Shown here one piece after another: positions 1-64,000 of a DNA stretch of 64,000 nt. Under the pieces are notes generated by a model. That model worked only from the letters and a program-made list of their open reading frames with translations, did not search any database and had not been told where the DNA came from. The position numbers and the translations under genes were made by a program. Position 1 is the first letter of the stretch; the number at the start of each line of letters is the position of its first letter. The stretch covers positions 1 through 64,000 of the forward strand of contig NZ_FRFA01000013.1 in assembly GCF_900143535.1 (NCBI RefSeq), in the 5' to 3' direction. The stretch comes from Tateyamaria sp. Alg231-49. Lineage in GTDB: Bacteria > Pseudomonadota > Alphaproteobacteria > Rhodobacterales > Rhodobacteraceae.

Positions 1-392
1 GTCTTGCCTGACCCGCCCTTGAAGTTGATCACGGTGATCACTTGCAGGTGGTTGTCGTCCCGACGGCCGGGCAGATAGGTGCCGGGGGATTTTGCCCCTT
101 TTTCGAGCATTTGCCGCAAGCTGAGGATATCCTGCGGCGTGTAGTGCCGCCGCCCGCCTGCGCGAATTTCAGGTTCGGGGCCACGGCCATCCAGGTGCAG
201 TTTGCGCAGGTATGCGTCCTTGACCCCGAGAAGGTCCGCGACCTCACCCGAGGTGAAAGTGCGCAGGGTGCGCTGTGCGTCGGGCGGAAAAAGTTGTTCG
301 CGGTGCGCTTGCAACCGTTCAGAGAGCCACGCGGCATGCGCGCCGACAAGGGTGTCGATGCGAGTATCGATGGGTGTGACATGCTTTTGCAT
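1..392 (-). CDS. repA: Plasmid partition ATPase RepA (RepABC type), 5' part only
   Basis: ParA-family ATPase that, with RepB, segregates repABC plasmids and represses the repABC operon. Only about 130 N-terminal residues are visible; the gene runs off the left edge. The minus-strand frame starts at ATG 392 behind a good Shine-Dalgarno (AGGAG). It contains a helix-turn-helix-like stretch (FTSGEVADLLGV, then YLRKLHLDG), then GRRHYTPQDI, and reaches KGGSGKT, the ParA Walker A motif, at the boundary. This order of N-terminal DNA-binding segment then P-loop is typical of RepA from RepABC replicons rather than chromosomal ParA. It implies that repB and repC, with the replication origin, lie to the left. 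The identification is from motifs, not a database search. Confidence 0.88.
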   Translation of the reverse strand, partial: MQKHVTPIDTRIDTLVGAHAAWLSERLQAHREQLFPPDAQRTLRTFTSGEVADLLGVKDAYLRKLHLDGRGPEPEIRAGGRRHYTPQDILSLRQMLEKGAKSPGTYLPGRRDDNHLQVITVINFKGGSGK

Positions 393-416
393 GCGTCTCC
401 TGCCTGTTCCTGTCTG

Positions 417-435
417 GTTCGGATTTGGTCCGAAC
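417..435. promoter_or_regulatory. Perfect inverted repeat upstream of repA
   Basis: GTTCGGA-N5-TCCGAAC, two perfect 7-base arms, lies 24 bases upstream of the repA start. RepABC replicons carry palindromic centromere-like or operator sites near the operon that RepB/RepA bind. This could be such a site or the repA autoregulatory operator. Function is inferred from position and symmetry only. Confidence 0.45.
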
Positions 436-799
436 ACCTGCCGTGTTTGGGCGTTTTGCCGCCCTTTTGTTATTGTGCAGGTTTCCCTGCGGTGCCAGTG
501 TTCCAGTGCCCGCATCCGCACGTTTAGCATCGGTTGGATTGCGTGAGTTACGCTGGAAGGCGTTTTATTCAGTCTCTAGCGTAAATGGTTTACGGGTTTT
601 TACAATTCCCGCAAGGGTTTTCTAAATGTTGTGTTTTGACCCTGTGTTGCCCTTAGGGCAGCCAGTCCACACGCTAAACGGGTGCACATGCTCAAAGGTC
701 ACAGTTTAAATGGTTTTCTTGCCGCGAGGGACGTAAAAGATTTGCGACAAAGGGCCCAACATGGTTCTCTGCATTTAACTGAATTCTAATCAAATCCAT
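436..799. other. Intergenic region between repA and the autotransporter gene
   Basis: About 360 bases between divergent genes with no convincing ORF. It holds a short GC hairpin (GGGCG-TTTTGC-CGCCC, 449-464, followed by TTTTGTTATT) and AT-rich stretches close to the downstream start. Promoters for both flanking genes should lie here, but I could not assign a clear -35/-10 pair. Confidence 0.5.
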
Positions 800-3700
800 A
801 TGGGTATTATAATGGCCAAGTTTGACTCCGATCTGATCCAAGCCGGTATTCGCCAACGCAGCCTGCGCAAACACTGTAGGGTGGGCCGGGCGACCGAACT
901 GGTGTTTGTGTTGGCGACAGGGGTGATGCTGGCTGTTGGTGGAGGTGCGCAGGCGCAGGATTGGGACGGCTCTGTCAGTAATAACTTCGCAAACGCCAAC
1001 AATTGGAGCACCAACACGGTGCCTGATTCATCGGGAATTGTGACCATTACCAACAATACGACTAACAGTACCCGTATTTCCACTGCCGAAGATGTGGACA
1101 CAACAACGATTAGCGGGACAGGCGACCTAACCATCGCCAACTCTGGCTCGCTCGATTCAAGCACAACCGTTCAGGGCGGCTCTTTAACGGTGGCGGGCAC
1201 CCACACAGGCAGCGTTACCGTTGAGACAGTTGGGACTGCCACCGTCAATGCAGCTGGGGTCGTAACCGACACGGTGAATAACTCTGGCACAGGAAGCAAC
1301 GCGGGCGTCATCAACGCGTTGGACAATGATGGCGGCACCTTCACCAACTCCGGCACTGTGACCACGACCACCACGGTTGGCGGCGGCACGGTGACCAACA
1401 CCGGCACTCTGACCGGAGCAACGACGGTGAGCGGCGGTACTCTGGACGTTGACGGCGGCACAGTCGGTTCAGTGATTGTGGACTCCGGCAACCTTGATGT
1501 GGACGGCGGCACCATTGCATCTTTGGATGTGAACGGCGGCACGCTCAACTCGGTTGCGGGTACGGCACAGGTGATCGGTGCGACGACAATTGACAATGCA
1601 ACTTTGTTCCATTCGGGCGGTGCTACTCTAGGCGCCGTGACAGTTGGTGCGTCTGGCGGGGCGGGCTTGTACGACTTTGGCGACGGGACGGCGGCAACAT
1701 TGAATATCCTGACCGGCGCAAATGCCCTTTTAGGTGTTAACGCCGATGTGACGGGCAGTGTGACAAACGCCGGCAGTCTGAGCTTTGGCCAAACTATGAT
1801 GGGCTCTCTCGACAATAATACCGGCGGGGTTGTGACCGTTTTAACCGGTGGCACTGTTGACACTGGCGTGACAAACGCCGGTACCATAAATATCAACGGG
1901 GGCACGTTGACCGTAACGGCCGGCGGCACCACAAACGAAAGCGGCGGTGTCTTAACCATCGCCGACGGTGCGACCCTCGCCTCAGACACCACCAACCAGG
2001 CGGGCGGCGATCTGAATGTAGACGGCACGCTCACCGGCGACCTGAACACGGCGGGCGATGCGGATGTGGGGGCCTCTGGCTCTGTCTCTGGCACAGTGAC
2101 CAACTCGGGCACCGGGTCCAGCAACGCGGGCACCATCAACGCGTTGGACAATGATGGCGGCACGTTCGACAACTCCAGCACTGTGACCACCACGACGACC
2201 GTCGATGGCGGCACCGTCACCAACACAGGCACGATGACCGGACTTGCCACCGTGAACGGTGGTACTCTTTCTTCCTCCGGTGCGTTGACGGCAGGCGCCA
2301 ATAATAATGGTAGCGGCACGCTGAACATCACCGGCGGCACATCCGGCGCAATAGGAAACGCGGGCACTCTGGAACTGTCCGGCGGCACTACGGCATCCGT
2401 AACGCAACTCGCGGGCACCACCACAGCGTTTGGCAACGCAATTGTCTCTGGCGCAACCGCCATCAACGGGGGATCTCTGGAAGTTAACGGGACGTTTACG
2501 TCGAACACGGTAACCACCGCCGGCAATGTGAACATCATCGGTGGCGGCAACCTGATAGCGGCGACGACAGTCCAGAGCGGCGGTAATCTCTCCATTTCAA
2601 GCATCAGCACACACACGGGCAATGTGGTCGTCGAGTCAGGTGGCATATTTGGCACTTTTGGCACCATGGATGGAACCGTGGACAACAGCGGTACCGCGAG
2701 AATTGAAGGCGGTACGTCCGGCGACGTGACCAACGCGGGCAGTCTTGAACTGTCTGGCGGCACCACGGATTCGGTGACGCAAAGCGCGGGATCCACCACA
2801 GTGACCGGCGCCGCAACCGTCGCTGGCCTGACCGACATTACCGCAGGCTCACTGACCGTCAATGCGGGGCAAACTCTGACCGCAACCGGCGGCCTCAACA
2901 TCGACAACGGTGCGACAGGCGCCATCAACGGCACCGTCGATATTGGAGCTTCGTCAATCATCGCCGGTGACGTAACAGGCACCGGCACATTGAATGTGGT
3001 CGGCGGCGGCACCACCATCGACGGGACCGTGACTGGCACCAACATGACCATTGCGCTGCTCGCGTCATCCACCAACAATGGGACTGTCGCCGCAGTCGGC
3101 AACGCAGGTGTCTTTATCAACAACGGCACTGCAGGTGCTGTGACAAACACCGGGGATCTCATCCTCAACGCCAGCACGACCGATAGCGTGACGCAGAATA
3201 CATCAGGTGCCGCAACGACAACTGTGAACGGTGACGCGACAGTGAACGGCACGACGAACATCGACACTGGGTCGCTGACCGTGAGAGGCCCGAACACGCT
3301 GACCGCGACAGGTGGCGTGGACATCGCAGCCGCCGCCGCGCTGACCGTCCAAGCTGGAGCGACAATCGCTTCGGGTACAATTACCAATGCCAGCACCGCA
3401 GGTTCCACCAATGACGGGACCGTGGGTGCGGTCACCAACACAGGAACATTCACCAACACCAACATCGCCGGTGCTGTGAGCAACTCGGGCACGTTCGGGA
3501 ACACCGGAACCGTGGCGTCGCTGATCAACTCGGGCGGCGAGTTCACCAACACCGGTGGAACCATCACAGGCACGGCAAGTGTCACGGGCGGCACGCTGGA
3601 CATGGACGGTGGCGCAGCGGGTGCAACGACCAACTCAGGCGGCGTTGTGGAACTGTCAGGTGGCGCAGTTATGGCGAGCCTCACTCAGTCTGGTGGCGCG

Positions 3701-5275
3701 TTGACCACGATTGATGGTCCAGCCACAGTGAACGGTCTGACCAACATAACCACCGGCACTCTGGATGTTCAGAGTGGCCAGACCCTGATCGCATCGGGCG
3801 GGGTGGACATGGCGGGTGGCACCACATTGAACCTGCCCGGGACCATCACCGGCAATGTGACCAGCGCCGGTACAATCAATGCGACAGCGGGGGCCCCTAC
3901 CGTCGCTGGCGACCTGACAAGTAGCGGCCAACTGAACCTGAGTGGGTCGTCAGCTAACTCAATCAGGGTAGACAACAATGCGGTGCTCGGGGGCAATATT
4001 ACGATTGCTGCGGGTCCGGGCGCTGTGGTGAGCGGCCTCGATGTGGGCGGCAATATCAGCGGGAACGTTGCACTGACACTGGGCAGCAACGCTGGTGCAA
4101 CCAGCCTCGACAACGCCGTGTTTGCTAACTTTGGCGGTGCAAGCAGCCTCAACGTCAATTCGCTAAACAATTTCCAAAGCGTCATTGGCGCTGGTCTGGA
4201 TCTTGCAGTGATCGACAATGGTGCCGGGCAGTTGGTCTTCTCGGAAACTGTCAGTAACTCGGTCAACAGTGTTGCGGCGACTGTCGGCCTGACGCAAACG
4301 CTGGTCAACACGGTCGTGAACAGGCCTACCAGCCCATTTGTGGCGGACCTCGCGGCTGGAGCCGAAGAAGACCCTTGTGGCCCTGGTGTATGGACCCGTA
4401 TCACCGGTGGTACTGCAGAAGCAGATGGTTCGTTTATCGACGTTGAAGCGGACGAAGCCGGAGAATCTCCGGTTAAACTGGACTACTATGGCCTGCAGTT
4501 CGGTGGTGACTTTGCCTGCTTTGGCGGTCACTACAACGGCTGGGACCTCGCCTTTGGCGGCATTGGTGGTTTCAACATCGGTGACAGCACAAGTACGGCC
4601 TTTGACAACAACGGTAATCTGGAAGGCACTCTGTCGAGCGACTTTACGCAACGATATGCAGGCGTCTACATGACTGCGGCGCGCGGTCGCTTTTTTGCAG
4701 ACCTCCAGTATCGCTACGAAGACACGGAGCTTGAAAGCTCGAACGTTTCAAATGGCGGCAGTTTGGGTGACTTTAGCACAGAGTATGACAACAAGGGACA
4801 AACCCTGTCTGGCGCGGTCGGGTATTCTTGGCAGGTTGCGGATAACCCAGGCCTGACGTTTGTCTCGTCTGCTGGGTTCTCGTTGTCCAGAAACGAGACG
4901 GACGACGTTGATTTGGGAGGTGGCAACATCCTCACCTTTGAAGACGGCGACAGCCAGGTAGGTTTCCTTAGTGCGTCGATTGCGAACACAGTTATTCGTC
5001 CAGATGAAATCAGTCTGCTCAGCTATTTTGGCACTGCAACAGTTTACAATGACTTTGCCAGTGACAGGATAGCATCCTTTGGCGGTCGCGAGATTGCGAT
5101 TGAAAACCTAGGCGCCTACGGCGAAGTCAGCCTCGGCGTGAACTACCTCACATTGCTGAGCCCCGGTCAGGCGGGCAATGCGCGTCAGTTGAACGCGTCG
5201 CTCCGTGTGGATGCGCGGTTCAGCAGCGACATCGAAAGCTATGGCCTCACAGGTCAGCTGCGCCTGCAGTGGTGA
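800..5275 (+). CDS. Large autotransporter with repetitive Gly/Thr/Asn passenger (type Va secretion)
   Basis: A 1491-residue surface protein that should export its own N-terminal passenger through a C-terminal outer-membrane barrel. The N-terminus has an extended signal region (basic stretch, then FVFVLATGVMLAVGGGAQAQ, with likely cleavage after AQA). Residues about 55-1180 are built from short strands such as TNSGTVTTTTTVGGGTVTN, the pattern of right-handed beta-helix passengers. From about residue 1190 (DPCGPGVWTRITGG) to the end the sequence has alternating barrel-type strands and finishes in LRLQW, the terminal-aromatic signature recognised by the BAM complex. Two starts are possible (800, or 812 giving MAKFDSD); neither has a clear Shine-Dalgarno. 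The passenger shows no catalytic motif, so adhesion or aggregation is likely but unproven. A strong terminator follows. Confidence 0.87.
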   Translation: MGIIMAKFDSDLIQAGIRQRSLRKHCRVGRATELVFVLATGVMLAVGGGAQAQDWDGSVSNNFANANNWSTNTVPDSSGIVTITNNTTNSTRISTAEDVDTTTISGTGDLTIANSGSLDSSTTVQGGSLTVAGTHTGSVTVETVGTATVNAAGVVTDTVNNSGTGSNAGVINALDNDGGTFTNSGTVTTTTTVGGGTVTNTGTLTGATTVSGGTLDVDGGTVGSVIVDSGNLDVDGGTIASLDVNGGTLNSVAGTAQVIGATTIDNATLFHSGGATLGAVTVGASGGAGLYDFGDGTAATLNILTGANALLGVNADVTGSVTNAGSLSFGQTMMGSLDNNTGGVVTVLTGGTVDTGVTNAGTININGGTLTVTAGGTTNESGGVLTIADGATLASDTTNQAGGDLNVDGTLTGDLNTAGDADVGASGSVSGTVTNSGTGSSNAGTINALDNDGGTFDNSSTVTTTTTVDGGTVTNTGTMTGLATVNGGTLSSSGALTAGANNNGSGTLNITGGTSGAIGNAGTLELSGGTTASVTQLAGTTTAFGNAIVSGATAINGGSLEVNGTFTSNTVTTAGNVNIIGGGNLIAATTVQSGGNLSISSISTHTGNVVVESGGIFGTFGTMDGTVDNSGTARIEGGTSGDVTNAGSLELSGGTTDSVTQSAGSTTVTGAATVAGLTDITAGSLTVNAGQTLTATGGLNIDNGATGAINGTVDIGASSIIAGDVTGTGTLNVVGGGTTIDGTVTGTNMTIALLASSTNNGTVAAVGNAGVFINNGTAGAVTNTGDLILNASTTDSVTQNTSGAATTTVNGDATVNGTTNIDTGSLTVRGPNTLTATGGVDIAAAAALTVQAGATIASGTITNASTAGSTNDGTVGAVTNTGTFTNTNIAGAVSNSGTFGNTGTVASLINSGGEFTNTGGTITGTASVTGGTLDMDGGAAGATTNSGGVVELSGGAVMASLTQSGGALTTIDGPATVNGLTNITTGTLDVQSGQTLIASGGVDMAGGTTLNLPGTITGNVTSAGTINATAGAPTVAGDLTSSGQLNLSGSSANSIRVDNNAVLGGNITIAAGPGAVVSGLDVGGNISGNVALTLGSNAGATSLDNAVFANFGGASSLNVNSLNNFQSVIGAGLDLAVIDNGAGQLVFSETVSNSVNSVAATVGLTQTLVNTVVNRPTSPFVADLAAGAEEDPCGPGVWTRITGGTAEADGSFIDVEADEAGESPVKLDYYGLQFGGDFACFGGHYNGWDLAFGGIGGFNIGDSTSTAFDNNGNLEGTLSSDFTQRYAGVYMTAARGRFFADLQYRYEDTELESSNVSNGGSLGDFSTEYDNKGQTLSGAVGYSWQVADNPGLTFVSSAGFSLSRNETDDVDLGGGNILTFEDGDSQVGFLSASIANTVIRPDEISLLSYFGTATVYNDFASDRIASFGGREIAIENLGAYGEVSLGVNYLTLLSPGQAGNARQLNASLRVDARFSSDIESYGLTGQLRLQW
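1280..1416 (+). repeat. Intragenic direct repeat, copy 1 (autotransporter passenger)
   Basis: Encodes NALDNDGGTFTNSGTVTTTT and flanking residues. A second diverged copy lies at 2102-2241. The two share long identical DNA blocks, which suggests internal duplication of a passenger segment. Confidence 0.75.
2102..2241 (+). repeat. Intragenic direct repeat, copy 2 (autotransporter passenger)
   Basis: Partner of 1280-1416. It includes the shared stretch encoding INALDNDGGTF, with mostly synonymous or conservative changes elsewhere. Confidence 0.75.
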
Positions 5276-5298
5276 TCAAACGACCATTGAGACAAAAG

Positions 5299-5329
5299 CG
5301 GGGCGTCCAGACAGGGCGCCCCGTTTTTT
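5299..5329 (+). terminator. Rho-independent terminator of the autotransporter gene
   Basis: CGGGGCGTCC-AGACA-GGGCGCCCCG forms a 10-base-pair stem (one G-T pair) directly followed by six T residues, 24 bases after the autotransporter stop. Confidence 0.9.
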
Positions 5330-5478
5330 GTTGGCGACGGCATCGACCGAACTGATCATGGCCAAATTGAAGAACGGAGGGCATAGCGACCTTGAGGTTG
5401 ATAAAGTGACCAAATCCCAATGCGGATTGCGCGCCCCGCAAGTAAGAGAAACGCGATAACTGTGGCTGAGGATTTCAA

Positions 5479-6393
5479 GTGATTCAGCTTTATGCTGCCA
5501 TTTGGCGGGTCAGTGGGCCACGCCAGATCGTTCTTATCCTTCTTTCAGTGGCCATTGCAGCGCTTGCCGCTGCGCCATTGAAGTTTCAGCAGGATATCGT
5601 GAACCTTCTGACATATGGACCGTTTGAGACATCGAAGCTGTTTCTTCTTGGTGGCGGTATGATGGCCGTGATTTTGGTCAGCTTGGGTCTGAAGTGGGTC
5701 ATGGGATATCGGTCTCAATTGCTTGGTGAGGATGTTATTCGTCTCATTCGGAGCAGGCTTCTTATCGGCGCGGCCAATGAAGAAAAATCGAGCGGCCGAA
5801 TTCGCACCGGTACTTTGTCCACAGCCATTTCGGCAGAGGCTGAAGAACTTGGGAAATTCACGGGCGGAGCCTTTTCCGAACCTGTGATGCAAGTTGGCAC
5901 TTTGATCAGTGTTATTGGGTTTGTTGCCTCCACCCAGCCCGGCCTAGGCTTGGTCGCGCTGTCGATGATCGCGCCTCAGGTCATTATCGTGCTTTTGACC
6001 CAGCGCAAGGTAAACGCTTTGCTGGCCGAACGCGTTCGTATTCTGCGTTGTGCGACGGACCAGATCACGGCGACTGAACTAAAAGACGCTGTACAGACCG
6101 TTCTTGGGGAATTTGATCAAATCTACAATGTCCGAAGAACAATGTTCAGGTGGAAGGTATCGACCAAGTTTCTTCTCAGTTCTATCAACGGAGCAGGTAC
6201 TGTTCTTGTCTTCATGCTGGGTGGAGCGATGGTCATTGACGGAAAAACGGACGTCGGAACTGTTGTCGCCGCCACCTTGGGGCTTTCCAGACTTCAGGGT
6301 CCAACGACATATCTTATTTCTTTTTACCGGGAAGTCAGTTCAAACCGGGTCAAATTTGAACTTCTGAGGGGACTGAACTTGCATCAAGAATGA
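5479..6393 (+). CDS. ABC-exporter-type transmembrane domain protein lacking an ATPase domain
   Basis: A 304-residue membrane protein resembling the six-helix transmembrane domain of ABC exporters. Visible hydrophobic segments lie near residues 16-34, 52-70, 135-155, 158-175 and 235-255. The spacing and the final stretch (GTVVAATLGLSRLQGPTTYLISFYREVSSNRVKFELLRGL) match the end of an ABC membrane domain just before the linker to the nucleotide-binding domain. The protein stops there: no Walker A, signature or Walker B motif follows, and no separate ATPase gene is nearby. The start is GTG at 5479 behind TGAGGA. It stands alone between a terminator and a convergent gene. It may be a truncated exporter or use an ATPase encoded elsewhere; the substrate is unknown. 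Confidence 0.6.
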   Translation: MIQLYAAIWRVSGPRQIVLILLSVAIAALAAAPLKFQQDIVNLLTYGPFETSKLFLLGGGMMAVILVSLGLKWVMGYRSQLLGEDVIRLIRSRLLIGAANEEKSSGRIRTGTLSTAISAEAEELGKFTGGAFSEPVMQVGTLISVIGFVASTQPGLGLVALSMIAPQVIIVLLTQRKVNALLAERVRILRCATDQITATELKDAVQTVLGEFDQIYNVRRTMFRWKVSTKFLLSSINGAGTVLVFMLGGAMVIDGKTDVGTVVAATLGLSRLQGPTTYLISFYREVSSNRVKFELLRGLNLHQE

Positions 6394-6476
6394 TCCTCCC
6401 GCTTCATTCTGTAAGGCGGGGCCTGTAACCGGACAGGTATAGAACCATGATGGCGCTCGGCTGATCTGGCCTTGAC

Positions 6477-8117
6477 CTAGAGCGAGTCCAGCGCCTGCGC
6501 GTAACGCCGCGAAAACGCATCAATGAAAGCATCCAGCATCCCGTTTTCGCCTTGCGCGGCGCGGGCAGCCCAGCGTTTTTCGTACTCTTCCCAAGACTTG
6601 CGTGCCCCGCTGCCCAAACGGCCGCCGCCCGCGTCTTTTTCGATTTCCTTTGGTGCCAGCCCTTCGAGCATGTCCGCGAGCGCGGGTTGGATCGCGGCCA
6701 TCATTGCCTTTTGGTGCTGGCGGATGTCGGCGAGCGCGTTGTCGAACCCGTCGGGACCTGTCTGATAGCCATCACGCGGCTGCACGAACAGCGCCAGAAA
6801 CGCTTCATCCGGGTCCGCCATGAACTTCATCGGGTTGTTGCCGCTGGCAATCCGCATGGTCCGGTCATCGTTGGCCACAAAGAGTTTCACCGCCGAGCGG
6901 TCCTGCAGCATGTGCATCATTTCCTGCGTGCCCATTCGCGCGCATTTGCCCAGCATCACGCCAAGGTCGTGAAGGTCAAATCCAAGCTGGTCGGCGTCAG
7001 GAATCCCGGCGCCTTCAAGGAACCCCTCAAGCAGTGCGTTGGTCGCAGGCTCTGGAGCGGGGGCCGGAACGGGTTCTGGTTTCGCTTCTACTGGGACGGG
7101 GGCCGGTGGCTCAGCCGCGATTGGGGCAGGGCGGGGTGCTGCGGTTTCGGCAAAGCGTTCACCCAACCCGCGCGGCGTCAGATCTGTGCGTTCGACAACA
7201 GGCTGGACCGGCGTCTCGACCGGATCCGGAAGAACGACCGGCGCGGCCGTGGGATCTGTGGGCAGAAAGGGGCTGGTCCGTTCAGGCGCGGGCGCTTCGC
7301 CTGTGGGCGTTGGCGCGGGGCCGGTTTGGGGCACCGGAGGGGCCTCGAACGCGGGAGCTTCATTGACCTGCGCCGGGGTTGGCGGCACAACGCCCGCGTC
7401 AACCGGAGCGGCGGCAGGCGGTGTGGGTTCCGGGGCGGCGGCTGGTTCTGCCTTGTCCGCTGTAGCCCCACCGGTCAAGCCCAGCAGATCATCATCAAAG
7501 TCGTCAGGGATCGGAGAGGCGGACGGGGCCGGGTTTGCCATAGGTGGCAATGACATCCCCGGTCTCTGCACACCGGCTGCACCCGTGCTTCCTCCCTGAA
7601 ATCTGGAAAAGTCCGGGGCCTGAGCGCCGCTGCGTCCCGGTGGTGTGGATGAGGCCGCAGGTACATTGCGTGGTGGCATAGATGTCGCGGCGGGCACATT
7701 TCGTGGACCCGGGGTCGGCGGCATGCTCACCCCACCGCCACCTGTGGGCGGGGCCTGCACGCCTTGCGCGCCAGTGATCTGCGGTATCGATACTTCTTCG
7801 GTCGCGATATCAACTGCCACGATGTAGCTGCCGATACGGATGGTGTCGCCATTTTCCAGCGCGCGTTTGCCTTCGATCCTGGCCGTGGTCCCGTTTATGA
7901 AGGTGCCGTTTGTCGACACATCTTCAATCATGTAGCCCTCGCCTTCATAGGTGATGCTTACATGGCGGCCCGAGATAAAGCGGGTGTTGTCGGGCAGCGA
8001 CCAGTCGTTTTCCTTTTTGCGCCCAATGCTGATGCCTTTGCCGAGGACAGAAATGTCTTCGGGCAAGTCCCCTGCCGCATCCGACCGGTTTTCGATTCGC
8101 AACGTCAGCCTGTCCAT
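6477..8117 (-). CDS. tagH: TagH-type FHA domain protein of the type VI secretion system (copy 1)
   Basis: A 546-residue regulatory scaffold. FHA domains bind phosphothreonine, and TagH/Fha proteins relay kinase-phosphatase control of T6SS assembly. An N-terminal FHA domain (residues about 1-95) has the GRKKENDWSL, SGRHVSI and DVSTNGTFING motifs. A long Pro/Ala-rich linker contains IPDDFDDDLLGL. The last 190 residues (from about FLEGAGIPDA, with GNNPMKF and KSWEEYEKRW) are the TagH C-terminal domain. I place the start at ATG 8117 (MDRLTLRIENR); the frame stays open to 8252, but that extension is not FHA sequence. An AAGGA lies about 12 bases upstream, which is loose spacing. A second TagH is at 30175. 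The gene lies just downstream of a DUF6931-like gene on the same strand. Confidence 0.87.
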   Translation of the reverse strand: MDRLTLRIENRSDAAGDLPEDISVLGKGISIGRKKENDWSLPDNTRFISGRHVSITYEGEGYMIEDVSTNGTFINGTTARIEGKRALENGDTIRIGSYIVAVDIATEEVSIPQITGAQGVQAPPTGGGGVSMPPTPGPRNVPAATSMPPRNVPAASSTPPGRSGAQAPDFSRFQGGSTGAAGVQRPGMSLPPMANPAPSASPIPDDFDDDLLGLTGGATADKAEPAAAPEPTPPAAAPVDAGVVPPTPAQVNEAPAFEAPPVPQTGPAPTPTGEAPAPERTSPFLPTDPTAAPVVLPDPVETPVQPVVERTDLTPRGLGERFAETAAPRPAPIAAEPPAPVPVEAKPEPVPAPAPEPATNALLEGFLEGAGIPDADQLGFDLHDLGVMLGKCARMGTQEMMHMLQDRSAVKLFVANDDRTMRIASGNNPMKFMADPDEAFLALFVQPRDGYQTGPDGFDNALADIRQHQKAMMAAIQPALADMLEGLAPKEIEKDAGGGRLGSGARKSWEEYEKRWAARAAQGENGMLDAFIDAFSRRYAQALDSL

Positions 8118-8163
8118 CGGGTGGTCGTATCCTTTGTGACGGGTGCGCGGGCCATGGCCTGCG

Positions 8164-8757
8164 TTAGTTGAGGCGGAACAGCCCTGCGGCTCGGTCCAGC
8201 ACGAAATCAAGGCTTTCGGCCCGGTGTTCTGTGCGCATCTGCCCAACAGCACGCATCACGGCTGAACTGATTGCACGGGGCCCGCGCCAGGCTGGGACAG
8301 TGACCAGATCATTGGGCGCAAGCGGCCCGCCGGACCACCCCACACCAAGGCCCAGATACACAACCGGGGACCGGCGCGGGGCGAACATGGCCAGCTGCAG
8401 CGCGTTCCAGCGGTTTTCAGAACTGCCGTCGGCAACCCAGTCTGAAACAAGATTCATCAGTTTTGTGTCTTCGGGCGCCATGTCGGGGATCAGCGAACTC
8501 ACGCATTCCATCCCCCATTTGACCCCAGCCTTGGCATCCAGCGCAAAGGCGGTGAATGTCACCGCTTCTTCCGGAGTGCTTGAGGCGCGCAGGCGTTCAA
8601 GAAACCCGCGATAGCCTTCGTCCGCTTCGGGTGCCGTTTCGATAAACTTGGCGATCTCTGGCATTTCTGCAAAGAGATCCCCCACCCTATCAAAGCGAAT
8701 GGCCCGTGCCGGAGGCAAGGTTTGTTCAGAATTCAGATCGTCCATCGCGGCCGTCAT
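8164..8757 (-). CDS. Small DUF6931-like protein beside TagH (copy 1)
   Basis: A 197-residue soluble protein of unknown function, transcribed divergently from tssA and ahead of the first tagH. It shares a layout with the protein at 29257: an N-terminal helical half, a central block ending in APRRSPVVYLGLGVGWSGG (compare PPRECVWWACIAGRDI), then L-P-NDLVTVPAW followed by a helix (compare GEGDMADIAAP). I therefore group the two and tentatively assign DUF6931, from memory of that family rather than a search. Starts at 8757 or 8745 (second Met) are equally possible because neither has a clear ribosome-binding site. Pairing with tagH on both occasions suggests a T6SS regulatory or chaperone role. 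Confidence 0.55.
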   Translation of the reverse strand: MTAAMDDLNSEQTLPPARAIRFDRVGDLFAEMPEIAKFIETAPEADEGYRGFLERLRASSTPEEAVTFTAFALDAKAGVKWGMECVSSLIPDMAPEDTKLMNLVSDWVADGSSENRWNALQLAMFAPRRSPVVYLGLGVGWSGGPLAPNDLVTVPAWRGPRAISSAVMRAVGQMRTEHRAESLDFVLDRAAGLFRLN

Positions 8758-8997
8758 ATGAAATATTGCTTAATCACAAAGACAACTGTGCGATGCGCGC
8801 GGGCGCAGGTCAATGTTTTGAACACCGATTTGCCGATCAAAAGACAAGGAATGTGTTCAATCAGGCGGTTCACGCAGCATTGTTACATAGGAACGCCCCA
8901 AACGCATTAAAAGGTATGAAATACCCCCATAAGATTACACGTCCTTTCCCTAGCCATATCGATTTTCTGTGATAAGCTGTTTCTTGCTCAGATACTT
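8758..8997. promoter_or_regulatory. Divergent promoter region of the T6SS cluster
   Basis: 240 bases between the minus-strand tagH/DUF6931-like pair and plus-strand tssA. It is AT-richer than its surroundings and contains no ORF. Promoters for both arms must lie here. I saw no sigma-54 type GG-N10-GC site and no convincing operator. Confidence 0.55.
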
Positions 8998-10077
8998 ATG
9001 AGCACAAATATTCACAACGGCTCGAGTGACGCTGGGGGATTTATGGACTTAGACGCGCTTCTTCAAAGTCATGGAGACGACGCACCGAGCGGCGAAGATC
9101 TGGAGTATGATCCGGTCTTTACCGAGTTAGAGATCGCGGCAACCCACGGCGAAGAACGTCAGATGGGCGACGAGATTCTTCCGCCCGAAGACCCCGACTA
9201 TAAAGAAGTCGCCGCCAAGGCGCTTGAGATCATGGAACGCAGCCATGATCTGCGCGCCGGCATTTTTCTGGCCGAGGCGCAATTGCGTCTCAAAGGCTTT
9301 CCCGGCTTTGCTGATGCGACATCTTATGTTGCGCGCTGTCTGGATGAATACTGGTCGTCGTGCCATCCGCAACTGGACCCTGATGACGATGATGATCCCA
9401 CCATGCGGATCAACGCCATCCTGACCCTGATTGACGACGCTCGCATCCTGCGCGGAGTGCGCCGCGCGCCTTTGACCCAAAGCCGCACCTTTGGCGCCAT
9501 CAGTCTGCGCGAGATTGCGGTCGCCGATGGCGAGTCTACTCCGACTTCGGATATGGAAAACGTTGTCGATTCGGGCCAGGTCTCGGCTGCTTTTCAGGAC
9601 ACCGACGAAGATGTGCTGCGCGGCATTTCTGAAGCAGTCGGTCGCGCGTTGTCTAATGTCACCGCAATCAGCGCCAAGTTTGATGAAATGACACCGGGGC
9701 AGGGCCCGGATATCGACCCCCTTATCAAGTTGCTCAAGAAGGCCAACGGCAAGATTGCTGGCGCATTGGGCGAGCCTGCTGGTGATATGGGCAGCGAAGA
9801 AGAAGGCGACATGGATGCAGGCGGCGGTGGCGGCGGCCCTGCCCAACCTGTGAGCAGCGGCGGAACGGGTGCTATTAACACCCCTACCGATGTTCAGAAT
9901 GCGCTTGACCGCATAATCAGTTACTATGAGCGTGCAGAACCATCGAGTCCTGTCCCGCTTTTGCTGGAACGTGCGAAAAAACTTGTCGGCGCGGATTTTA
10001 TGACCATCGTGCGCGATATGGCCTATGACAGCGTAGATCGTGTCAACATGATCGGTGGGATCAGCGACGACGAATAG
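8998..10077 (+). CDS. tssA: T6SS baseplate/cap protein TssA
   Basis: TssA (ImpA family) helps recruit the baseplate, prime sheath polymerisation and cap the distal end. The 359-residue protein has the ImpA N-terminal signature (LLQSHGDDAPSGEDLEYDP) followed by the conserved region around GFPGFADATSYVARCLDEYW. It then has a Gly-rich linker (about residues 260-290) and a C-terminal helical domain containing NALDRIISYYERAEPSSPVP, typical of TssA proteins. Two starts are possible: ATG 8998 or ATG 9043 (MDLDALLQ). The second has a GGGGGA just upstream and places the family signature near the N-terminus, so it may be the true one. First plus-strand gene of the T6SS series. Confidence 0.92.
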   Translation: MSTNIHNGSSDAGGFMDLDALLQSHGDDAPSGEDLEYDPVFTELEIAATHGEERQMGDEILPPEDPDYKEVAAKALEIMERSHDLRAGIFLAEAQLRLKGFPGFADATSYVARCLDEYWSSCHPQLDPDDDDDPTMRINAILTLIDDARILRGVRRAPLTQSRTFGAISLREIAVADGESTPTSDMENVVDSGQVSAAFQDTDEDVLRGISEAVGRALSNVTAISAKFDEMTPGQGPDIDPLIKLLKKANGKIAGALGEPAGDMGSEEEGDMDAGGGGGGPAQPVSSGGTGAINTPTDVQNALDRIISYYERAEPSSPVPLLLERAKKLVGADFMTIVRDMAYDSVDRVNMIGGISDDE

Positions 10078-10101
10078 AGACGAATTGAACTGAATAAAAC
10101 T

Positions 10102-10126
10102 TTGAACCCCGGTGTTAAGGGTTCAA
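10102..10126 (+). repeat. Inverted repeat between tssA and tssB
   Basis: TTGAACCC-N9-GGGTTCAA, 8-base perfect arms, in the 83-base gap before tssB. No T-run follows, so it is not a classical terminator. An mRNA-stabilising hairpin or a processing site that sets tssBC levels is plausible. Confidence 0.4.
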
Positions 10127-10160
10127 GCAAAGCAAGAAGTTTGCGAAGGAGAAACGGGAC

Positions 10161-10673
10161 ATGGCGAGTTCACAGAAATTCATTGCGCGCAACCGCGCGC
10201 CCAGGGTTCAGATCGAATATGATGTTGAACTGTATGGTGCAGAGAAGAAGGTGCAGCTGCCTTTCGTGATGGGCGTCATGTCCGATCTTGCGGGCAAGTC
10301 CGAAGTGCCACAACCCGGCATTGCCGATCGCAAATTCCTTGAGATCGACGTCGACAACTTTGACGAGCGTATGAAGTCCATGGCCCCTCGTGCCGCATTC
10401 ACCGTTCCCAACACGCTGAGCGGCGAAGGAAATATGGCTGTCGACATGACCTTTGAGTCCATGGACGATTTCAGCCCAGCCGCCATCGCGGCCAAGGTTG
10501 AGCCCCTTGCAGAACTGCTGGATGCGCGCACACAGCTGAGTAACCTTATGACATACATGGATGGCAAATCCGGAGCCGAAGACCTGATCGCCAAGATCAC
10601 CCAGGACCCTGCTCTGCTCAAAACCCTTGCCGCCCAACCCGCCCCCAAGGCGGACAGCGAAGATCAGGAGTAA
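10161..10673 (+). CDS. tssB: T6SS contractile sheath small subunit TssB (VipA)
   Basis: A 170-residue sheath subunit that pairs with TssC to form the contractile cylinder around the Hcp tube. Conserved TssB stretches are present: RNRAPRVQIEYDVE, LPFVMGVMSDLAGKSE, RKFLEIDVDNFDERMKSM and LSNLMTYMDGK. The ribosome-binding site is strong (AAGGAG ahead of ATG 10161). It ends three bases before tssC. Residues 1-155 are almost identical to the N-terminus of the giant fusion protein at 21895, so the cluster encodes two versions of this subunit. Confidence 0.97.
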   Translation: MASSQKFIARNRAPRVQIEYDVELYGAEKKVQLPFVMGVMSDLAGKSEVPQPGIADRKFLEIDVDNFDERMKSMAPRAAFTVPNTLSGEGNMAVDMTFESMDDFSPAAIAAKVEPLAELLDARTQLSNLMTYMDGKSGAEDLIAKITQDPALLKTLAAQPAPKADSEDQE

Positions 10674-10676
10674 ACG

Positions 10677-12170
10677 ATGGCCGAACTTGAAACAGAAGCA
10701 GCCGGTGGTGAAGAGGCGACGGCCTTTGGTTCCTCCGACTTTGAGAATCTGCTGAAGAAAGAATTCCGTCCCAAGTCCGATCAGGCAAAGACGGCTGTGG
10801 AACAAGCGGTCAAAACGCTGGCCGAGCAGGCGCTGGCCAACACGGCCTTGGTTTCGGACGACGCCCTGCGCACCATCGAAAGCATCGTCGCCCAGATCGA
10901 CCAGAAGCTGACCGAACAGGTCAACGAAATCCTGCACCACCCCGATTTCCAGCAGATGGAAAGCGCGTGGCGCGGTCTGCATTACCTCGTCAACAACACC
11001 GAAACCGACGAGATGCTGAAAATCCGGGTCATGAACATCTCCAAAAAGGACATGCACAAGACCCTGCGCAAATACAAAGGCACCGCCTGGGATCAATCCC
11101 CCATCTTCAAGAAGATCTACGAAGAGGAATTTGGTCAGTTTGGTGGTGAACCTTATGGTTCGCTGGTTGCTGACTACCACTTTGACCACTCTCCACCAGA
11201 TGTGGAACTGCTGGGCGAAATGTCCAAGATCGCTGCTGCGGCCCACGCCCCACTGATCACCGGTGCCAACCCGACCCTGTTCCAGATGGACAGCTGGTCA
11301 GAACTGGCCAACCCGCGCGATCTGACCAAGATTTTCCAAACCCCGGAATATGCGTCCTGGCGTTCGCTTCGTGAAAGCGAAGATGCCAAGTATGTCGGTC
11401 TGGCGATGCCTCGTTTCCTCGGTCGGTTGCCTTATGGCTCCAAAACCGATCCGGTTGAGGATTTCGCGTTTGAAGAAGACACAGACGGGTCAGATCACAG
11501 CAAATATGGCTGGGTCAACGCGGCCTACGGCATGGCGGTCAACATCAACCGCTCCTTCAAGGAGTATGGATGGTGTTCGCGAATCCGCGGGATTGAATCC
11601 GGCGGTGCTGTCGAAGGTCTGCCAAGCCACACCTTCCCAACAGATGACGGTGGTATCGACCAGAAGTGCCCCACCGAAATCGCCATTTCGGATCGCCGCG
11701 AGGCGGAACTTGCCAACAATGGCATGATGCCTCTGATCCACCGCAAGAATTCGGACCTTGCCGCCTTCATCGGGGCGCAGTCACTGCACAAGCCCGCTGA
11801 ATACGACGATCCGGATGCCACGGCCAACGCAAACCTTGCTGCGCGTTTGCCGTACCTGTTCGCCACCTGCCGGTTCGCCCATTACCTTAAGTGTATGGTG
11901 CGGGACAAAGTCGGCTCCTTCAAATCGCGTGGTGCGATGGAGGTCTGGCTGCAGGAATGGATCAACCAATATGTTGATTTCAATTCGGAGTCGTCTCCGG
12001 AAGAGGTCAAGGCCCGCCAGCCTTTGGCCGCAGCCGAAGTCGTCGTCGAGGAGGTCGAAGGGAACCCAGGGTATTACAGTTCAAAGTTTTTCCTACGGCC
12101 ACATTACCAGTTGGAAGGTCTTAGCGTCTCATTGCGCCTGACCTCCAAACTCCCCAGTGAGAAGGGATAA
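10677..12170 (+). CDS. tssC: T6SS contractile sheath large subunit TssC (VipB)
   Basis: A 497-residue main sheath subunit. Family landmarks include the EILHHPDFQQMESAWRGLHY block (residues about 82-101), YEEEFGQFGGEPYG, PRFLGRLPYG, the GLPSHTFPTDDGG region and the C-terminal LRPHYQLEGLSVSLRL. The length is normal for TssC and no domain is missing, unlike the TssC-like part of the fusion at 21895. It overlaps nothing and sits three bases after tssB, so the two are surely co-translated. Hcp follows 57 bases later. Confidence 0.97.
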   Translation: MAELETEAAGGEEATAFGSSDFENLLKKEFRPKSDQAKTAVEQAVKTLAEQALANTALVSDDALRTIESIVAQIDQKLTEQVNEILHHPDFQQMESAWRGLHYLVNNTETDEMLKIRVMNISKKDMHKTLRKYKGTAWDQSPIFKKIYEEEFGQFGGEPYGSLVADYHFDHSPPDVELLGEMSKIAAAAHAPLITGANPTLFQMDSWSELANPRDLTKIFQTPEYASWRSLRESEDAKYVGLAMPRFLGRLPYGSKTDPVEDFAFEEDTDGSDHSKYGWVNAAYGMAVNINRSFKEYGWCSRIRGIESGGAVEGLPSHTFPTDDGGIDQKCPTEIAISDRREAELANNGMMPLIHRKNSDLAAFIGAQSLHKPAEYDDPDATANANLAARLPYLFATCRFAHYLKCMVRDKVGSFKSRGAMEVWLQEWINQYVDFNSESSPEEVKARQPLAAAEVVVEEVEGNPGYYSSKFFLRPHYQLEGLSVSLRLTSKLPSEKG

Positions 12171-12227
12171 TCCTACTCACTTTTTTCTTAACGACCCGAC
12201 CCTTAACTCTAAGAAAGGTACACTAAC

Positions 12228-12755
12228 ATGTTTGACGCATTCTGCTATTTCCTGGCGCCGCCCACCGAATGCAAAGGTGAAACCCAAGACGTGGATATGA
12301 AAGCAAAGGGTGCATTTGAAATCCTGAGCTTTGAAATCGGCGCGGAAAACAACATCAACATCGGTTCTGTGACCGCTGGCGGTGGTGCCGGTAAAGCGAC
12401 GTTCAAGGAACTGACCGTCACCAAGAAAACAGACACGGCTTCCGCTGCGATGTTCAGCTCGCTGTGCAAAGGTGACCACTATGATGACATGATCATCGAA
12501 CTGCGCCGCTCGGGTGGTGTGTCCGACACCGGCAAGTCCGGCAAGACATTCCTCAAGTGGGAATTCAAACTGGTCATGATCCAGGACATCAGCTGGTCCG
12601 GTTCGGACGGTGACGACATCTGCGAAGAGACTGTTGTGATGCAGTACGGCGCGATGAAAGTGACCTACACAGCGCAGGACAAGCAAGGCAAGGACGCCGG
12701 TGTCAAGACGGCCGAATGGAGCCGCGTCAAGAACCAGGCGAACCTCGCCGTCTAA
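12228..12755 (+). CDS. hcp: T6SS tube protein Hcp (TssD)
   Basis: A 175-residue subunit of the hexameric inner tube, also a secreted marker of T6SS activity. It shows the Hcp pattern: an N-terminal strand with DVDMKAKGAFEILSFEIG, a Gly-rich loop (SVTAGGGAGKATFKELTVTKK), a central helix region (SAAMFSSLCKGDHYDDMIIELRR) and a C-terminal EETVVMQYGAMKVTYTAQD. No C-terminal toxin extension is present, so this is a structural Hcp. The ribosome-binding site AAGAAAGG precedes ATG 12228. A terminator-like hairpin follows directly, probably to keep Hcp more abundant than the downstream products. Confidence 0.95.
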   Translation: MFDAFCYFLAPPTECKGETQDVDMKAKGAFEILSFEIGAENNINIGSVTAGGGAGKATFKELTVTKKTDTASAAMFSSLCKGDHYDDMIIELRRSGGVSDTGKSGKTFLKWEFKLVMIQDISWSGSDGDDICEETVVMQYGAMKVTYTAQDKQGKDAGVKTAEWSRVKNQANLAV

Positions 12756-12787
12756 GGTTCGCGCTTTTTGCGACCCCACAAGACATT

Positions 12788-12815
12788 GGCAGGCCCCGCT
12801 GTGGGCCTGCCTTTT
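12788..12815 (+). terminator. Hairpin terminator/attenuator after hcp
   Basis: GGCAGGCCC-CGCTGT-GGGCCTGCC forms a 9-base-pair stem followed by four T residues, between hcp and tagJ. The short T-run suggests partial termination, fitting the need for more Hcp than baseplate proteins. Confidence 0.7.
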
Positions 12816-12843
12816 CAAGAAAGACCATTGAAGGAGAGCCAGT

Positions 12844-13683
12844 GTGAGTGCCGAGGATCTATTAAAATCTGGTGATCTGGACGGCGCATTGGCCGCATTG
12901 CAGGACAGCATCCGCGCCGACGCCGCAAACCCTGCCCTGCGCATCTTTTTGTTCCAGTTGCTCAGTGTGCGCGGCGATTGGAAACGCGCAATCGCTCAAC
13001 TGAAGCTGTCCGCCGAGATGAACGATCTCGCCACCCACATGGCGCAGACCTATCGCGAGGGCATCATTTGTGAGGTCTACCGCGAGAAAGTGTTCTCTGG
13101 CGAAAAAGACCCCCTGATTTTTGGCGAACCAGAAGAGTGGATCGCCCTGATGGTAGAGGCGATGAAGGCCAATGTTGCGGGCAACGCAGACCAAGCCGCC
13201 GAAATCCGAGCCCGCGCGTTCGACGCCGCCCCAACCGTATCAGGCCGTCTGAACGGAGAGCCGTTCGAGTGGATTGCCGATGCAGATATGCGTCTTGGCC
13301 CGCTTCTCGAAATTGTCGTCAACGGCCGCTATTTCTGGATGCCCTTTACATCCATCGCAAAGGCGAAGTTCGAAGATCCGATTGATCTGCGTGATGCCGT
13401 CTGGACCCCTGCCGAGATCAAGTTGGCCAATGGCGGTGATATCGTTGCCCTGATCCCGACCCGATATGCCGGCACTGTTGCCGAAGGGAATGACGTTGAA
13501 AAACTGGCCCGCGCCACACAGTGGAAAGATGTGGGCGCCGATACCTATGTCGGTTTGGGTCAACGCCTGCTGACCACCGATCTGGGTGATACGGCCCTGA
13601 TGGATGTCCGCTTGCTGGAATTGGATGTCGAGATCCCCGAAGAGGCGCAAGCGCCCGAGGCGACCCAAGAGGACGAGGGCTGA
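12844..13683 (+). CDS. tagJ: T6SS accessory protein TagJ (ImpE/SciE family)
   Basis: A 279-residue accessory protein. ImpE-family TagJ binds the sheath small subunit and ClpV in some systems. The N-terminus has TPR-like helices (AEDLLKSGDLDGALAALQDSIR, then NPALRIFLFQLLSVRGDW), typical of the family. The C-terminal domain carries the ImpE pattern FEWIADADMRLGP, NGRYFWMPF and DLRDAVWTPAEIKLANG. The start is GTG 12844 behind AAGGAGAGCCA. It is followed by tssE after three bases. TagJ presence groups this system with the subset of T6SSs that carry ImpE. Confidence 0.9.
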   Translation: MSAEDLLKSGDLDGALAALQDSIRADAANPALRIFLFQLLSVRGDWKRAIAQLKLSAEMNDLATHMAQTYREGIICEVYREKVFSGEKDPLIFGEPEEWIALMVEAMKANVAGNADQAAEIRARAFDAAPTVSGRLNGEPFEWIADADMRLGPLLEIVVNGRYFWMPFTSIAKAKFEDPIDLRDAVWTPAEIKLANGGDIVALIPTRYAGTVAEGNDVEKLARATQWKDVGADTYVGLGQRLLTTDLGDTALMDVRLLELDVEIPEEAQAPEATQEDEG

Positions 13684-13686
13684 TCC

Positions 13687-14184
13687 ATGTCTGACCGCAT
13701 GATCGCCGAACGTCTGCAGCCCTCCTTGTTGGATCGGTTGACGGATGATGACCCGTTTGAGGTCAAGGAAACCCGCGACAGCCGGGTGATTGATCTGCGT
13801 CAGTTGCGCGACATCCTGCAACGCGACCTGAGCTGGCTGCTCAACACCTCGAACAATTCGAACATGATAGACGAAGAGACCCACCCCAACACTGCCAAGT
13901 CAGTGCTGAACTACGGTATCACCGATGTGGCCGGGGATTATTCGACCATCGAACGCGCACAATTGATGCGCAAGTCTATCGTCGCCGCAGTGCAAGCATA
14001 CGAACCGCGCATCCACCCCGGATCGCTGACGGTCAAGCTGCGCGCCGATGAAGTAAACCGCCAGTCTGTTGTGTCCTTTGACATCCGCGCTGACATGTGG
14101 GCCCAGCCCCTGCCCATCGAGTTGTATCTGCGCAGTCAGGTCGATGTGACCACAGGAGAGCTTGAGCTGGAAAGGATCGGCTGA
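13687..14184 (+). CDS. tssE: T6SS baseplate protein TssE (gp25-like)
   Basis: A 165-residue homologue of phage T4 gp25, a baseplate wedge protein that initiates sheath polymerisation. It has the characteristic start (RLQPSLLDRLTDDDP) and the GPW/gp25 fold region, including QLRDILQRDLSWLLNT, NYGITDVAG, and IHPGSLTVKL towards the C-terminus. It lies between tagJ (3 bases) and tssF (6 bases). Confidence 0.94.
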   Translation: MSDRMIAERLQPSLLDRLTDDDPFEVKETRDSRVIDLRQLRDILQRDLSWLLNTSNNSNMIDEETHPNTAKSVLNYGITDVAGDYSTIERAQLMRKSIVAAVQAYEPRIHPGSLTVKLRADEVNRQSVVSFDIRADMWAQPLPIELYLRSQVDVTTGELELERIG

Positions 14185-14190
14185 CCGTTC

Positions 14191-16068
14191 ATGGATACCA
14201 GACTGCTGAAACACTACGAAGGCGAACTGGCCTATATGCGCGACATGGGCGCAGAGTTCGCGCAGGCCTTTCCCAAGATTGCGTCTCGTCTGGGCATGGA
14301 CGGTGTCGAGGTGGTCGACCCTTATGTTGAGCGCCTTTTGGAAGGTGTCGCGTTTCTGTCAGCGCGTGTGCAGCTTGAGTTGGAGTTGCAGTATCCGTCA
14401 CTGACCTCGCATTTGCTGGAAATCGTCTATCCCCATTATCTGTGCCCGCAACCGTCCATGATGGTCACAGCATTTGAGCCGGATATGCAGAACGCGTCCC
14501 TTGAAGATGGCTACACCATCGAACGCGGGTCCGAATTGCGCTCTGTTCTGGGCGAGGATGACACCACCTCGTGCGTTTTCCGCACGTCATCGGATGTCAC
14601 CATGTGGCCCATCAAGATCACCGAGGCCGAGTATATCGACGGGCGCGGTGAACTGGTCGCCGCCGGTGTGGCGCGCGAGACCGAGGCGCGTGCTGGCATT
14701 CGTCTGCGTCTGGCCCGCCATGCTGATCAGCCCATTTCCGAACTGTCTCTGGACAGCCTCATGCTGTTTCTCAATGGCTCGGAGGGCAAGAATTGGGAAC
14801 TGCACGAATTGCTGAGCACGCAGGTGACCGGCATCCTTGGTCGATCAACCGACCGACGTGCGGACTGGGTTGCTGATCTGCCAAATGGTGCGGTGGTCCC
14901 GCGCGGATTTGAGCGGGACGAGGCCCTGTTGCCCACACCCCAGCGCAGCTTTGACGGTTATCGGTTGTTGCAGGAATATTTTGCAATGCCGGAACGCTAT
15001 CACTTTGTCGAACTGACCGGCCTGTCTATGGCAATCGACAAGGCAAAGGGCGCAGATGTCGACATCTATATTCTGTTGCGCAATGGCGATCCCGAAATCG
15101 CATCGGGTGTGACACCCGAAGCATTCACCCTGAATGCGACCCCGGCCATCAACCTGTTCCGCAAGCGGTGTGACCGCGTTCATATCACCCCGGCCGTGAC
15201 AGAACATCACGTCGTCGCGGACCGTACTGCCCCTCTGGATTACGAGATCTTTGCGCTTGAGGGCGTTGTGGGTGTGTCTGGGGAAGGCAAGGACGATGTG
15301 CCGTTCCGCCCATTCTATTCCGCCGATGATCTGACCGCCGCCGGAGAGACCCACGCCGCCTATTTCACCCAAACCCGCAAGATGCGTCAGCGTGCCGAGA
15401 AGGAGCGTTTGAAGGGTGTCCGCACCTCGTACCTTGGGTCAGAAACCTATGTCACATTGGTGGATGATCACCAGGCGCCGTTTGACGCGCAACTGGATCA
15501 GTTGGCAGTGCAGGCGATGGTGACCAATCGCGATCTGCCCTTGTTGTTGCCGACAGGTGCCAAGGATGTGTTTCACTTGCCCGGCGGTGGCCCGGTGGCC
15601 CATATCACGACGCCCGTCAGCCCGACGCGGCCACGCCCGTCATTGGGGCAGGGGGATACCGCGTGGCGTCTGATTTCGCATCTGTCGCTCAATTATCTTT
15701 CTATCGCAGACAATGATGCCAACAACAGCGGCGCCGCCCTGCGCGAGATGATCGGGACCTATGTGCCGGCAGGCGACAAGGTGCTGGAAAAGCAGCTTGA
15801 AGGCCTAAGTTCTGTGTCGACCCGCCCAATTGTGCGCCGCATGGCCGATGAGGTGCTGTCCACTGCCGTGCGCGGGCTGGAAGTGTCGATTACTTTCGAC
15901 GAAAGCTTTTTCGAGGGCACCAGCGCCTATGCGATGGGCGCCGTGCTTGAACGTTTTTTCCATAAGTATGTCTCGTTGAACAGTTTTACCGAAACGGTGC
16001 TTGTCACCCAACAACGCGGGGAGATTACCCGATGGCGACCGGAAACCGGTCTGGGAAGGATTCTCTGA
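14191..16068 (+). CDS. tssF: T6SS baseplate protein TssF (ImpG)
   Basis: A 625-residue baseplate wedge protein (two TssF per TssG). It begins with the family signature LKHYEGELAYMRDMGAEFA, continues PKIASRLGM and DPYVERLLEGVAFLSARV, and has the VYPHYLCPQPSM motif near residue 85. The length is normal. The 3' end overlaps tssG by 37 bases in another frame, a common tssF-tssG arrangement that suggests coupled translation. Confidence 0.96.
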   Translation: MDTRLLKHYEGELAYMRDMGAEFAQAFPKIASRLGMDGVEVVDPYVERLLEGVAFLSARVQLELELQYPSLTSHLLEIVYPHYLCPQPSMMVTAFEPDMQNASLEDGYTIERGSELRSVLGEDDTTSCVFRTSSDVTMWPIKITEAEYIDGRGELVAAGVARETEARAGIRLRLARHADQPISELSLDSLMLFLNGSEGKNWELHELLSTQVTGILGRSTDRRADWVADLPNGAVVPRGFERDEALLPTPQRSFDGYRLLQEYFAMPERYHFVELTGLSMAIDKAKGADVDIYILLRNGDPEIASGVTPEAFTLNATPAINLFRKRCDRVHITPAVTEHHVVADRTAPLDYEIFALEGVVGVSGEGKDDVPFRPFYSADDLTAAGETHAAYFTQTRKMRQRAEKERLKGVRTSYLGSETYVTLVDDHQAPFDAQLDQLAVQAMVTNRDLPLLLPTGAKDVFHLPGGGPVAHITTPVSPTRPRPSLGQGDTAWRLISHLSLNYLSIADNDANNSGAALREMIGTYVPAGDKVLEKQLEGLSSVSTRPIVRRMADEVLSTAVRGLEVSITFDESFFEGTSAYAMGAVLERFFHKYVSLNSFTETVLVTQQRGEITRWRPETGLGRIL

Positions 16069-17078
16069 CGCATCTTGAGCGGCTGACAGAGGCTCCTGAA
16101 AAGTTTCACTTCTTTCACGCCTTCCGGGTGCTGGAAGCGGCGTATCCAGACTCGGCCCGCATCGGCGAGGCCCGCCGTCCGCGTGAGGAACAGATACGCT
16201 TTGGGCAGGATGCCGACTTGCGCTTTGCGCCTTCGGCTATCTCAACCTTCGAACCCCCTAAGGGTAAAAAGCCCGGGCGTATGATCAACCGTTTCTTTGG
16301 GCTGTTTGGCCCGAATGGCCCGTTGCCTCTGCACCTGACTGAATTCGCGTCACAGCGCATTCGCCATCACCGCGACCCGACCCTCGTCTCTTTTGCAGAC
16401 ATGCTCACGCACCGCATAACGACGCTGTTTTATCGCGCGTGGCGGACGGGCCAACCAGCGGCCAGTTTTGATCGTAGCGAACGCGATGATTTTGAGTCCA
16501 AGGTTTCCGCTGTCGCGGGCTATCACGCCGAACAGATGCGTGGTCAAGACGCCATGCCTGACTTGGCCAAGCGCTATTTTGCGGGCCTGTTATCCCAAGG
16601 CACAAAGAATGCCGAAGGTTTGCAATCTATTCTTCAGGCCTTCTTTGGCGCACGTGTCGAGGTGATCCAATTCGTGGGGTGCTGGCTGGACCTTGAACCG
16701 GATGATCGCTGGCAAATGGGCGCCCCTGCACAACTCGGCCGTACCGCGTCGATCGGAGAACGGGTCTGGACCCGGTCGGCCAAGTTCCGACTGCGCATCG
16801 GCCCCCTCAGCTATGATGAATATCAGCGCTTGCTGCCCGGCACCGGGTCACTGGAGCGCTTGCGCTCCATTGTGCGCAACTATGTGGGCGACGCGCTGGA
16901 CTGGGATGTGAACCTTGTGCTGCGCGCCGAAGACGTGCCCGAGCCCAAGCTGGGCCAAACAGTACGGCTGGGTCAGACCAGTTGGGTTGGAAATACAAAA
17001 AGAAAAAAGGACGCGGATGAATTGTATCTGGAGCCAAACGCCCAGACCGCGCCGATGATGGAAGGGACAACACCATGA
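16032..17078 (+). CDS. tssG: T6SS baseplate protein TssG (ImpH)
   Basis: A 348-residue partner of TssF in the baseplate wedge. It shows the ImpH landmarks: FHFFHAFRVLEAAYPDS, the IRFGQDADLRFAPSAISTFE segment, LFGPNGPLPLHLTEFA and FRLRIGPLSYDEYQRLLPG. The start at 16032 lies inside tssF, and the stop overlaps the clpV start by four bases (ATGA). Confidence 0.95.
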   Translation: MATGNRSGKDSLTHLERLTEAPEKFHFFHAFRVLEAAYPDSARIGEARRPREEQIRFGQDADLRFAPSAISTFEPPKGKKPGRMINRFFGLFGPNGPLPLHLTEFASQRIRHHRDPTLVSFADMLTHRITTLFYRAWRTGQPAASFDRSERDDFESKVSAVAGYHAEQMRGQDAMPDLAKRYFAGLLSQGTKNAEGLQSILQAFFGARVEVIQFVGCWLDLEPDDRWQMGAPAQLGRTASIGERVWTRSAKFRLRIGPLSYDEYQRLLPGTGSLERLRSIVRNYVGDALDWDVNLVLRAEDVPEPKLGQTVRLGQTSWVGNTKRKKDADELYLEPNAQTAPMMEGTTP

Positions 17079-19810
17079 CAGAAATCAGCCGCGTTGCACT
17101 ATTCGGCAAGCTGAACACGCTTGGATACAAGGCCATCGAGGGCGCCACTGTGTTCTGCAAGATGCGGGGCAACCCGTATGTCGAGGTTGTTCACTGGATG
17201 CACCAGATTCTGAACAATCAGAACAGCGATGTTCACATGATCATCAGCCATTACAAGTTGGACCCCGCCAAGATCGTAGAAGAGATCACTGCCGCCCTTG
17301 ACGCGCTACCGCGCGGTGCGAGTTCGGTCAGCGATTTGTCCTCTCACCTTGAGGACGCGATGGAGCGGGCTTGGGTGTGGGGATCCCTTCTGTATTCCTC
17401 CAATCAGGTTCGCACCGGTCACATCATTCTGGGGATGCTTGAAACGCCGAGCCTCAAGAACATTCTGACCTCGATTTCGCCGACCATTGCCAGCATCAAA
17501 CCTGACGATCTGGCTGATGACTTCCACAAGATCACCGATGGCTCACCTGAAGACGCGATGCGCCCGCAGGATGGATCAGTCACCGGTGGTGGCGCTGAAC
17601 CCGGCGAAGCCTCTGGTGCATTGAAGCCCGGACAGGACGGCGGCGAGGCGCTCGATCAGTTCTGCACGGATCTGACCGAACAGGCCCGTAACGGAGAGAT
17701 TGACCCCATCGTTGGTCGCGACGAGGAAATCCGCCAGATCGTCGACGTGCTGATGCGCCGCCGTCAGAACAACCCGATCCTGACGGGTGAGGCTGGCGTC
17801 GGGAAAACGGCTGTGGTCGAGGGATTTGCTCTGCGCATTGCCCGCGGTGATGTTCCGCCTGCTTTGCAAGACGTGCGATTGCTCGTGCTCGATGTAGGTC
17901 TGCTGCAGGCCGGAGCGTCCATGAAGGGCGAATTTGAGAACCGCCTGCGTTCAGTCATTGATGAGGTGCAGGCATCGACCACACCGATCGTGATGTTTGT
18001 CGATGAAACGCACACGCTGGTCGGGGCAGGGGGCGCTGCCGGAACCGGCGATGCGGCCAACCTGCTGAAACCTGCGCTGGCGCGCGGGACACTGCGCACA
18101 ATCGGTGCGACCACTTGGGCCGAATATAAGAAACACATTGAAAAAGACCCCGCCCTGACCCGCCGTTTCCAGGTGGTGCATGTGGAAGAGCCCGATATTC
18201 CCAAAGCGATTTTGATGATGCGTGGCATCGCGGGCATGCTCGAAAAGCACCACAAAGTGCAGGTGTTGGACGAAGGCATCGAGGCGGCCGTGACTCTGTC
18301 CGCCCGCTATATCCCCGCACGTCAGTTGCCGGATAAATCCGTCAGCCTGATCGACACCGCCTGTGCCCGCGTGGCCGTCAGTCAACATGCGGTCCCCGCC
18401 CAAGTGGACGACAGCCAGCGACGGATTGAAGCGTTGAGCACTGAGTTGGACATCATTGGCCGCGACGAAACTGCCGGCTATGACGTGGGCGATCGTCGCG
18501 CTGCCATCGAAGCAGTCAAGGCCGAAGAAGAAGAGCGTTTGGTTGGTCTCAAGGCCAACTGGGAAGCGGAAAAGGCGCTTGTCTCTGAGATCATCGATTT
18601 GCGCGCCAAACTGCGCGCTGCCGGACAGCCGGTGGATGAAACGCACACGCCAGAAGGCATCGCCGCTGATGAGGCCGCAGAGACAGAAGTCCCTGCCGAA
18701 GCTGCCATGTCGGATGCAGATCGCGACGCGATCATGGCCAAGTTGAAGGAAAAGAATGCTGCCTTGATTGAACAGCAAGGTGACAACCCACTTATCCTGC
18801 CCATCGTGGATCATCAGGCCGTTGCGTCTGTTGTCGGCGACTGGACCGGCATCCCCGTGGGTCGCATGGTCAAGGACGAGATCGAGGTCGTTCTGAACCT
18901 CGAAGAGCATCTGGCCAAGCGCGTCATCGGGCAAGACCACGCGATGAAGATGATCGCCAAGCGCATTCAGACATCACGTGCTGGCCTTGATAACCCGTCC
19001 AAACCGATTGGTGTCTTCATGCTCGCCGGGACGTCCGGTGTGGGTAAGACGGAAACCGCGCTGGCACTGGCTGAGGTTCTCTATGGTGGTGAGCAGAACG
19101 TGATCACCATCAACATGTCCGAGTATCAGGAGGCGCACACGGTGTCCTCGTTGAAAGGGGCGCCTCCGGGCTACGTCGGATACGGCGAGGGCGGCGTGCT
19201 GACCGAAGCGGTGCGGCGCAAACCATATTCCGTCGTTCTGTTGGACGAGGTTGAAAAGGCGCACCCCGACGTACACGAAATCTTTTTCCAAGTGTTCGAC
19301 AAGGGTGTGATGGAAGACGGCGAGGGCCGAGTGATCGACTTTAAGAACACGTTGATCCTGCTGACCTCGAATGCGGGCACGGACCTGATCATGGATATGT
19401 GCGCTGATCCCGAATTGATGCCTGACCCAGAGTCGATGGCCAAGGCGCTGCGCGAACCACTACTGAAAGTGTTCCCGCCTGCGTTGCTGGGCCGCTTGGT
19501 CGCCATTCCTTACTATCCGCTGTCCCCAGACATGATCGGCAAGATCACAGTGCTGCAACTCAACCGCATCAAAAAGCGGGTTGAGGCCGCGCATGGGGTC
19601 CCGTTCGAGTATTCCCAAGCCGTCGTCGACGAGATCGTGGACCGCTGTCAGGAACTGGAAAGCGGTGGCCGCATGATCGATGCCATCGTGACCAACACGA
19701 TGCTGCCCGACATCTCGGCCGAGTTCCTACGCAGGATGATGGAGGGCGGTACAATCGACAAAGTCGCCATCGACGTCGAAGACAAGGTTTTCACCTACAG
19801 TTTCGAATAA
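17075..19810 (+). CDS. tssH: T6SS sheath-recycling AAA+ ATPase TssH (ClpV)
   Basis: A 911-residue hexameric disaggregase of the ClpB class that unfolds contracted sheath. It has an N-terminal helical domain (residues about 1-160), then a first AAA+ module with Walker A GEAGVGKT near residue 238. A middle coiled-coil domain (about 420-570) follows, then a second AAA+ module with Walker A GTSGVGKT near residue 652, and LLDEVEKAHPDV as Walker B. NMSEYQEAHTVSSLKGAPPG is a typical pore-loop-flanking stretch. The length is normal for ClpV. Translation is coupled to tssG. The insert with the sodium channel and sheath fusion starts just downstream. Confidence 0.96.
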   Translation: MTEISRVALFGKLNTLGYKAIEGATVFCKMRGNPYVEVVHWMHQILNNQNSDVHMIISHYKLDPAKIVEEITAALDALPRGASSVSDLSSHLEDAMERAWVWGSLLYSSNQVRTGHIILGMLETPSLKNILTSISPTIASIKPDDLADDFHKITDGSPEDAMRPQDGSVTGGGAEPGEASGALKPGQDGGEALDQFCTDLTEQARNGEIDPIVGRDEEIRQIVDVLMRRRQNNPILTGEAGVGKTAVVEGFALRIARGDVPPALQDVRLLVLDVGLLQAGASMKGEFENRLRSVIDEVQASTTPIVMFVDETHTLVGAGGAAGTGDAANLLKPALARGTLRTIGATTWAEYKKHIEKDPALTRRFQVVHVEEPDIPKAILMMRGIAGMLEKHHKVQVLDEGIEAAVTLSARYIPARQLPDKSVSLIDTACARVAVSQHAVPAQVDDSQRRIEALSTELDIIGRDETAGYDVGDRRAAIEAVKAEEEERLVGLKANWEAEKALVSEIIDLRAKLRAAGQPVDETHTPEGIAADEAAETEVPAEAAMSDADRDAIMAKLKEKNAALIEQQGDNPLILPIVDHQAVASVVGDWTGIPVGRMVKDEIEVVLNLEEHLAKRVIGQDHAMKMIAKRIQTSRAGLDNPSKPIGVFMLAGTSGVGKTETALALAEVLYGGEQNVITINMSEYQEAHTVSSLKGAPPGYVGYGEGGVLTEAVRRKPYSVVLLDEVEKAHPDVHEIFFQVFDKGVMEDGEGRVIDFKNTLILLTSNAGTDLIMDMCADPELMPDPESMAKALREPLLKVFPPALLGRLVAIPYYPLSPDMIGKITVLQLNRIKKRVEAAHGVPFEYSQAVVDEIVDRCQELESGGRMIDAIVTNTMLPDISAEFLRRMMEGGTIDKVAIDVEDKVFTYSFE

Positions 19811-19849
19811 GTTCAGCAGCCCAAGCGTTACAGTCGAAAGGAAAGCCCA

Positions 19850-19966
19850 ATGCCCAAACATGTCGCAATGAACTTTGAGATGGCAACACTCAGGGTCAAT
19901 TGTCTGGAGATGGGCGCGACGGACTTGGACTTGGGCGCCGCCGTTGGTGAATGTGTCTTTAACTAA
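19850..19966 (+). CDS. Possible 38-residue small protein after clpV
   Basis: A short frame starting at ATG 19850, preceded by AAAGGAAA at good spacing, and ending at TAA 19966. It has no recognisable domain or membrane segment. It could be a genuine small protein, a translated leader, or the eroded start of a former gene. The ribosome-binding site is the only positive evidence. Confidence 0.3.
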   Translation: MPKHVAMNFEMATLRVNCLEMGATDLDLGAAVGECVFN

Positions 19967-20053
19967 GTGTCCAGTATGGACCTTAAAAAACTGTTTTTGA
20001 CGCGGTTGGATGCCGGGTCACTCTTTAAATACTGAACAAAAGGGAATTCTGAT

Positions 20054-20992
20054 ATGGCAGCCGACGGCAACAAGAAGATGAACGCCAATTTGGAACTCAA
20101 ATGGCGTGAAGAGATGCGCAGTGATGTGATCAAATGGATCCAATCCGAAAAGGACATCATCAAGCTGTTCCCGAGAACGATCACTTACTCCAAAAAAGTC
20201 GAACTGAACCCCGACAAATGGAACGAAGGTAAATTGAAAAAGGCGCTGCCCCGTCTGTTTCGCCAAGAGTTAAAGAACTTGGCCAACCGAATGTCGGACG
20301 CCATGAAACAGGCTGAAAAGTCAAAATCACCCAAAGAGCACAACAAGCTCATCACCACTGTAAAGAATGCAATCTCCGATACCAAAAAAGAGATTATAGA
20401 GAAGTGTGACCAGCTTTTGGACGATCTGGAAACCGGTGCCGGCGATGCCAAGGCTGGCCTTGCTCTGGGTAAAAAAGCCATGGCCGAGGTCAACAAGCTG
20501 GATGCATCCAAGGTGTTCAGTGAGCCTTTGGAAATTGCGATGGGCACTGCCAAGGTCATCCACATGGCTGAAACCAAAGGAGCTGACATGGCGGCAGCGC
20601 TCGACAACGCCAAAAAGGAAATCGTTGTCGCGCTAAAATCGCTGAACGAGACTGGAAAAACTGCTCAGAGTGTCGCCAAATACCTTGCGTCCAATGGCAA
20701 GAAGATGGCCGATAACCCCAAGGGCGAAGTATCTGCCTTTGGCAAGAAGGTCATGGATAAAAGCGTTCTGGGACCTCTCCAGGTACTCGACAAGAACATC
20801 GACAAGCTTGAAGCAGCCTTGGTGTCTTATGCCAAGGACCTCAAGGACGGCAAAGTTGATGGTCATAAAGCCAAGATGCAGGCCTCCGAATTCGAGAAGA
20901 TGAAGGGGCTGCAAAAGTCGGCTGATGTTGCCGTGGCCGAAATGAAAAAGCTGCAAGTCGCCTTCAAGAAAGTCCAAAAGGACCTGAAATAG
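20054..20992 (+). CDS. Lys-rich all-helical protein of unknown function in the T6SS insert
   Basis: A 312-residue soluble protein, strikingly rich in Lys and Ala and predicted mainly helical or coiled coil (for example KEHNKLITTVKNAISDTKKE and the C-terminal VAVAEMKKLQVAFKKVQKD). No signal peptide, membrane segment or catalytic motif is visible, and I do not recognise the family. The start at ATG 20054 has AAGGGA upstream. It lies between clpV and the voltage-gated channel. Its strong positive charge contrasts with the extremely acidic fusion protein two genes later, so an electrostatic partnership is conceivable. Alternatives are a T6SS cargo protein or an assembly factor. Confidence 0.6.
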   Translation: MAADGNKKMNANLELKWREEMRSDVIKWIQSEKDIIKLFPRTITYSKKVELNPDKWNEGKLKKALPRLFRQELKNLANRMSDAMKQAEKSKSPKEHNKLITTVKNAISDTKKEIIEKCDQLLDDLETGAGDAKAGLALGKKAMAEVNKLDASKVFSEPLEIAMGTAKVIHMAETKGADMAAALDNAKKEIVVALKSLNETGKTAQSVAKYLASNGKKMADNPKGEVSAFGKKVMDKSVLGPLQVLDKNIDKLEAALVSYAKDLKDGKVDGHKAKMQASEFEKMKGLQKSADVAVAEMKKLQVAFKKVQKDLK

Positions 20993-21019
20993 GCCCCAAA
21001 CCGAACCTACGGAGATCCC

Positions 21020-21898
21020 ATGACTGACGGATCAGGCAAAACTGAAGAGCTGGCGACAGACCCTCACGATGGATCGGTGCGCGCGCGCTTGCGTGTATTC
21101 TTGGAGCAGGATCGTGTCGTAAACGCGATCATGGCGTTGATCATTTTCAACGCCATTACGCTTGGCATCAGTACGTCTGACTGGGCGCAGGCCAACTTTG
21201 GAACGTTGCTGAACATCATCGACAAGACGGTGTTGACCATCTTCGTGATCGAATTGCTGCTCAAACTGTACGCATATGGTCTGAACTTTTTCCGCAACTC
21301 GTGGAATATCTTTGATCTGTTCGTGGTCTCGGTTGGTTTGTTGCCGTCGTCGGCGGGTTTGTCTGCCTTGCGCGGTTTGCGCGTCATTCGTGCACTGCGT
21401 CTGTTGTCTGTCATTCCGCAAATGCGGGCTGTGGTTCAGGCCTTGCTGGATGCCTTGCCGGGCATGGGCGCGGTCATCGTCATGATTTCCATTGTGTTCT
21501 ACGTCTTTGGCGTGATGGCCACGATCATGTACGGCGCTGCCTTTGACGAATGGTTTGGTACGCTGGGTCGATCCCTCTATTCACTGTTCCAGATCATGAC
21601 ACTGGAATCGTGGTCCATGGGGATTGTCCGCCCAGTGATGATCGAATTTCCGATGGCATGGGCCTTTTTTGTGCCCTTCATCGTTATTACCGCCTTTTCG
21701 GTTCTTAACCTGTTCATCGGTTTGCTGGTCAACACCATGCAATCCGCGGTGGAGGCCGACACAGAGGCTGAGTTCGAACAGCTGCGCGCCCTTGTGCGCG
21801 AAGAGACCGATCAGGTTGATGCCCACGTGCTTGAGCTGAGTGCACAACTCAAAGAATTGCGCGAAGAACTAGCCAAAGCCCGGGAGGGTGGCGCATGA
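21020..21898 (+). CDS. Bacterial voltage-gated sodium channel (NaChBac/BacNav family)
   Basis: A 292-residue six-helix channel subunit that forms tetramers in the inner membrane. S1-S4 form the voltage sensor; S4 is visible as LRGLRVIRALRLLSVIPQ with Arg at every third position. S5, the pore helix and S6 follow, with the selectivity filter TLESWS (residues 194-199), the bacterial sodium-channel filter. The C-terminus is a helical coiled coil (LELSAQLKELREELAKA), as in other BacNav proteins, and the length is normal. The start ATG 21020 follows CGGAG. Its stop overlaps the start of the sheath fusion gene by ATGA, so the two are translationally coupled. A sodium channel inside a T6SS operon is unexpected. 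Confidence 0.92.
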   Translation: MTDGSGKTEELATDPHDGSVRARLRVFLEQDRVVNAIMALIIFNAITLGISTSDWAQANFGTLLNIIDKTVLTIFVIELLLKLYAYGLNFFRNSWNIFDLFVVSVGLLPSSAGLSALRGLRVIRALRLLSVIPQMRAVVQALLDALPGMGAVIVMISIVFYVFGVMATIMYGAAFDEWFGTLGRSLYSLFQIMTLESWSMGIVRPVMIEFPMAWAFFVPFIVITAFSVLNLFIGLLVNTMQSAVEADTEAEFEQLRALVREETDQVDAHVLELSAQLKELREELAKAREGGA

Positions 21899-24800
21899 GC
21901 AGTCAGAAGTTTATCGCCCGCAACCGCGCACCCCGCGTTCAGATCGAATATGACGTGGAACTGTATGGCGCGGAAAAGAAGGTGCAGTTGCCCTTCGTGA
22001 TGGGTGTGATGTCTGATCTGGCTGGCAAGTCCGAGGTGCCCCAACCTTCCATCTCTGATCGTAAGTTTCTTGAGATCGACGTCGACAACTTCGATGAACG
22101 GATGAAGTCGATGGCGCCCCGCGCCGCCTTTACTGTGCCCAACACACTGACGGGCGAGGGCAATCTGGCCGTCGATCTTACCTTTACCACGATGGACGAT
22201 TTCAGCCCGGCGGCGATTGCGGCCAATGTGGACAGCCTCAAACCCCTGCTTGAGGCCCGCACCCAACTGTCCAACCTGATGACGTACATGGATGGCAAGG
22301 CCGGTGCCGAGGCCCTGATCGAAGAAATCCTGGGCAAACCTGAACTATTGCAATGCCTGTCCGCTGGGATCAGTTCGGCAGCCGCCACAGAAAACACGCT
22401 GGACGCCCTTCGCGATGCCGCACCAGAGGACACTCCAGAAGAAGACGTCGCCGCAGATGTTCTGGCCGGGATCGAGCGCGTCGAAGACGCGCCGGAGGAG
22501 GATACTACCGCCGACGTCCTCGCAGGCATCGAGCAGGTCGAGGACGCACCGGAGGAGGACACGACCGCTGACGTCCTTGCAGGGATCGAGCAGGTCGAAG
22601 ACGCGCCGGAGGAAGATACGACCGCCGACGTCCTCGCAGGCATCGAACAGGTCGAGGAGGCACCTGAGGAGGACACGACTGCTGACGTCCTTGCAGGGAT
22701 CGAGCAGGTCGAAGACGCGCCGGAGGAAGATACGAACGCCGACGTCCTCGCAGGCATCGAACAGGTCGAGGAGGCACCTGAGGAGGACACGACTGCTGAC
22801 GTCCTTGCAGGCATCGAACAGGTCGAGGACGCGCCGGAGGAAGATACGACCGCCGACGTCCTTGCAGGCATCGAGCAGGTCGAGGATGCGCCGGAGGAGG
22901 ATACGACCGCCGACGTTCTCGCAGGCATCGAGCAGGTCGAGGATGCGCCAGAGGAAGATGCGACCGCTGATGTTCTCGCTGGCATCGAACAGGTCGAGGA
23001 CGCGCCTGAGGAGGACAAAACCGCTGACGTCCTTGCAAGCATCGAACAAGTCGAAGACGCGCCGGAAGAAGACACGGCCGCTGATGTTCTGGCTGGTATC
23101 GAACAGGTCGAGGATGCGCCGGAGGAAGACACTGCCGCTGACGTCCTCGCAAGCATCGAGCAGGTCTGGGATGCGCCGGAGGAAGACACCGCTGCTGACG
23201 TCCTTGCAGGCATCGAACAGGTCGAGGATGCACCTGAGGAAGACACGGCGGCTGATGTTCTGGCTGGTATCGAGCAAGTCGAAGACGCGCCGGAGGAAGA
23301 TACGACCGCTGATGTTCTGGCTGGTATCGAACAAGTTGAGGACGCGCCGGAAGAAGACATTGCCGCTGACGTCCTTGCAAGCATCGAGCAGGTCGAGGAT
23401 GCGCCGGAGGAAGATACGACCGCTGATGTTCTGGCTGGCATCGAACAAGTTGAGGACGCGCCGGAAGAAGACACCGCTGCTGACGTCCTCGCAAGCATCG
23501 AGCAAGTCGATGAGGCACCTGAGGAAGACAAAACCGCTGATGTCCTCGCAAGCATCGAACAGGTCGAAGAGGCGGTCGAGGACGGCGATGATCTGGACGG
23601 CATTCTGTCCGAACTGGACACGCCGCAAGACGCCGAGGATGATACCGATGACGTCGGCGATGTGCTGGCCGGGATCGAAGCTGCAACATCGGAACCCGAA
23701 GCAAAGGATGATCTGGACGACATTCTGTCAGGGATCGACACGCCGGAGGACGGAGAGGATGATGCCGACGATGTCGGCGACGTTCTGGCTGGGTTGGAAG
23801 CCGCTACTCCGGAGGAAGAGGAAGGCGAAGACCTCGATGACATTCTGTCCAGCCTCGATACGCCGGAGGATACAGAAAGCGACACTGGGAATGTCGGCGA
23901 TGTTCTGGCTGGACTGGAAGCCACCACTCCGGAGGAAGAGGATGGCGACGATCTCGATGACATCCTGTCCGGACTGGATACGCCTCAAGACGCCGAGGAT
24001 GATACCGATGATGTCGGCGATGTGCTGGCCGGGATTGAGGCTGCGAAACCCGAGGCGGACGACGATGGCGATGACCTGGATGATATCTTGTCCGGCCTCG
24101 ACACGCCCGAGGATGGCGCGGAAGAGGACGGTGACGATCTAGACGACATTCTGGGCACTCTGGAAACGGATGCTTCCGAACCCGAGGCGGAAGACGATGA
24201 CATGGACGCACTTTTGGCGAGCTTGGATGCACCTGAAGCCGATGAAGAGCCTGCGGATGAGACGGCCGATGTTCTTGCAAGTCTGGAGACTGCCGAAACG
24301 GATGCTGCGGACGACAGCGATGATCTGGACGATATTCTTGCCGGGTTGGAGACAGCCGATGCCGAGATCGAGAGCGCAGAAGATGATGTGGATGCGCTCC
24401 TCGCTGGCCTGGAAACGCCAGAAGAAGAGACTGGGGGCACAGACGATCTGAACGACATCCTTGCAGACCTTGATGGCGATGACACCGACGCTGAAGAAAG
24501 CGCCGGCGACGATCTGGATGCCGTTCTTGCCGGGTTTGAGGACAAGACCGAGGCCCCCGCAGATGGCGATGATGACCTCGATGCGTTGCTCGCCGGGCTG
24601 GACGATGACGATACCGGCGAAGCGGACGAAGGCGACGATATGGACGCGTCGCCCGCTGGGCTGGAAGGCGGCGACGACGACCTTGATGCGTTGCTCGCGG
24701 ATTTGGATGACGACGCCGAAGAGGACTCTGGTGCGGATGACGATCTGGATGCCCTCTTGGCCGGCCTGGACGACGAAACCGATGACGCGAGCAACGATGG

Positions 24801-26802
24801 CGACGACGACATGGATGCCCTGCTTGCCGAACTGGATGGCGATGATGCCAACGAAGACGCAGGCGGGGATGATGACCTTGATGCATTGCTCGCGGGACTG
24901 GACGATGACGCCGATGAAGACTCCGGTGGAGATGACGATCTGGATGCACTCTTGGCGGGTCTGGACGATGATGATGACGGGGACGCCGACGAGGATGGCA
25001 GCACGGATGGCGACAGCGCGGAAGCGGCCGAAGCACCTGCGGAACCAGCTGAACCCGTTCAATCGCCCTTTGGGCTGATCAGCCAACCCCGTCCAAGTCG
25101 CGCTGATCTGAACCGGACCAAGTTCCGCATGGCCGTCTTTGGCGACTTCACAGGCCGTGCCGCGCGCGGGTTGATGGAAACCGGGGATGCGCTGGCCAGC
25201 CGCAAGGCCATTCCGCTGGATGTGGACACCATTGACGAGATCATCGAAGGCTTTGGCACCACGCTTGTTCTACCCATCGGTGCAGATGGTGCTAGTGTCG
25301 AAGTCAAGCTGGGCGAGATGGACGACCTTCACCCGGACGAACTTTATGACAATGTCGACCTGTTCGAGGCCATTTCGGGCGTGCGCCGTCAGTTGGGCGT
25401 AGGTTCGATGGCGGATCGCGCGGTCGATCAGCTGAAATCTTGGTCAGAAACCTATTCCACCCCGATCAAACTGCCAAAGACATCGGCAGGGGCATCGATG
25501 CCCGCCAACCTCAAGCTAAGTGATTTTCAGGCCCTGATCGGTGACACCCGCGGCACCCTGACCCAAGCGACACCCGCGGATGAAATGATCGCCCGGATCA
25601 TCGGCCCGCACGTGGTCAAAGCCCCGGATGCGGGCGCTGCTGCCATGCAAGCAGCAGTGGATGAGGCGCTGAGTTCGGCGATGAACCTGATCCTTCACCA
25701 CCCCGAGTTCCAGGCGATTGAAAGCCAGTGGCGCAGCCTTGATCTGCTTGCACGGCGGATCGAAACCGACGTGAAGCTGGAAATCGTGCTTTATGATGTG
25801 TCCGCCGGGGAACTGGCAGCCGACCTGGCAGCCCAAGAAGACCTGAGCGAAAGTGGGCTCTTCAAACTGGTCACAGACGTGCTTGAACCTGAAGAAGGGG
25901 CAGGGGGTTTTTCCGCCCTGTTCGGCATGTACACCTTTGAAGAAACACCGCCCCACGCCGAACTTCTGGCCCGGATCGGACAGGTTGGGTTGCATGTGGA
26001 TGCGCCCTTCTTTTCAGCGATTTCGCCCAGCTACCTCGATACAGCCCCCGAAGATCGCCACCCGCTGGTGGCCAAGACATGGGACACGCTGCGCAAGATG
26101 CCCGAAGCGGCCTATGTTGCGCTGGCGGCTCCGCGGTTCCTGCTGCGCCAGCCGTATGGTGCCAAATCGGATCCGGTGTACGCGTTCGAATACGAAGAGT
26201 TTTCGCCGCAAGAGGGCCTGAAAGGCATGTTGTGGGCCAACCCCGTCGTGCTAACCGCGATTTTGCTTGCTGGGACATACAAGAGCGTTGGCAAGGCTGC
26301 AGGCATGGACCTTGGGTCGATGATGACCCTTGGGGACCTGCCGTTCTACTACGTCAATGACCGATATGGCGATCAGGTCGCGTTACCGTGTACCGAACGC
26401 AACCTGACAACAGACCCCGCACAGGCTACACTGACACGTGGGTACATGCCTGTGCTCTGGATGAAGGGGCGCAACGACATTCGTCTTGGATCCTTCCGTT
26501 CGCTTGGAGGAGACACGATTGCAGGGCCATGGCAGGAAGACGTGCCCAAACCGCGCAAATCGCCCAAGTCCGCTGATCTGGATGTAGAGATCGACGTATC
26601 TACTGATGACGACGACGCAGACGAGGATACATCGCTTGACGATCTGCTTTCGGGCCTTGAGGATGATGCGTCGGACGACGATGATGATGATATCTCGCTG
26701 GACGATTTGCTAGCGGGCTTTGACGACGATGATGACGACGCGTCGGGCGATGACGACGACGAGATGGATCCGGAACTTGCAGCCTTGCTGGAGGGCCTTT
26801 GA
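21895..26802 (+). CDS. Giant sheath-like fusion: TssB domain, acidic repeats, TssB-like and truncated TssC-like module
   Basis: A 1635-residue protein. Residues 1-160 are nearly identical to the local TssB, including LPFVMGVMSDLAGKSEVPQP and RKFLEIDVDNFDERMKSM. Residues 182-561 are 20 tandem copies of a 19-residue unit of the type EEDTTADVLAGIEQVEDAP. Residues about 562-1055 are irregular Asp/Glu-rich repeats around DDLDALLAGLDD. From about 1077 comes a divergent second TssB-like domain (FRMAVFGDFTGRAARG, then PLDVDTIDEIIEGF). From about 1229 to 1550 there is a TssC-like domain containing LILHHPEFQAIESQWRSLDL. Compared with the true TssC it ends after the GYMPVLWMKG region and so lacks the last 120 or so residues. 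A very acidic tail (1560-1635) closes it. I infer that it can co-assemble with the sheath through the TssB part, or forms a separate sheath-like structure. Unfused tssB and tssC also exist. Confidence 0.85.
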   Translation: MSSQKFIARNRAPRVQIEYDVELYGAEKKVQLPFVMGVMSDLAGKSEVPQPSISDRKFLEIDVDNFDERMKSMAPRAAFTVPNTLTGEGNLAVDLTFTTMDDFSPAAIAANVDSLKPLLEARTQLSNLMTYMDGKAGAEALIEEILGKPELLQCLSAGISSAAATENTLDALRDAAPEDTPEEDVAADVLAGIERVEDAPEEDTTADVLAGIEQVEDAPEEDTTADVLAGIEQVEDAPEEDTTADVLAGIEQVEEAPEEDTTADVLAGIEQVEDAPEEDTNADVLAGIEQVEEAPEEDTTADVLAGIEQVEDAPEEDTTADVLAGIEQVEDAPEEDTTADVLAGIEQVEDAPEEDATADVLAGIEQVEDAPEEDKTADVLASIEQVEDAPEEDTAADVLAGIEQVEDAPEEDTAADVLASIEQVWDAPEEDTAADVLAGIEQVEDAPEEDTAADVLAGIEQVEDAPEEDTTADVLAGIEQVEDAPEEDIAADVLASIEQVEDAPEEDTTADVLAGIEQVEDAPEEDTAADVLASIEQVDEAPEEDKTADVLASIEQVEEAVEDGDDLDGILSELDTPQDAEDDTDDVGDVLAGIEAATSEPEAKDDLDDILSGIDTPEDGEDDADDVGDVLAGLEAATPEEEEGEDLDDILSSLDTPEDTESDTGNVGDVLAGLEATTPEEEDGDDLDDILSGLDTPQDAEDDTDDVGDVLAGIEAAKPEADDDGDDLDDILSGLDTPEDGAEEDGDDLDDILGTLETDASEPEAEDDDMDALLASLDAPEADEEPADETADVLASLETAETDAADDSDDLDDILAGLETADAEIESAEDDVDALLAGLETPEEETGGTDDLNDILADLDGDDTDAEESAGDDLDAVLAGFEDKTEAPADGDDDLDALLAGLDDDDTGEADEGDDMDASPAGLEGGDDDLDALLADLDDDAEEDSGADDDLDALLAGLDDETDDASNDGDDDMDALLAELDGDDANEDAGGDDDLDALLAGLDDDADEDSGGDDDLDALLAGLDDDDDGDADEDGSTDGDSAEAAEAPAEPAEPVQSPFGLISQPRPSRADLNRTKFRMAVFGDFTGRAARGLMETGDALASRKAIPLDVDTIDEIIEGFGTTLVLPIGADGASVEVKLGEMDDLHPDELYDNVDLFEAISGVRRQLGVGSMADRAVDQLKSWSETYSTPIKLPKTSAGASMPANLKLSDFQALIGDTRGTLTQATPADEMIARIIGPHVVKAPDAGAAAMQAAVDEALSSAMNLILHHPEFQAIESQWRSLDLLARRIETDVKLEIVLYDVSAGELAADLAAQEDLSESGLFKLVTDVLEPEEGAGGFSALFGMYTFEETPPHAELLARIGQVGLHVDAPFFSAISPSYLDTAPEDRHPLVAKTWDTLRKMPEAAYVALAAPRFLLRQPYGAKSDPVYAFEYEEFSPQEGLKGMLWANPVVLTAILLAGTYKSVGKAAGMDLGSMMTLGDLPFYYVNDRYGDQVALPCTERNLTTDPAQATLTRGYMPVLWMKGRNDIRLGSFRSLGGDTIAGPWQEDVPKPRKSPKSADLDVEIDVSTDDDDADEDTSLDDLLSGLEDDASDDDDDDISLDDLLAGFDDDDDDASGDDDDEMDPELAALLEGL
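22438..23577 (+). repeat. 20 tandem 57-base coding repeats
   Basis: Twenty in-register 57-base units, with no indels, encode the 19-residue acidic repeat of the sheath fusion. Units differ mostly at synonymous positions, with a few changes such as G to S in VLASIE, or a Trp in one copy (EQVWDAP). This indicates expansion by unequal exchange under selection for the protein sequence. The array is likely to vary in copy number between strains. Confidence 0.95.
23578..25050 (+). repeat. Irregular acidic DDLD-type repeat region
   Basis: Degenerate repeats built on DDLDDIL-GLDTPED and DDDLDALLAGLDDD, of variable length, inside the fusion gene. They are rich in GAT/GAC/GAA/GAG codons. They are distinct from the regular 57-base array but share the D-L-L-A-G-L/I core, so the two probably have a common origin. 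Confidence 0.8.
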
Positions 26803-27102
26803 ATGAACGCACTGAACGGAATACCAGGCGACGGCCCCAACGAAGGGGACGAACCCCCCATCATTTTGTTGGGAATCGAAAAACGCAGTTATTACGTGTA
26901 TAAGGGTGACGAGTTTTTGAACCAGCTTTTACTGGCGGATGGGGAGTTTCCTACGCCCATCCTATGCGTAAACTTTGAAACGGTTTTCGATGCAAAGCGC
27001 GTGATTGGCGAAGATTTTTCGCTGGCGTCCTATTGGGTGATCCACCCGGAGATTATCGCCAGATTGCGTGCCGACAAGTTTTTGATTGAAGCGGACGAAT
27101 AG
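26803..27102 (+). CDS. 99-residue protein coupled to the sheath fusion
   Basis: A small soluble protein of unknown function. Its ATG directly follows the stop of the fusion gene (TGAATG), so translation is probably coupled. It has an acidic N-terminus, then a compact alpha/beta-looking body (IILLGIEKRSYYVYKGDEFL, TPILCVNFETVFDAKRVIG). The C-terminus is helical (IHPEIIARLRADKFLIEADE). No signal peptide, membrane helix or known motif is visible. It is followed by vgrG after 32 bases. An adaptor, or a chaperone for the fusion or the spike, is possible but unsupported. Confidence 0.7.
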   Translation: MNALNGIPGDGPNEGDEPPIILLGIEKRSYYVYKGDEFLNQLLLADGEFPTPILCVNFETVFDAKRVIGEDFSLASYWVIHPEIIARLRADKFLIEADE

Positions 27103-27134
27103 GGCCCGGTTTTAGGGGGCCAAGGAGTAGCACA

Positions 27135-29249
27135 ATGGCAGAAGGTGATCTTGAACTTGAGGGCCGTAAGGTCTGGATGGAGGGCACGTATTCCTCCAAA
27201 CCGGTCAACCTGAAAAACGCCCGAGTGATCGAAGGTCTGAGCATGCTCACCGAGACCACGATCGAGTTCCTTTCCTCAGACGAGGCGCTGGACTTGCAGG
27301 ACATGCTGGGCTCGACCATCCACTTGTGCCAAAAAGACGAGGAAGACAAAGACCGGTTCTTTACCGGTATGTGTGTCTCTGTTGACTATGTCGGCCTTTA
27401 TCAGGGCCTGTCTCATTTCGTCGCCCAAGTCCGCCCTTGGTTGTGGTTCCTCACCCGCACGATTGAAAACCGCGTTTTTCAGGAGATGAACGTTCTTGAT
27501 ATCATTCAGGAAGTCATGTCGCCCTACGGGTTCTGGTCAGACGTCAAGAAAGAAACGACGGCAACCTACAAGCCTCGCACTTACTGTGTGCAATACAATG
27601 AGACGGATTTCGACTTCATCTCGCGCCTGATGGAAGAAGAGGGGATTTACTACTTCTTTGTGCAGGACGAGAAAAAGCTGAAAATGGTGCTGGCAGATGG
27701 CATCAGTGCGCACAAACCAACCCCAAAGATCAAGGAAGGCAAGATCGACTTTGCCTTCAAGGAAGGCGGCGAGTACCGCCGCGACAACGACCACGTTTTT
27801 GACTGGAGCGAAACCACCGCGGTGACGACAGCAAAGGTCACGCTTGAAGATTACGATTTTGACCAGCCAAAGAGCCAATTGAAAAAGGCCAAGTCGATTC
27901 CAAAGGGGGATCACTCCAGAAAGTCCAAGTTCGAACACTACGTGTATCCCGGTCACAACAGACCGGAGACCCACAATGTGGACGATGCCTTTGTCAAAGT
28001 GCGGATGGAATCTGAAGCGGTGCGTCACAAGCTGTCCCGCGGTGCCGGGAACGTGCGCACATTGGGGGTCGGTCAGACGTTCAAGTTGAAAGACCATCCA
28101 CGCAAATCCAACAACGTCGACTATCTGGTCACACGGGCCGTCCATCATTTGCAGATCGAAACCGACTACGAGGATGCAGAGACCAAAAAACCGCTGTTTC
28201 CCAGCACGCTCCCTGTCGATGAGGAAAACTCTGACACCTACCGCATCGTCTTTGATGTGATCCCCAAGACCGAGCAATTCCGCGCCCCGCAGGTCACTCC
28301 GTGGCCCCGGTCCATGGGCCTGCAAACAGCCGTTGTCACCGGCCCTTCGGGCGAGGAAATCTACACCGACAAATATGGCCGCATCAAAGTGCAGTTCCAC
28401 TGGGACAGGCTGGGTTCGAAGGACGAAAATACCACCTGCTGGGTACGCTGCGTAATGCCGTGGACAGGCAAGAACTGGGGTATGATCTCTGTCCCCCGCA
28501 TCGGGCAGGAGGTCGTGATCCAGTTCGAGGAAGGCGACCCTGATCGCCCCATCTGCACGGGCATGCTGTATAATGCAGACACGATGCCGCCTTACGCTCT
28601 GGATGCAAACAAGACTCAGACTGGGATCAAGACCCGCTCAAGCAAGGATGGTGCAGCCAGCAACTATAACGAGCTGGTCTTCGAGGACAAAAAGGATGAG
28701 GAATTCATCCGCATGCACTCGGAAAAGGACTACTTTCAGACTATCGAGAACAATGCGGTCGTGGAAATCGGGTTGGAAAAGAAGGATCCTGGCGATCTGA
28801 CCCAGACCATTCACCACACCAAGACCGAGACGATCAAAACTGGTGACCACATCTTTACTGTCGAAGAGGGCAACCAAGAGATTTCGATCAAGACGGACCA
28901 TACCGAGAAAATCGAAGGCAAAGCGACCCAAACGATCACCGAAGACTATACCCAGACCATTGAAAGTGGAGACGTCACCCGAAATGTTGACAGCGGTAGC
29001 GAGACGTTCACCATCGCTTCAGGGGATTACACGGTTGACGTTTCGTCAGGTTCAATTGCCATAACAGCGGCGGTAGAAATCTCGCTGTCGGTGGGCAGCA
29101 ATTCGATTGTCATTGATAACAGTGGCGTTTCCATAAGCGGTATGATGATCACCATTTCAGGCGAAGCAAGCGCCGATATGGATTCACCCTTGACGACAGT
29201 ATCGGGGGAGCTCGTGACGATTGACGGCACCTCCACGATGATCAACTGA
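27135..29249 (+). CDS. vgrG: T6SS spike protein VgrG (TssI)
   Basis: A 704-residue trimeric spike that is the gp27-gp5 equivalent. The gp27-like part (residues about 20-380) contains SRLMEEEGIYYFFVQ. The gp5 OB-fold has DKYGRIKVQFHWDR near residue 413 and PRIGQEVVIQFEEGDPDRP. The C-terminus is a repetitive beta-prism (Thr/Glu-rich, then DVSSGSIAITAAVEISLSVG), with no obvious toxin domain beyond it. AAGGAG precedes the start. The DUF6931-like and PAAR genes follow, so this is a spike-loading module. Confidence 0.96.
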   Translation: MAEGDLELEGRKVWMEGTYSSKPVNLKNARVIEGLSMLTETTIEFLSSDEALDLQDMLGSTIHLCQKDEEDKDRFFTGMCVSVDYVGLYQGLSHFVAQVRPWLWFLTRTIENRVFQEMNVLDIIQEVMSPYGFWSDVKKETTATYKPRTYCVQYNETDFDFISRLMEEEGIYYFFVQDEKKLKMVLADGISAHKPTPKIKEGKIDFAFKEGGEYRRDNDHVFDWSETTAVTTAKVTLEDYDFDQPKSQLKKAKSIPKGDHSRKSKFEHYVYPGHNRPETHNVDDAFVKVRMESEAVRHKLSRGAGNVRTLGVGQTFKLKDHPRKSNNVDYLVTRAVHHLQIETDYEDAETKKPLFPSTLPVDEENSDTYRIVFDVIPKTEQFRAPQVTPWPRSMGLQTAVVTGPSGEEIYTDKYGRIKVQFHWDRLGSKDENTTCWVRCVMPWTGKNWGMISVPRIGQEVVIQFEEGDPDRPICTGMLYNADTMPPYALDANKTQTGIKTRSSKDGAASNYNELVFEDKKDEEFIRMHSEKDYFQTIENNAVVEIGLEKKDPGDLTQTIHHTKTETIKTGDHIFTVEEGNQEISIKTDHTEKIEGKATQTITEDYTQTIESGDVTRNVDSGSETFTIASGDYTVDVSSGSIAITAAVEISLSVGSNSIVIDNSGVSISGMMITISGEASADMDSPLTTVSGELVTIDGTSTMIN

Positions 29250-29256
29250 GGAAAAT

Positions 29257-29862
29257 ATGTCCAAGCGCTTTGAAAACCTCAAAAAGATCCCTGATGAGCC
29301 CGCTGTCCGTCTGCTTTCAGCAGCCAATGCCAAGCTCAAAACCAAGTTGAAATCGCCGGCCAATGCGTCGGTCCAAACTGTTCTGGAAGAGCTGGAAGCT
29401 GCTGAAGCACCTGTGGACATGCTGCGGCTTCTGTCCGTAGCTTTGCCGCCGCGCGAATGTGTGTGGTGGGCGTGCATCGCTGGGCGCGATATTTTACCCG
29501 AAGACGAAAAAAGCGCCTGTCTGACTGCATCCGAAGCTTGGGTGTTCGATCCCAGTGTCGAAAACCGCGAACGCTTGCGCCTTGTACTGGAAAATGAATC
29601 CTCAGGCGACAAAACCGCCGCCTGTGCCACCGCTGCCTATTATGCACCCGGAAATCTGGGCGAAGGCGATATGGCTGACATTGCCGCACCCGTTGGGGTG
29701 GTGTCTGCCTGCTGCTTTGGTATGAACCTCAAGACTCTCAAGGTCGGTCCTCTCCCGGACCGGTGTTTTGAAGTAACAATCGACCGGGCGCTCGACATTG
29801 CACGTGGCGGCAATGGCAAGATACAATTGGTCGAAGAGAAAAAGACGGAAGGAACTGACTGA
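29257..29862 (+). CDS. DUF6931-like protein between vgrG and PAAR (copy 2)
   Basis: A 201-residue soluble protein, which I tentatively place in DUF6931 from its central motif (ALPPRECVWWACIAGRD). The N-terminal half is helical (VQTVLEELEAAEAPVDMLRLL), and the C-terminal half contains GEGDMADIAAPVGVVSACC. Position between vgrG and PAAR is where T6SS adaptors or chaperones usually sit, so a role in loading the PAAR tip or an effector is plausible. It overlaps the PAAR start by one base. It shares its layout with the gene at 8164, which also accompanies a tagH. Confidence 0.6.
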   Translation: MSKRFENLKKIPDEPAVRLLSAANAKLKTKLKSPANASVQTVLEELEAAEAPVDMLRLLSVALPPRECVWWACIAGRDILPEDEKSACLTASEAWVFDPSVENRERLRLVLENESSGDKTAACATAAYYAPGNLGEGDMADIAAPVGVVSACCFGMNLKTLKVGPLPDRCFEVTIDRALDIARGGNGKIQLVEEKKTEGTD

Positions 29863-30167
29863 TGCCTGGCCCACCCCAAGCCCGCCTTGGCGATATGCAC
29901 TCCGGCCCCTGTACGTTGGCCTCGCCGTTGCCGATTTTGCCGCCCTGTTGCCCCACAGTACTGGTTTGCAAACAGCCTGCGGCCAGAGTGGGAGACATGT
30001 GCACCGGTTTGATCGCCCCACCGGCCGCCAACTTTCCGCCCCATCCAATTGCCAAAGGGTCGATGACTGTTCTCATCGGCAAGATGCCCGCCGCCCGCAT
30101 CGGCGACATGTGCAGCCTTGGTGGCGCGATCGTGGCCGGTGCTCCGACAGTTCTGACGGGCGGCTGA
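29862..30167 (+). CDS. PAAR-repeat spike tip protein
   Basis: A 101-residue protein that sharpens the VgrG spike. It contains PAAR-type repeats (ARLGDMHSG, ARVGDMCTG, ARIGDMCSLGG) and Gly/Pro/Ile-rich turns typical of the cone-shaped fold. It is a stand-alone PAAR with no fused toxin or Rhs domain. It follows the DUF6931-like gene and precedes the second tagH by seven bases. Confidence 0.92.
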   Translation: MPGPPQARLGDMHSGPCTLASPLPILPPCCPTVLVCKQPAARVGDMCTGLIAPPAANFPPHPIAKGSMTVLIGKMPAARIGDMCSLGGAIVAGAPTVLTGG

Positions 30168-30174
30168 TACAAGA

Positions 30175-31638
30175 ATGGCGATAACACTGCGCTTTCAGTC
30201 TACCGGTAGCATTCCGGGTAATGGCGATCCCATCGTGATGAATGGTCCAAGTCTGACGCTTGGCCGTGGCAACGAGAACGATGTTGTGTTGCCTGATCCC
30301 AACCGCGAGTTGTCCAAACGGCATTGCGCGATTGAGGATCACAACGGCAACGTGATCGTGGTCGACTTTTCGACCAACGGCACATTTTTGAACTATGGCA
30401 AGCTCGCCCTTGGGGCGACCCCAACGCCTCTGAACGACGGCGATATCCTGTCCGTCGGCCCTTATGAAATTCTGGTCAGTATCGCTTCACAGGATACCGG
30501 GGACTTTTTGGCTGACCCGGTGGCTGACACGCCAGTGTCGCCCGGCTTTGCGACCAATGCGCCCAGCAATGCAGATTTGCTGGATGCCCCGGGCGATGGC
30601 GGCGATTTTCTTGACGATTTGCTGGTGGGTCGCGGCGCGCCTCAGGGTCCCGGTGTTATGCAACGGGACGAAGTGGGTGACGACGGGCTACTGCCGCCTC
30701 TTGGCGAAGAAGAAGGCCTTTTGCCCCCCGCCGATGATCCTTTTGCAGGGCAAGGAGCCAGCGCAGGATCAAATCACGCAGCAGGCCAGGACCACTTTTC
30801 AGTTCCCAGACATGCTGCTGCGTCATCATCTGCAATCCCAGATGACTGGGACGATGACTTCTTGTCGCCGACACCGCCTGCGGCTGCCGCCGTTCCGAAT
30901 GATCCCTTTGCCGCTCCGATGGAGCCTGCACCGATGCCGCCCGCTGCCGCGCCGCCTGCTGGGCGGGCACATGTGGCCCCTTCGCCGATGCCTGTTTCAC
31001 CAATGCAGCCGCCGATGCAGCAACCGCCCCAAGCCGCACCTGCGGCCGTGGGTGGGCCAGATGCCGCGTCGCGTGCGTTTCTGTCAGAATTGGGTGCGGG
31101 TTCCCTTGGCGTTCCAGATCATGACCTTCCCGCCACGATGGGCAAACTTGGGACTGTGCTGCGCATCGCCATTGAGGGTCTGCGCGAAATCCTGATGACC
31201 CGCGAGTCCATCAAATCCGAATTCCGCATTGAAAAGACCATGTTGCAACTGGGCGGGAACAACCCGCTTAAATTCTCGCGCAGCCCGGATGAGGCGATCG
31301 AGGCGATGGTTCTGCCCACGCAACGTGGCTATGTTGAGGCGACCGAGGCGGCCAGCGAAGCCCTGAAAGACATCAAGGCCCACGAAGTAGCGATGCTGAC
31401 AGGTATGGAAGCCGCGCTCAAAGGTATCCTCAAAAAACTAGACCCCGCTGTGCTCGAAGAGAAGATCAGTGCGGATAAGAGTCTGAGTGGAATGCTGAAA
31501 AGCCGGAAAGCCCGTTATTGGGAAATCTACGAAAGCATGTATACAGAAATCTCAGACCAGGCTGAAAACGACTTTCAAGAGCTCTTTGCCAAGGAATTCG
31601 CCCGCGCCTACCAAGAGCAACTGGACAATTTGAAATGA
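30175..31638 (+). CDS. tagH: TagH-type FHA domain protein of the type VI secretion system (copy 2)
   Basis: A 487-residue FHA scaffold, second in this cluster. The FHA domain spans residues about 5-105 (LGRGNENDVVL, SKRHCAI, VDFSTNGTFLN). The linker is Pro/Ala-rich and carries FLDDLLVGRGAP and IPDDWDDDFLSP, resembling the IPDDFDDDLLGL of the first copy. The C-terminal 190 residues form the TagH domain (GNNPLKFSRSPDEAIEAM; KARYWEIYESMYTE). Having two TagH proteins may allow different phospho-partners. It lies in the operon between PAAR and tssK. Confidence 0.9.
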   Translation: MAITLRFQSTGSIPGNGDPIVMNGPSLTLGRGNENDVVLPDPNRELSKRHCAIEDHNGNVIVVDFSTNGTFLNYGKLALGATPTPLNDGDILSVGPYEILVSIASQDTGDFLADPVADTPVSPGFATNAPSNADLLDAPGDGGDFLDDLLVGRGAPQGPGVMQRDEVGDDGLLPPLGEEEGLLPPADDPFAGQGASAGSNHAAGQDHFSVPRHAAASSSAIPDDWDDDFLSPTPPAAAAVPNDPFAAPMEPAPMPPAAAPPAGRAHVAPSPMPVSPMQPPMQQPPQAAPAAVGGPDAASRAFLSELGAGSLGVPDHDLPATMGKLGTVLRIAIEGLREILMTRESIKSEFRIEKTMLQLGGNNPLKFSRSPDEAIEAMVLPTQRGYVEATEAASEALKDIKAHEVAMLTGMEAALKGILKKLDPAVLEEKISADKSLSGMLKSRKARYWEIYESMYTEISDQAENDFQELFAKEFARAYQEQLDNLK

Positions 31639-31666
31639 CCGACGCCAACGATAAGAGAGACACCTG

Positions 31667-33007
31667 ATGGGTTGGGACAGCAAAGTGCTGTGGACCGAGG
31701 GTTTGTTTTTACAGCCCCATCACTTCCAGCAGGCCGACCGCTATACCGAAAGCCTTGTGGCGGGTCTGGCCCGCCGGGTGTCTCCGTACGTCTGGGGGGT
31801 CAACAAGCTTGAGATCGATCAGGAAGTTCTGAAGTTTGGCCAGTTCGCCATCACGTCCTGCTCCGGCCTGACGCCAGATGGCACCGTGTTCCGAGTGCCA
31901 GAAGCCGAGGATCATCCGCCTGCACTGGATGTGCCCGAAGGCATCAAGGACTGCGTTGTCTACCTAACTGTGCCGCAACGCCGTCAGGGCGCGCTTGAGG
32001 TCGATATGACCGGTGCCGAACTGTCCGCTGCGCGCCTGCGTCCGGGCGAATTGGAAGTGACCGACGTTACCTCGTCTGGCAAAAAGGCCGTGACAATGGG
32101 CGTCGGCAAGCTGCGCTTGCAGTTTGCTTTGGGTGTGGATGACCTTGCTGACCGGCTGTGCATCCCGATCGCCAAGATCATCGAAGTAAAGCCTGACAAA
32201 GAGGTGATGCTCGACACGGGCTTCATTCCGTCCTGCCTTGATATTCAAGCTGCCGGACCACTGACTGCCTTTGCGCGCGAGTTGGACGGCCTGCTGAACC
32301 ACCGCAAGAGTGCATTGTCCGGTCGCATGTCCGAAGGTGGTAGCACCAAAGGCGTGGCCGAGATCACCGATTTCCTACTGCTTATGTGCGTGAACCGGAT
32401 GCAGCCGATCATCGAACACATGGCCGGCATCGAAAACGTGCACCCAGAAGAGATGTATCGCACCTGCATCGGGCTTGCGGGAGAACTGGCGACCTTCATG
32501 GCAAACGACAAGGCAGCGCCCGAGTTTCCGCCTTACGCCCACGACGATCTGACCGAGACGTTCAAGCCCGTGATCCGTATCCTGCGTCAGTACCTGTCTT
32601 CGGTTCTTGAGCAGACGGCGATCTCCATTCCGCTTGATCCGCGCAAATACGGCATCAGCGTCGGGATCATTGCGGATCGCAAGCTGCTGTCAAACGCAGG
32701 TTTCGTTCTTGCCGTTCAAGCCGACATTCCTGCCGAAAACGTGCGCCGTCACTTCCAGAATCAGGCCAAGATTGGCCCGGTCGAGGAAATCCGCCAGTTG
32801 GTCAACTCGGCCCTGCCGGGTATCCCGCTGCGCCCGCTGCCTGTTGCTCCGCGCCAGATCCCGTATCACGCAGGTGTCGTCTATTTCGAACTGGATGGTG
32901 ACAGCACCCATTGGGGCAAAATGTCGACCTCTGGCGGTATCGCCGTTCATGTATCCGGGGAATTCCCCGGCCTGAAAATGGAATTGTGGGCCATTAGGCA
33001 GGGCTAA
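31667..33007 (+). CDS. tssK: T6SS baseplate-membrane connector TssK
   Basis: A 446-residue trimeric protein linking the baseplate to TssL/TssM. It opens with the family signature KVLWTEGLFLQPHHFQQ and has the conserved C-terminal region with AVQADIPAENVRRHFQNQ, IGPVEEIRQLV and GIPLRPLPVAPRQIPYH. The length is standard. AAGAGAGA precedes the start. It begins the conserved tssK-tssL-tssM block. Confidence 0.96.
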   Translation: MGWDSKVLWTEGLFLQPHHFQQADRYTESLVAGLARRVSPYVWGVNKLEIDQEVLKFGQFAITSCSGLTPDGTVFRVPEAEDHPPALDVPEGIKDCVVYLTVPQRRQGALEVDMTGAELSAARLRPGELEVTDVTSSGKKAVTMGVGKLRLQFALGVDDLADRLCIPIAKIIEVKPDKEVMLDTGFIPSCLDIQAAGPLTAFARELDGLLNHRKSALSGRMSEGGSTKGVAEITDFLLLMCVNRMQPIIEHMAGIENVHPEEMYRTCIGLAGELATFMANDKAAPEFPPYAHDDLTETFKPVIRILRQYLSSVLEQTAISIPLDPRKYGISVGIIADRKLLSNAGFVLAVQADIPAENVRRHFQNQAKIGPVEEIRQLVNSALPGIPLRPLPVAPRQIPYHAGVVYFELDGDSTHWGKMSTSGGIAVHVSGEFPGLKMELWAIRQG

Positions 33008-33034
33008 GCGCCAACAAACTGGGGAACCTCACGG

Positions 33035-34450
33035 ATGTCCGACAACGACCCATTTGCAGAACCAGATGACGCCGACCGCACGGTCATTCGGCCCAATCCC
33101 GGTGGCCGTCGCAATGTGGCGCCCACGCCTGCTGCGACACCCGCGCCCAGTTACGCCGATCCGATGGCCCCGCCAGCGGCACATCAGCCCGCCGCTCAAC
33201 CGATGGGCATTCCCACCTCTCAGGCACGCGAAGCCAGCCTGACAGAACCCAGCGTCGAACAGGGCATGACCGGCATGAACCGGATCAATGCCGCCGGGGC
33301 CACGCTGTTTTCGCTGGTCAGCCGCATCCGCAACCGCGCCCAGCACATGGATCCGGAAAAACTGCGCCGCTCAGTTGTGGCCGAGGTACGCGAGTTCGAA
33401 AACCGCGCCCTGCAAACTGGTGTCGATGCGCAGGACGTCAAAATCGCACGCTACGCCATCTGCGCCACACTCGACGACGTGGTGCTGAACACGCCGTGGG
33501 GTGGTCAGTCGATCTGGGCCCAGCAATCCATGGTCGGCACCTTCCATAAGGAAACTGTAGGCGGGGATCGGTTTTTCGACCTTCTGGCCCGGCTTGAAAA
33601 AGAGCCCGCCAACAATATAGATCTGCTCGAATTCCTCTATATGTGCCTTTCGTTGGGATTCGAGGGACGTTTGCGCGTTGAACAACGCGGCACCGAAAAG
33701 CATCTAGAAATCCGCGCCGGGCTTGCCCGCATCATTCGCGGCCAACGTGGTATCGTTGAAAAGGACCTGTCGCCCCACTGGAAGGGCGAGGACAAGCCGC
33801 ACAAGGTGTTGTCGATCTGGAAACCGCTCTGGATCACATCCGCCACCGTCGCACTGATCCTGCTGACTGTGTTCCTGTCCCTCAGTTGGGTGCTGAACCG
33901 GTCCACTGACCGCGTTCTGGGCCAATTGTCAGTGCTCGATTCCGGCACTGTGGCCGAACTGTTCCGCCGTGCACCCCCGCCACCGCCACCGCCACCACCG
34001 CCGGTCGAGCAGTTGAACCGGGTCATCGGTTTCTTGGAAGACGAAATCGAAGAAGGGATTGTCGAAGCGTTTCAGGATCAGCAGACGATCACAGTGCGCC
34101 TTGCTGGGTCAGGCATGTTTGGCTCAGGTTCGGATTCCTTGCAGGATTCTTTCCGCGAACCGCTGGAAAAAGTTGCCGCCGCTCTGAACGACACCGGAGG
34201 TCCCATCATCATCGTGGGGCATTCTGACAACGTGCCGATCCGCTCGTCGCGCTTTCCGTCGAACCAAAGCCTGTCGCTGGCACGGGCCGAGGCCGTCATG
34301 AACAAACTGGCGGACCAGCTTGCAGACCCCGACCGCCTCACTGCTGAGGGGGTGGCCGACAAGAGTCCCATCGCAGACAACGCCACGGCCGAAGGTCGGG
34401 CCAAGAACCGCCGGATTGAGATCGTTCTCGTTCGGGAGGATGCCACATGA
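33035..34450 (+). CDS. tssL: T6SS membrane protein TssL (DotU) with C-terminal OmpA-like peptidoglycan-binding domain
   Basis: A 471-residue inner-membrane component. After a Pro/Ala-rich N-terminus, a cytoplasmic DotU domain (residues about 75-250) contains AVRDVVLNTPWG-type sequence (here TLDDVVLNTPWGGQSIW). One transmembrane helix lies at about 265-287. A run of nine prolines near residue 315 leads to a periplasmic OmpA-like domain (about 340-465, with VGHSDNVPIRS and GRAKNRRIEIVL). This extended TssL probably anchors the complex to the cell wall, compensating for the absence of a TssJ lipoprotein gene here. Overlaps tssM by four bases. Confidence 0.95.
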   Translation: MSDNDPFAEPDDADRTVIRPNPGGRRNVAPTPAATPAPSYADPMAPPAAHQPAAQPMGIPTSQAREASLTEPSVEQGMTGMNRINAAGATLFSLVSRIRNRAQHMDPEKLRRSVVAEVREFENRALQTGVDAQDVKIARYAICATLDDVVLNTPWGGQSIWAQQSMVGTFHKETVGGDRFFDLLARLEKEPANNIDLLEFLYMCLSLGFEGRLRVEQRGTEKHLEIRAGLARIIRGQRGIVEKDLSPHWKGEDKPHKVLSIWKPLWITSATVALILLTVFLSLSWVLNRSTDRVLGQLSVLDSGTVAELFRRAPPPPPPPPPPVEQLNRVIGFLEDEIEEGIVEAFQDQQTITVRLAGSGMFGSGSDSLQDSFREPLEKVAAALNDTGGPIIIVGHSDNVPIRSSRFPSNQSLSLARAEAVMNKLADQLADPDRLTAEGVADKSPIADNATAEGRAKNRRIEIVLVREDAT

Positions 34451-37400
34451 TTCTTCGCAGACTTTTCCAATTTGGCGCAGGTATCAACATCACCCTGTTT
34501 GTCGCCATTGCCTTTGGTCTTCTGGTCTGGTTCGCCGGACCATTCCTGACCTTGGGCGAAAGCGCACCCTTTGCCAGCGTGCTATCCCGCCTGATCACCA
34601 TTGCCATCATCATGCTGCTGGCGCTGACCACGATCCTTTTGATCATCATGCGCCGTGCCAAGCGTGAAAAGCAGATGGCCGAGGATATCGTTGAATCCGT
34701 CGATGATGATGACGACGATGAAAACGAACTGGTCAAAGCCGAGTTGGGCGAGCTGAAAGGCAAGATGCGCGAAGCGCTCGCCGCGCTGCGCAAATCCAAG
34801 CTTGGGAAACGCTCGCTTTATGAATTGCCGTGGTATGTGATCATCGGCCCCCCCGGAGCGGGCAAGACGACGGCGCTGGTAAACTCGGGGCTGAACTTTC
34901 CATTGGCGAAATCCACCGGCAAGGCCAGCATTGGCGGGGTCGGGGGCACACGCAATTGCGATTGGTGGTTCACCAATGACGCCGTTCTGATCGACACCGC
35001 GGGCCGCTACACCACCCAAGACAGTGGCGAGTCAGAAGACAACGCAGGCTGGCTTGGCTTTCTCAAGATGCTCAAGAAGCACCGCAAACGTCAGCCCATC
35101 AACGGCGCGATTGTGGCCGTTTCTCTGTCCGACCTGTCCTTGCAGGACGAAGACAGCCAAAAAAGCCACGCCGCCGCCATCCGCCGCCGCCTTCATGAGT
35201 TGCGCGAAAAACTGGGCGTACGTTTTCCCGTCTACATCATGTTCACAAAGTCCGACCTGATCGCCGGCTTTACCGAGTTTTTTGACAATCTGGGCAAGGA
35301 AGAGCGCGAACAGGTCTGGGGCTTTACCTTGCCACTGCCGAAAAAAACCAAGGCCGAAGTTTCTCCTGTCGCCGCCTTTGACGAGGAATTCAGTGCGCTG
35401 CTTGCCCAGTTGAACTCGCAATCGCTGGAACGGATGCAGCAGGAAACGGACCACCAGCGCCGCGCGCTGATTTCCAGCTTTCCGGCGCAGTTTGCATCTG
35501 TCCGCCAGACCGCGCGCGTGTTCCTGAGCGAGGTGTTTCAGGACAACCGGTTCGAAAAACGGCATCTGCTGCGCGGCGTTTATTTCGCCTCGGGCACACA
35601 AGAAGGCACGCCCATTGACCGTCTGATGATGGGTATGGCGCGCACCTTCGGTATCGGTCGTCAGGCCATTGGTACGGGGCGGGGCACAGGACGCTCATTC
35701 TTCCTTACCCGGTTGTTCCAAGGGGTGATGTTCCCCGAGGCCGGGCTTGTCAGCGCTGATGACAAGGTCGAACGCCGATACAAGTGGACCAAACGCGTTG
35801 CCATCACAGCCGCCCTTCTGGGCGGCGTTGGCATGACAACCGTCTGGGCGCGCAGCTATATCGGCAACGCCGAATTGCTGCGAAACGCCTCTGAAAGCGT
35901 CGAAAACTACCGTGCCGCTGCATCGCAAATTCCAGGCAGCCCGATTCAGGACAGCGATCTGCCCAGCATCGTGCCCGCTTTGGATATCCTGCGCGCCATG
36001 CCCGCAAACCCTGCCGCTGGCGATCCAGAACCCGAACGCTCGCTCACCTGGGGGCTATATCAGGGCAAGAACATCGGCAATCAGGCCAAACAAACCTACA
36101 AGGCCGCGCTGAACGAACACCTGTTGCCCCGCCTGCTTTTGCGTCTCGAAGATCAGATGCAAGCCAACATGAACAACACGGACTTTCTCTACGAAAGTCT
36201 CAAAATCTACCTGATGCTCGGGCAGCAAGGACCAATGAACACGGACCTGATCAAAGAGTGGATGGCGCTTGACTGGTCTGTCGCGTTTCAGGGCAGCACA
36301 CGCGATCCACTGCGCAACAGCCTGACCTTGCATCTTGAGGCGATGCTGGAAGCGCCGCTGGACCAAATCGCGCTGAACGGTCCGTTGGTTGAGCAGATTC
36401 AGGGCGTGCTGTCTGAAATGCCTCTGGCGCAGCGGGTCTATAACTCGATCATCAATTCGCCCCGCGCGTCGGCCTTGCCGCAATGGCGTCTGACAGACAT
36501 TGGCGGCCCTGCGATCAGTCGCGTGATCGTGCGCTCTTCGGGCAAGCCGCTCAATGATGGGGTCGAAGGCATCTTTACCCATGACGGGTTCAACAACGTG
36601 TTCCTCGATGAGGCCCTTGGAGTCGCGCAACGACTGCAAAGCGAAAGCTGGGTGCTGGGTGCACGCGGCGAAGCGGAGCAAACCGAAATCGCCCTAGTGG
36701 CCATGAGCCGCGATGTGCTTGACCTGTATTACACCGATTTCATCTCGCGCTATGATCAGATCCTCGGGGACATCGACATCATTCCCATGGAAAGCCTGAG
36801 TCACGCGGTTGAAGTCACCAACGTTCTGTCCGGGCCAACCTCGCCACTGGTCAACATTCTGAACGCGATTTCGGATGAGACCAAACTGACAGAGCCGCGC
36901 GGCGTCGGTCTTGATACATCCGGTCTTGCCGAAGGGGCTGCGAGTGTTGGTGCACTAGAAGCGCAGTCCTTGCTGTCCAGCCGTGCACAATTGCTGCTTG
37001 GCACCTTGCAATCCAGCGTCAGCACGGGTGGCGATGCAGGCCCACCACCCGCAGCACCCGGCGAGTTTGTCGAAGAACGGTTTTCGTGGTTGCATGACCT
37101 GACCGAAGAAATCGAAGGCCAGCCTTCGCAGCTTTCTGAACTGATCTCGCGCCTGACCGAAGTCTATCAGGAACTGAACAAGCTCAGCTTTGCCGGTGGC
37201 GTAGGGGCAGGGGCCGCAGAGGCCAATGCCATTGTACGCTTTCAGGAACTGGCCAACCGTCTTCCCGGCCCGATCCAGCGCTGGTCGACACAAATCTCGT
37301 CCGGATCTTCTGGCATCACGGCAGACGGCACGCGCGCTTCCATCAACGCGCAGTGGCAGGCACAGGTCTTGCCCTTCTGCGAACAGGCCCTGACCGACCG

Positions 37401-38034
37401 GTATCCGTTCACGCGCGGCGCCAAGGCAGACGTGGCCATGGCAGACTTTGCACGCCTGTTTTCGCCCAACGGCCTGATCGACGGATTCTTTAACGAGAAC
37501 CTGCGCGATTACGTGGACACCCGCGCACGCCCGTGGGCGTGGAAACGGGTGAACGACACCGATCTCGGGATCAGCCCGGCCGTGTTGCAACAACTGCAAT
37601 ACGCCGCCGAAATCCGGGATGCGTTCTTTGCCGGGGGCGCGACACCCGCCGTCAACTTCCAACTCACCCCAGAAGCTTTGGACCCCAAGGCGCAGGAAGT
37701 GTTGCTGGACGTCGATGGGACAGAAGTGAAATACGCCCACTCTGCCGCACCCAAACCCGCGGCGATCACATGGCCGGGTGCCGTCGGCTCGGCCCGCATC
37801 ATCCTACAACCGGTCGTCGACGGGACGTCAAACGCGATGACACGGGATGGCCCGTGGGCGTGGTTCCGTCTGCTGAGTGCGGCCGAAGTGCGCCGCACCA
37901 ATGTCAGCGACCGCAACCGTGTCGTGTTCAACGTCGGCGGGCGCATCGCAATCTTCCAACTGCAATCCGGATCGGTTCTGAACCCCTTTGCCCTTCCGGC
38001 CCTGGGCAAATTCAGCTGCCCCAAGTCGTTCTGA
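34447..38034 (+). CDS. tssM: T6SS membrane complex protein TssM (IcmF)
   Basis: A 1195-residue inner-membrane protein spanning into the periplasm. Two N-terminal membrane helices lie at about residues 14-36 and 47-68. A cytoplasmic domain follows, with an intact Walker A, GPPGAGKTT (134-142), and a G-domain motif (DTAGRY). A third membrane helix is near residues 450-468. The long periplasmic region (about 470-1195) matches the IcmF-related and C-terminal TssM domains. An intact P-loop suggests NTP binding, which is not conserved in all TssM proteins. The tagF start overlaps its stop (TGATG). Confidence 0.96.
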   Translation: MILRRLFQFGAGINITLFVAIAFGLLVWFAGPFLTLGESAPFASVLSRLITIAIIMLLALTTILLIIMRRAKREKQMAEDIVESVDDDDDDENELVKAELGELKGKMREALAALRKSKLGKRSLYELPWYVIIGPPGAGKTTALVNSGLNFPLAKSTGKASIGGVGGTRNCDWWFTNDAVLIDTAGRYTTQDSGESEDNAGWLGFLKMLKKHRKRQPINGAIVAVSLSDLSLQDEDSQKSHAAAIRRRLHELREKLGVRFPVYIMFTKSDLIAGFTEFFDNLGKEEREQVWGFTLPLPKKTKAEVSPVAAFDEEFSALLAQLNSQSLERMQQETDHQRRALISSFPAQFASVRQTARVFLSEVFQDNRFEKRHLLRGVYFASGTQEGTPIDRLMMGMARTFGIGRQAIGTGRGTGRSFFLTRLFQGVMFPEAGLVSADDKVERRYKWTKRVAITAALLGGVGMTTVWARSYIGNAELLRNASESVENYRAAASQIPGSPIQDSDLPSIVPALDILRAMPANPAAGDPEPERSLTWGLYQGKNIGNQAKQTYKAALNEHLLPRLLLRLEDQMQANMNNTDFLYESLKIYLMLGQQGPMNTDLIKEWMALDWSVAFQGSTRDPLRNSLTLHLEAMLEAPLDQIALNGPLVEQIQGVLSEMPLAQRVYNSIINSPRASALPQWRLTDIGGPAISRVIVRSSGKPLNDGVEGIFTHDGFNNVFLDEALGVAQRLQSESWVLGARGEAEQTEIALVAMSRDVLDLYYTDFISRYDQILGDIDIIPMESLSHAVEVTNVLSGPTSPLVNILNAISDETKLTEPRGVGLDTSGLAEGAASVGALEAQSLLSSRAQLLLGTLQSSVSTGGDAGPPPAAPGEFVEERFSWLHDLTEEIEGQPSQLSELISRLTEVYQELNKLSFAGGVGAGAAEANAIVRFQELANRLPGPIQRWSTQISSGSSGITADGTRASINAQWQAQVLPFCEQALTDRYPFTRGAKADVAMADFARLFSPNGLIDGFFNENLRDYVDTRARPWAWKRVNDTDLGISPAVLQQLQYAAEIRDAFFAGGATPAVNFQLTPEALDPKAQEVLLDVDGTEVKYAHSAAPKPAAITWPGAVGSARIILQPVVDGTSNAMTRDGPWAWFRLLSAAEVRRTNVSDRNRVVFNVGGRIAIFQLQSGSVLNPFALPALGKFSCPKSF

Positions 38035-38702
38035 TGACAGTTGGGTTTGGCGCATTTGGCAAGTTTCCAGGCATGGGTGATTTCCTGCGTGTTAACCTTC
38101 CTGTCGCCTTTGTGCAGGCTTGGGATACGTGGTTGCAGCAAGGCATGCTGGATGTTCGGGAAAACCTGGGAGCCAGCTGGAACGAAGCCTATATGTCGGC
38201 CCCCATCTGGCGCTTTACTCTACCTGCTGGGGCGGCGGGACCTCAGGTGGTGACTGGCATCCTTATGGCCTCGGTTGACAGGGTAGGGCGGGAGTATCCC
38301 CTGACACTCGCCACATGCCATGACGCACCCAACACTGTGGTTTCGCATCTGGCGAACGGACGCACTTTTGATCAGCTTGAAAACGTTGCCCTTGATGCGC
38401 TGGAAGACAGCGCGACCCGCGAGAGTGTTACAAGCGCCCTAAGCAATGTTCAGCTGATCCCGACGGGCCAGCCCACGCCTGCCAGCCTGCCTTATGCCGG
38501 GCCAATTCCGTTTTCAAAGGCGTTTGCAACGCATGCGCTGACCCAAAGCCACGGGCCCACGCCCGCAATATGGTCCACCATGATGCAAGACGATTTTCGC
38601 ATGCTGGCCACCTCCGCCTTGCCCGAGGGACGTGACCTGCGCGCGCTCTTCGATCTCTCCCCAGCCCTATGGAGCGCATCAGGCGTCATGGCTCAAGTAT
38701 GA
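38034..38702 (+). CDS. tagF: T6SS-associated protein TagF
   Basis: A 222-residue post-translational repressor family member; TagF antagonises T6SS assembly through Fha-type proteins in studied systems. The N-terminal signature GAFGKFPGMGDFLR is characteristic, followed by LPVAFVQAWDTWLQQGM and the SVDRVGREYPLTL region. I chose ATG 38034, which overlaps the tssM stop and begins directly before the family signature; an upstream in-frame extension lies wholly inside tssM. Not fused to the phosphatase, which follows as a separate overlapping gene. Confidence 0.93.
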   Translation: MTVGFGAFGKFPGMGDFLRVNLPVAFVQAWDTWLQQGMLDVRENLGASWNEAYMSAPIWRFTLPAGAAGPQVVTGILMASVDRVGREYPLTLATCHDAPNTVVSHLANGRTFDQLENVALDALEDSATRESVTSALSNVQLIPTGQPTPASLPYAGPIPFSKAFATHALTQSHGPTPAIWSTMMQDDFRMLATSALPEGRDLRALFDLSPALWSASGVMAQV

Positions 38703-39412
38703 CTTCAATTCGCTATTCCGCATCCACCCATGTGGGTCACAAACGCAAGGTAAACGAGGACAGCATCCTCGCCTTGCCTGACCAGAACATCTGGGTTGTT
38801 GCTGATGGTATGGGTGGGCACGCCGGGGGGGATTTTGCATCTCAGACGGTGGTTGATTCCGTGGCCATGATTGATCCCACTCTGGAACCGGTGCAGTTGC
38901 TGCACGCCCTGCGGGACATGCTGTCCAAATCCCACCAACGGATTCAGGCAGAGTCCGCAGCACTAGGTGGCGTTACCATTGGTTCAACAGTGGTCACCTT
39001 CGCCATCGCTGAGGGCCACTTTGCCGCCTTCTGGGCCGGGGACAGTCGCCTTTACCGTTTGCAAGCGGGCGAGATTGAAATGCTGACCACCGACCATTCC
39101 TATGTGGCCGAGCTGGTTTTGGCCGGTGAATTGTCATGGGACGAGGCCGAACAACACCCCCAGTCAAATGCCATTACCCGGGCTGTTGGCGTCGGCGAAG
39201 AACTGGAACTGGAAAAGATCCGCGGCCAGATTCTACCCGGCGACAGGTTCCTGCTGTGCTCGGACGGTCTGACCAAATACGCGACCTTTAACACGCTGAA
39301 AAAGATACTCAGCTCTGAGCCAATCGAAACCGTGGCCGAGACACTATTGCACCTTGCGCTTGAAGGCGGTGGGGCGGACAATATCTCGATCATCGTGATC
39401 GATATTAACTAG
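38699..39412 (+). CDS. pppA: PP2C-family serine/threonine phosphatase of the T6SS (PppA-like)
   Basis: A 237-residue metal-dependent phosphatase. Motifs are VADGMGGHAGGDFAS (metal-binding Asp), FWAGDSRLYRL, LLCSDGLTKY and GGADNISIIV, all in the PP2C order. In other T6SSs PppA reverses phosphorylation of the FHA protein by the kinase PpkA. Here two FHA proteins are present, but no kinase gene is in the window. The start at ATG 38699 overlaps the tagF stop (ATGA), giving MTSIRYSAS; an earlier in-frame ATG at 38669 lies inside tagF and is unlikely. Confidence 0.92.
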   Translation: MTSIRYSASTHVGHKRKVNEDSILALPDQNIWVVADGMGGHAGGDFASQTVVDSVAMIDPTLEPVQLLHALRDMLSKSHQRIQAESAALGGVTIGSTVVTFAIAEGHFAAFWAGDSRLYRLQAGEIEMLTTDHSYVAELVLAGELSWDEAEQHPQSNAITRAVGVGEELELEKIRGQILPGDRFLLCSDGLTKYATFNTLKKILSSEPIETVAETLLHLALEGGGADNISIIVIDIN

Positions 39413-39428
39413 GGCGCACGCAGGCATA

Positions 39429-40301
39429 ATGGAAAAGGGTGTCATACCAATCATTCTGGGTGTCATGGGCGTCATCGTCGTTGGCCTTGGTGTGCTCGTA
39501 TATCTGCAACTGCGCCCGGCACCAGACGTGCCTCGCTATGCATCGGATGGAGATGCTGAGTTCGCAGGTCCCGCCATCGACAGTGGTGCACGTATCGAAA
39601 TCGAAGTCCTGCGCGCCCAGATCGAGGCGCTCGGTGTTCAGATCGAACGCCTTGAACAGAGGATCGCCGAGAACCGTGGCCCCACCAGCACTGGCCCGGC
39701 TGATGGGGTACAAGAGCAGGGCCAGTTCATCACCGATGGCAATGACTCGATCAGCGGATCACATGCGCAGGTCGTTCTGATCGCCAACCGGCGCAACCTG
39801 AACGAGGGACTGCGGATCGCCTCTCCGTCTTACCTCGAAAGTGTATTTGGCAGGCCGCGCGAAAACCTGACCTCCACCTGTCAGGGCATGACGAACGAAC
39901 GTCTGGCCTCCAAGCTAAAGACGCAACAGGTCGGCCCAGTGCGTGTGCGGATGCTACAACCGGCACTGGATTCTCTTGGCCGTGTGTTTGATCAGATCCA
40001 GGCGACCGATCCGAACCTCTATTCTCGGATCAATACCGCGGGCGCACTTTGCGTGCGACATATCCGTGGCGCGCCGGGGCGTACATCCACACATGCCTTT
40101 GGCCTGTCACTGGACCTGAACATTGATGGCAAGCTGGATCGACTGGGCGACGGGAAAACGCAACTTGGTCTGACCATCATAAAAGACTTCTTTCTGGCCG
40201 AGGGCTGGTATTGGGGCGCAGGCTTTAGCCGAGAAGACAGCATGCATTTCGAAGTTAGCCGCGATCTGGTCGAAAAGTGGATTGCGGAAGGCTTGCTATA
40301 G
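39429..40301 (+). CDS. Membrane-anchored M15-type (VanY-like) peptidoglycan peptidase
   Basis: A 290-residue protein with one N-terminal membrane helix (residues about 5-28), a coiled-coil linker (RAQIEALGVQIERLEQRI) and a periplasmic zinc-peptidase domain. Likely zinc ligands are H222 and D229 in HAFGLSLDL and H273 in MHFEVS, preceded by GWYWGAGF, a layout seen in D-Ala-D-Ala carboxypeptidase/L,D-endopeptidase M15 families. It follows the phosphatase by 16 bases, so it is likely the last gene of the T6SS operon. It may open the cell wall for T6SS passage, as TagX does in Acinetobacter. Immunity or secretion as an effector is less likely because it is membrane-tethered. Confidence 0.75.
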   Translation: MEKGVIPIILGVMGVIVVGLGVLVYLQLRPAPDVPRYASDGDAEFAGPAIDSGARIEIEVLRAQIEALGVQIERLEQRIAENRGPTSTGPADGVQEQGQFITDGNDSISGSHAQVVLIANRRNLNEGLRIASPSYLESVFGRPRENLTSTCQGMTNERLASKLKTQQVGPVRVRMLQPALDSLGRVFDQIQATDPNLYSRINTAGALCVRHIRGAPGRTSTHAFGLSLDLNIDGKLDRLGDGKTQLGLTIIKDFFLAEGWYWGAGFSREDSMHFEVSRDLVEKWIAEGLL

Positions 40302-40525
40302 CACCTGCTTGGGACGACCAGATCATCTGAATGATCCCTGCTCTGGGCGCCTTGATTGTCTTTTCCTAGTTGATCCATTTCCGAGGAGCAGGGGAGTTGG
40401 GACAACACATGCAATGCACCCCGTTCAATCCTCAAAACTATTGCCTTTGAGCATAAGCGGAACGATTGTGTTGGTCTCAAGATTGTTCATCACGAACCAA
40501 TCGGGGCAAACGACAGAGTAGAAAT

Positions 40526-42382
40526 ATGATCTTTCAAGATGTTCTTCACAGTTACCGCACTGCACTCGCACGGTGGCTCCCGTTCCTTGCGGCACATCTT
40601 TTCATTCGCCTGATCGTGACGTCCCTGATGGTGCCATTGATCGCGGTCGCTCTAACGGCGACCCTGATGTTTTCCGACCAGACGTCGTTGACAGATCAGG
40701 ACATTGCAAAGTTCTTGTTCACTCCAGCGGGCATTATCGGGGCTTTCGTCATTCTCTGCCTGCTGATCACGGCACTGGTTCTCGACGTGGTTGTCGCCAC
40801 AGGAATACTGCGGCAACACTCTCGAAATCCCATTGACGCGCTCAGGCTGGCCACGGGTTTCGTTCTGCATTCCGTTCCGCGACTATTTCCGTTCATCTTC
40901 CAGTTTCTGGTCCGGCTTTTGATTATCATTGTGCCCTTCCTTCTGGTTGGGGGCGCAATTGCGTTCTTCCTCATCACTGAGCACGACATCAATTTTTACC
41001 TCACACAAAGGCCACCCGAATTTCTGACGGCTGTGGCGCTGATCGGAATTGTCGTTGTCGCGCTGGCCTTTATCTTGCTCCAGAAACTCAGCGGATGGGC
41101 GGTCGCGCTGCATTTGTCATTGTTTGACAAGATGGCTGCGTCGCAGTCTTTCGACGCAAGCGCCCAACACATGAAAACCAGACGCCTCGCCCTGATCGGG
41201 CGGCTATTGGGGTGGTTCGCCCTGCGCTTGGCTGCGTTGGCCGTAGCAGGTGCACTGGCCGCTCTTGTCATGACGTGGATATTGAACAAGCAACCAGACA
41301 GCCTGCGCGTGCTTGCGGCATCCATGATGGCCAGCGGCATTGTCTATTCGGTCTGCCTCGCATTTGTGAACGCTGTCTCAAACGGTGCACTGGCCGATCT
41401 TTTGAACGAAGAGTTCGAGGAGGTTTTGCAAGGACGCAAACCTGCACTCGATGTCTCCGAAATCAAAGACAGCGCCCGGACACGAGGGCTGACCCGTATC
41501 GCAGTCGCCGTTCTGGGGATTGCGTCGCTTGTGGGGATAGGAACGGGTGGACTTCTCGTGGAACGCGCCAAGCAGGACGCCGAGGCAGAAATCATAGCCC
41601 ATCGCGGCGCGGCCGCCGTAGCACCTGAAAACACGATGGCCTCCGTCATGCGCGCCATCGAAGACGGGGCCGACTGGATCGAAATCGACGTTCAGGAAAG
41701 TGCGGACGGCGAAGTGATCGTGGCCCATGACAGTGATTTCATGAAAGCCTCCAAAGTGCCCACCAAAGTTTGGGATGTAACGGCCGCCGAACTTGAAGAA
41801 ATTGACATCGGCAGCTGGTTTGATCCGACGTTTTCCCAAGAGCGTGTTCCGCTTCTTGAAGACGTTCTGCTGGCGGCCCGCGACAAGGCCAATGTTCTCA
41901 TCGAGCTAAAGTATTATGGCCATGACGAGGATCTGGAACGCCGGGTGGCCCAGATCGTAGAAGACGCTGGCATGACAGATCAGATTGCGACCATGTCGCT
42001 AAAATACCCGGCCGTTCAAAAAATGCTCGCACTTCGCCCCGATTGGGAAACGGGCGTTTTGGCTGCCACGTCGATTGGGGATATGAGCGGACTTGAGGGC
42101 GATTTTCTTGCGCTCAATCAGGCATGGATTAATCCGATTTTGGTCGAACGGGCCAATGCAGTGGGCAAGGACGTCTATGCCTGGACTGTCAACGACCCAG
42201 TGACAATTGTGCGCATGCTCTGGATCGGCGTGAACGGGCTGATTACCGATGATCCGGCGCGCGCGCGCGAGGTTATGAACAACTACAACGAGCTTTCTGT
42301 CGGCGAGCGCGTGATTTTGGCGCTCAGCGATCGGGTGCGCAGCACAATCGATCTTGGCAAGGTTGAGGAATTGCGTCCCTGA
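40526..42382 (+). CDS. Glycerophosphodiester phosphodiesterase with N-terminal membrane domain
   Basis: An enzyme of 618 residues that should hydrolyse glycerophosphodiesters to glycerol-3-phosphate and alcohol. The first 340 residues hold several membrane helices, like the membrane domain found on some bacterial GDPDs. A terminal catalytic GDPD domain starts at about residue 355 with IAHRGAAAVAPENTMAS (catalytic His), EIDVQESADGEVIVAHD (metal-binding Glu/Asp and second His), and ends with YAWTVNDP and GVNGLITDDP. I chose ATG 40526; the frame extends to 40466 but has no better start. It is separated from the T6SS operon by 224 bases and is probably an independent lipid-metabolism gene. A terminator follows. 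Confidence 0.85.
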   Translation: MIFQDVLHSYRTALARWLPFLAAHLFIRLIVTSLMVPLIAVALTATLMFSDQTSLTDQDIAKFLFTPAGIIGAFVILCLLITALVLDVVVATGILRQHSRNPIDALRLATGFVLHSVPRLFPFIFQFLVRLLIIIVPFLLVGGAIAFFLITEHDINFYLTQRPPEFLTAVALIGIVVVALAFILLQKLSGWAVALHLSLFDKMAASQSFDASAQHMKTRRLALIGRLLGWFALRLAALAVAGALAALVMTWILNKQPDSLRVLAASMMASGIVYSVCLAFVNAVSNGALADLLNEEFEEVLQGRKPALDVSEIKDSARTRGLTRIAVAVLGIASLVGIGTGGLLVERAKQDAEAEIIAHRGAAAVAPENTMASVMRAIEDGADWIEIDVQESADGEVIVAHDSDFMKASKVPTKVWDVTAAELEEIDIGSWFDPTFSQERVPLLEDVLLAARDKANVLIELKYYGHDEDLERRVAQIVEDAGMTDQIATMSLKYPAVQKMLALRPDWETGVLAATSIGDMSGLEGDFLALNQAWINPILVERANAVGKDVYAWTVNDPVTIVRMLWIGVNGLITDDPARAREVMNNYNELSVGERVILALSDRVRSTIDLGKVEELRP

Positions 42383-42418
42383 TGCAATTAGGGTGGCGAT
42401 GAGAAGGTTTACATTGAC

Positions 42419-42447
42419 CACATAACGTCAGTTATGTGAAATTTTTT
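42419..42447 (+). terminator. Terminator between the phosphodiesterase and methyltransferase genes
   Basis: CACATAAC-GTCA-GTTATGTG, an 8-base-pair stem with a four-base loop, followed by AAA and six T residues, between two convergent genes. It fits termination of the plus-strand phosphodiesterase gene. Confidence 0.65.
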
Positions 42448-42454
42448 CTTGGTT

Positions 42455-43225
42455 TTAAACAACCCCAGCCTTCCTAATCATCATCCGGTCAGCGCTGTTA
42501 TTTGCAGCCTTTTGCACCGCTCGCACGTACCCAATCTCTGACAGCTCGAATATCACAGTACTCAGCGTCTTACTGCGGATGTCCAGAATGATCCGCCCGT
42601 CTTCCACCACCGATCCAAGGAAAAATTCCCGATAGGTGTGCCAGGGAAAGTGAAATCCGCAGGAGATAAAGCTGAAGGCATAGTCGAGCCCTTCAACTTT
42701 GTGCGTGTCCTCAGCAGAAGGGTTCAGCGTTTTGACCAACTTGGCGGGTACACCGTTTCGGGTCAAAAGCGATTTGGCGACCTTGAGGCTGGAATAGGCC
42801 GCACCTTCGTCTGCGAAGCCGAAGTGCCGGTTCTCGTTCGTTTCGAGATCAATCAGATGGAGTGAACATTTGAAGTCCTTCGCAAGAAATAAATCAAATA
42901 GCGCGTAGCCACAGCCGATATCAGCAATGGCCTTGGGCGGCTTAGCCTCAAAGATTGGGCGCAGTTGCAGATACTCTAGATACACAAAGGCCGCCGCCCG
43001 CCGCACTAAGACGTCAGCGCCGATCTGATTGATAAGGTCCAGAACAGGGGCCGTATTGCCATTCATCCATGCGCGAATGTATCGATTGTATCTCGGTTGA
43101 TCCCGGATAATTTCAGACCGCTGCAGGATCAAGTTAACCACATCTTCCACATTTAGAGCATCAACATTCAATCCGGTAATCTGTTCCAGATCAGTCGCCT
43201 GCATCGCCTCTTCAAACGTGATCAT
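42455..43225 (-). CDS. SAM-dependent methyltransferase-like protein
   Basis: A 256-residue protein with the class I methyltransferase glycine motif IADIGCGYALFDLFLAKDF near residues 99-117, followed by LIDLET (acidic residue that would bind the ribose). The N-terminal 90 residues are helical (VNLILQRSEIIRDQPRYNRY). The C-terminal half has alternating strands ending in VEDGRIILDIRS. The substrate is unknown. It is convergent with the phosphodiesterase gene and divergent from a glycosyltransferase, so it could methylate a surface sugar, but that is inference from position. Confidence 0.7.
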   Translation of the reverse strand: MITFEEAMQATDLEQITGLNVDALNVEDVVNLILQRSEIIRDQPRYNRYIRAWMNGNTAPVLDLINQIGADVLVRRAAAFVYLEYLQLRPIFEAKPPKAIADIGCGYALFDLFLAKDFKCSLHLIDLETNENRHFGFADEGAAYSSLKVAKSLLTRNGVPAKLVKTLNPSAEDTHKVEGLDYAFSFISCGFHFPWHTYREFFLGSVVEDGRIILDIRSKTLSTVIFELSEIGYVRAVQKAANNSADRMMIRKAGVV

Positions 43226-43501
43226 GTGCCCGCCGGTTGTGTAAATACATCAAGTGGAGTTGCTTTCTTTGAGCGGATTCCCCTTTGTTAAACGCACCGT
43301 ACTTAAATTACATTCTCATTAATAGTACATCCTCACGAAAGTCCTTCGTACAACTTGATCTACAAAAGGCACGACACACCCCGTTTACCTTACATTCCAA
43401 ATTTAGACCCGCTAGAATCCTTCACAGAGATAACAACAAGTGCCCTATCCCACATATGTCAGCCGCGACCATTTACTCAGTAACACGACGACGGCCATCG
43501 C

Positions 43502-45751
43502 ATGCCCAGTGATGTCATGCAGCGCAGGTTGGCGGGGCTAGAGCTAAAAAGTTGCGCGCTGATAGATGCGGTAAGTGTTGGCGCCGACGATACCCGCCAG
43601 ATCACGCTCTACTTTGACGCCCGGATCGCTCCCAAAGATGTGGAACCGCCTGAGGGTGCGACGCTGCGCGCAACTAAGAGCATCGGTGACGGCCCCATCC
43701 TGTCCTACTCAGTTCCCGAAAACACCGAGCTAAAGTTCACCATCGCGGGTCAGAATGTAGTTGTCGCGCCGGGGCAGGATGAACGCGGCCACTTTGACGG
43801 GCTGAATTGCTTTGCCTCTGTGCGCAATGGGGAAAGTGCCGACACTGTGCTGGCTTGGATCGCCTATCATGCCCAGCATCACGAGTTGGAAGGCGTCGTC
43901 CTGTTGGACCGGGCCAAACCGGGGACTGATGACCGCTTTTCCGCAGACCTTCAGGCAGGGATGACGGCCCACGGCCTGACTCTGCCAGTGCTGATCCTGT
44001 CCAGCAACGTACCCCTTGGCCAACCGGACCAACCGGCCGAGGCACACCCGTTCAGCGTGCCCGGCGCACCGGGTAAAGATCGCATGAAAGTGCCCGCGCC
44101 TGACCCGTGGTCGGCCCCCCTCGGCGTCTTCAGCATCTATGAAATCATGCGGGAACGGTTTCTGCACTCTGCCCGCGCCGTGGCCAATATCGATGTCTAC
44201 GATCTGATCACGCGCGGTGATGACACTGTGTTTGACATGGCCGTGCGTGCACAAGGGGGCGTTGTCCAGTTGATGGGCGAACAGTGCTACCCATGGCGCA
44301 TGCGCGATGGCGACCCCATTCGCTTTGGCGATCATATCTGTGTGCAGTTCGACCACACCAAGATGCGCAAACGGTTCTGCATCGCGCCTGACCGAGCGCC
44401 TGACACAGCCGTTTGGCGACTGGTGCGCATAGGCAATGCAGAGCCGGACGAAAACGTTAATGGCCATTTTTTCCGCCACATGTCTCTGCGCCATCCATCG
44501 CCGGCCGTGTCAAAGATCGTGCCCAAAACGTCCCTGATCGAAAACGAAGCCCTCTTGGCCCGCGCCAGGAACATGTTCAACCACGACCCCGTGCGCATGC
44601 CGAAGGACAAGCTGGACAAAGTGCCCAAAGGCAGGGGCCGCTGCGCGATCGTCACCACGATGAAGAATGAGGGGCCATTTATCCTCGAATGGCTCGCCTA
44701 TCATCGCGCCATCGGGTTTGATGACATCATCGTTTACACCAACGATTGCTCCGACGGCACCGACACCATGCTTGAGATGTTGCAGAACAAAGGGGTCGTA
44801 CAGCACCGGAACAACAACTTTCAGGACATGGGCCTGAAACCGCAACACGCCGCCCTGCAATCTGCCGAAGGCGAACAGGTGATCCAAAAGGCCAAGTGGG
44901 TCACCTGCATCGACGTTGATGAGTATGTGAACATCAAGGTCGGCGACGGGACGCTTGATGCGCTTTTCGCTGCCGTGCCGGATGCCAACATGATTTCGAT
45001 GACATGGCGGCTTTTTGGCAATGGCAACGTGCATGAATTTTTGGATGTGCCTATCACCGAACAGTTCACCCAATGCGCGCCCGAACTGGCCCGCAAGCCA
45101 CATCAGGCATGGGGGTTCAAAACGCTGTTCCAGACCAACGGGATTTTTAAAAAGCTGGGGGTACATCGGCCCAAAGGGCTCAAGCCGCAGTTCTGGGATC
45201 AGATTAACTGGGTCAATGGATCGGGCCAAGCGATGCCGCCCGACATGTACCGCAACGCATGGCGTTCAACGACAGCCACCTACGGCTATGATCTGGTGCA
45301 ACTCAACCATTATGCAGTGCGCTCTGCCGAGAGCTTTCTGGTCAAACGTGACAGGGGCCGCGTGAACCACGTCGATCGGGATCAGGGCCTCGCTTACTGG
45401 TTCAGGATGAACAACAACGCCGAAGCCGAAACCTCGATCCTGTCGCGCCTTCCCGCGATGAAGGCGGAACTGGCCCGCCTCATGAGCGATCCGGATATCG
45501 CGGCGGCACATGCGCACAGCGTGGTCGCTCACCGGGCTAAGATTGACGCCCTGCGCGGCACGGAAAACTACGCGCAATTCTACGCAGAACTGACCAGCCC
45601 GCGGATGCAAAAGCTGTCCACGCTGCACACTCATTTCGGGGCCAATGTGTTCCTGTCCGGTCCCGGCGTTGTGCCGGACGATATCGTTGACCGCGCACAA
45701 GGTGACGACTGGTTCTTCACGGTCGAACAGCAGGGCACGACGCAGCACTGA
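43502..45751 (+). CDS. Glycosyltransferase family 2-like (GT-A) protein with an N-terminal extension
   Basis: A 749-residue protein. The catalytic region starts near residue 380 with TTMKNEGPFILEWLAYHR, FDDIIVYTNDCSDGTDTML and the metal-binding acidic motif CIDVDEYVN. This is the pattern of GT2/GT92-like proteins with a Glyco_tranf_2_4 domain in Rhodobacterales polysaccharide islands. The N-terminal 350 residues include a beta-rich part and a stretch reminiscent of the same domain (ADTVLAWIAYHAQHHELEGVVLLDRA), so an ancestral duplication is possible. No signal peptide or membrane segment is visible. It is the first gene after a divergent 276-base promoter region. The donor and acceptor sugars are unknown. 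Confidence 0.78.
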   Translation: MPSDVMQRRLAGLELKSCALIDAVSVGADDTRQITLYFDARIAPKDVEPPEGATLRATKSIGDGPILSYSVPENTELKFTIAGQNVVVAPGQDERGHFDGLNCFASVRNGESADTVLAWIAYHAQHHELEGVVLLDRAKPGTDDRFSADLQAGMTAHGLTLPVLILSSNVPLGQPDQPAEAHPFSVPGAPGKDRMKVPAPDPWSAPLGVFSIYEIMRERFLHSARAVANIDVYDLITRGDDTVFDMAVRAQGGVVQLMGEQCYPWRMRDGDPIRFGDHICVQFDHTKMRKRFCIAPDRAPDTAVWRLVRIGNAEPDENVNGHFFRHMSLRHPSPAVSKIVPKTSLIENEALLARARNMFNHDPVRMPKDKLDKVPKGRGRCAIVTTMKNEGPFILEWLAYHRAIGFDDIIVYTNDCSDGTDTMLEMLQNKGVVQHRNNNFQDMGLKPQHAALQSAEGEQVIQKAKWVTCIDVDEYVNIKVGDGTLDALFAAVPDANMISMTWRLFGNGNVHEFLDVPITEQFTQCAPELARKPHQAWGFKTLFQTNGIFKKLGVHRPKGLKPQFWDQINWVNGSGQAMPPDMYRNAWRSTTATYGYDLVQLNHYAVRSAESFLVKRDRGRVNHVDRDQGLAYWFRMNNNAEAETSILSRLPAMKAELARLMSDPDIAAAHAHSVVAHRAKIDALRGTENYAQFYAELTSPRMQKLSTLHTHFGANVFLSGPGVVPDDIVDRAQGDDWFFTVEQQGTTQH

Positions 45752-46520
45752 AGGTTTGGACTTGAAGCGGTTTCGCCGATCTTGCGAGTGTCCGTTTTTG
45801 CGGACTAAGTGGACGACGCGCTGACGCTATGTAGAATGGTCTCGCAGGTGCAGATACAACCGAACGCAAAGCTTCCATCATACGAAAACGCGGGCGATTA
45901 CATAGGCCGCTTGAGAATTGCTGCGAGAATAGAGAGGGTCGATCCCGATGGCCTAACTGCAAATGCAGCAAGGGAAAACCCAATCGACGACAGCTTGATT
46001 CAACAGAACACTGCACCTCATGTTACGACTTCTCGAAGACGTACTTGGTGCACCCAATGGGTGATAAATCACCCACCTTGTGTAATTTCATAAAGCGCAA
46101 AAGTGTTTTTTAAACCAATTCCTCCAATCAGATGGGTGTCGTAAAAAGGGGTTGTGTAAAAGTTGAACTGTTTTTGTGAGTAACAAGTATGAACTGTCGT
46201 AGAAGTGGCGCGAGTTGGGCCGGCATTTCCGTTTGGAATGCATCCAATAGTTTGAACAACTCTCCTGAAGTCTGCACTAAATTGTTGTCCCTTGAAGACC
46301 TTGCGGAAAGGCGAACCAGACGCGACGTGCTGGTCACGAGCTCTGCTTCAATCGCCACAATTTTTGCAGCTGTAAGCCTCCTGAGGGCTTAAGAATTTGC
46401 CTCGGCCGCGGCTCACGCCCGCGCGCCAGCAAAAAAATACGCATAAAAATTCCGACCTGACGTCGGACGATTGACTGTCAATTTAACTCTGGGTGGGGGC
46501 ACCACCAAGGAGTTAGTTAA
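45752..46520. other. Low-coding intergenic stretch
   Basis: About 770 bases between the glycosyltransferase and the lipoprotein. It has only short frames and is AT-richer in its second half. Features noticed are a 6-base inverted repeat TCCGAC-N5-GTCGGA at 46451-46467 and a 67-residue frame at 46189-46392. The region may be a degraded insertion. Confidence 0.4.
46189..46392 (+). CDS. Doubtful 67-residue hypothetical protein
   Basis: A short frame starting at ATG 46189 with no convincing ribosome-binding site. The N-terminal half is polar and the C-terminus (SSASIATIFAAVSLLRA) is hydrophobic enough for a weak membrane segment. No family is recognised. It could be the eroded end of an older gene. 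Confidence 0.2.
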   Translation: MNCRRSGASWAGISVWNASNSLNNSPEVCTKLLSLEDLAERRTRRDVLVTSSASIATIFAAVSLLRA

Positions 46521-47189
46521 ATGGTACCCGCCTGTAATAAGTATACTTCGATCGGCTCAACATTGCTCTTCGCGGCCCTCTTGACGGGTTGCACGAGTTC
46601 AGACCAATTCCAAGTGACGCGAGTCTCCCAATTGGTTCAACTAATGGCTTCTGAAGACACCCAAGACTGCCGGTTCAAGACCATTCGAACCGACGTGTAC
46701 TCAGAAATCTTTGCTCGCGATGACAGCGTTTCTTTCATCAAGAATTTGGAAGACCTTTGCCCGACAGTTGGTTTTGCACTGTCAGAGGCCGACCCAGCGC
46801 TGGGATCGCAATCGGCATTTTTTGATGTCACGAATGAAGAAGAACCCTCAGGCCTTGGGTCTTCGGGTGGCGGCACGCGGAGTGCAGGAAACGGGACTAG
46901 CGGCAGTTCAGGCGGTGGAAGCACCGGAGACGGAAGCGATGGCGCCGGAAGCAACACAGGGGGAGAAAGTACAGGCGGAAGTAGTGGCGGCAGCGCCGGC
47001 GGCGATGACAGTAGCTCCGGTGGCGGCAGTAGCGCAGGCGGCAGCGGCAAAGGCGGCGGCGGCAAAGGCGGCGGCGGCAAAGGCGGCAAAGGCGGCGGGC
47101 GGAATGGAAACAATGGTGGTGGTAACGGACCTGAGGGTGCAAGTCCCGGTAAGGGGCACCGCGCAAACTTTGATGAAAACGGCACTTAA
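46521..47189 (+). CDS. Lipoprotein with a Gly/Ser low-complexity C-terminal half
   Basis: A 222-residue secreted protein with a lipoprotein signal (LLFAALLTGC, Cys about residue 24). The first 110 residues are a compact domain with two further Cys residues (QDCRF and DLCPT) that could form a disulfide. The rest is low-complexity Gly/Ser with threes such as KGGGGKGGGG. Good ribosome-binding site (AAGGAG) ahead of ATG 46521. No known function. It probably sits on the outer membrane or the cell surface. Confidence 0.75.
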   Translation: MVPACNKYTSIGSTLLFAALLTGCTSSDQFQVTRVSQLVQLMASEDTQDCRFKTIRTDVYSEIFARDDSVSFIKNLEDLCPTVGFALSEADPALGSQSAFFDVTNEEEPSGLGSSGGGTRSAGNGTSGSSGGGSTGDGSDGAGSNTGGESTGGSSGGSAGGDDSSSGGGSSAGGSGKGGGGKGGGGKGGKGGGRNGNNGGGNGPEGASPGKGHRANFDENGT

Positions 47190-47235
47190 GCCAGACCTTT
47201 GTTGGGCACTGTCAAAGGAAACCGGCCAATGGCTG

Positions 47236-47346
47236 AACAACGGATCGGAGAATTCAGACCTGCCGTTGTCACAACGAGAACGGGCCATGCTGCGAGTCAG
47301 GCGCCTGCGAAGTTTGCAGAAATTCGCAGGCGTTCACGGCTCATTC
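47236..47346 (+). pseudogene. Remnant of an IS6-family transposase C-terminus
   Basis: In one plus-strand frame this encodes a fragment such as NNGSENSDLPLSQRERAM followed by LRVRRLRSLQKFAGVHGSF. This matches my recollection of the end of IS6-type transposases (RAENSHLPFRRRERAM followed by LRFRRMRSLQKF). No start, DDE residues or terminal repeats remain, so the element is dead. It lies just after the lipoprotein stop and before the hydrolase island, marking a past insertion. Confidence 0.6.
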
Positions 47347-47708
47347 CGAACGGTTGTTGAAGACAGACCGAACCATGTCGAAAAGTTGTCAGGTTGGCCC
47401 GCCCCTTCTTGCTAGACCTGCAAGGATGTTGATTGCGTGCGTAACATGACATGAGGGGAGGTGCGCGACCATTGGCTTTTGGCTGGGTCTACATTGGGCT
47501 CAAACCCGCCCTTCGCCGCATGCCATCTGACCCCAAGGTGGTGAAGAAACTTCTCCACGTTGTCCATTTTCCGCCACATTGCCTGTTTACAAAGTCGACG
47601 AGGTACCCGTGCACGGCCAAGAACTGTTTCAAAAACAGAAACAAAGTGCATAATGCGGCCAAAAGAGCCGTGTCGACAAAAGAGCAGCGCAGGAAAGACC
47701 CGTCTCAG
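47347..47708. other. Intergenic region before the hydrolase-glycosyltransferase operon
   Basis: About 360 bases after the transposase remnant. The downstream gene's frame stays open back to 47451 but has no family-like sequence there, so I treat the region as non-coding leader. A promoter for the operon should lie here; none was identified confidently. Confidence 0.4.
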
Positions 47709-48638
47709 ATGGCAAAGTCCGAAGAGAAAAAGCGAACTGAACGCGAGGCTTGGCGCTCATCCCTTGCCGAGCGCGCAGCGGCCGAAGGGTTTTTTGAAGA
47801 AATCGGCCCTCTGCACAAGGCGATCCACATTCCCGAAGACGGCGAGCTGGGCAAAACCCTCGTAGTGGTCTTCGACAATCTTGATGACATCCGCCAGGAT
47901 CCCAACCGCCTGCCATGGGCTGTGGACTTTATCAGCTCGCAAGGCTGGTCCTCACTTGGCGTCATGGCGCACGGACCGACATGGTATCGTGACGCGCACA
48001 TGTTCGCGTTCTTTGACCGGCTAAGGGACGAAAAGTTCTTTGATAAATTCGACCGTGTTGTGTTTTACGGCACTTCGATGGGCGGCTATGCCGCTGCATC
48101 CTTTTCCGCCGCCTGCCCCGGGGCGACTGTCGTCGCCATCAGCCCACAGGCCACGATGGACCGGGACCGCGCGGGTTGGGATCACCGTTACAAACGCTCT
48201 TGGATACACGACTATGACGGCCCCTATGGCTATGCGCCGGACCTGTCGGCGGCAGCGGAAAAAGTCTGGGTGTTCTACGATGCGCGCATGCCCCAAGACG
48301 CCATGCACGCCTCCCTTTTTCGAGGGTCAAACGTGATCGACATGGGTTGCCCGTTCATGGGCCACGGCATGCTGACCATGTGGCGGGACATAGGTGTGCT
48401 GAAACCGATCATTTCTGGCGTGATCAATGACACACTGACGCCCACGAGCGTACGCCGTTTGCTGCGAGCACGACACCAGTCAAAGATGTATCAAAAAGCG
48501 TTGCTCCAGTATCTTGAAGGCACCACAAAACACCGCCTGTTGATCCGCTACTGTTTCGCCATCCTCAAGACGCGCCCGGCCCCGCATTTCCGAAATGCCG
48601 CGCAACGCGCACGCCAGCATCTGCGGGAAAACGCATGA
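47709..48638 (+). CDS. Alpha/beta-hydrolase-like protein of a surface-polysaccharide operon (paralogue 1)
   Basis: A 309-residue cytoplasmic protein. The visible catalytic order of an alpha/beta hydrolase is the nucleophile elbow FYGTSMGGYAA (Ser), then FYDARMPQD (possible Asp) and FMGHGM (possible His). The N-terminal domain contains TLVVVFDNLDDIRQDPNRLPWAVDFISSQGWSS (shown only in part by VVVFDNLDD and GWSSLGVMA). Closely similar to the gene at 49651 and, without the catalytic residues, to the N-terminus of the gene at 50562. I placed the start at 47709 (MAKSEEKKR), where family-like sequence begins. The stop overlaps the next gene by ATGA. Substrate unknown; deacylation or deacetylation of a saccharide is a guess. 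Confidence 0.65.
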   Translation: MAKSEEKKRTEREAWRSSLAERAAAEGFFEEIGPLHKAIHIPEDGELGKTLVVVFDNLDDIRQDPNRLPWAVDFISSQGWSSLGVMAHGPTWYRDAHMFAFFDRLRDEKFFDKFDRVVFYGTSMGGYAAASFSAACPGATVVAISPQATMDRDRAGWDHRYKRSWIHDYDGPYGYAPDLSAAAEKVWVFYDARMPQDAMHASLFRGSNVIDMGCPFMGHGMLTMWRDIGVLKPIISGVINDTLTPTSVRRLLRARHQSKMYQKALLQYLEGTTKHRLLIRYCFAILKTRPAPHFRNAAQRARQHLRENA

Positions 48639-49654
48639 AGCCGCTGCCCAATATCGCCTCGCTCTGGATCGGCGGACGGTTGTCGTGGCTGGAACAGCTG
48701 TGCCTGAAATCCTTTGCCGATCAGGGCCACCGCACCACGCTTTACAGCTATTCGCCCATCCCGAACCTGCCCGAAGGCGTGCACGCCGGTGATGCAGAGG
48801 AAATCTTTCCCTCCAAGCCAATGCTCATCCACGCCCGCAACGGCAGCCCCGCGATCCACGCTGACATGTGGCGCCTGCATCTGTTGGCCAAGACGGACAA
48901 CATCTGGGTCGATGCGGACATGTACTGCTATCGCCCCTTCGATTTTGACAGCCCCTACGTCTATGGCTGGGAAAAGCCCGGACAGGTCTGCAACGCGGTT
49001 TTGGGCCTGCCGCCAGACTCCAAAACCCTTATCGGTCTGCTCGACTTCTTCAAAGACGAATACGCAATCGCGCCGTGGCTGAAGAAATGGCAGCAAAAGG
49101 AACTGCAGGCGGAAAAGAACGCAGGCAACCCTGTGCACATGACCGAACAGGCATGGGGGTTCACGGGCCCCGCCTCGGTCACGTATTTCCTCGAACAAAC
49201 AGGCGAGATTGAGCACGCAGAACCGCAAACCGTGTTCTACCCGATCTCGTTTCCTGACCGGAACCACATGATCATGTCCCGCTTCAACATCGAAGAGCGG
49301 CTGACAGAACAGACCCGCGGGGTACACTTCTGGGCCCGGCGGATGAAACCGCGCCTTGAGGAAAAGGAAAATAACACCCCGCGCCGGGGCAGCTTCATGG
49401 ACGGCCTGATCACCAAGCACGGGATTGACCCCGCCGCCGCCCCGATCCCAGCGAAAAAGAAAGTGTCGAACGCCCCCGTCATGGATCCAGAATTTCAGGC
49501 CAAAATCGGGATCGAGGCGCTCAAGGGCGAGGCCTCCTTCACCAAAATCTGCCGCGATCACCTTGTCGATAAGCAATTCGTAAAATCCTGCCGCGACACG
49601 ATTGTGAACAATGCCGCAACGCTGTTCGCACCCAAGACGGACAAAGGAACATGA
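48635..49654 (+). CDS. Glycosyltransferase with DxD motif (GT32-like)
   Basis: A 339-residue protein resembling the capsular or TcdA/B-type sugar-binding region containing DXD. Landmarks are NIASLWIGGRLSWLEQLCL at the start, HADMWRLHLLAKTDNIWVDAD carrying the DxD motif (VDADMYCYRPF), and MTEQAWGFTGPASVTYF. It lies between two hydrolase paralogues, overlapping both by ATGA, so the three are co-translated. It probably transfers a sugar to a surface glycan; the acceptor is unknown. Confidence 0.75.
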   Translation: MKPLPNIASLWIGGRLSWLEQLCLKSFADQGHRTTLYSYSPIPNLPEGVHAGDAEEIFPSKPMLIHARNGSPAIHADMWRLHLLAKTDNIWVDADMYCYRPFDFDSPYVYGWEKPGQVCNAVLGLPPDSKTLIGLLDFFKDEYAIAPWLKKWQQKELQAEKNAGNPVHMTEQAWGFTGPASVTYFLEQTGEIEHAEPQTVFYPISFPDRNHMIMSRFNIEERLTEQTRGVHFWARRMKPRLEEKENNTPRRGSFMDGLITKHGIDPAAAPIPAKKKVSNAPVMDPEFQAKIGIEALKGEASFTKICRDHLVDKQFVKSCRDTIVNNAATLFAPKTDKGT

Positions 49655-50562
49655 ACAAACGCGTCAAATGGGCCGACACACTGGCCGAAATGGGCGAAGA
49701 ACGCGGGTTCTTTCGCCAACTGGGCGACCAGCACAACGCCCTTTTCATCAAGGGTGACAACACGCTGGTTGTAACCTTTGACAACCTCGATGACGTCCGT
49801 CAGGACGTCGAAGAAAGAATGCCGTGGGGCAGCCAGTTCATCTCATCGCGCGGCTGGTCCTCGCTTGGCATCGGGGCGCATGGCTGGACGTGGTACCGGG
49901 ATGAGGCGGTGCACGACTTCTTTGACGAATTGCGCGACACCGGCTTTTTTGACCAGTTTGACAATGTGGTGTTTTACGGCACCTCGATGGCCGGGTATGC
50001 GGCCACGGTGTTTTGCGCCGCCGCTCCGGGGGCCAAGGTGCTGGCCATGAACCCACAAGCCACCCTTGAACGGCGCATCACACGCGGCTGGGAAACCCGC
50101 TATCATCGCTCATGGAAACAGGATTTCTCCGGGCGCTATTCCTACGGACCCGACCAGTCGGCCAGCGCAAATATCGTCTACCTGTTTTTTGACCCCTATG
50201 TGGTCGAGGATTCAATGCACGCTGCCCTTTATCAAAACGACAACGTGGTCAAAATCCGATGCCGCCACTTTGGCCACGGCCTTACCAGCGCCTTCAACCG
50301 CATCGGCAAGCTCAAGGAACTGGTCGAAATGTGCGTGAACGGCACGCCCGAAGACCACCAGATTTACAAACTGATGACGGCGCGCAAGGACTTGCCCCGC
50401 TATCAGAAATCCGTGCTCAACAAGCTACTTGAACGCAAGCGCCCGCTGCTGATCCACCGCTGGTGTCGCCGCGTGATAGAGATGTCTGGCGAAGGCCAGC
50501 GCCCCCATTTCCGCCGCGCCATGAACCAGGCCGCGCGCGCATTACGCCCTGATCAGGTGTGA
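49651..50562 (+). CDS. Alpha/beta-hydrolase-like protein (paralogue 2)
   Basis: A 303-residue paralogue of the gene at 47709. The nucleophile elbow is FYGTSMAGYAA, the acid candidate is FFDPYVVED and the His candidate is FGHGL, so it looks catalytically intact. Shared segments include VVTFDNLDDVRQDVEERMPW and ISSRGWSSLGIGAHGWTWYR. It ends TGATG with the next gene. The domain is compact, without a signal peptide, so it acts in the cytoplasm. Confidence 0.65.
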   Translation: MNKRVKWADTLAEMGEERGFFRQLGDQHNALFIKGDNTLVVTFDNLDDVRQDVEERMPWGSQFISSRGWSSLGIGAHGWTWYRDEAVHDFFDELRDTGFFDQFDNVVFYGTSMAGYAATVFCAAAPGAKVLAMNPQATLERRITRGWETRYHRSWKQDFSGRYSYGPDQSASANIVYLFFDPYVVEDSMHAALYQNDNVVKIRCRHFGHGLTSAFNRIGKLKELVEMCVNGTPEDHQIYKLMTARKDLPRYQKSVLNKLLERKRPLLIHRWCRRVIEMSGEGQRPHFRRAMNQAARALRPDQV

Positions 50563-52718
50563 TGACAACTGCGCCCCCTCCCCTGCCCGCGTGGTACGCC
50601 GAACTTCCCGAAAGCGACCGCAGCGAGGATTTTCACCAGCATGTCGGCGCGGCAGAAATCTTGCTGTGCGAACGCGACTCTAAACAACTGATCATCAGCT
50701 TTGGACTAAGCGAAGAAACAGATCACCCCGAGCTTGACTGGCCCGCTTGGACAGACCGGCTGGCGCGCACCAAGGGGTGGAGCCATATGGCGATCATTGC
50801 CCCCAAAGGTACGTGGTTTCGCGATGCCCACCTGATCCAAACGCTGGAACAACTCCGCGATCTGGGCTTTTTCAAAAGGTTCAAAAACGTAGCCCTGTTT
50901 GGTGCCGCCCATCCCGGTGGCGGGTTTGCCGCCCTTGCCTTTGCCCCGCTTTGTCCGGGCGCGACTGTGATCGCCTTTGATCCGCAATCGACCTTGCGCG
51001 CGTCCTCTGCCCCGTTTGAGGATCGGTTTGAACCGCAAGTGCCAAGCCACTGGGCGCGCCCGTTTTCGGATGCATCCCGCGCCCTGACCCACACATCGCG
51101 GGCTTACGTCGCCTATGATCCCTTTTGCCGTCACGCGACACAGCATATCGCCCGCTTGCCAGCCAAACGGATCACGCCGCTGCACGCCTACGGGCTCGTC
51201 GATGACATCGGCGTGGCGCTCAAACGGCTCGGTCTGCTCAATGACGTCCTGATTGCTGCTGTCGAAGGCACGCTTGAACCTGCCGCGTGGTATCCGGCCC
51301 TGCGCACGCGGCGTGATCTTTATGTCTACCGACGCGGCATGGAAGGCCATTTGCAGGCGCGCGGCAAGGAAGTGTTGTCTGCTGCCTTCGTGGCCGCCTT
51401 TCGCAAACGCAACCGCGCGCGCAAGGCGGCGGAACAGCAACCAGCACCTGCGCCCGACGTACCGAAGGACCTTCCCCCATCCTTCCCGGATGCCCCAACC
51501 GCTCCCGCCCTCGCCGGGCGGCGTTGGCCGCGCACCCTTGGCAATGTCTGGGGCCTGCGCGATGAACCGACCGGTTTTCGCTACATGTCCGATCAGTACG
51601 ATGGGCGCGTTATGGGGTTCGAAGAACGGCGCGAAGTCACCCTTGGCGAAACCCACCCATTGGCGCTCGGAATGGGCGCGCTCGGTGGCCGCGCAGGCAT
51701 TCCCCGCGCCCTGCCCGAGGACTTCCGTTTTCACGTTGTTGACGAAGCGCTTTCCGGGCGCGGCGCACCGACCCAGGCCAAATCCCACGGCGTGGCTGCA
51801 CAGCGCCTGGCCGCACAACAGCGCCACGCATACCGCACCGTCATCGCCCTGACAGAGGCCCAATCAGGGATCACCGAAGCCGAAGCGCTGCCCGACAGCC
51901 CGCATTACCAGTCACTGATCGAACGGATCGCGGCTGCGCGCGAGGCACTGGCGGGCTGGAACAAAACTCTGTTCGTCGACCGCATCGCCTTGTCACTGTT
52001 ATCCGGTGCGCCCGATATGCCCCAAGCCGAAGCCCTGCAACACTACGGCGACGTCGCCCACGCCATCCGCACCGATGCCGCACGCGCCGCCGGGCAAGCC
52101 AGCCCGCCGCATATCGTGGTCTCTCAAAGCGCAGGCACCGCCACCGATGGCACGTCAGACGTGATCCTAGCCGAAGGACAACTCGACATCACCCACCCCG
52201 CCCTTGGGATCATCGTGGCCACGCCGACCTACCCGTTCGCATTGATGGATGACATGCCCGCAACGCTTGATCCGCAATCCGCAATGCTGGTTGACGAATT
52301 AGAAGCGCTGGCCATTGCAGCGGTGCAGGACAACACCCGCTGGTTCTGCCCCTCGCTGCGCTCAGCCCAAAGCAACGGCCGCACCATCAAGGCCACCTTC
52401 TCGGCTCTCGGCAATCTAGAGATGGGCGATGGCCCGCACGGTTTTGCAATCACTTGCGCAGGGGCAACACCCGCCATCACAAACGTATCGGTGCAGGGCC
52501 AAGACGTGATGCTCCAACTCGACAGCGACGTGCCAGCAGACGCCCACATCACCTATGCATGGGGCGCGTCAGCCAAGAAAACCACGGGGCGCTTCGCCAA
52601 CGCGGGCAGCTTGCGCGATCAATGGTCCCGTCCCAGCGTCATGGCCCCCGGACAGACACTGCACCGCTATGCACTTGCGGGCCGCGTCGCCATCACGCCC
52701 GCCGGAGGCCCGGCATGA
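50562..52718 (+). CDS. Hydrolase-like pseudoenzyme domain fused to an esterase-type C-terminal region
   Basis: A 718-residue protein starting at ATG 50562 (TGATG overlap; GTG 50559 is an alternative). Residues about 1-245 are a third copy of the hydrolase domain. The elbow is LFGAAHPGGGFAA, where the Ser of GTSMGG is lost, and no FGHG His motif is seen, so catalysis is unlikely. After a linker rich in Pro/Ala, residues about 320-718 contain IVVSQSAGTATDGTSDVILA, DELEALAIAAVQDNTRWFCP and a C-terminal beta-sandwich-like part. It recalls the later half of carbohydrate esterase or sialate O-acetylesterase-type proteins of these islands. This resemblance is weak and from memory. Confidence 0.55.
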   Translation: MTTAPPPLPAWYAELPESDRSEDFHQHVGAAEILLCERDSKQLIISFGLSEETDHPELDWPAWTDRLARTKGWSHMAIIAPKGTWFRDAHLIQTLEQLRDLGFFKRFKNVALFGAAHPGGGFAALAFAPLCPGATVIAFDPQSTLRASSAPFEDRFEPQVPSHWARPFSDASRALTHTSRAYVAYDPFCRHATQHIARLPAKRITPLHAYGLVDDIGVALKRLGLLNDVLIAAVEGTLEPAAWYPALRTRRDLYVYRRGMEGHLQARGKEVLSAAFVAAFRKRNRARKAAEQQPAPAPDVPKDLPPSFPDAPTAPALAGRRWPRTLGNVWGLRDEPTGFRYMSDQYDGRVMGFEERREVTLGETHPLALGMGALGGRAGIPRALPEDFRFHVVDEALSGRGAPTQAKSHGVAAQRLAAQQRHAYRTVIALTEAQSGITEAEALPDSPHYQSLIERIAAAREALAGWNKTLFVDRIALSLLSGAPDMPQAEALQHYGDVAHAIRTDAARAAGQASPPHIVVSQSAGTATDGTSDVILAEGQLDITHPALGIIVATPTYPFALMDDMPATLDPQSAMLVDELEALAIAAVQDNTRWFCPSLRSAQSNGRTIKATFSALGNLEMGDGPHGFAITCAGATPAITNVSVQGQDVMLQLDSDVPADAHITYAWGASAKKTTGRFANAGSLRDQWSRPSVMAPGQTLHRYALAGRVAITPAGGPA

Positions 52719-54847
52719 GTACGCGCAAAAACATCCTGCTGATCAGCCTTGATGACGCCTTTTCCTACTGGAAATACCGCTCCGCCTTTGGCGCAGAGCT
52801 GAAAACACCAAACCTCGATCGCATCTGTGCGGAATCCTCCGCCTTTCGGTCCGCCTATTGCCAAGTGCCGGTTTGCGGTCCTTCCCGCTCCAGCTTCATG
52901 TCCGGGCTCACCCCGCATCAGCTTGGCATCTTCGACAACTACACCAACGTGTTCGAAGTCTTGCGCCCCGAACAAATGTGGTCCTACCGGCTGAAACAAG
53001 ACGGCTACTATTGTTCCAACGCGGGCAAGGTGCACCACCGCTTCAAGCCGCTGCCCGACCACATCCACAATGTGCTTTATTCTCACCCGCCCGGGTTTCT
53101 GAACATCGGCCCCGGCAAGAACGCCAAGACCAAGAACTACGGCGGGCTGATGAAGGGGCACGGCACCACCGATCCGGCCTACGATAACAGGTACTATGAC
53201 GCTCAAAGCGCCACATCGGCCGTGAAATTCCTCACTGACTATGACCGCGCAGCCCCGTTTTATCGCGAGGTGGGTTTTTATCACCCCCACTCGCCCTACA
53301 AGACCCCCGCCCGGTTCAAGGACATGTATGACGAGGCGTCGTTCCTTCAGCCCGAAGCGTGGACGGCGCATGACAAGAATGCATTTGCTGACCAGTTCAT
53401 GGCCGAGAACATGGACAATTCCGACGTAGATCTATGGCGCAAAAGCGTTCGGAACTACTTTTCCGCCTTTTCCCACGTAGACGAACACTTGGGGCGGGTC
53501 TGGGACGCGCTGAAGGCGTCCAAACACGCCGACAATACGGTGGTGATCCTGCTGTCCGACCACGGATATCATCCGGGCGACAAAAACAGGTTCCGCAAAT
53601 ATACGCTTTATGAAGAGGCGGCAGGCGTGCCGATCATCATCCACGATCCCAGCACGCCTGCGGCGCGCGAGATCACCGATCCGGTCGCCCTGCTCGATAT
53701 CGGACCCACCGTGCTCGACTACGCCGATTGCGCGCCATTGCAGCACGCAGTTGGCACCTCACTGCGCCCCCAAGTCGAAGGGGCAGACGTGCCCGACCGC
53801 GCCGTACCCACCTTCTTTTTCGGCTCTGCCTCGATCCGCAAGGGCAAGTATCGCTACACTCGATATCAGGACGGCTCGACACAACTTTTCAACCTCGATG
53901 ACGACCCATGGCAGCTGCGCGATCTGTCAAACAGCGACCCCAAGGCAGCGAAATTGCACCGCATTCTTGTTGAAACCAGCAGCCAGTATGGCCTCGAAAT
54001 CATCGACTCCACAACGGCCAGCCCCGCCCCCAATGCCTACACAAGCGTCACTCAAGGGGTCCTGCCCCCGAGTACGCTCACAGGGCAAGGGGCAATCACT
54101 GTCGGAAACCTAACAAACCATGACACCAGCCCCGGCTTTCGCAAACAGTTCGCCACGCTCAGCGAAAACGGAACGATCGGCCTGCCCGAAGGGGTGCGCG
54201 CGCTCTATCTTGCCGCCGACTACAAAACGGCTGCGAATTACTACGGGGTCACGGGCAACGACCGTGGCAACACGGTAAACTTTGTCGGCGGGCACAACCG
54301 TTGCCTACTGGATATCGACTGCGGGACAGGGAACGATACCATTCTGGGCCATCTCGACCAAATGCGCGCCCGGCTGAATGCGGGTAACAACACTGTCGTC
54401 ACCGGACACACTGGCGCCGAAATCTACGCCGGTTCTGGACACGACCGGATCGAGACGGCGGATGGACACAACCAGATTATCGGCGGCACTGGCGATATGG
54501 AGGTCTTCACTGGCGGCGGACATGATGTGATCACCACGCAAGCTGGCAAGAACCGCATCCTGTGCACCGATGGCAGCACCGAAGTCATCGTCAAAGGCGG
54601 TCAGAACAAGATCGAAATCTTGGGCGGCGACGTTACGGTGCGCGTCCACCGCACCGGTCTGCCTCAGACCATTCTAGGCCTGAACGACGGCTACATCGAC
54701 CTTAGACATTGGGACGTCCTTGGCCCGATCACCGTCGCACTCCAACCGGGCGGCGACACCTATGCCTGCGCAGGCGGCGAATTCATCCGTTTTGTCGCGA
54801 CCAAACCCGACATCGTCAAAAGCGCAATCATGGCAGGTCCGTTATGA
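52715..54847 (+). CDS. Sulfatase fused to calcium-binding-type (RTX-like) repeats
   Basis: A 710-residue protein. An N-terminal type I sulfatase starts NILLISLDDAFSYWKY (metal-binding Asp pair) with the formylglycine motif CGPSR at Cys54, and has a typical HPHSPYKTPARF and LLSDHGYHPGDKNRF metal site. The sulfatase core ends at about residue 430. The rest (about 450-710) contains GNDTILGH, NNTVVTGHTGAEIYAGSGHDR and GGTGDMEVFTGGGHDVIT, an RTX-like repeat block resembling those of type I secreted proteins. A good ribosome-binding site (GGAGG) precedes ATG 52715, which overlaps the upstream stop. No signal peptide is seen, so either type I secretion or a cytoplasmic role is possible. It could remove sulfate from a sulfated glycan. 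Confidence 0.82.
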   Translation: MSTRKNILLISLDDAFSYWKYRSAFGAELKTPNLDRICAESSAFRSAYCQVPVCGPSRSSFMSGLTPHQLGIFDNYTNVFEVLRPEQMWSYRLKQDGYYCSNAGKVHHRFKPLPDHIHNVLYSHPPGFLNIGPGKNAKTKNYGGLMKGHGTTDPAYDNRYYDAQSATSAVKFLTDYDRAAPFYREVGFYHPHSPYKTPARFKDMYDEASFLQPEAWTAHDKNAFADQFMAENMDNSDVDLWRKSVRNYFSAFSHVDEHLGRVWDALKASKHADNTVVILLSDHGYHPGDKNRFRKYTLYEEAAGVPIIIHDPSTPAAREITDPVALLDIGPTVLDYADCAPLQHAVGTSLRPQVEGADVPDRAVPTFFFGSASIRKGKYRYTRYQDGSTQLFNLDDDPWQLRDLSNSDPKAAKLHRILVETSSQYGLEIIDSTTASPAPNAYTSVTQGVLPPSTLTGQGAITVGNLTNHDTSPGFRKQFATLSENGTIGLPEGVRALYLAADYKTAANYYGVTGNDRGNTVNFVGGHNRCLLDIDCGTGNDTILGHLDQMRARLNAGNNTVVTGHTGAEIYAGSGHDRIETADGHNQIIGGTGDMEVFTGGGHDVITTQAGKNRILCTDGSTEVIVKGGQNKIEILGGDVTVRVHRTGLPQTILGLNDGYIDLRHWDVLGPITVALQPGGDTYACAGGEFIRFVATKPDIVKSAIMAGPL

Positions 54848-54869
54848 TCGCCCGAGCAGAGACAAAACC

Positions 54870-55841
54870 ATGCCCAAACTGATCATCCACATCGGCTCGC
54901 AAAAGACCGGATCAACCTCGATCCAGACATTTTTAACGCAAAACCCGGACAAGATGGCCGAAGCCGGCCTGTCTTATGTCAATGCAGGGCGCGGACCGGC
55001 AGCGCATAACAAGCTGGCGTTCAAACGGGATACCGAACAGTTCCCGCGCATCATGAACCGACTGGTGAACGAAGTGCAAAGCAATCCGGACAAGACCCAT
55101 GTGATCTCTGCCGAGATGCTGTTTACGACCCGCATGGGCCGCGCGATGGCTGAATTTTTGCCCGACGATCTGCGGGCCGAAACACAGATCATCGCTTATA
55201 TCCGCCGTCAGGACAAATTCCTTGAGGCGATGTACAAACAGGTCGTCAAAACGGGTCGCTTTAAGGGCACAGCGCAGGAATATGCAAAAAAGCGCGAAGC
55301 CGCACTCATGTATTCAAAAATCCTCGGCGTCTATGCCGACGGGTTCGGGGCGGACAACGTGACCGTTCTCCCTTACGAGCGGCCAAGGTTCAGAGACGGC
55401 GACGTGATCCTTGATATGTGCGCCCATCTGGGCATGGACAATGTCACGCGCGACGACTTGCCCGAAAAATTCTCGAACATCACTCTATCACGCGAAGTGT
55501 CCGAAATGCTGGGCCTGATCTCAAACACCACAGACATCAACATCGCCGAACTGATCCGTGTGATCATCCGCAACGATGCCGCAGGGGCGTTCTATTCAGG
55601 CGACAGCTACTCTCCATTGGAACGGCGTGAGATTGCAGACAAGTATACAGACGACAACGAGGCCGTGCGCGCCCGCTTTTGCCCCGATCTGGAACACCTC
55701 TTTGACCTCAGCGATTTAACTGGCGATCTCGATAGCGCAGGCATCCCGCCGGCAGAGCAATTGCTGCGGCTCCGGCAAGCTCAAACTGCAGTGTTTGAGG
55801 CAATCGGGCAGTCCCACACATCGAAATGCGAACCGGCCTAA
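54870..55841 (+). CDS. Sulfotransferase-like protein
   Basis: A 323-residue protein with the PAPS-binding P-loop-type motif near the N-terminus (HIGSQKTGSTSIQTFL). Further conserved-looking parts include HVISAEMLF and IAYIRRQDKFLEAMYKQ, a 3'-phosphate-binding region. I placed the start at ATG 54870, just before the motif. It follows the sulfatase by 22 bases, so sulfation and desulfation of a glycan may be paired. No membrane segment is seen. Confidence 0.78.
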   Translation: MPKLIIHIGSQKTGSTSIQTFLTQNPDKMAEAGLSYVNAGRGPAAHNKLAFKRDTEQFPRIMNRLVNEVQSNPDKTHVISAEMLFTTRMGRAMAEFLPDDLRAETQIIAYIRRQDKFLEAMYKQVVKTGRFKGTAQEYAKKREAALMYSKILGVYADGFGADNVTVLPYERPRFRDGDVILDMCAHLGMDNVTRDDLPEKFSNITLSREVSEMLGLISNTTDINIAELIRVIIRNDAAGAFYSGDSYSPLERREIADKYTDDNEAVRARFCPDLEHLFDLSDLTGDLDSAGIPPAEQLLRLRQAQTAVFEAIGQSHTSKCEPA

Positions 55842-55845
55842 GCCC

Positions 55846-56649
55846 ATGATGACGCTGGTCCGGCCACAAACGTTTACATACGCACAGCGCGGGCAAGCCT
55901 CCCTTGATCTTGACCTTTACCATCCGGGCGGCGGCCCTGCCCCATTGGTGCTTTTTGGTTATGGCGGCGGGTTCACCAAAGGCTCAAAGGATGCGAATGT
56001 GCACCAGCCGCTCGCGCAACGTCTATGTGCGGCTGGCTTTGCGGTCGCCCTTCCGGACTATCGGCTGAAAACGTCGCCCGAACACGTCGACCCCGAAACG
56101 TTCGCTCAGATCACGCGCATCGCAAACCGGGTCGAACGGCTTGGCTGGGGCGTAAAACGTAAGCTGTTCGATGTCCGACTCTATACAGCCTGCGAAGATC
56201 TGTCAGACGCCCTGAAATTTTGTCGTGCGCACAGCGACCAAATGCAGATTGCAGGCAGCAAAATTGGGATGATGGGAATCTCAGCAGGCGGACTGGCGGG
56301 CAATACCCTTTGCTATGCTCCGCGCCTGTGGCGCAACCGGTTCGATAGCCCGGATGTCATGGTTTCTCTTTGCGCGCCAGTGGTGCACCCTTGGCGTATC
56401 CGGGAAAAAGGCGTGCCTACCTACGTCCTGCACGGACGCAAAGACCGGATCATCCCCGTCGCCTCCAGCGCCACCACCGCAGAGACCGCACAGGTCACCG
56501 GGGCACCGATCACTGTTACCATGCCACCGGACGCGCCGCATATCGGCATCGATACTTATGTGCTCAGCAGACACAGTGCCTCAGGTCAGCTCTATATTGA
56601 TGATATCGTGGACCATCTGCGCAAGCACATGGGTGTCAGAGGCCGATAA
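55846..56649 (+). CDS. Alpha/beta hydrolase (lipase/esterase, HSL-like)
   Basis: A 267-residue cytoplasmic esterase. The oxyanion-hole motif is FGYGGGF (HGGGF type), the nucleophile elbow is GISAGG, the acid is in LHGRKDRIIP and the His is in APHIGID. This is the layout of the carboxylesterase or hormone-sensitive-lipase group. It begins MMTLVRP at 55846. It lies four bases after the sulfotransferase and its stop overlaps the convergent gene by 14 bases. A deacetylase or deacylase for the same glycan pathway is plausible. Confidence 0.8.
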   Translation: MMTLVRPQTFTYAQRGQASLDLDLYHPGGGPAPLVLFGYGGGFTKGSKDANVHQPLAQRLCAAGFAVALPDYRLKTSPEHVDPETFAQITRIANRVERLGWGVKRKLFDVRLYTACEDLSDALKFCRAHSDQMQIAGSKIGMMGISAGGLAGNTLCYAPRLWRNRFDSPDVMVSLCAPVVHPWRIREKGVPTYVLHGRKDRIIPVASSATTAETAQVTGAPITVTMPPDAPHIGIDTYVLSRHSASGQLYIDDIVDHLRKHMGVRGR

Positions 56650-57529
56650 AGGTCACACCCTCGATCCCGGCAACGGCGCTCAGATCATCAGCGAAATGCT
56701 CATCCATCCGCGCCTGCGCTGTCGCATCCCATCCAGGCAACACGATCTCGGGGCGTACCGCATCTTTGTGCGGAAACCGTTTCAAAAAGATGGAAATCAC
56801 CTGCGCACGCAAAGCATCCGGCATGCCCTCGTGACCATCAAGGTATTGAGCGAGGCGTGTCGCGCCCTCTTCGTTCATCATATTCCGAGCCGCCCGAATT
56901 TTGGCCGCCTCAGAAAAAGACGCCTCCCGCTGAACCGCAGCCTCTATGATACTTCCCCAGACCATCGGGGCTTCGTCGGCGTTCCACGCGATAATGGACG
57001 CGTCGGGGCAACTGTCACGCAGAGCACGCAACACGACCGCCCATTGCAGATCAAATGGATCAGGCGCAATCACTTCGATCCCCGGATAGGCCCTGCTTGC
57101 CACCGCCTGAGACAACAGATGGGCCGGGTTGCACAACGAAATCATGAAGGTGACCGGAGCAGGCGCAAGAGCCGCACAATACCCGGCAGCACGGGGTCCA
57201 ATTTCATAGAACCAATCGCCAGCAGGGCAGAAATTGGCCGACGGTTGCATCAGTTCCAACACGCGCAGAACGCAGTGCAAATCACGTGGGCCCTCAACCT
57301 GTTCCAATCCGAACATGGCATCTATTGTATCCGGGCTGATGGGTGCGCCCCCGGATTGCGCCGCATAGGCGGCCAGCAAGCCGCGATAATGCTTGGGGCG
57401 AGGAACAAGCACACCTTCGACGCCTTCAGCCATCAGGCTCCAGATCAGGGGTGCGCCCCCGTCAAACCGTGTCCCGATCTGTAGCGTAAAAGACAATTGT
57501 CGCGTCACAAACAAACCCCGGATCGTCAC
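56636..57529 (-). CDS. Conserved-looking hypothetical protein of unknown function
   Basis: A 297-residue protein with no recognised domain. Alternating hydrophobic strands and helices (TFMISLCNPAHLLSQAVA, DASIIAWNADEAPMVWGSII, LSAVAGIEGVTFIGL) suggest an alpha/beta fold. It has two Asp-rich loops but no clear catalytic signature. It overlaps the esterase gene at its 3' end by 14 bases on the opposite strand. Perhaps it belongs to the polysaccharide island. Confidence 0.6.
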   Translation of the reverse strand: MTIRGLFVTRQLSFTLQIGTRFDGGAPLIWSLMAEGVEGVLVPRPKHYRGLLAAYAAQSGGAPISPDTIDAMFGLEQVEGPRDLHCVLRVLELMQPSANFCPAGDWFYEIGPRAAGYCAALAPAPVTFMISLCNPAHLLSQAVASRAYPGIEVIAPDPFDLQWAVVLRALRDSCPDASIIAWNADEAPMVWGSIIEAAVQREASFSEAAKIRAARNMMNEEGATRLAQYLDGHEGMPDALRAQVISIFLKRFPHKDAVRPEIVLPGWDATAQARMDEHFADDLSAVAGIEGVTFIGL

Positions 57530-57625
57530 TTACCTGCCGAGGCGCGCGATCGCCCCACTCCAAGGCAACGAGTTACGATATCTGAACTGTTCTGACCAGA
57601 CGCATGGCATTCAAAGGTATGCGGC

Positions 57626-59224
57626 TCAGGCGGCTTCGCTCAAGAGGGCGCGTACTTTGCCAAGCGAATCGACTGCTGCATTACGCACGTTCACTGGCTT
57701 GAACCCATTGTTTCCGTCTACGGCCTGGAAGAAATCGGTGTTTAGCTCGGCAAGGTACTCTGTCATCACCCTAACGGCATCTGCCTTCAGCTTTTCGCGC
57801 TTGTCGCCATCGGGCTCCTGAATCAACGCGTCCAGCGCATCCTCCAGCCGTCCATCCAACTTGTCGAGATAGGCGAACAGCCGTTTTGTTTCGCTGGCTA
57901 TGCCCGGAAACTCATCCTCATCGCAGGTGTTAATGATGGCATCCTGTAACTTTGTCATTTCTGCGCTTAGGCTGGCGCGTGTCCTGATCCAATCCAAACG
58001 CGCATGGACAAAGGGCACCACGCCGGCAGGTATGTCCTGCTCGGCCGCAGTCTGTTCTGCCGCCTGCGCGTCAGCAATCAGTTTGCGCAGACCGGGGGCG
58101 GCCTTCATGCCACCTGCAAAATCACCCGCTTCGCCCTTTTCAATGAAGTAACCCAGAACGGCGCGCATTTTGGTCACATCACCCAAATTGCGTTGCAACA
58201 AATCAAGGGCGACGGGCTCCAGGTCCGCACGGGCATCGCGCCATGTTACATCCAGAGCGTCAGTATCTTGGTTCGTATCGTCGTCCTGCTGGTTGTCCCG
58301 GGCAGTGTCACCCGATGCCTCATTGGCAGCACGGTCAACGGCATCCGAAAGCGCCTTGAGGGTTTCGGTGGCTTTTTTAACGTTGCCCTTTTCGATTTGG
58401 GTCAACAAAAGCGCGTGTGCCGCGCGCAGACGGGTGACACTTTCTGCATCCCCCATGGAGTCAAGCCGCCGGGACAGGGCAGCAGCATCTTGGGACAAGC
58501 GTTCCAACGCTGCATCATTTTCCGGGTTTTGCGCTGCTCCGGGTTTGGCCTGAGCCCCCAGCTTTGTAATTGCATCGTCCAGCTTGGCCAATGTGGCCTC
58601 GGCCGCGTCCAACTGTCCAGCTTTCATCGCAGCGACTACTGTTTTGAGTGCCTTGGCCATCCGCGGCTGCGCCTTTTCGGGCAGCCCACCTATCGCACCC
58701 TGCAAAGTCAGCGCCTGCGCCTTCAGCTTTTTGAGGCGTTCCTCATTCGTGTTGCCATCTTGAACGTCATTGCCGCTTTCGGAGTCTTCGCCCTGTTCTT
58801 CTGCCTGAACTTCGTCCTCGGCATCGTTGTCTTCATCATCATTGGTATCCAGATCCGGATCATCCGGCAGATCCTCGATATCCTCTTCGAGAACGTTGCC
58901 GTCCTTGTCCATGATAACAATGTTCATGGGGACCTTTTCGGACTTCAGAAACTTCTTCAGCTTCTTGGCGGCCTGCGGCACCTCTTTGAGACATGTCAGC
59001 ATCATGACCCGGCCCTTGACGCGGGCAGTACCAATGGCGGCCTTGGTCCCGGTACCTTCGCCACGGGCCACGCGGCCAATCACCTCGGGATTCTTCTTGC
59101 GGTCCAGAACAAACACGTCTTCTTTGGGATCGTTGCCGGGGCAATAGGCAAAGTTCAGGTCCCGCTTTTTGGCCAGCTTCACAAACTTCTTCAGCTCCGG
59201 CCCGCGCAGTGCAATATCACCCAT
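57626..59224 (-). CDS. Helical protein with acidic linker, unknown function
   Basis: A 532-residue protein. Residues about 1-115 are a compact Lys-rich domain (KKFVKLAKKRDLNFAY, MMLTCLKEVPQAAKKLKK, IVIMDKDGNVLEED). An acidic stretch follows (DLPDDPDLDTNDDEDND and similar). Most of the remainder is helical or coiled coil (LKKLKAQALTLQGAIGGL, AALSRRLDSMGDAESVTRL). I started it at ATG 59224 (MGDIALRGPELKK), which has AAAGGA upstream; an earlier ATG at 59245 is less well supported. No signal peptide. It resembles, in style, the Lys-rich helical protein at 20054 but I cannot show homology. Function unknown. Confidence 0.65.
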   Translation of the reverse strand: MGDIALRGPELKKFVKLAKKRDLNFAYCPGNDPKEDVFVLDRKKNPEVIGRVARGEGTGTKAAIGTARVKGRVMMLTCLKEVPQAAKKLKKFLKSEKVPMNIVIMDKDGNVLEEDIEDLPDDPDLDTNDDEDNDAEDEVQAEEQGEDSESGNDVQDGNTNEERLKKLKAQALTLQGAIGGLPEKAQPRMAKALKTVVAAMKAGQLDAAEATLAKLDDAITKLGAQAKPGAAQNPENDAALERLSQDAAALSRRLDSMGDAESVTRLRAAHALLLTQIEKGNVKKATETLKALSDAVDRAANEASGDTARDNQQDDDTNQDTDALDVTWRDARADLEPVALDLLQRNLGDVTKMRAVLGYFIEKGEAGDFAGGMKAAPGLRKLIADAQAAEQTAAEQDIPAGVVPFVHARLDWIRTRASLSAEMTKLQDAIINTCDEDEFPGIASETKRLFAYLDKLDGRLEDALDALIQEPDGDKREKLKADAVRVMTEYLAELNTDFFQAVDGNNGFKPVNVRNAAVDSLGKVRALLSEAA

Positions 59225-59451
59225 GACAATTCCTTTCTTTGGCAATCAGACCACCCAGCCGGGGGCGTACAATTGCAAGATAGCCTACACAAAATCCCAA
59301 ACCTGACAATTCCCCAAAGGGGTCAAACCAGTTTCTCATTCTCGACCAGGTGCTGATAAAGGATGCGTGCGGCCCCGATGCCAGACTTTCTTATGCAGCA
59401 GGTTCCGCTGTGCGATCACTGACCATCGAACGTGAATGTCACAGGATTAAC
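59225..59451. other. Intergenic region, no gene seen
   Basis: 227 bases between two minus-strand genes. It holds the promoter or leader of the helical protein; no hairpin or site stood out. Confidence 0.4.
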
Positions 59452-60234
59452 CTAGCGCAGAACGCCCGACCCACCGATGGACAGCTTGGGCTTGGCTGCT
59501 GGCGCCGCCGGTTTGGGCTGTGGCGCCGGAGCCGCGGCGCGTGGCGCTGCTGCGGCGCGCGGCGCCGTCGAGGTCGTTGTCTGCCGCGCTGGCGCTGCGG
59601 CAACCGGTATCTCGCATTCCACATCGCCATTCAGGATGATGGCGCGAAACAAATCTTGGGTCGGGGCAGGATCTGGCCAATCGACCGACGCGATCTCGTC
59701 AAAATATTCACCCACCGACCGGCGCGATCCCGGGCCCCAGGCCCCATCAATGCCAGAACGGTAGCAATTCATCCGGGCCAGTTCGGTTTGCAGGACCGCG
59801 TTCAACTGATCTGCATCCGGGTCCAGATGCCCTTCGGAGATCAGACGCTCGAACAGGATCGGTTCGTTTTCGCGCATGGCCTCGCGCGCGGCCAGATCAT
59901 CGAGGGAAAAGGAAATCTGTTCGACAGTGGCCGGCAGCAGGGTTGCCAGCCCAAATTCTTCTTCCTGACCCGGCGCGATCAACCCAACGATAATGGACGG
60001 CTGCGGCAACCCGACAGCCGCACGTGCGGCAACCGGCGTGGCGCCAAGCCGTGTGGCCTCAAACACAGGGGCGGAGTCAATCACGAGTGCAGCTTGAACC
60101 AGCGTGTCACCCTCATCCGCCAGATCAATGCCGATGGGTGCAATCTCAAGGCCCTGCGCCAATACGGCCGGAACAGGCGCCAAAGCTACGGCAGCCACAA
60201 GACCAGTCAGAACATATCGGCTGCAATGAAACAC
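59452..60234 (-). CDS. Secreted protein with peptidoglycan-binding-like domain
   Basis: A 260-residue protein with a signal peptide (hydrophobic core VLTGLVAAVALAPVPAVLAQ) and start GTG 60234, supported by GAGG eight bases upstream. A middle region (LQTELARMNCYRSGIDGAWGPG, shown here in part as YRSGIDGAWGPGSRRS) resembles the peptidoglycan-binding domain 1 fold. The C-terminus is low-complexity Pro/Ala ending in PKLSIGGSG. It should act in the periplasm. The neighbour on the other side is a divergent secreted-protein gene leading to the ExbB/TonB-like operon. Confidence 0.65.
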   Translation of the reverse strand: MFHCSRYVLTGLVAAVALAPVPAVLAQGLEIAPIGIDLADEGDTLVQAALVIDSAPVFEATRLGATPVAARAAVGLPQPSIIVGLIAPGQEEEFGLATLLPATVEQISFSLDDLAAREAMRENEPILFERLISEGHLDPDADQLNAVLQTELARMNCYRSGIDGAWGPGSRRSVGEYFDEIASVDWPDPAPTQDLFRAIILNGDVECEIPVAAAPARQTTTSTAPRAAAAPRAAAPAPQPKPAAPAAKPKLSIGGSGVLR

Positions 60235-60519
60235 GCGATTCACCTCAAGGCGGAAACTACTGGGAAAACCTAGCGCAGGGCGCCTAAAACTGCAAAGCGT
60301 TGTATCGCTTAAACCCCACTGATTCCTTAAAAATCGATACAATCATAGGTATTGTGCCGTCGCGTTACTCAGGTGAATAGGCAACAATCCGCCTCAAGAC
60401 GTTGAAATTGTACGCGTAAAATTACCCAAATGGGCGAACTGTTGCCGGAATTCCGCATTTGAGACGTTTTGCAAACCTTTCCCCCTCGCGGAAAGGCAAT
60501 CCCATGCTACATATAAGGT
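60235..60519. promoter_or_regulatory. Divergent promoter region
   Basis: 285 bases between two divergently transcribed genes for exported proteins. It contains no ORF and is AT-richer than the coding sequence. Promoters for both arms lie here; specific boxes could not be assigned. Confidence 0.45.
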
Positions 60520-60984
60520 ATGAAACACGTAGCTCTCCTCTCCGTATCGCTTGTCGCCCTTTCCGGGACGGCTGGTCTTGGTCTGTCTTCTTTGCATGAC
60601 TTCAATATGAATGTGCAAACTTCAGCCCTAGCAACTCCTGACAGCATTCCTGCCGAAAGCGGGTTTGTGATCCCTGATTACGTTCCAAATTCGGATCAGT
60701 TCACGAATGTCGCCCCGACGCTTGATGCGCCGGCCGTATTCGAAACACCGGCAGCACCAGTCGAAACTGCGGCACTTGGCGACTTCGACATCGCCCCAGA
60801 AGAAGCGCCTGCAGCAGTTCAGTTGGCACCAGAAGTCCGTGAAGCGATCAAAGCCCCGACCCGCTCAATCGCCAACAAGGCAAGCGCAACTCCAGCGCCA
60901 GCGTCCTTGGGTAAGACACGGTCCTTTACGCACACGCCAGACGCGTCGACACGTATCGACTACGTCATCGGCGTCTATCGCTAG
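60520..60984 (+). CDS. Small exported hypothetical protein
   Basis: A 154-residue protein with a signal peptide (KHVALLSVSLVALSGTAGLG). The rest is polar with an Ala/Pro/Glu-rich middle, ending in RIDYVIGVYR. No recognised family. It lies upstream of the ExbB-ExbD operon, separated by one more small exported protein. Confidence 0.6.
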   Translation: MKHVALLSVSLVALSGTAGLGLSSLHDFNMNVQTSALATPDSIPAESGFVIPDYVPNSDQFTNVAPTLDAPAVFETPAAPVETAALGDFDIAPEEAPAAVQLAPEVREAIKAPTRSIANKASATPAPASLGKTRSFTHTPDASTRIDYVIGVYR

Positions 60985-61116
60985 AGCAAGTCCAAGTACG
61001 CGCAGGGTTTTTCCTGCGCGCATTGGCGCATCTTAATCAATCAAGAGTTGACAGGCTTAGGCGGAGAACCGCTAATGCGCATATCTTTTCGATGTGCGCA
61101 TTACTTGGAGGTTCAG

Positions 61117-61542
61117 ATGAATCGTACGCTCACGGCATGTAGCTTTGCCCTTATCTTCGCAGGCACATCCGCCATTGCCCAAGAGGCGACCCCCGGAATA
61201 TCCCTCGAACTCAATCGCGCCACCCCCTCTTCCGAGGGCGGCTGCCAGTTGGTGTTTTTCGGTCAGAACGGTCTGGACGAAGATTTTGAGGAAGTAGCTT
61301 GGCGCCTCGCCGTGTTTGGCTCTGATGGTGTCTTTCGCAACCTCCTCGGCCTGCCTCTAGGCGCGCTCAGCGCCGGAAAACGGCGAGTGGTGCAGTACAA
61401 CCTGCCGACGGCATGCATCGATCTGTCGGAAATCATCGTCAACGACGTGGCCAGTTGCGCCCTTGCAGGTGCGGGTGACAGTGACGCCTGTCTCACCCAG
61501 TTGACGGTCACGTCCCGCACCGATATCGCCTTCGGTCTCTGA
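61117..61542 (+). CDS. Small exported hypothetical protein ahead of exbB
   Basis: A 141-residue protein with a signal peptide (TLTACSFALIFAGTSAIAQ). I chose ATG 61117, preceded by GGAGG, over the earlier in-frame ATG at 61048. Contains four Cys after the signal (GGCQLV, TACIDL, ASCALA, DACLTQ) that could form disulfides. The domain is beta-rich. The spacing of 37 bases to exbB suggests the same operon. Confidence 0.65.
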   Translation: MNRTLTACSFALIFAGTSAIAQEATPGISLELNRATPSSEGGCQLVFFGQNGLDEDFEEVAWRLAVFGSDGVFRNLLGLPLGALSAGKRRVVQYNLPTACIDLSEIIVNDVASCALAGAGDSDACLTQLTVTSRTDIAFGL

Positions 61543-61579
61543 CCGTCCTCCTGCAACGGCCCAACCCTCGAGAAAACAT

Positions 61580-62206
61580 ATGTCAATTTTCCAGATCGCT
61601 TCCCTTGGTGTCTACGGCCTACTGGCCCTTCTGTCGCTGGTGGCCATCGCCATCGGGCTCTACAAAATCGCGCAGTTCGCGCGTCTTGGGGTCGGGCGCA
61701 GGTCAGAGGCAGAGAGGATACTGGACGACTGGCTGAACGGGCGTGTGGATGAGGCGATCAGCGCCGCAGGACGCCGCCGCTCGGTACTGTCGCGTATTCT
61801 TCAGGCCGTCTTTTCTGGTATCCAGGCCCGCCCCGCTGACGTGACATATGCCGAGGAACTGAGCCGCCAAACAGCGATCATTGAACTGGCAACCATGAGC
61901 GAGCGGATGCGCGCTCTGGACATGGTGGTGCAGGCCGCACCCATGCTGGGCCTTCTGGGTACGGTTGTGGGTATGATCGACGCCTTCTCGGTCCTCGCGG
62001 TGGCCGAAGGGGCAGTGGACCCGGCGACGCTCGCCGGTGGTATCTATGTGGCCCTGACGACTACGGCCGCCGGGCTGGTCGTGGCCCTGTTCGCCTTCTT
62101 CATCGCCACATGGCTTGAAGGGCGGATTGACCGCGAACGCAACATGATCGAAGCGCTGATGTCGGCGGCCATCCACGGACGGGTTGACCCCAACTCGGCC
62201 AAGTAA
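61580..62206 (+). CDS. exbB: MotA/TolQ/ExbB-family proton channel protein
   Basis: A 208-residue inner-membrane protein that, with ExbD, uses proton motive force to energise TonB-like transducers. Three membrane helices lie at about residues 7-29, 120-143 and 153-180. The family motif APMLGLLGTVVGMIDAF and the following GIYVALTTTAAGLVVALFAFF are typical. It is followed by two ExbD genes and a TonB-like gene. Confidence 0.9.
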   Translation: MSIFQIASLGVYGLLALLSLVAIAIGLYKIAQFARLGVGRRSEAERILDDWLNGRVDEAISAAGRRRSVLSRILQAVFSGIQARPADVTYAEELSRQTAIIELATMSERMRALDMVVQAAPMLGLLGTVVGMIDAFSVLAVAEGAVDPATLAGGIYVALTTTAAGLVVALFAFFIATWLEGRIDRERNMIEALMSAAIHGRVDPNSAK

Positions 62207-62220
62207 GCGGGTCAACAGAG

Positions 62221-62679
62221 ATGGCATCTCGAAGAGCCCCCCTGCCCGAGCGCCCAAGGCGCTACAAGTTCGTTCTGACACCGCTGGCAGACGCCATGTT
62301 TCAGTTGCTGATCTTCTTTATGCTGACATCCAGCCTTGCGCCCTACTCGCTGATCACACTTAAAACCGCGCCCAAAGAGGTGACGGAAGAGGACGCCACC
62401 GCAAACGCAGGCGGCAATGACCCCACGCAACCCGCGCCCGCCAATCCGCCCAGCGACGTGACCCTCTGGACCGTGAAAAACGGAACGGTGACCTCGGCCG
62501 GGATCGACTACAACATCGACCAACTATCGGCCCTTGCCGAAGCGCTTGGCGAAGGGTCTCCCGGCAATGTCGTGTTGCTGGTGACGGGTGAAGCACGCGT
62601 GCAAGATGTCGCAAGCGCACTCGAAGCGCTCGAAGGGGCCAATGTCGGCGCCGTGCAAATCAGTCGCGGGGGGGCCTGA
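62221..62679 (+). CDS. exbD: ExbD/TolR-family protein (first of two)
   Basis: A 152-residue single-pass inner-membrane protein. The helix carries the conserved Asp in LTPLADAMFQLLIFFMLTSS, followed by a periplasmic domain (VTSAGIDYNIDQLSALAEAL and a C-terminal strand). It begins 14 bases after exbB and its stop overlaps the next exbD start. Confidence 0.88.
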   Translation: MASRRAPLPERPRRYKFVLTPLADAMFQLLIFFMLTSSLAPYSLITLKTAPKEVTEEDATANAGGNDPTQPAPANPPSDVTLWTVKNGTVTSAGIDYNIDQLSALAEALGEGSPGNVVLLVTGEARVQDVASALEALEGANVGAVQISRGGA

Positions 62680-63086
62680 TGTCCAATACCCGCCTGCCTC
62701 CACCACGGCCAACCAAAGCCATCGACTCGTCGCTTGCGATCGTGAACATCGTACTGCTGCTGATCTTCTTCTTTTTGGCCACCGGGTCTTTGATCGCCTC
62801 GGATTCGGTCGAAATCGACCTGCCTGAAACCACCCAATTGCCTCTTGATCTGTTGCCCAAACCACTCTTGGCGGTGGACGCAGATGCGGCGATGACGCTG
62901 GACGGTGTGCCGCTGGAACCCGGCGCACTGGCAGAGGCGCTGATCGACTTTCCAACGCTGCACGTGCTCGCCGACCGCGAGCTGGGTGCGGGGGTTTTAC
63001 TAGACCTGCTTGCCGCCGAAGAACTTGTCGCTGTGAGCGTCAAGCTGGTGACATTGCACGGAAACGTGGCTGAGGGCGAAGAATGA
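62679..63086 (+). CDS. exbD: ExbD/TolR-family protein (second of two)
   Basis: A 135-residue paralogue of the preceding protein. The membrane helix is [18 protein letters not shown]; a conserved Asp before it (IDSSLAIVN) and the periplasmic domain ([17 protein letters not shown]) fit TolR/ExbD. Overlaps the TonB-like gene by ATGA. Confidence 0.83.
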
Positions 63087-64000
63087 GCTTTTTGCCCCAC
63101 GGAGCCCCACGCGCTGTGCCGTGGTACGGGTCGTTCCTGGCTTCATTTTTGGGGCACGTGGGCCTTGTGTCTTTTGTGCTGTTTGGCGGCGTGATTGTGC
63201 TGGTGCCCAATCCCCCGGAACAGGACGAACCTGAAATCACGGTCAGCCTCGAAATCCTCGACGCCGCTTTTGTCGAAGAACTTGAGCCAGTAGATGACAC
63301 CAACCTTGTGCCAGAAGATGCTGAGGTGACGGAACCTGACGCGCTCGAGGCGGAGACGCCTGACGATTTGGCCGCCCTTTCACCAGAAGATCAGGAGCTG
63401 CTCGCCCCGGAAGAAGAGCTGCTGGTGCCTGAAGAGGAAATTGTCGAACCAGAACCCGAGCTTGCAGAACCGGAGACTGTCGAACCAGAACCACTGGAAC
63501 CGGATTTGACCGAACCAGAGGTGATCGAACCCGAACCCGTCGAACCGGAGGTGGCCGAACCCGAAGTGGTTGAGCCCGAACCACTGCCAGAACCAGAGCC
63601 TGAAGTCGTCGAGGCCGAGGTGATCGATCCCGAGCCATTGGAGCCCGAGGTTACGGAACCCGAAGTGATCGAACCCGAGCCCGTCGAACCAGAGGTCGCG
63701 GAACCAGAGGTGATCGAACCAGAACCGGTTGAGCCTGAAGTGGCGGAACCAGCACTCATTGAGCCTGAACCTCTGCCGGAGCCAGAGCCAGAGATCGCAG
63801 AGGCGCCAGAATTGCCCGAGCCGACCCCGTTGGCGCCCGAACCAACAGCCCCCGAGATCGACGATCTTCTGGCCATTGACGATGGTGTGGTAAACCCCCT
63901 TGCCGAAGGCGGAAGCGGCGTGCTGCCGCCCGATGACGTGATCCCGCTCGAGGAAGATTTCGCAGCCCTTGTTCCCGAAGAAACGCCCGAGCCAGAACCA
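63083..64000 (+). CDS. TonB/TolA-like periplasm-spanning protein with Glu-Pro repeats, 5' part
   Basis: The gene continues past the right edge; 306 residues are visible. One N-terminal membrane helix (residues about 16-40, [18 protein letters not shown]) is followed by a long periplasmic Glu/Pro stretch ([18 protein letters not shown] and variants). Position after exbB-exbD-exbD and this topology suggest a TonB or TolA-type energy transducer; the C-terminal domain that would decide is outside the window. The Pro/Glu run is long enough to span the periplasm. Confidence 0.75.

What the first reader, a model, noticed from the sequence alone, without database searches (positions are those of the whole stretch)
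21895..26802. Natural TssB-acidic repeat-TssB/TssC fusion protein alongside ordinary tssB and tssC
One gene encodes a near-copy of the local TssB (residues 1-160) joined by 20 regular repeats and a long Asp-rich region to a divergent TssB-like plus TssC-like module that lacks the last part of TssC. Direct comparison shows the N-terminal domain almost identical to the separate tssB over its first 100 residues. This implies recent duplication or strong selection to fit the same sheath, and the long acidic arm would then be displayed on or inside the sheath. Known sheath subunits are short and unfused. I suggest it decorates, caps or signals from the sheath, or forms a separate sheath-like structure.
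Basis: partly seen in the sequence, partly recalled or inferred. Interest (0 to 1): 0.92.

Follow-up and report, generated by a model that had tools for sequence, protein, structure and literature searches.

The report
Known roseobacter T6SS sheath fusion (TssCL)
This marine bacterium carries a giant relative of the proteins that form the contractile sheath of its toxin-injecting machine; the fusion was already described in 2022, but its core looks like an old sheath-like protein with a conserved tail, later tethered to a copy of a real sheath subunit by a long acidic arm.

Summary
ORF 21895-26802 (1635 aa) is intact: a TssB domain (94 of 102 residues identical to local TssB), 20 repeats of exactly 19 aa, an Asp-rich stretch, a divergent TssB'-TssC' module without TssC's last domain (VipB_2), and an acidic tail. 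It is not new: Suria et al. 2022 (PMC9515649) named it TssCL. Nor is it a recent duplication: 25 of 43 fourfold-degenerate sites differ.

What I add. The TssB'-TssC' half is a third sheath lineage, apart from TssC and from TssC40/ImpD-type proteins. It exists without the N-terminal TssB and arm in Planctomycetota, Verrucomicrobiota, Acetobacteraceae and some Rhodobacterales. Of the best 80 loci (of 540 found), 79 end in a helix-type pattern, typically (M/I)D(P/A)(E/D)LAALLxxL; the other is cut by its contig end. The arms carry related motifs: 312 strict hits in 50 linkers against 1.2 in shuffles. A sodium-channel gene lies directly upstream in 48 of 69 uncut loci.

Best reading: a sheath-anchored, multivalent docking hub. 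The TssB domain enters the sheath; arm and tail bind an unidentified partner. Inferred, confidence 0.45.

The parts
21895..26802 (+). tssCL-type gene, 1635 aa; ATGA overlap with the channel gene
21895..22374 (+). N-terminal TssB domain (residues 1-160), including a TagJ-binding-type N-terminal peptide
   Evidence: Pfam/NCBIfam; identity; retained TssB columns and TagJ contact residues
22453..23574 (+). 20 x 19-aa acidic repeats (ADVLAGIEQVEDAPEEDTT type); they match the 5-residue core motif (VLAGI) but not the strict 9-residue motif
23575..25059 (+). Asp-rich array with 14 strict motifs of the DLDALLAGL/DLDDILSGL type
25120..25452 (+). TssB' part of the C-terminal module (about residues 1076-1186); alignment to TssB begins near TssB residue 35
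   Evidence: alignments, model
25651..26502 (+). TssC' part: VipB N-terminal domain only (residues 1253-1536)
26557..26799 (+). acidic tail with three predicted short helices (residues 1582-1588, 1602-1607, 1626-1634), ending EMDPELAALLEGL; two 5-residue core matches, no strict 9-residue match
21020..21898 (+). bacterial voltage-gated sodium-channel-type gene, filter TLESWS
   Evidence: Pfam Ion_trans; PDB sequence search; conservation
20054..20992 (+). unknown lysine-rich protein between clpV and the channel (312 aa)
10161..10673 (+). ordinary tssB
10677..12170 (+). ordinary tssC with VipB and VipB_2
12844..13683 (+). tagJ/impE
17075..19810 (+). clpV/tssH, Arg6/Asp87 (P. aeruginosa ClpV1-like class)
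27135..29249 (+). vgrG/tssI
30175..31638 (+). tagH (FHA), with linker segment GGDFLDDLLVG

Best explanation
The gene is a TssCL-family protein. Its C-terminal half is an old single-chain TssB'-TssC' pseudo-protomer that lacks TssB's N-terminal segment and TssC's C-terminal VipB_2 domain (the elements that, as recalled from published sheath structures, interlace neighbouring subunits) and carries a disordered acidic tail ending in a helix-forming motif. In Rhodobacterales and some Rhizobium/Roseibium relatives this protein was joined to a true TssB and a long disordered polyanionic arm. I propose that the TssB domain enters the sheath at low stoichiometry in place of ordinary TssB (pairing with TssC and able to bind TagJ), so that arm and tail hang on the sheath as a multivalent docking array. 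The array gathers a partner that recognises the D-L-D-A-L-L-A-G-L / D-P-E-L-A-A-L-L type of motif. The fusion raises the partner's local concentration at the sheath, probably to tune assembly, firing or recycling. Shown: architecture, separate lineage of the module, motif conservation, selection on the TssB domain. Inferred: order of events, incorporation, the partner, the effect.
For: N-domain keeps 89 of 92 TssB-invariant columns; the 21 N-domains tested keep 83-90 of 92. The 8 TagJ-contact residues of P. aeruginosa HsiB1 (PMC4239648, passages) are complete in 39 of 50 N-domains of the named set (two of the 11 misses are cut at the 5' end), in 16 of 21 of the family set, and in 0 of 21 short forms. 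Module: AlphaFold2 pTM 0.87 and TssC matches; no VipB_2; TssB alignment starts near residue 35. 14 modules form one clade (100/100) against 35 TssC-type sequences. Loose terminal pattern in 79 of 80 loci; 133 strict motif hits in 80 tails against 0.24 in shuffles, 70 of 80 tails with at least one; 312 in 50 linkers against 1.2, 47 of 50 linkers with at least one. AlphaFold2 of module plus tail gives three short helices, at the motif-like segments, in an otherwise low-confidence tail (last helix block pLDDT 73).
Against: No partner is identified and incorporation into the sheath is untested. 21 of 80 loci lack the TssB domain and arm, some of them apparently by loss, and the N-domain is degenerate in L119 (31% identity), so anchoring is not essential to the module. 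The window's 20 repeats and its own tail have no strict motif match, only core matches; 3 of 50 linkers and 10 of 80 tails have none. The motif was derived from tails of the same sequences, and tandem copies inflate the linker count. A simple motif in an acidic region could act through charge alone.
Confidence: 0.45

Rival explanations
1. Specialised sheath-end protomer: the TssB'-TssC' body, unable to interlace further, caps or starts the sheath (limits its length or forms an end ring), as minor sheath paralogues do in extracellular contractile systems (recalled).
For: VipB_2 and the TssB N-terminal segment are missing from the module; weak Foldseek matches to sheath subunits in baseplate, neck and cap reconstructions of other contractile systems (ranks 10-19, E 1e-3 to 3e-2).
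Against: Those matches reflect the general sheath fold. A cap explains neither the array nor the tail motif. Eight sampled loci of the same T6SS subtype have no module.
Confidence: 0.2
2. Recycling factor: the second TagJ-binding N-terminus recruits TagJ and ClpV to the sheath, or acts as a decoy for them.
For: TagJ peptide complete in 39 of 50 N-domains; ClpV has Arg6 and Asp87 in 27 of 29 loci of the family set and 57 of 57 of the named set (9 of 17 in the module-less set), the class in which TagJ is proposed to link TssB to ClpV (PMC4239648, passages); the module follows clpV directly in L173, L175, L176 and L177.
Against: TagJ was dispensable for Hcp secretion in Agrobacterium (table passage in PMC3702570). 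The 21 short forms lack the peptide. The charged ClpV groove argues against array helices docking there as VipB does in V. cholerae.
Confidence: 0.18
3. Channel-coupled switch: the sodium channel encoded directly upstream admits ions that are sensed by the polyanionic arm, linking membrane state to firing.
For: Channel directly upstream in 48 of 69 uncut loci; filter TLESWS in 48 of the 49 loci with a channel hit, the other being the divergent L170 channel, which is not upstream; alignment-based gaps within 5 bases in at least 40; 25 of 29 module-bearing loci of the family set against 1 of 8 module-less loci of the same T6SS subtype.
Against: 6 of 48 long and 15 of 21 short forms have no adjacent channel; L183 has the channel without the module; the pattern is clade-structured. 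Nothing shows that the arm senses ions.
Confidence: 0.06
4. The array and N-domain are largely dispensable elaboration around a functional module and tail.
For: Linker length 171-1211 aa with different repeat units between species; repeated presence and absence of the N-domain on the module tree; degenerate N-domain in L119.
Against: Motif excess in linkers and strong constraint on the N-domain.
Confidence: 0.11

Closest known systems
TssCL of roseobacter squid symbionts (Suria et al. 2022, PMC9515649)
   Same: Two VipA domains and one VipB domain on one chain (1684 aa there, 1635 here); first VipA highly similar to local TssB; divergent second VipA and VipB; ordinary tssB and tssC in the same cluster.
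   Different: Nothing essential: the window protein is a member. The passages and the one section I read do not mention the arrays, the missing VipB_2, the tail motif, short forms or the channel; they report no occurrence outside Alphaproteobacteria.
TssB / VipA (TIGR03358, PF05591)
   Same: N-domain passes the TssB model and keeps most of its conserved residues.
   Different: Here it heads a giant fusion; residues 133-160 diverge (14 of 28 identical).
TssC / VipB (TIGR03355, PF05943 + PF18945)
   Same: TssC' fold and N-terminal-domain homology.
   Different: Scores below the TssC cut-off, lacks VipB_2, fused to TssB', separate clade.
Agrobacterium TssC40 / ImpD (PMC3702570)
   Same: A second TssC homologue in the same cluster with a non-redundant role.
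   Different: TssC40-type proteins sampled here align over nearly the whole of TssC and fall outside the module clade.
FliM/FliY EIDALL motif (PMC9126983, passages)
   Same: Short acidic helix of similar sequence (E/D-I/L-D-A-L-L).
   Different: A resemblance only; no CheY-type partner was looked for or tested.

Membership tests
TssCL (Suria et al. 2022) | two VipA domains plus one VipB domain in one protein | tested here: met
   PF05591 in 2 stretches, PF05943 in 1
TssCL (Suria et al. 2022) | first VipA highly identical to the cluster's TssB | tested here: met
   118 of 132 residues
TssCL (Suria et al. 2022) | ordinary tssB and tssC kept in the same cluster | tested here: met
TssCL (Suria et al. 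2022) | limited to Alphaproteobacteria | tested here: inconclusive
   the 50 long forms among the best 80 loci are all alphaproteobacterial; the module alone also occurs in Planctomycetota and Verrucomicrobiota
TssC/VipB | TIGR03355 score above cut-off | tested here: not met
   133.8 vs 271.5
TssC/VipB | C-terminal VipB_2 domain | tested here: not met
   no hit; present in local TssC
TssC40/ImpD | groups with TssC40-type second TssC | tested here: not met
   module clade 100/100 apart from C_L095_8519, C_L098_9035, C_L099_9687; these were taken as TssC40-type by tandem position, not by direct comparison with Atu4340
TssB/VipA (N-domain) | TIGR03358 score above cut-off | tested here: met
   196.3 vs 97.25 for the whole protein, best stretch 4-158
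TssB/VipA (N-domain) | assembles with TssC into a sheath | not testable with these tools
   needs biochemistry or a complex model

The most novel reading that the evidence does not exclude
A third lineage of sheath proteins (TssB'-TssC' single chain, without VipB_2, with a conserved terminal helical motif) exists across phyla and works at the T6SS sheath by docking a still unknown T6SS partner. TssCL amplified that docking motif into a sheath-borne multivalent array. Related acidic LxxLL-like segments in TagH linkers and TssC N-termini may engage the same partner.
Probability: 0.3. Interest if true: 0.75.

Novelty: new member of a known kind. Interest (0 to 1): 0.48.

Why it matters
T6SS sheaths are usually described as two-protein tubes. 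TssCL has had a name since 2022; the sections I read give it no function. Showing that its core is a separately inherited sheath-like protein with a conserved terminal motif turns an odd fusion into a testable question: what binds the motif, and what does it do at the sheath? Short natural forms (open frames of about 550-740 residues) would be far easier to handle than the 1635-residue repeat protein.

Tried and rejected
Recent duplication of tssB: rejected for the window (25 of 43 fourfold sites differ; codon-position table). In L062 (89% nt, 82% third-position identity over the first ~100 codons) and L050 (87%, 79%) a later conversion or capture is possible. N and B domains are not separate clades in the tree (4 label changes, 4 of 39 inner branches well supported), so one or several origins cannot be decided.

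ImpD/TssC40 origin: rejected by tree. The tool warns that the long ctl_L189 branch meets the module branch; the module clade itself has 100/100 support.

Array as ClpV-groove ligand, as for VipB in V. cholerae: disfavoured, because the window ClpV has Arg6 and Asp87, the residues that block that groove in P. aeruginosa (PMC4239648, passages).

Pfam on tails and arrays at a loose threshold: no credible hit; transposase- and integrase-associated hits on the repeats look like low-complexity artefacts.

Frame or assembly artefact: rejected; intact long frames in two closed plasmids.

Phage origin: the 5 phage-record matches cover at most 53% of the module at about 28-33% identity.

Literature: searches. 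The name TssCL occurs in one paper of that library. I found no description of the short forms, tail motif or channel link in those listings and in the passages I opened; subscription papers and preprints are not held.
Full report
Observation. The frame 21895-26802 on the + strand is open for 1635 codons. Pfam finds T6SS_VipA in two stretches and the VipB N-terminal domain, but not VipB_2, which the ordinary TssC at 10677-12170 has. The first 102 residues share 94 with the local TssB, and the first 132 share 118; the next 28 share 14. The repeat array has 20 units at exactly 19 residues (DNA period 57). The linker is 36-43% acidic and 1% basic. The genome has two VipB places, both in this cluster.

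Not new, and not recent. Suria et al. 2022 (PMC9515649; [quoted passage not shown] The window protein is a member. They suggest a fusion of sheath genes as a more recent event in certain Alphaproteobacteria. In the window the TssB copy is old: 25 of 43 fourfold-degenerate sites differ and only 54 of 102 third positions agree over the stretch with 94 of 102 identical residues. Purifying selection, not recency, explains the likeness: 89 of 92 columns invariant in 21 separate TssBs are kept here, and 83-90 of 92 across the 21 fused copies. Of those 92 columns, 63 are invariant in all 42 sequences.

Distribution. With the C-terminal module (P0004, residues 1065-1564) as query, 72 of 295 genomes of the family gave a match; 32 of them, the window included, have a homologue at 50-100% identity; the best match of the other 40 is at 38% or less, over the TssC part. 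In 385 genomes of the class the one further full-length relative that stood out was G441 (33% identity); four small-genome matches over both parts are joined TssB-TssC frames or look so from length (two checked). Of these 80, 50 carry an N-terminal TssB and a linker of 171-1211 aa, 21 are frames not cut at the 5' end and without it, and 9 are cut at the 5' end so that the form is unknown. Two of the 50 (L111, L134) are also cut within the N-domain, and one of the 21 (L174) is cut at the 3' end. The 21 include Planctomycetota, Verrucomicrobiota (L171), Rhodospirillales/Acetobacteraceae and several Rhodobacterales. TssF is present in 6 of 7 genomes checked behind such loci (not in that of L180), so these hosts mostly have a T6SS.

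Ancestry of the halves. A tree of the TssC-like part puts 14 modules in one clade (100/100) against 35 other TssC-type sequences, among them three second TssC proteins in TssC40-like tandem position (the tool warns of meeting long branches). On the module tree all ten rows from Planctomycetota, Verrucomicrobiota and Rhodospirillales/Acetobacteraceae are without the N-domain; long forms appear within the Rhodobacterales-type group, with several switches (short label: 6 changes, at least 5 forced; long label 12, inflated by 9 unknown rows). The root is a midpoint, and the orphan from G441 has a very long branch. I infer that the TssB'-TssC' protein came first and that TssB plus arm was added in Alphaproteobacteria and lost again more than once; repeated gain is not excluded.

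Structure. AlphaFold2 on 32 aligned modules gave pLDDT 84 and pTM 0.87. All 9 Foldseek matches at E<=0.001 are T6SS sheath entries, best 5n8n_B at 1.1e-16; a chain of TssB size (5urw_1A) appears at E 0.36. By sequence, the 8 PDB matches below 1e-14 are TssC/VipB-type; the ninth, at 0.074, is unrelated. The alignment of the TssB' part begins near TssB residue 35, so the segment that binds TagJ in P. aeruginosa (PMC4239648, passages) and the N-terminal strand have no counterpart in the module. VipB_2 is missing too. As recalled from published sheath structures, these are the elements that interlace neighbouring subunits. The N-domain supplies the first of them again.

Motif. Tails of the 80 loci hold 133 matches to a strict nine-residue motif against 0.24 expected in residue shuffles; 70 of 80 tails have at least one, 10 have none. 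The very end fits a looser helix pattern in 79 of 80; the exception, L174, is cut by its contig end. In the 50 linkers there are 312 strict matches against 1.2; 47 of 50 have at least one. In the window, the strict motif occurs 14 times, all between residues 606 and 1023; the 20 regular repeats and the tail have none. A five-residue core that also fits the repeats (VLAGI) occurs 41 times in the window linker, shuffle mean 0.6, maximum 4 of 500 shuffles, and twice in the tail. The motif was derived from the tails of these same sequences, so the tail count is partly circular, and tandem copies inflate the linker count. AlphaFold2 on module plus tail (39 sequences) predicts three short helices in the tail, at SLDDLLSGL, SLDDLLAGF and DPELAALLEGL, between segments with pLDDT below 50; the block holding the last has mean 73. 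TagH linkers (GGDFLDDLLG type) and TssC N-termini ([DE]FxxLL type) have similar segments, but also in loci without the module, and some TagH have none.

Neighbourhood. The order clpV - (unknown protein) - ion channel - TssCL - vgrG - DUF6931 - PAAR - tagH is widely kept. The channel is of the bacterial voltage-gated sodium-channel type (best PDB match 5hvx, 7.6e-77). It is directly upstream in 42 of 48 long and 6 of 21 short uncut loci. In the family set it is present in 25 of 29 module loci with upstream coverage (L039, L040 and L051 left out for lack of it; L064 holds no module). Of the 40 module-less genomes I sampled 20: it is present in 1 of 8 of the same T6SS subtype and 0 of 12 of other subtypes, some of the latter possibly cut short. 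The one exception, L183, has the channel and no module. Long forms without the channel have linkers of 171-427, those with it 350-1211, but the former fall in few clades, so I draw nothing from it.

Annotation. In two closed plasmids the listed start of this gene lies far inside: Ruegeria conchae M340 (listed 7336, open frame from 6598, 1382 aa) and Leisingera sp. S132 (listed 4006, open frame from 2668, 1690 aa). Both full frames begin with the TssB N-terminus and overlap the channel gene. These are the only two records I opened; database entries may hide the N-terminal TssB.

Mechanism. The best account is a sheath-anchored docking hub (confidence 0.45). Joining the module to a near-perfect TssB suggests where the module works: at the sheath. 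The conserved tail motif suggests how: by binding a partner; the array would multiply that binding. The partner, the incorporation and the effect are not shown. The cap/initiator, the TagJ-ClpV recycling role, dispensable elaboration and the channel-coupled switch remain possible in falling order.

Verdict. Known protein, accurately noticed again, wrongly thought unprecedented and recent. The added value is the trans-phylum form without TssB and arm, the separate lineage and the conserved terminal motif.

Noticed in passing
L096:1449-3389 (+) and L097:4803-6731 (-): In two small-genome Alphaproteobacteria a TssB and a near-full-length TssC lie in one uninterrupted frame (647 and 643 aa): an apparent natural one-chain sheath subunit.
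   Followed up: partly
L094:8029-9558 (-): Orphan TssB'-TssC' module (510-aa frame, 31% identity) with no other T6SS gene matched in the 19 kb fetched, beside a methyltransferase-like frame; no tail motif in its sequence.
   Followed up: partly
L201:6598-10746; L202:2668-7740: Listed starts of TssCL in two closed plasmids omit the N-terminal TssB domain.
   Followed up: yes
L170, L179: Planctomycete short forms sit beside TPR proteins, in L179 a TPR-methyltransferase and a TPR-glycosyltransferase-41 type protein.
   Followed up: no
window 20054-20992: Lysine-rich protein of unknown family between clpV and the channel; recognisable relatives in only part of the loci.
   Followed up: no
window 30175-31638 and relatives: Many TagH linkers carry a GGDFLDDLLG-type segment resembling the array motif, also without TssCL.
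   Followed up: partly
window 800-5275: 1491-aa frame upstream of tssA without Pfam hit; its start looks like a secreted, repeat-rich Asn/Thr protein.
   Followed up: no
L119 module gene: N-terminal TssB domain is degenerate and shortened (31% identity), while module and tail are kept.
   Followed up: partly
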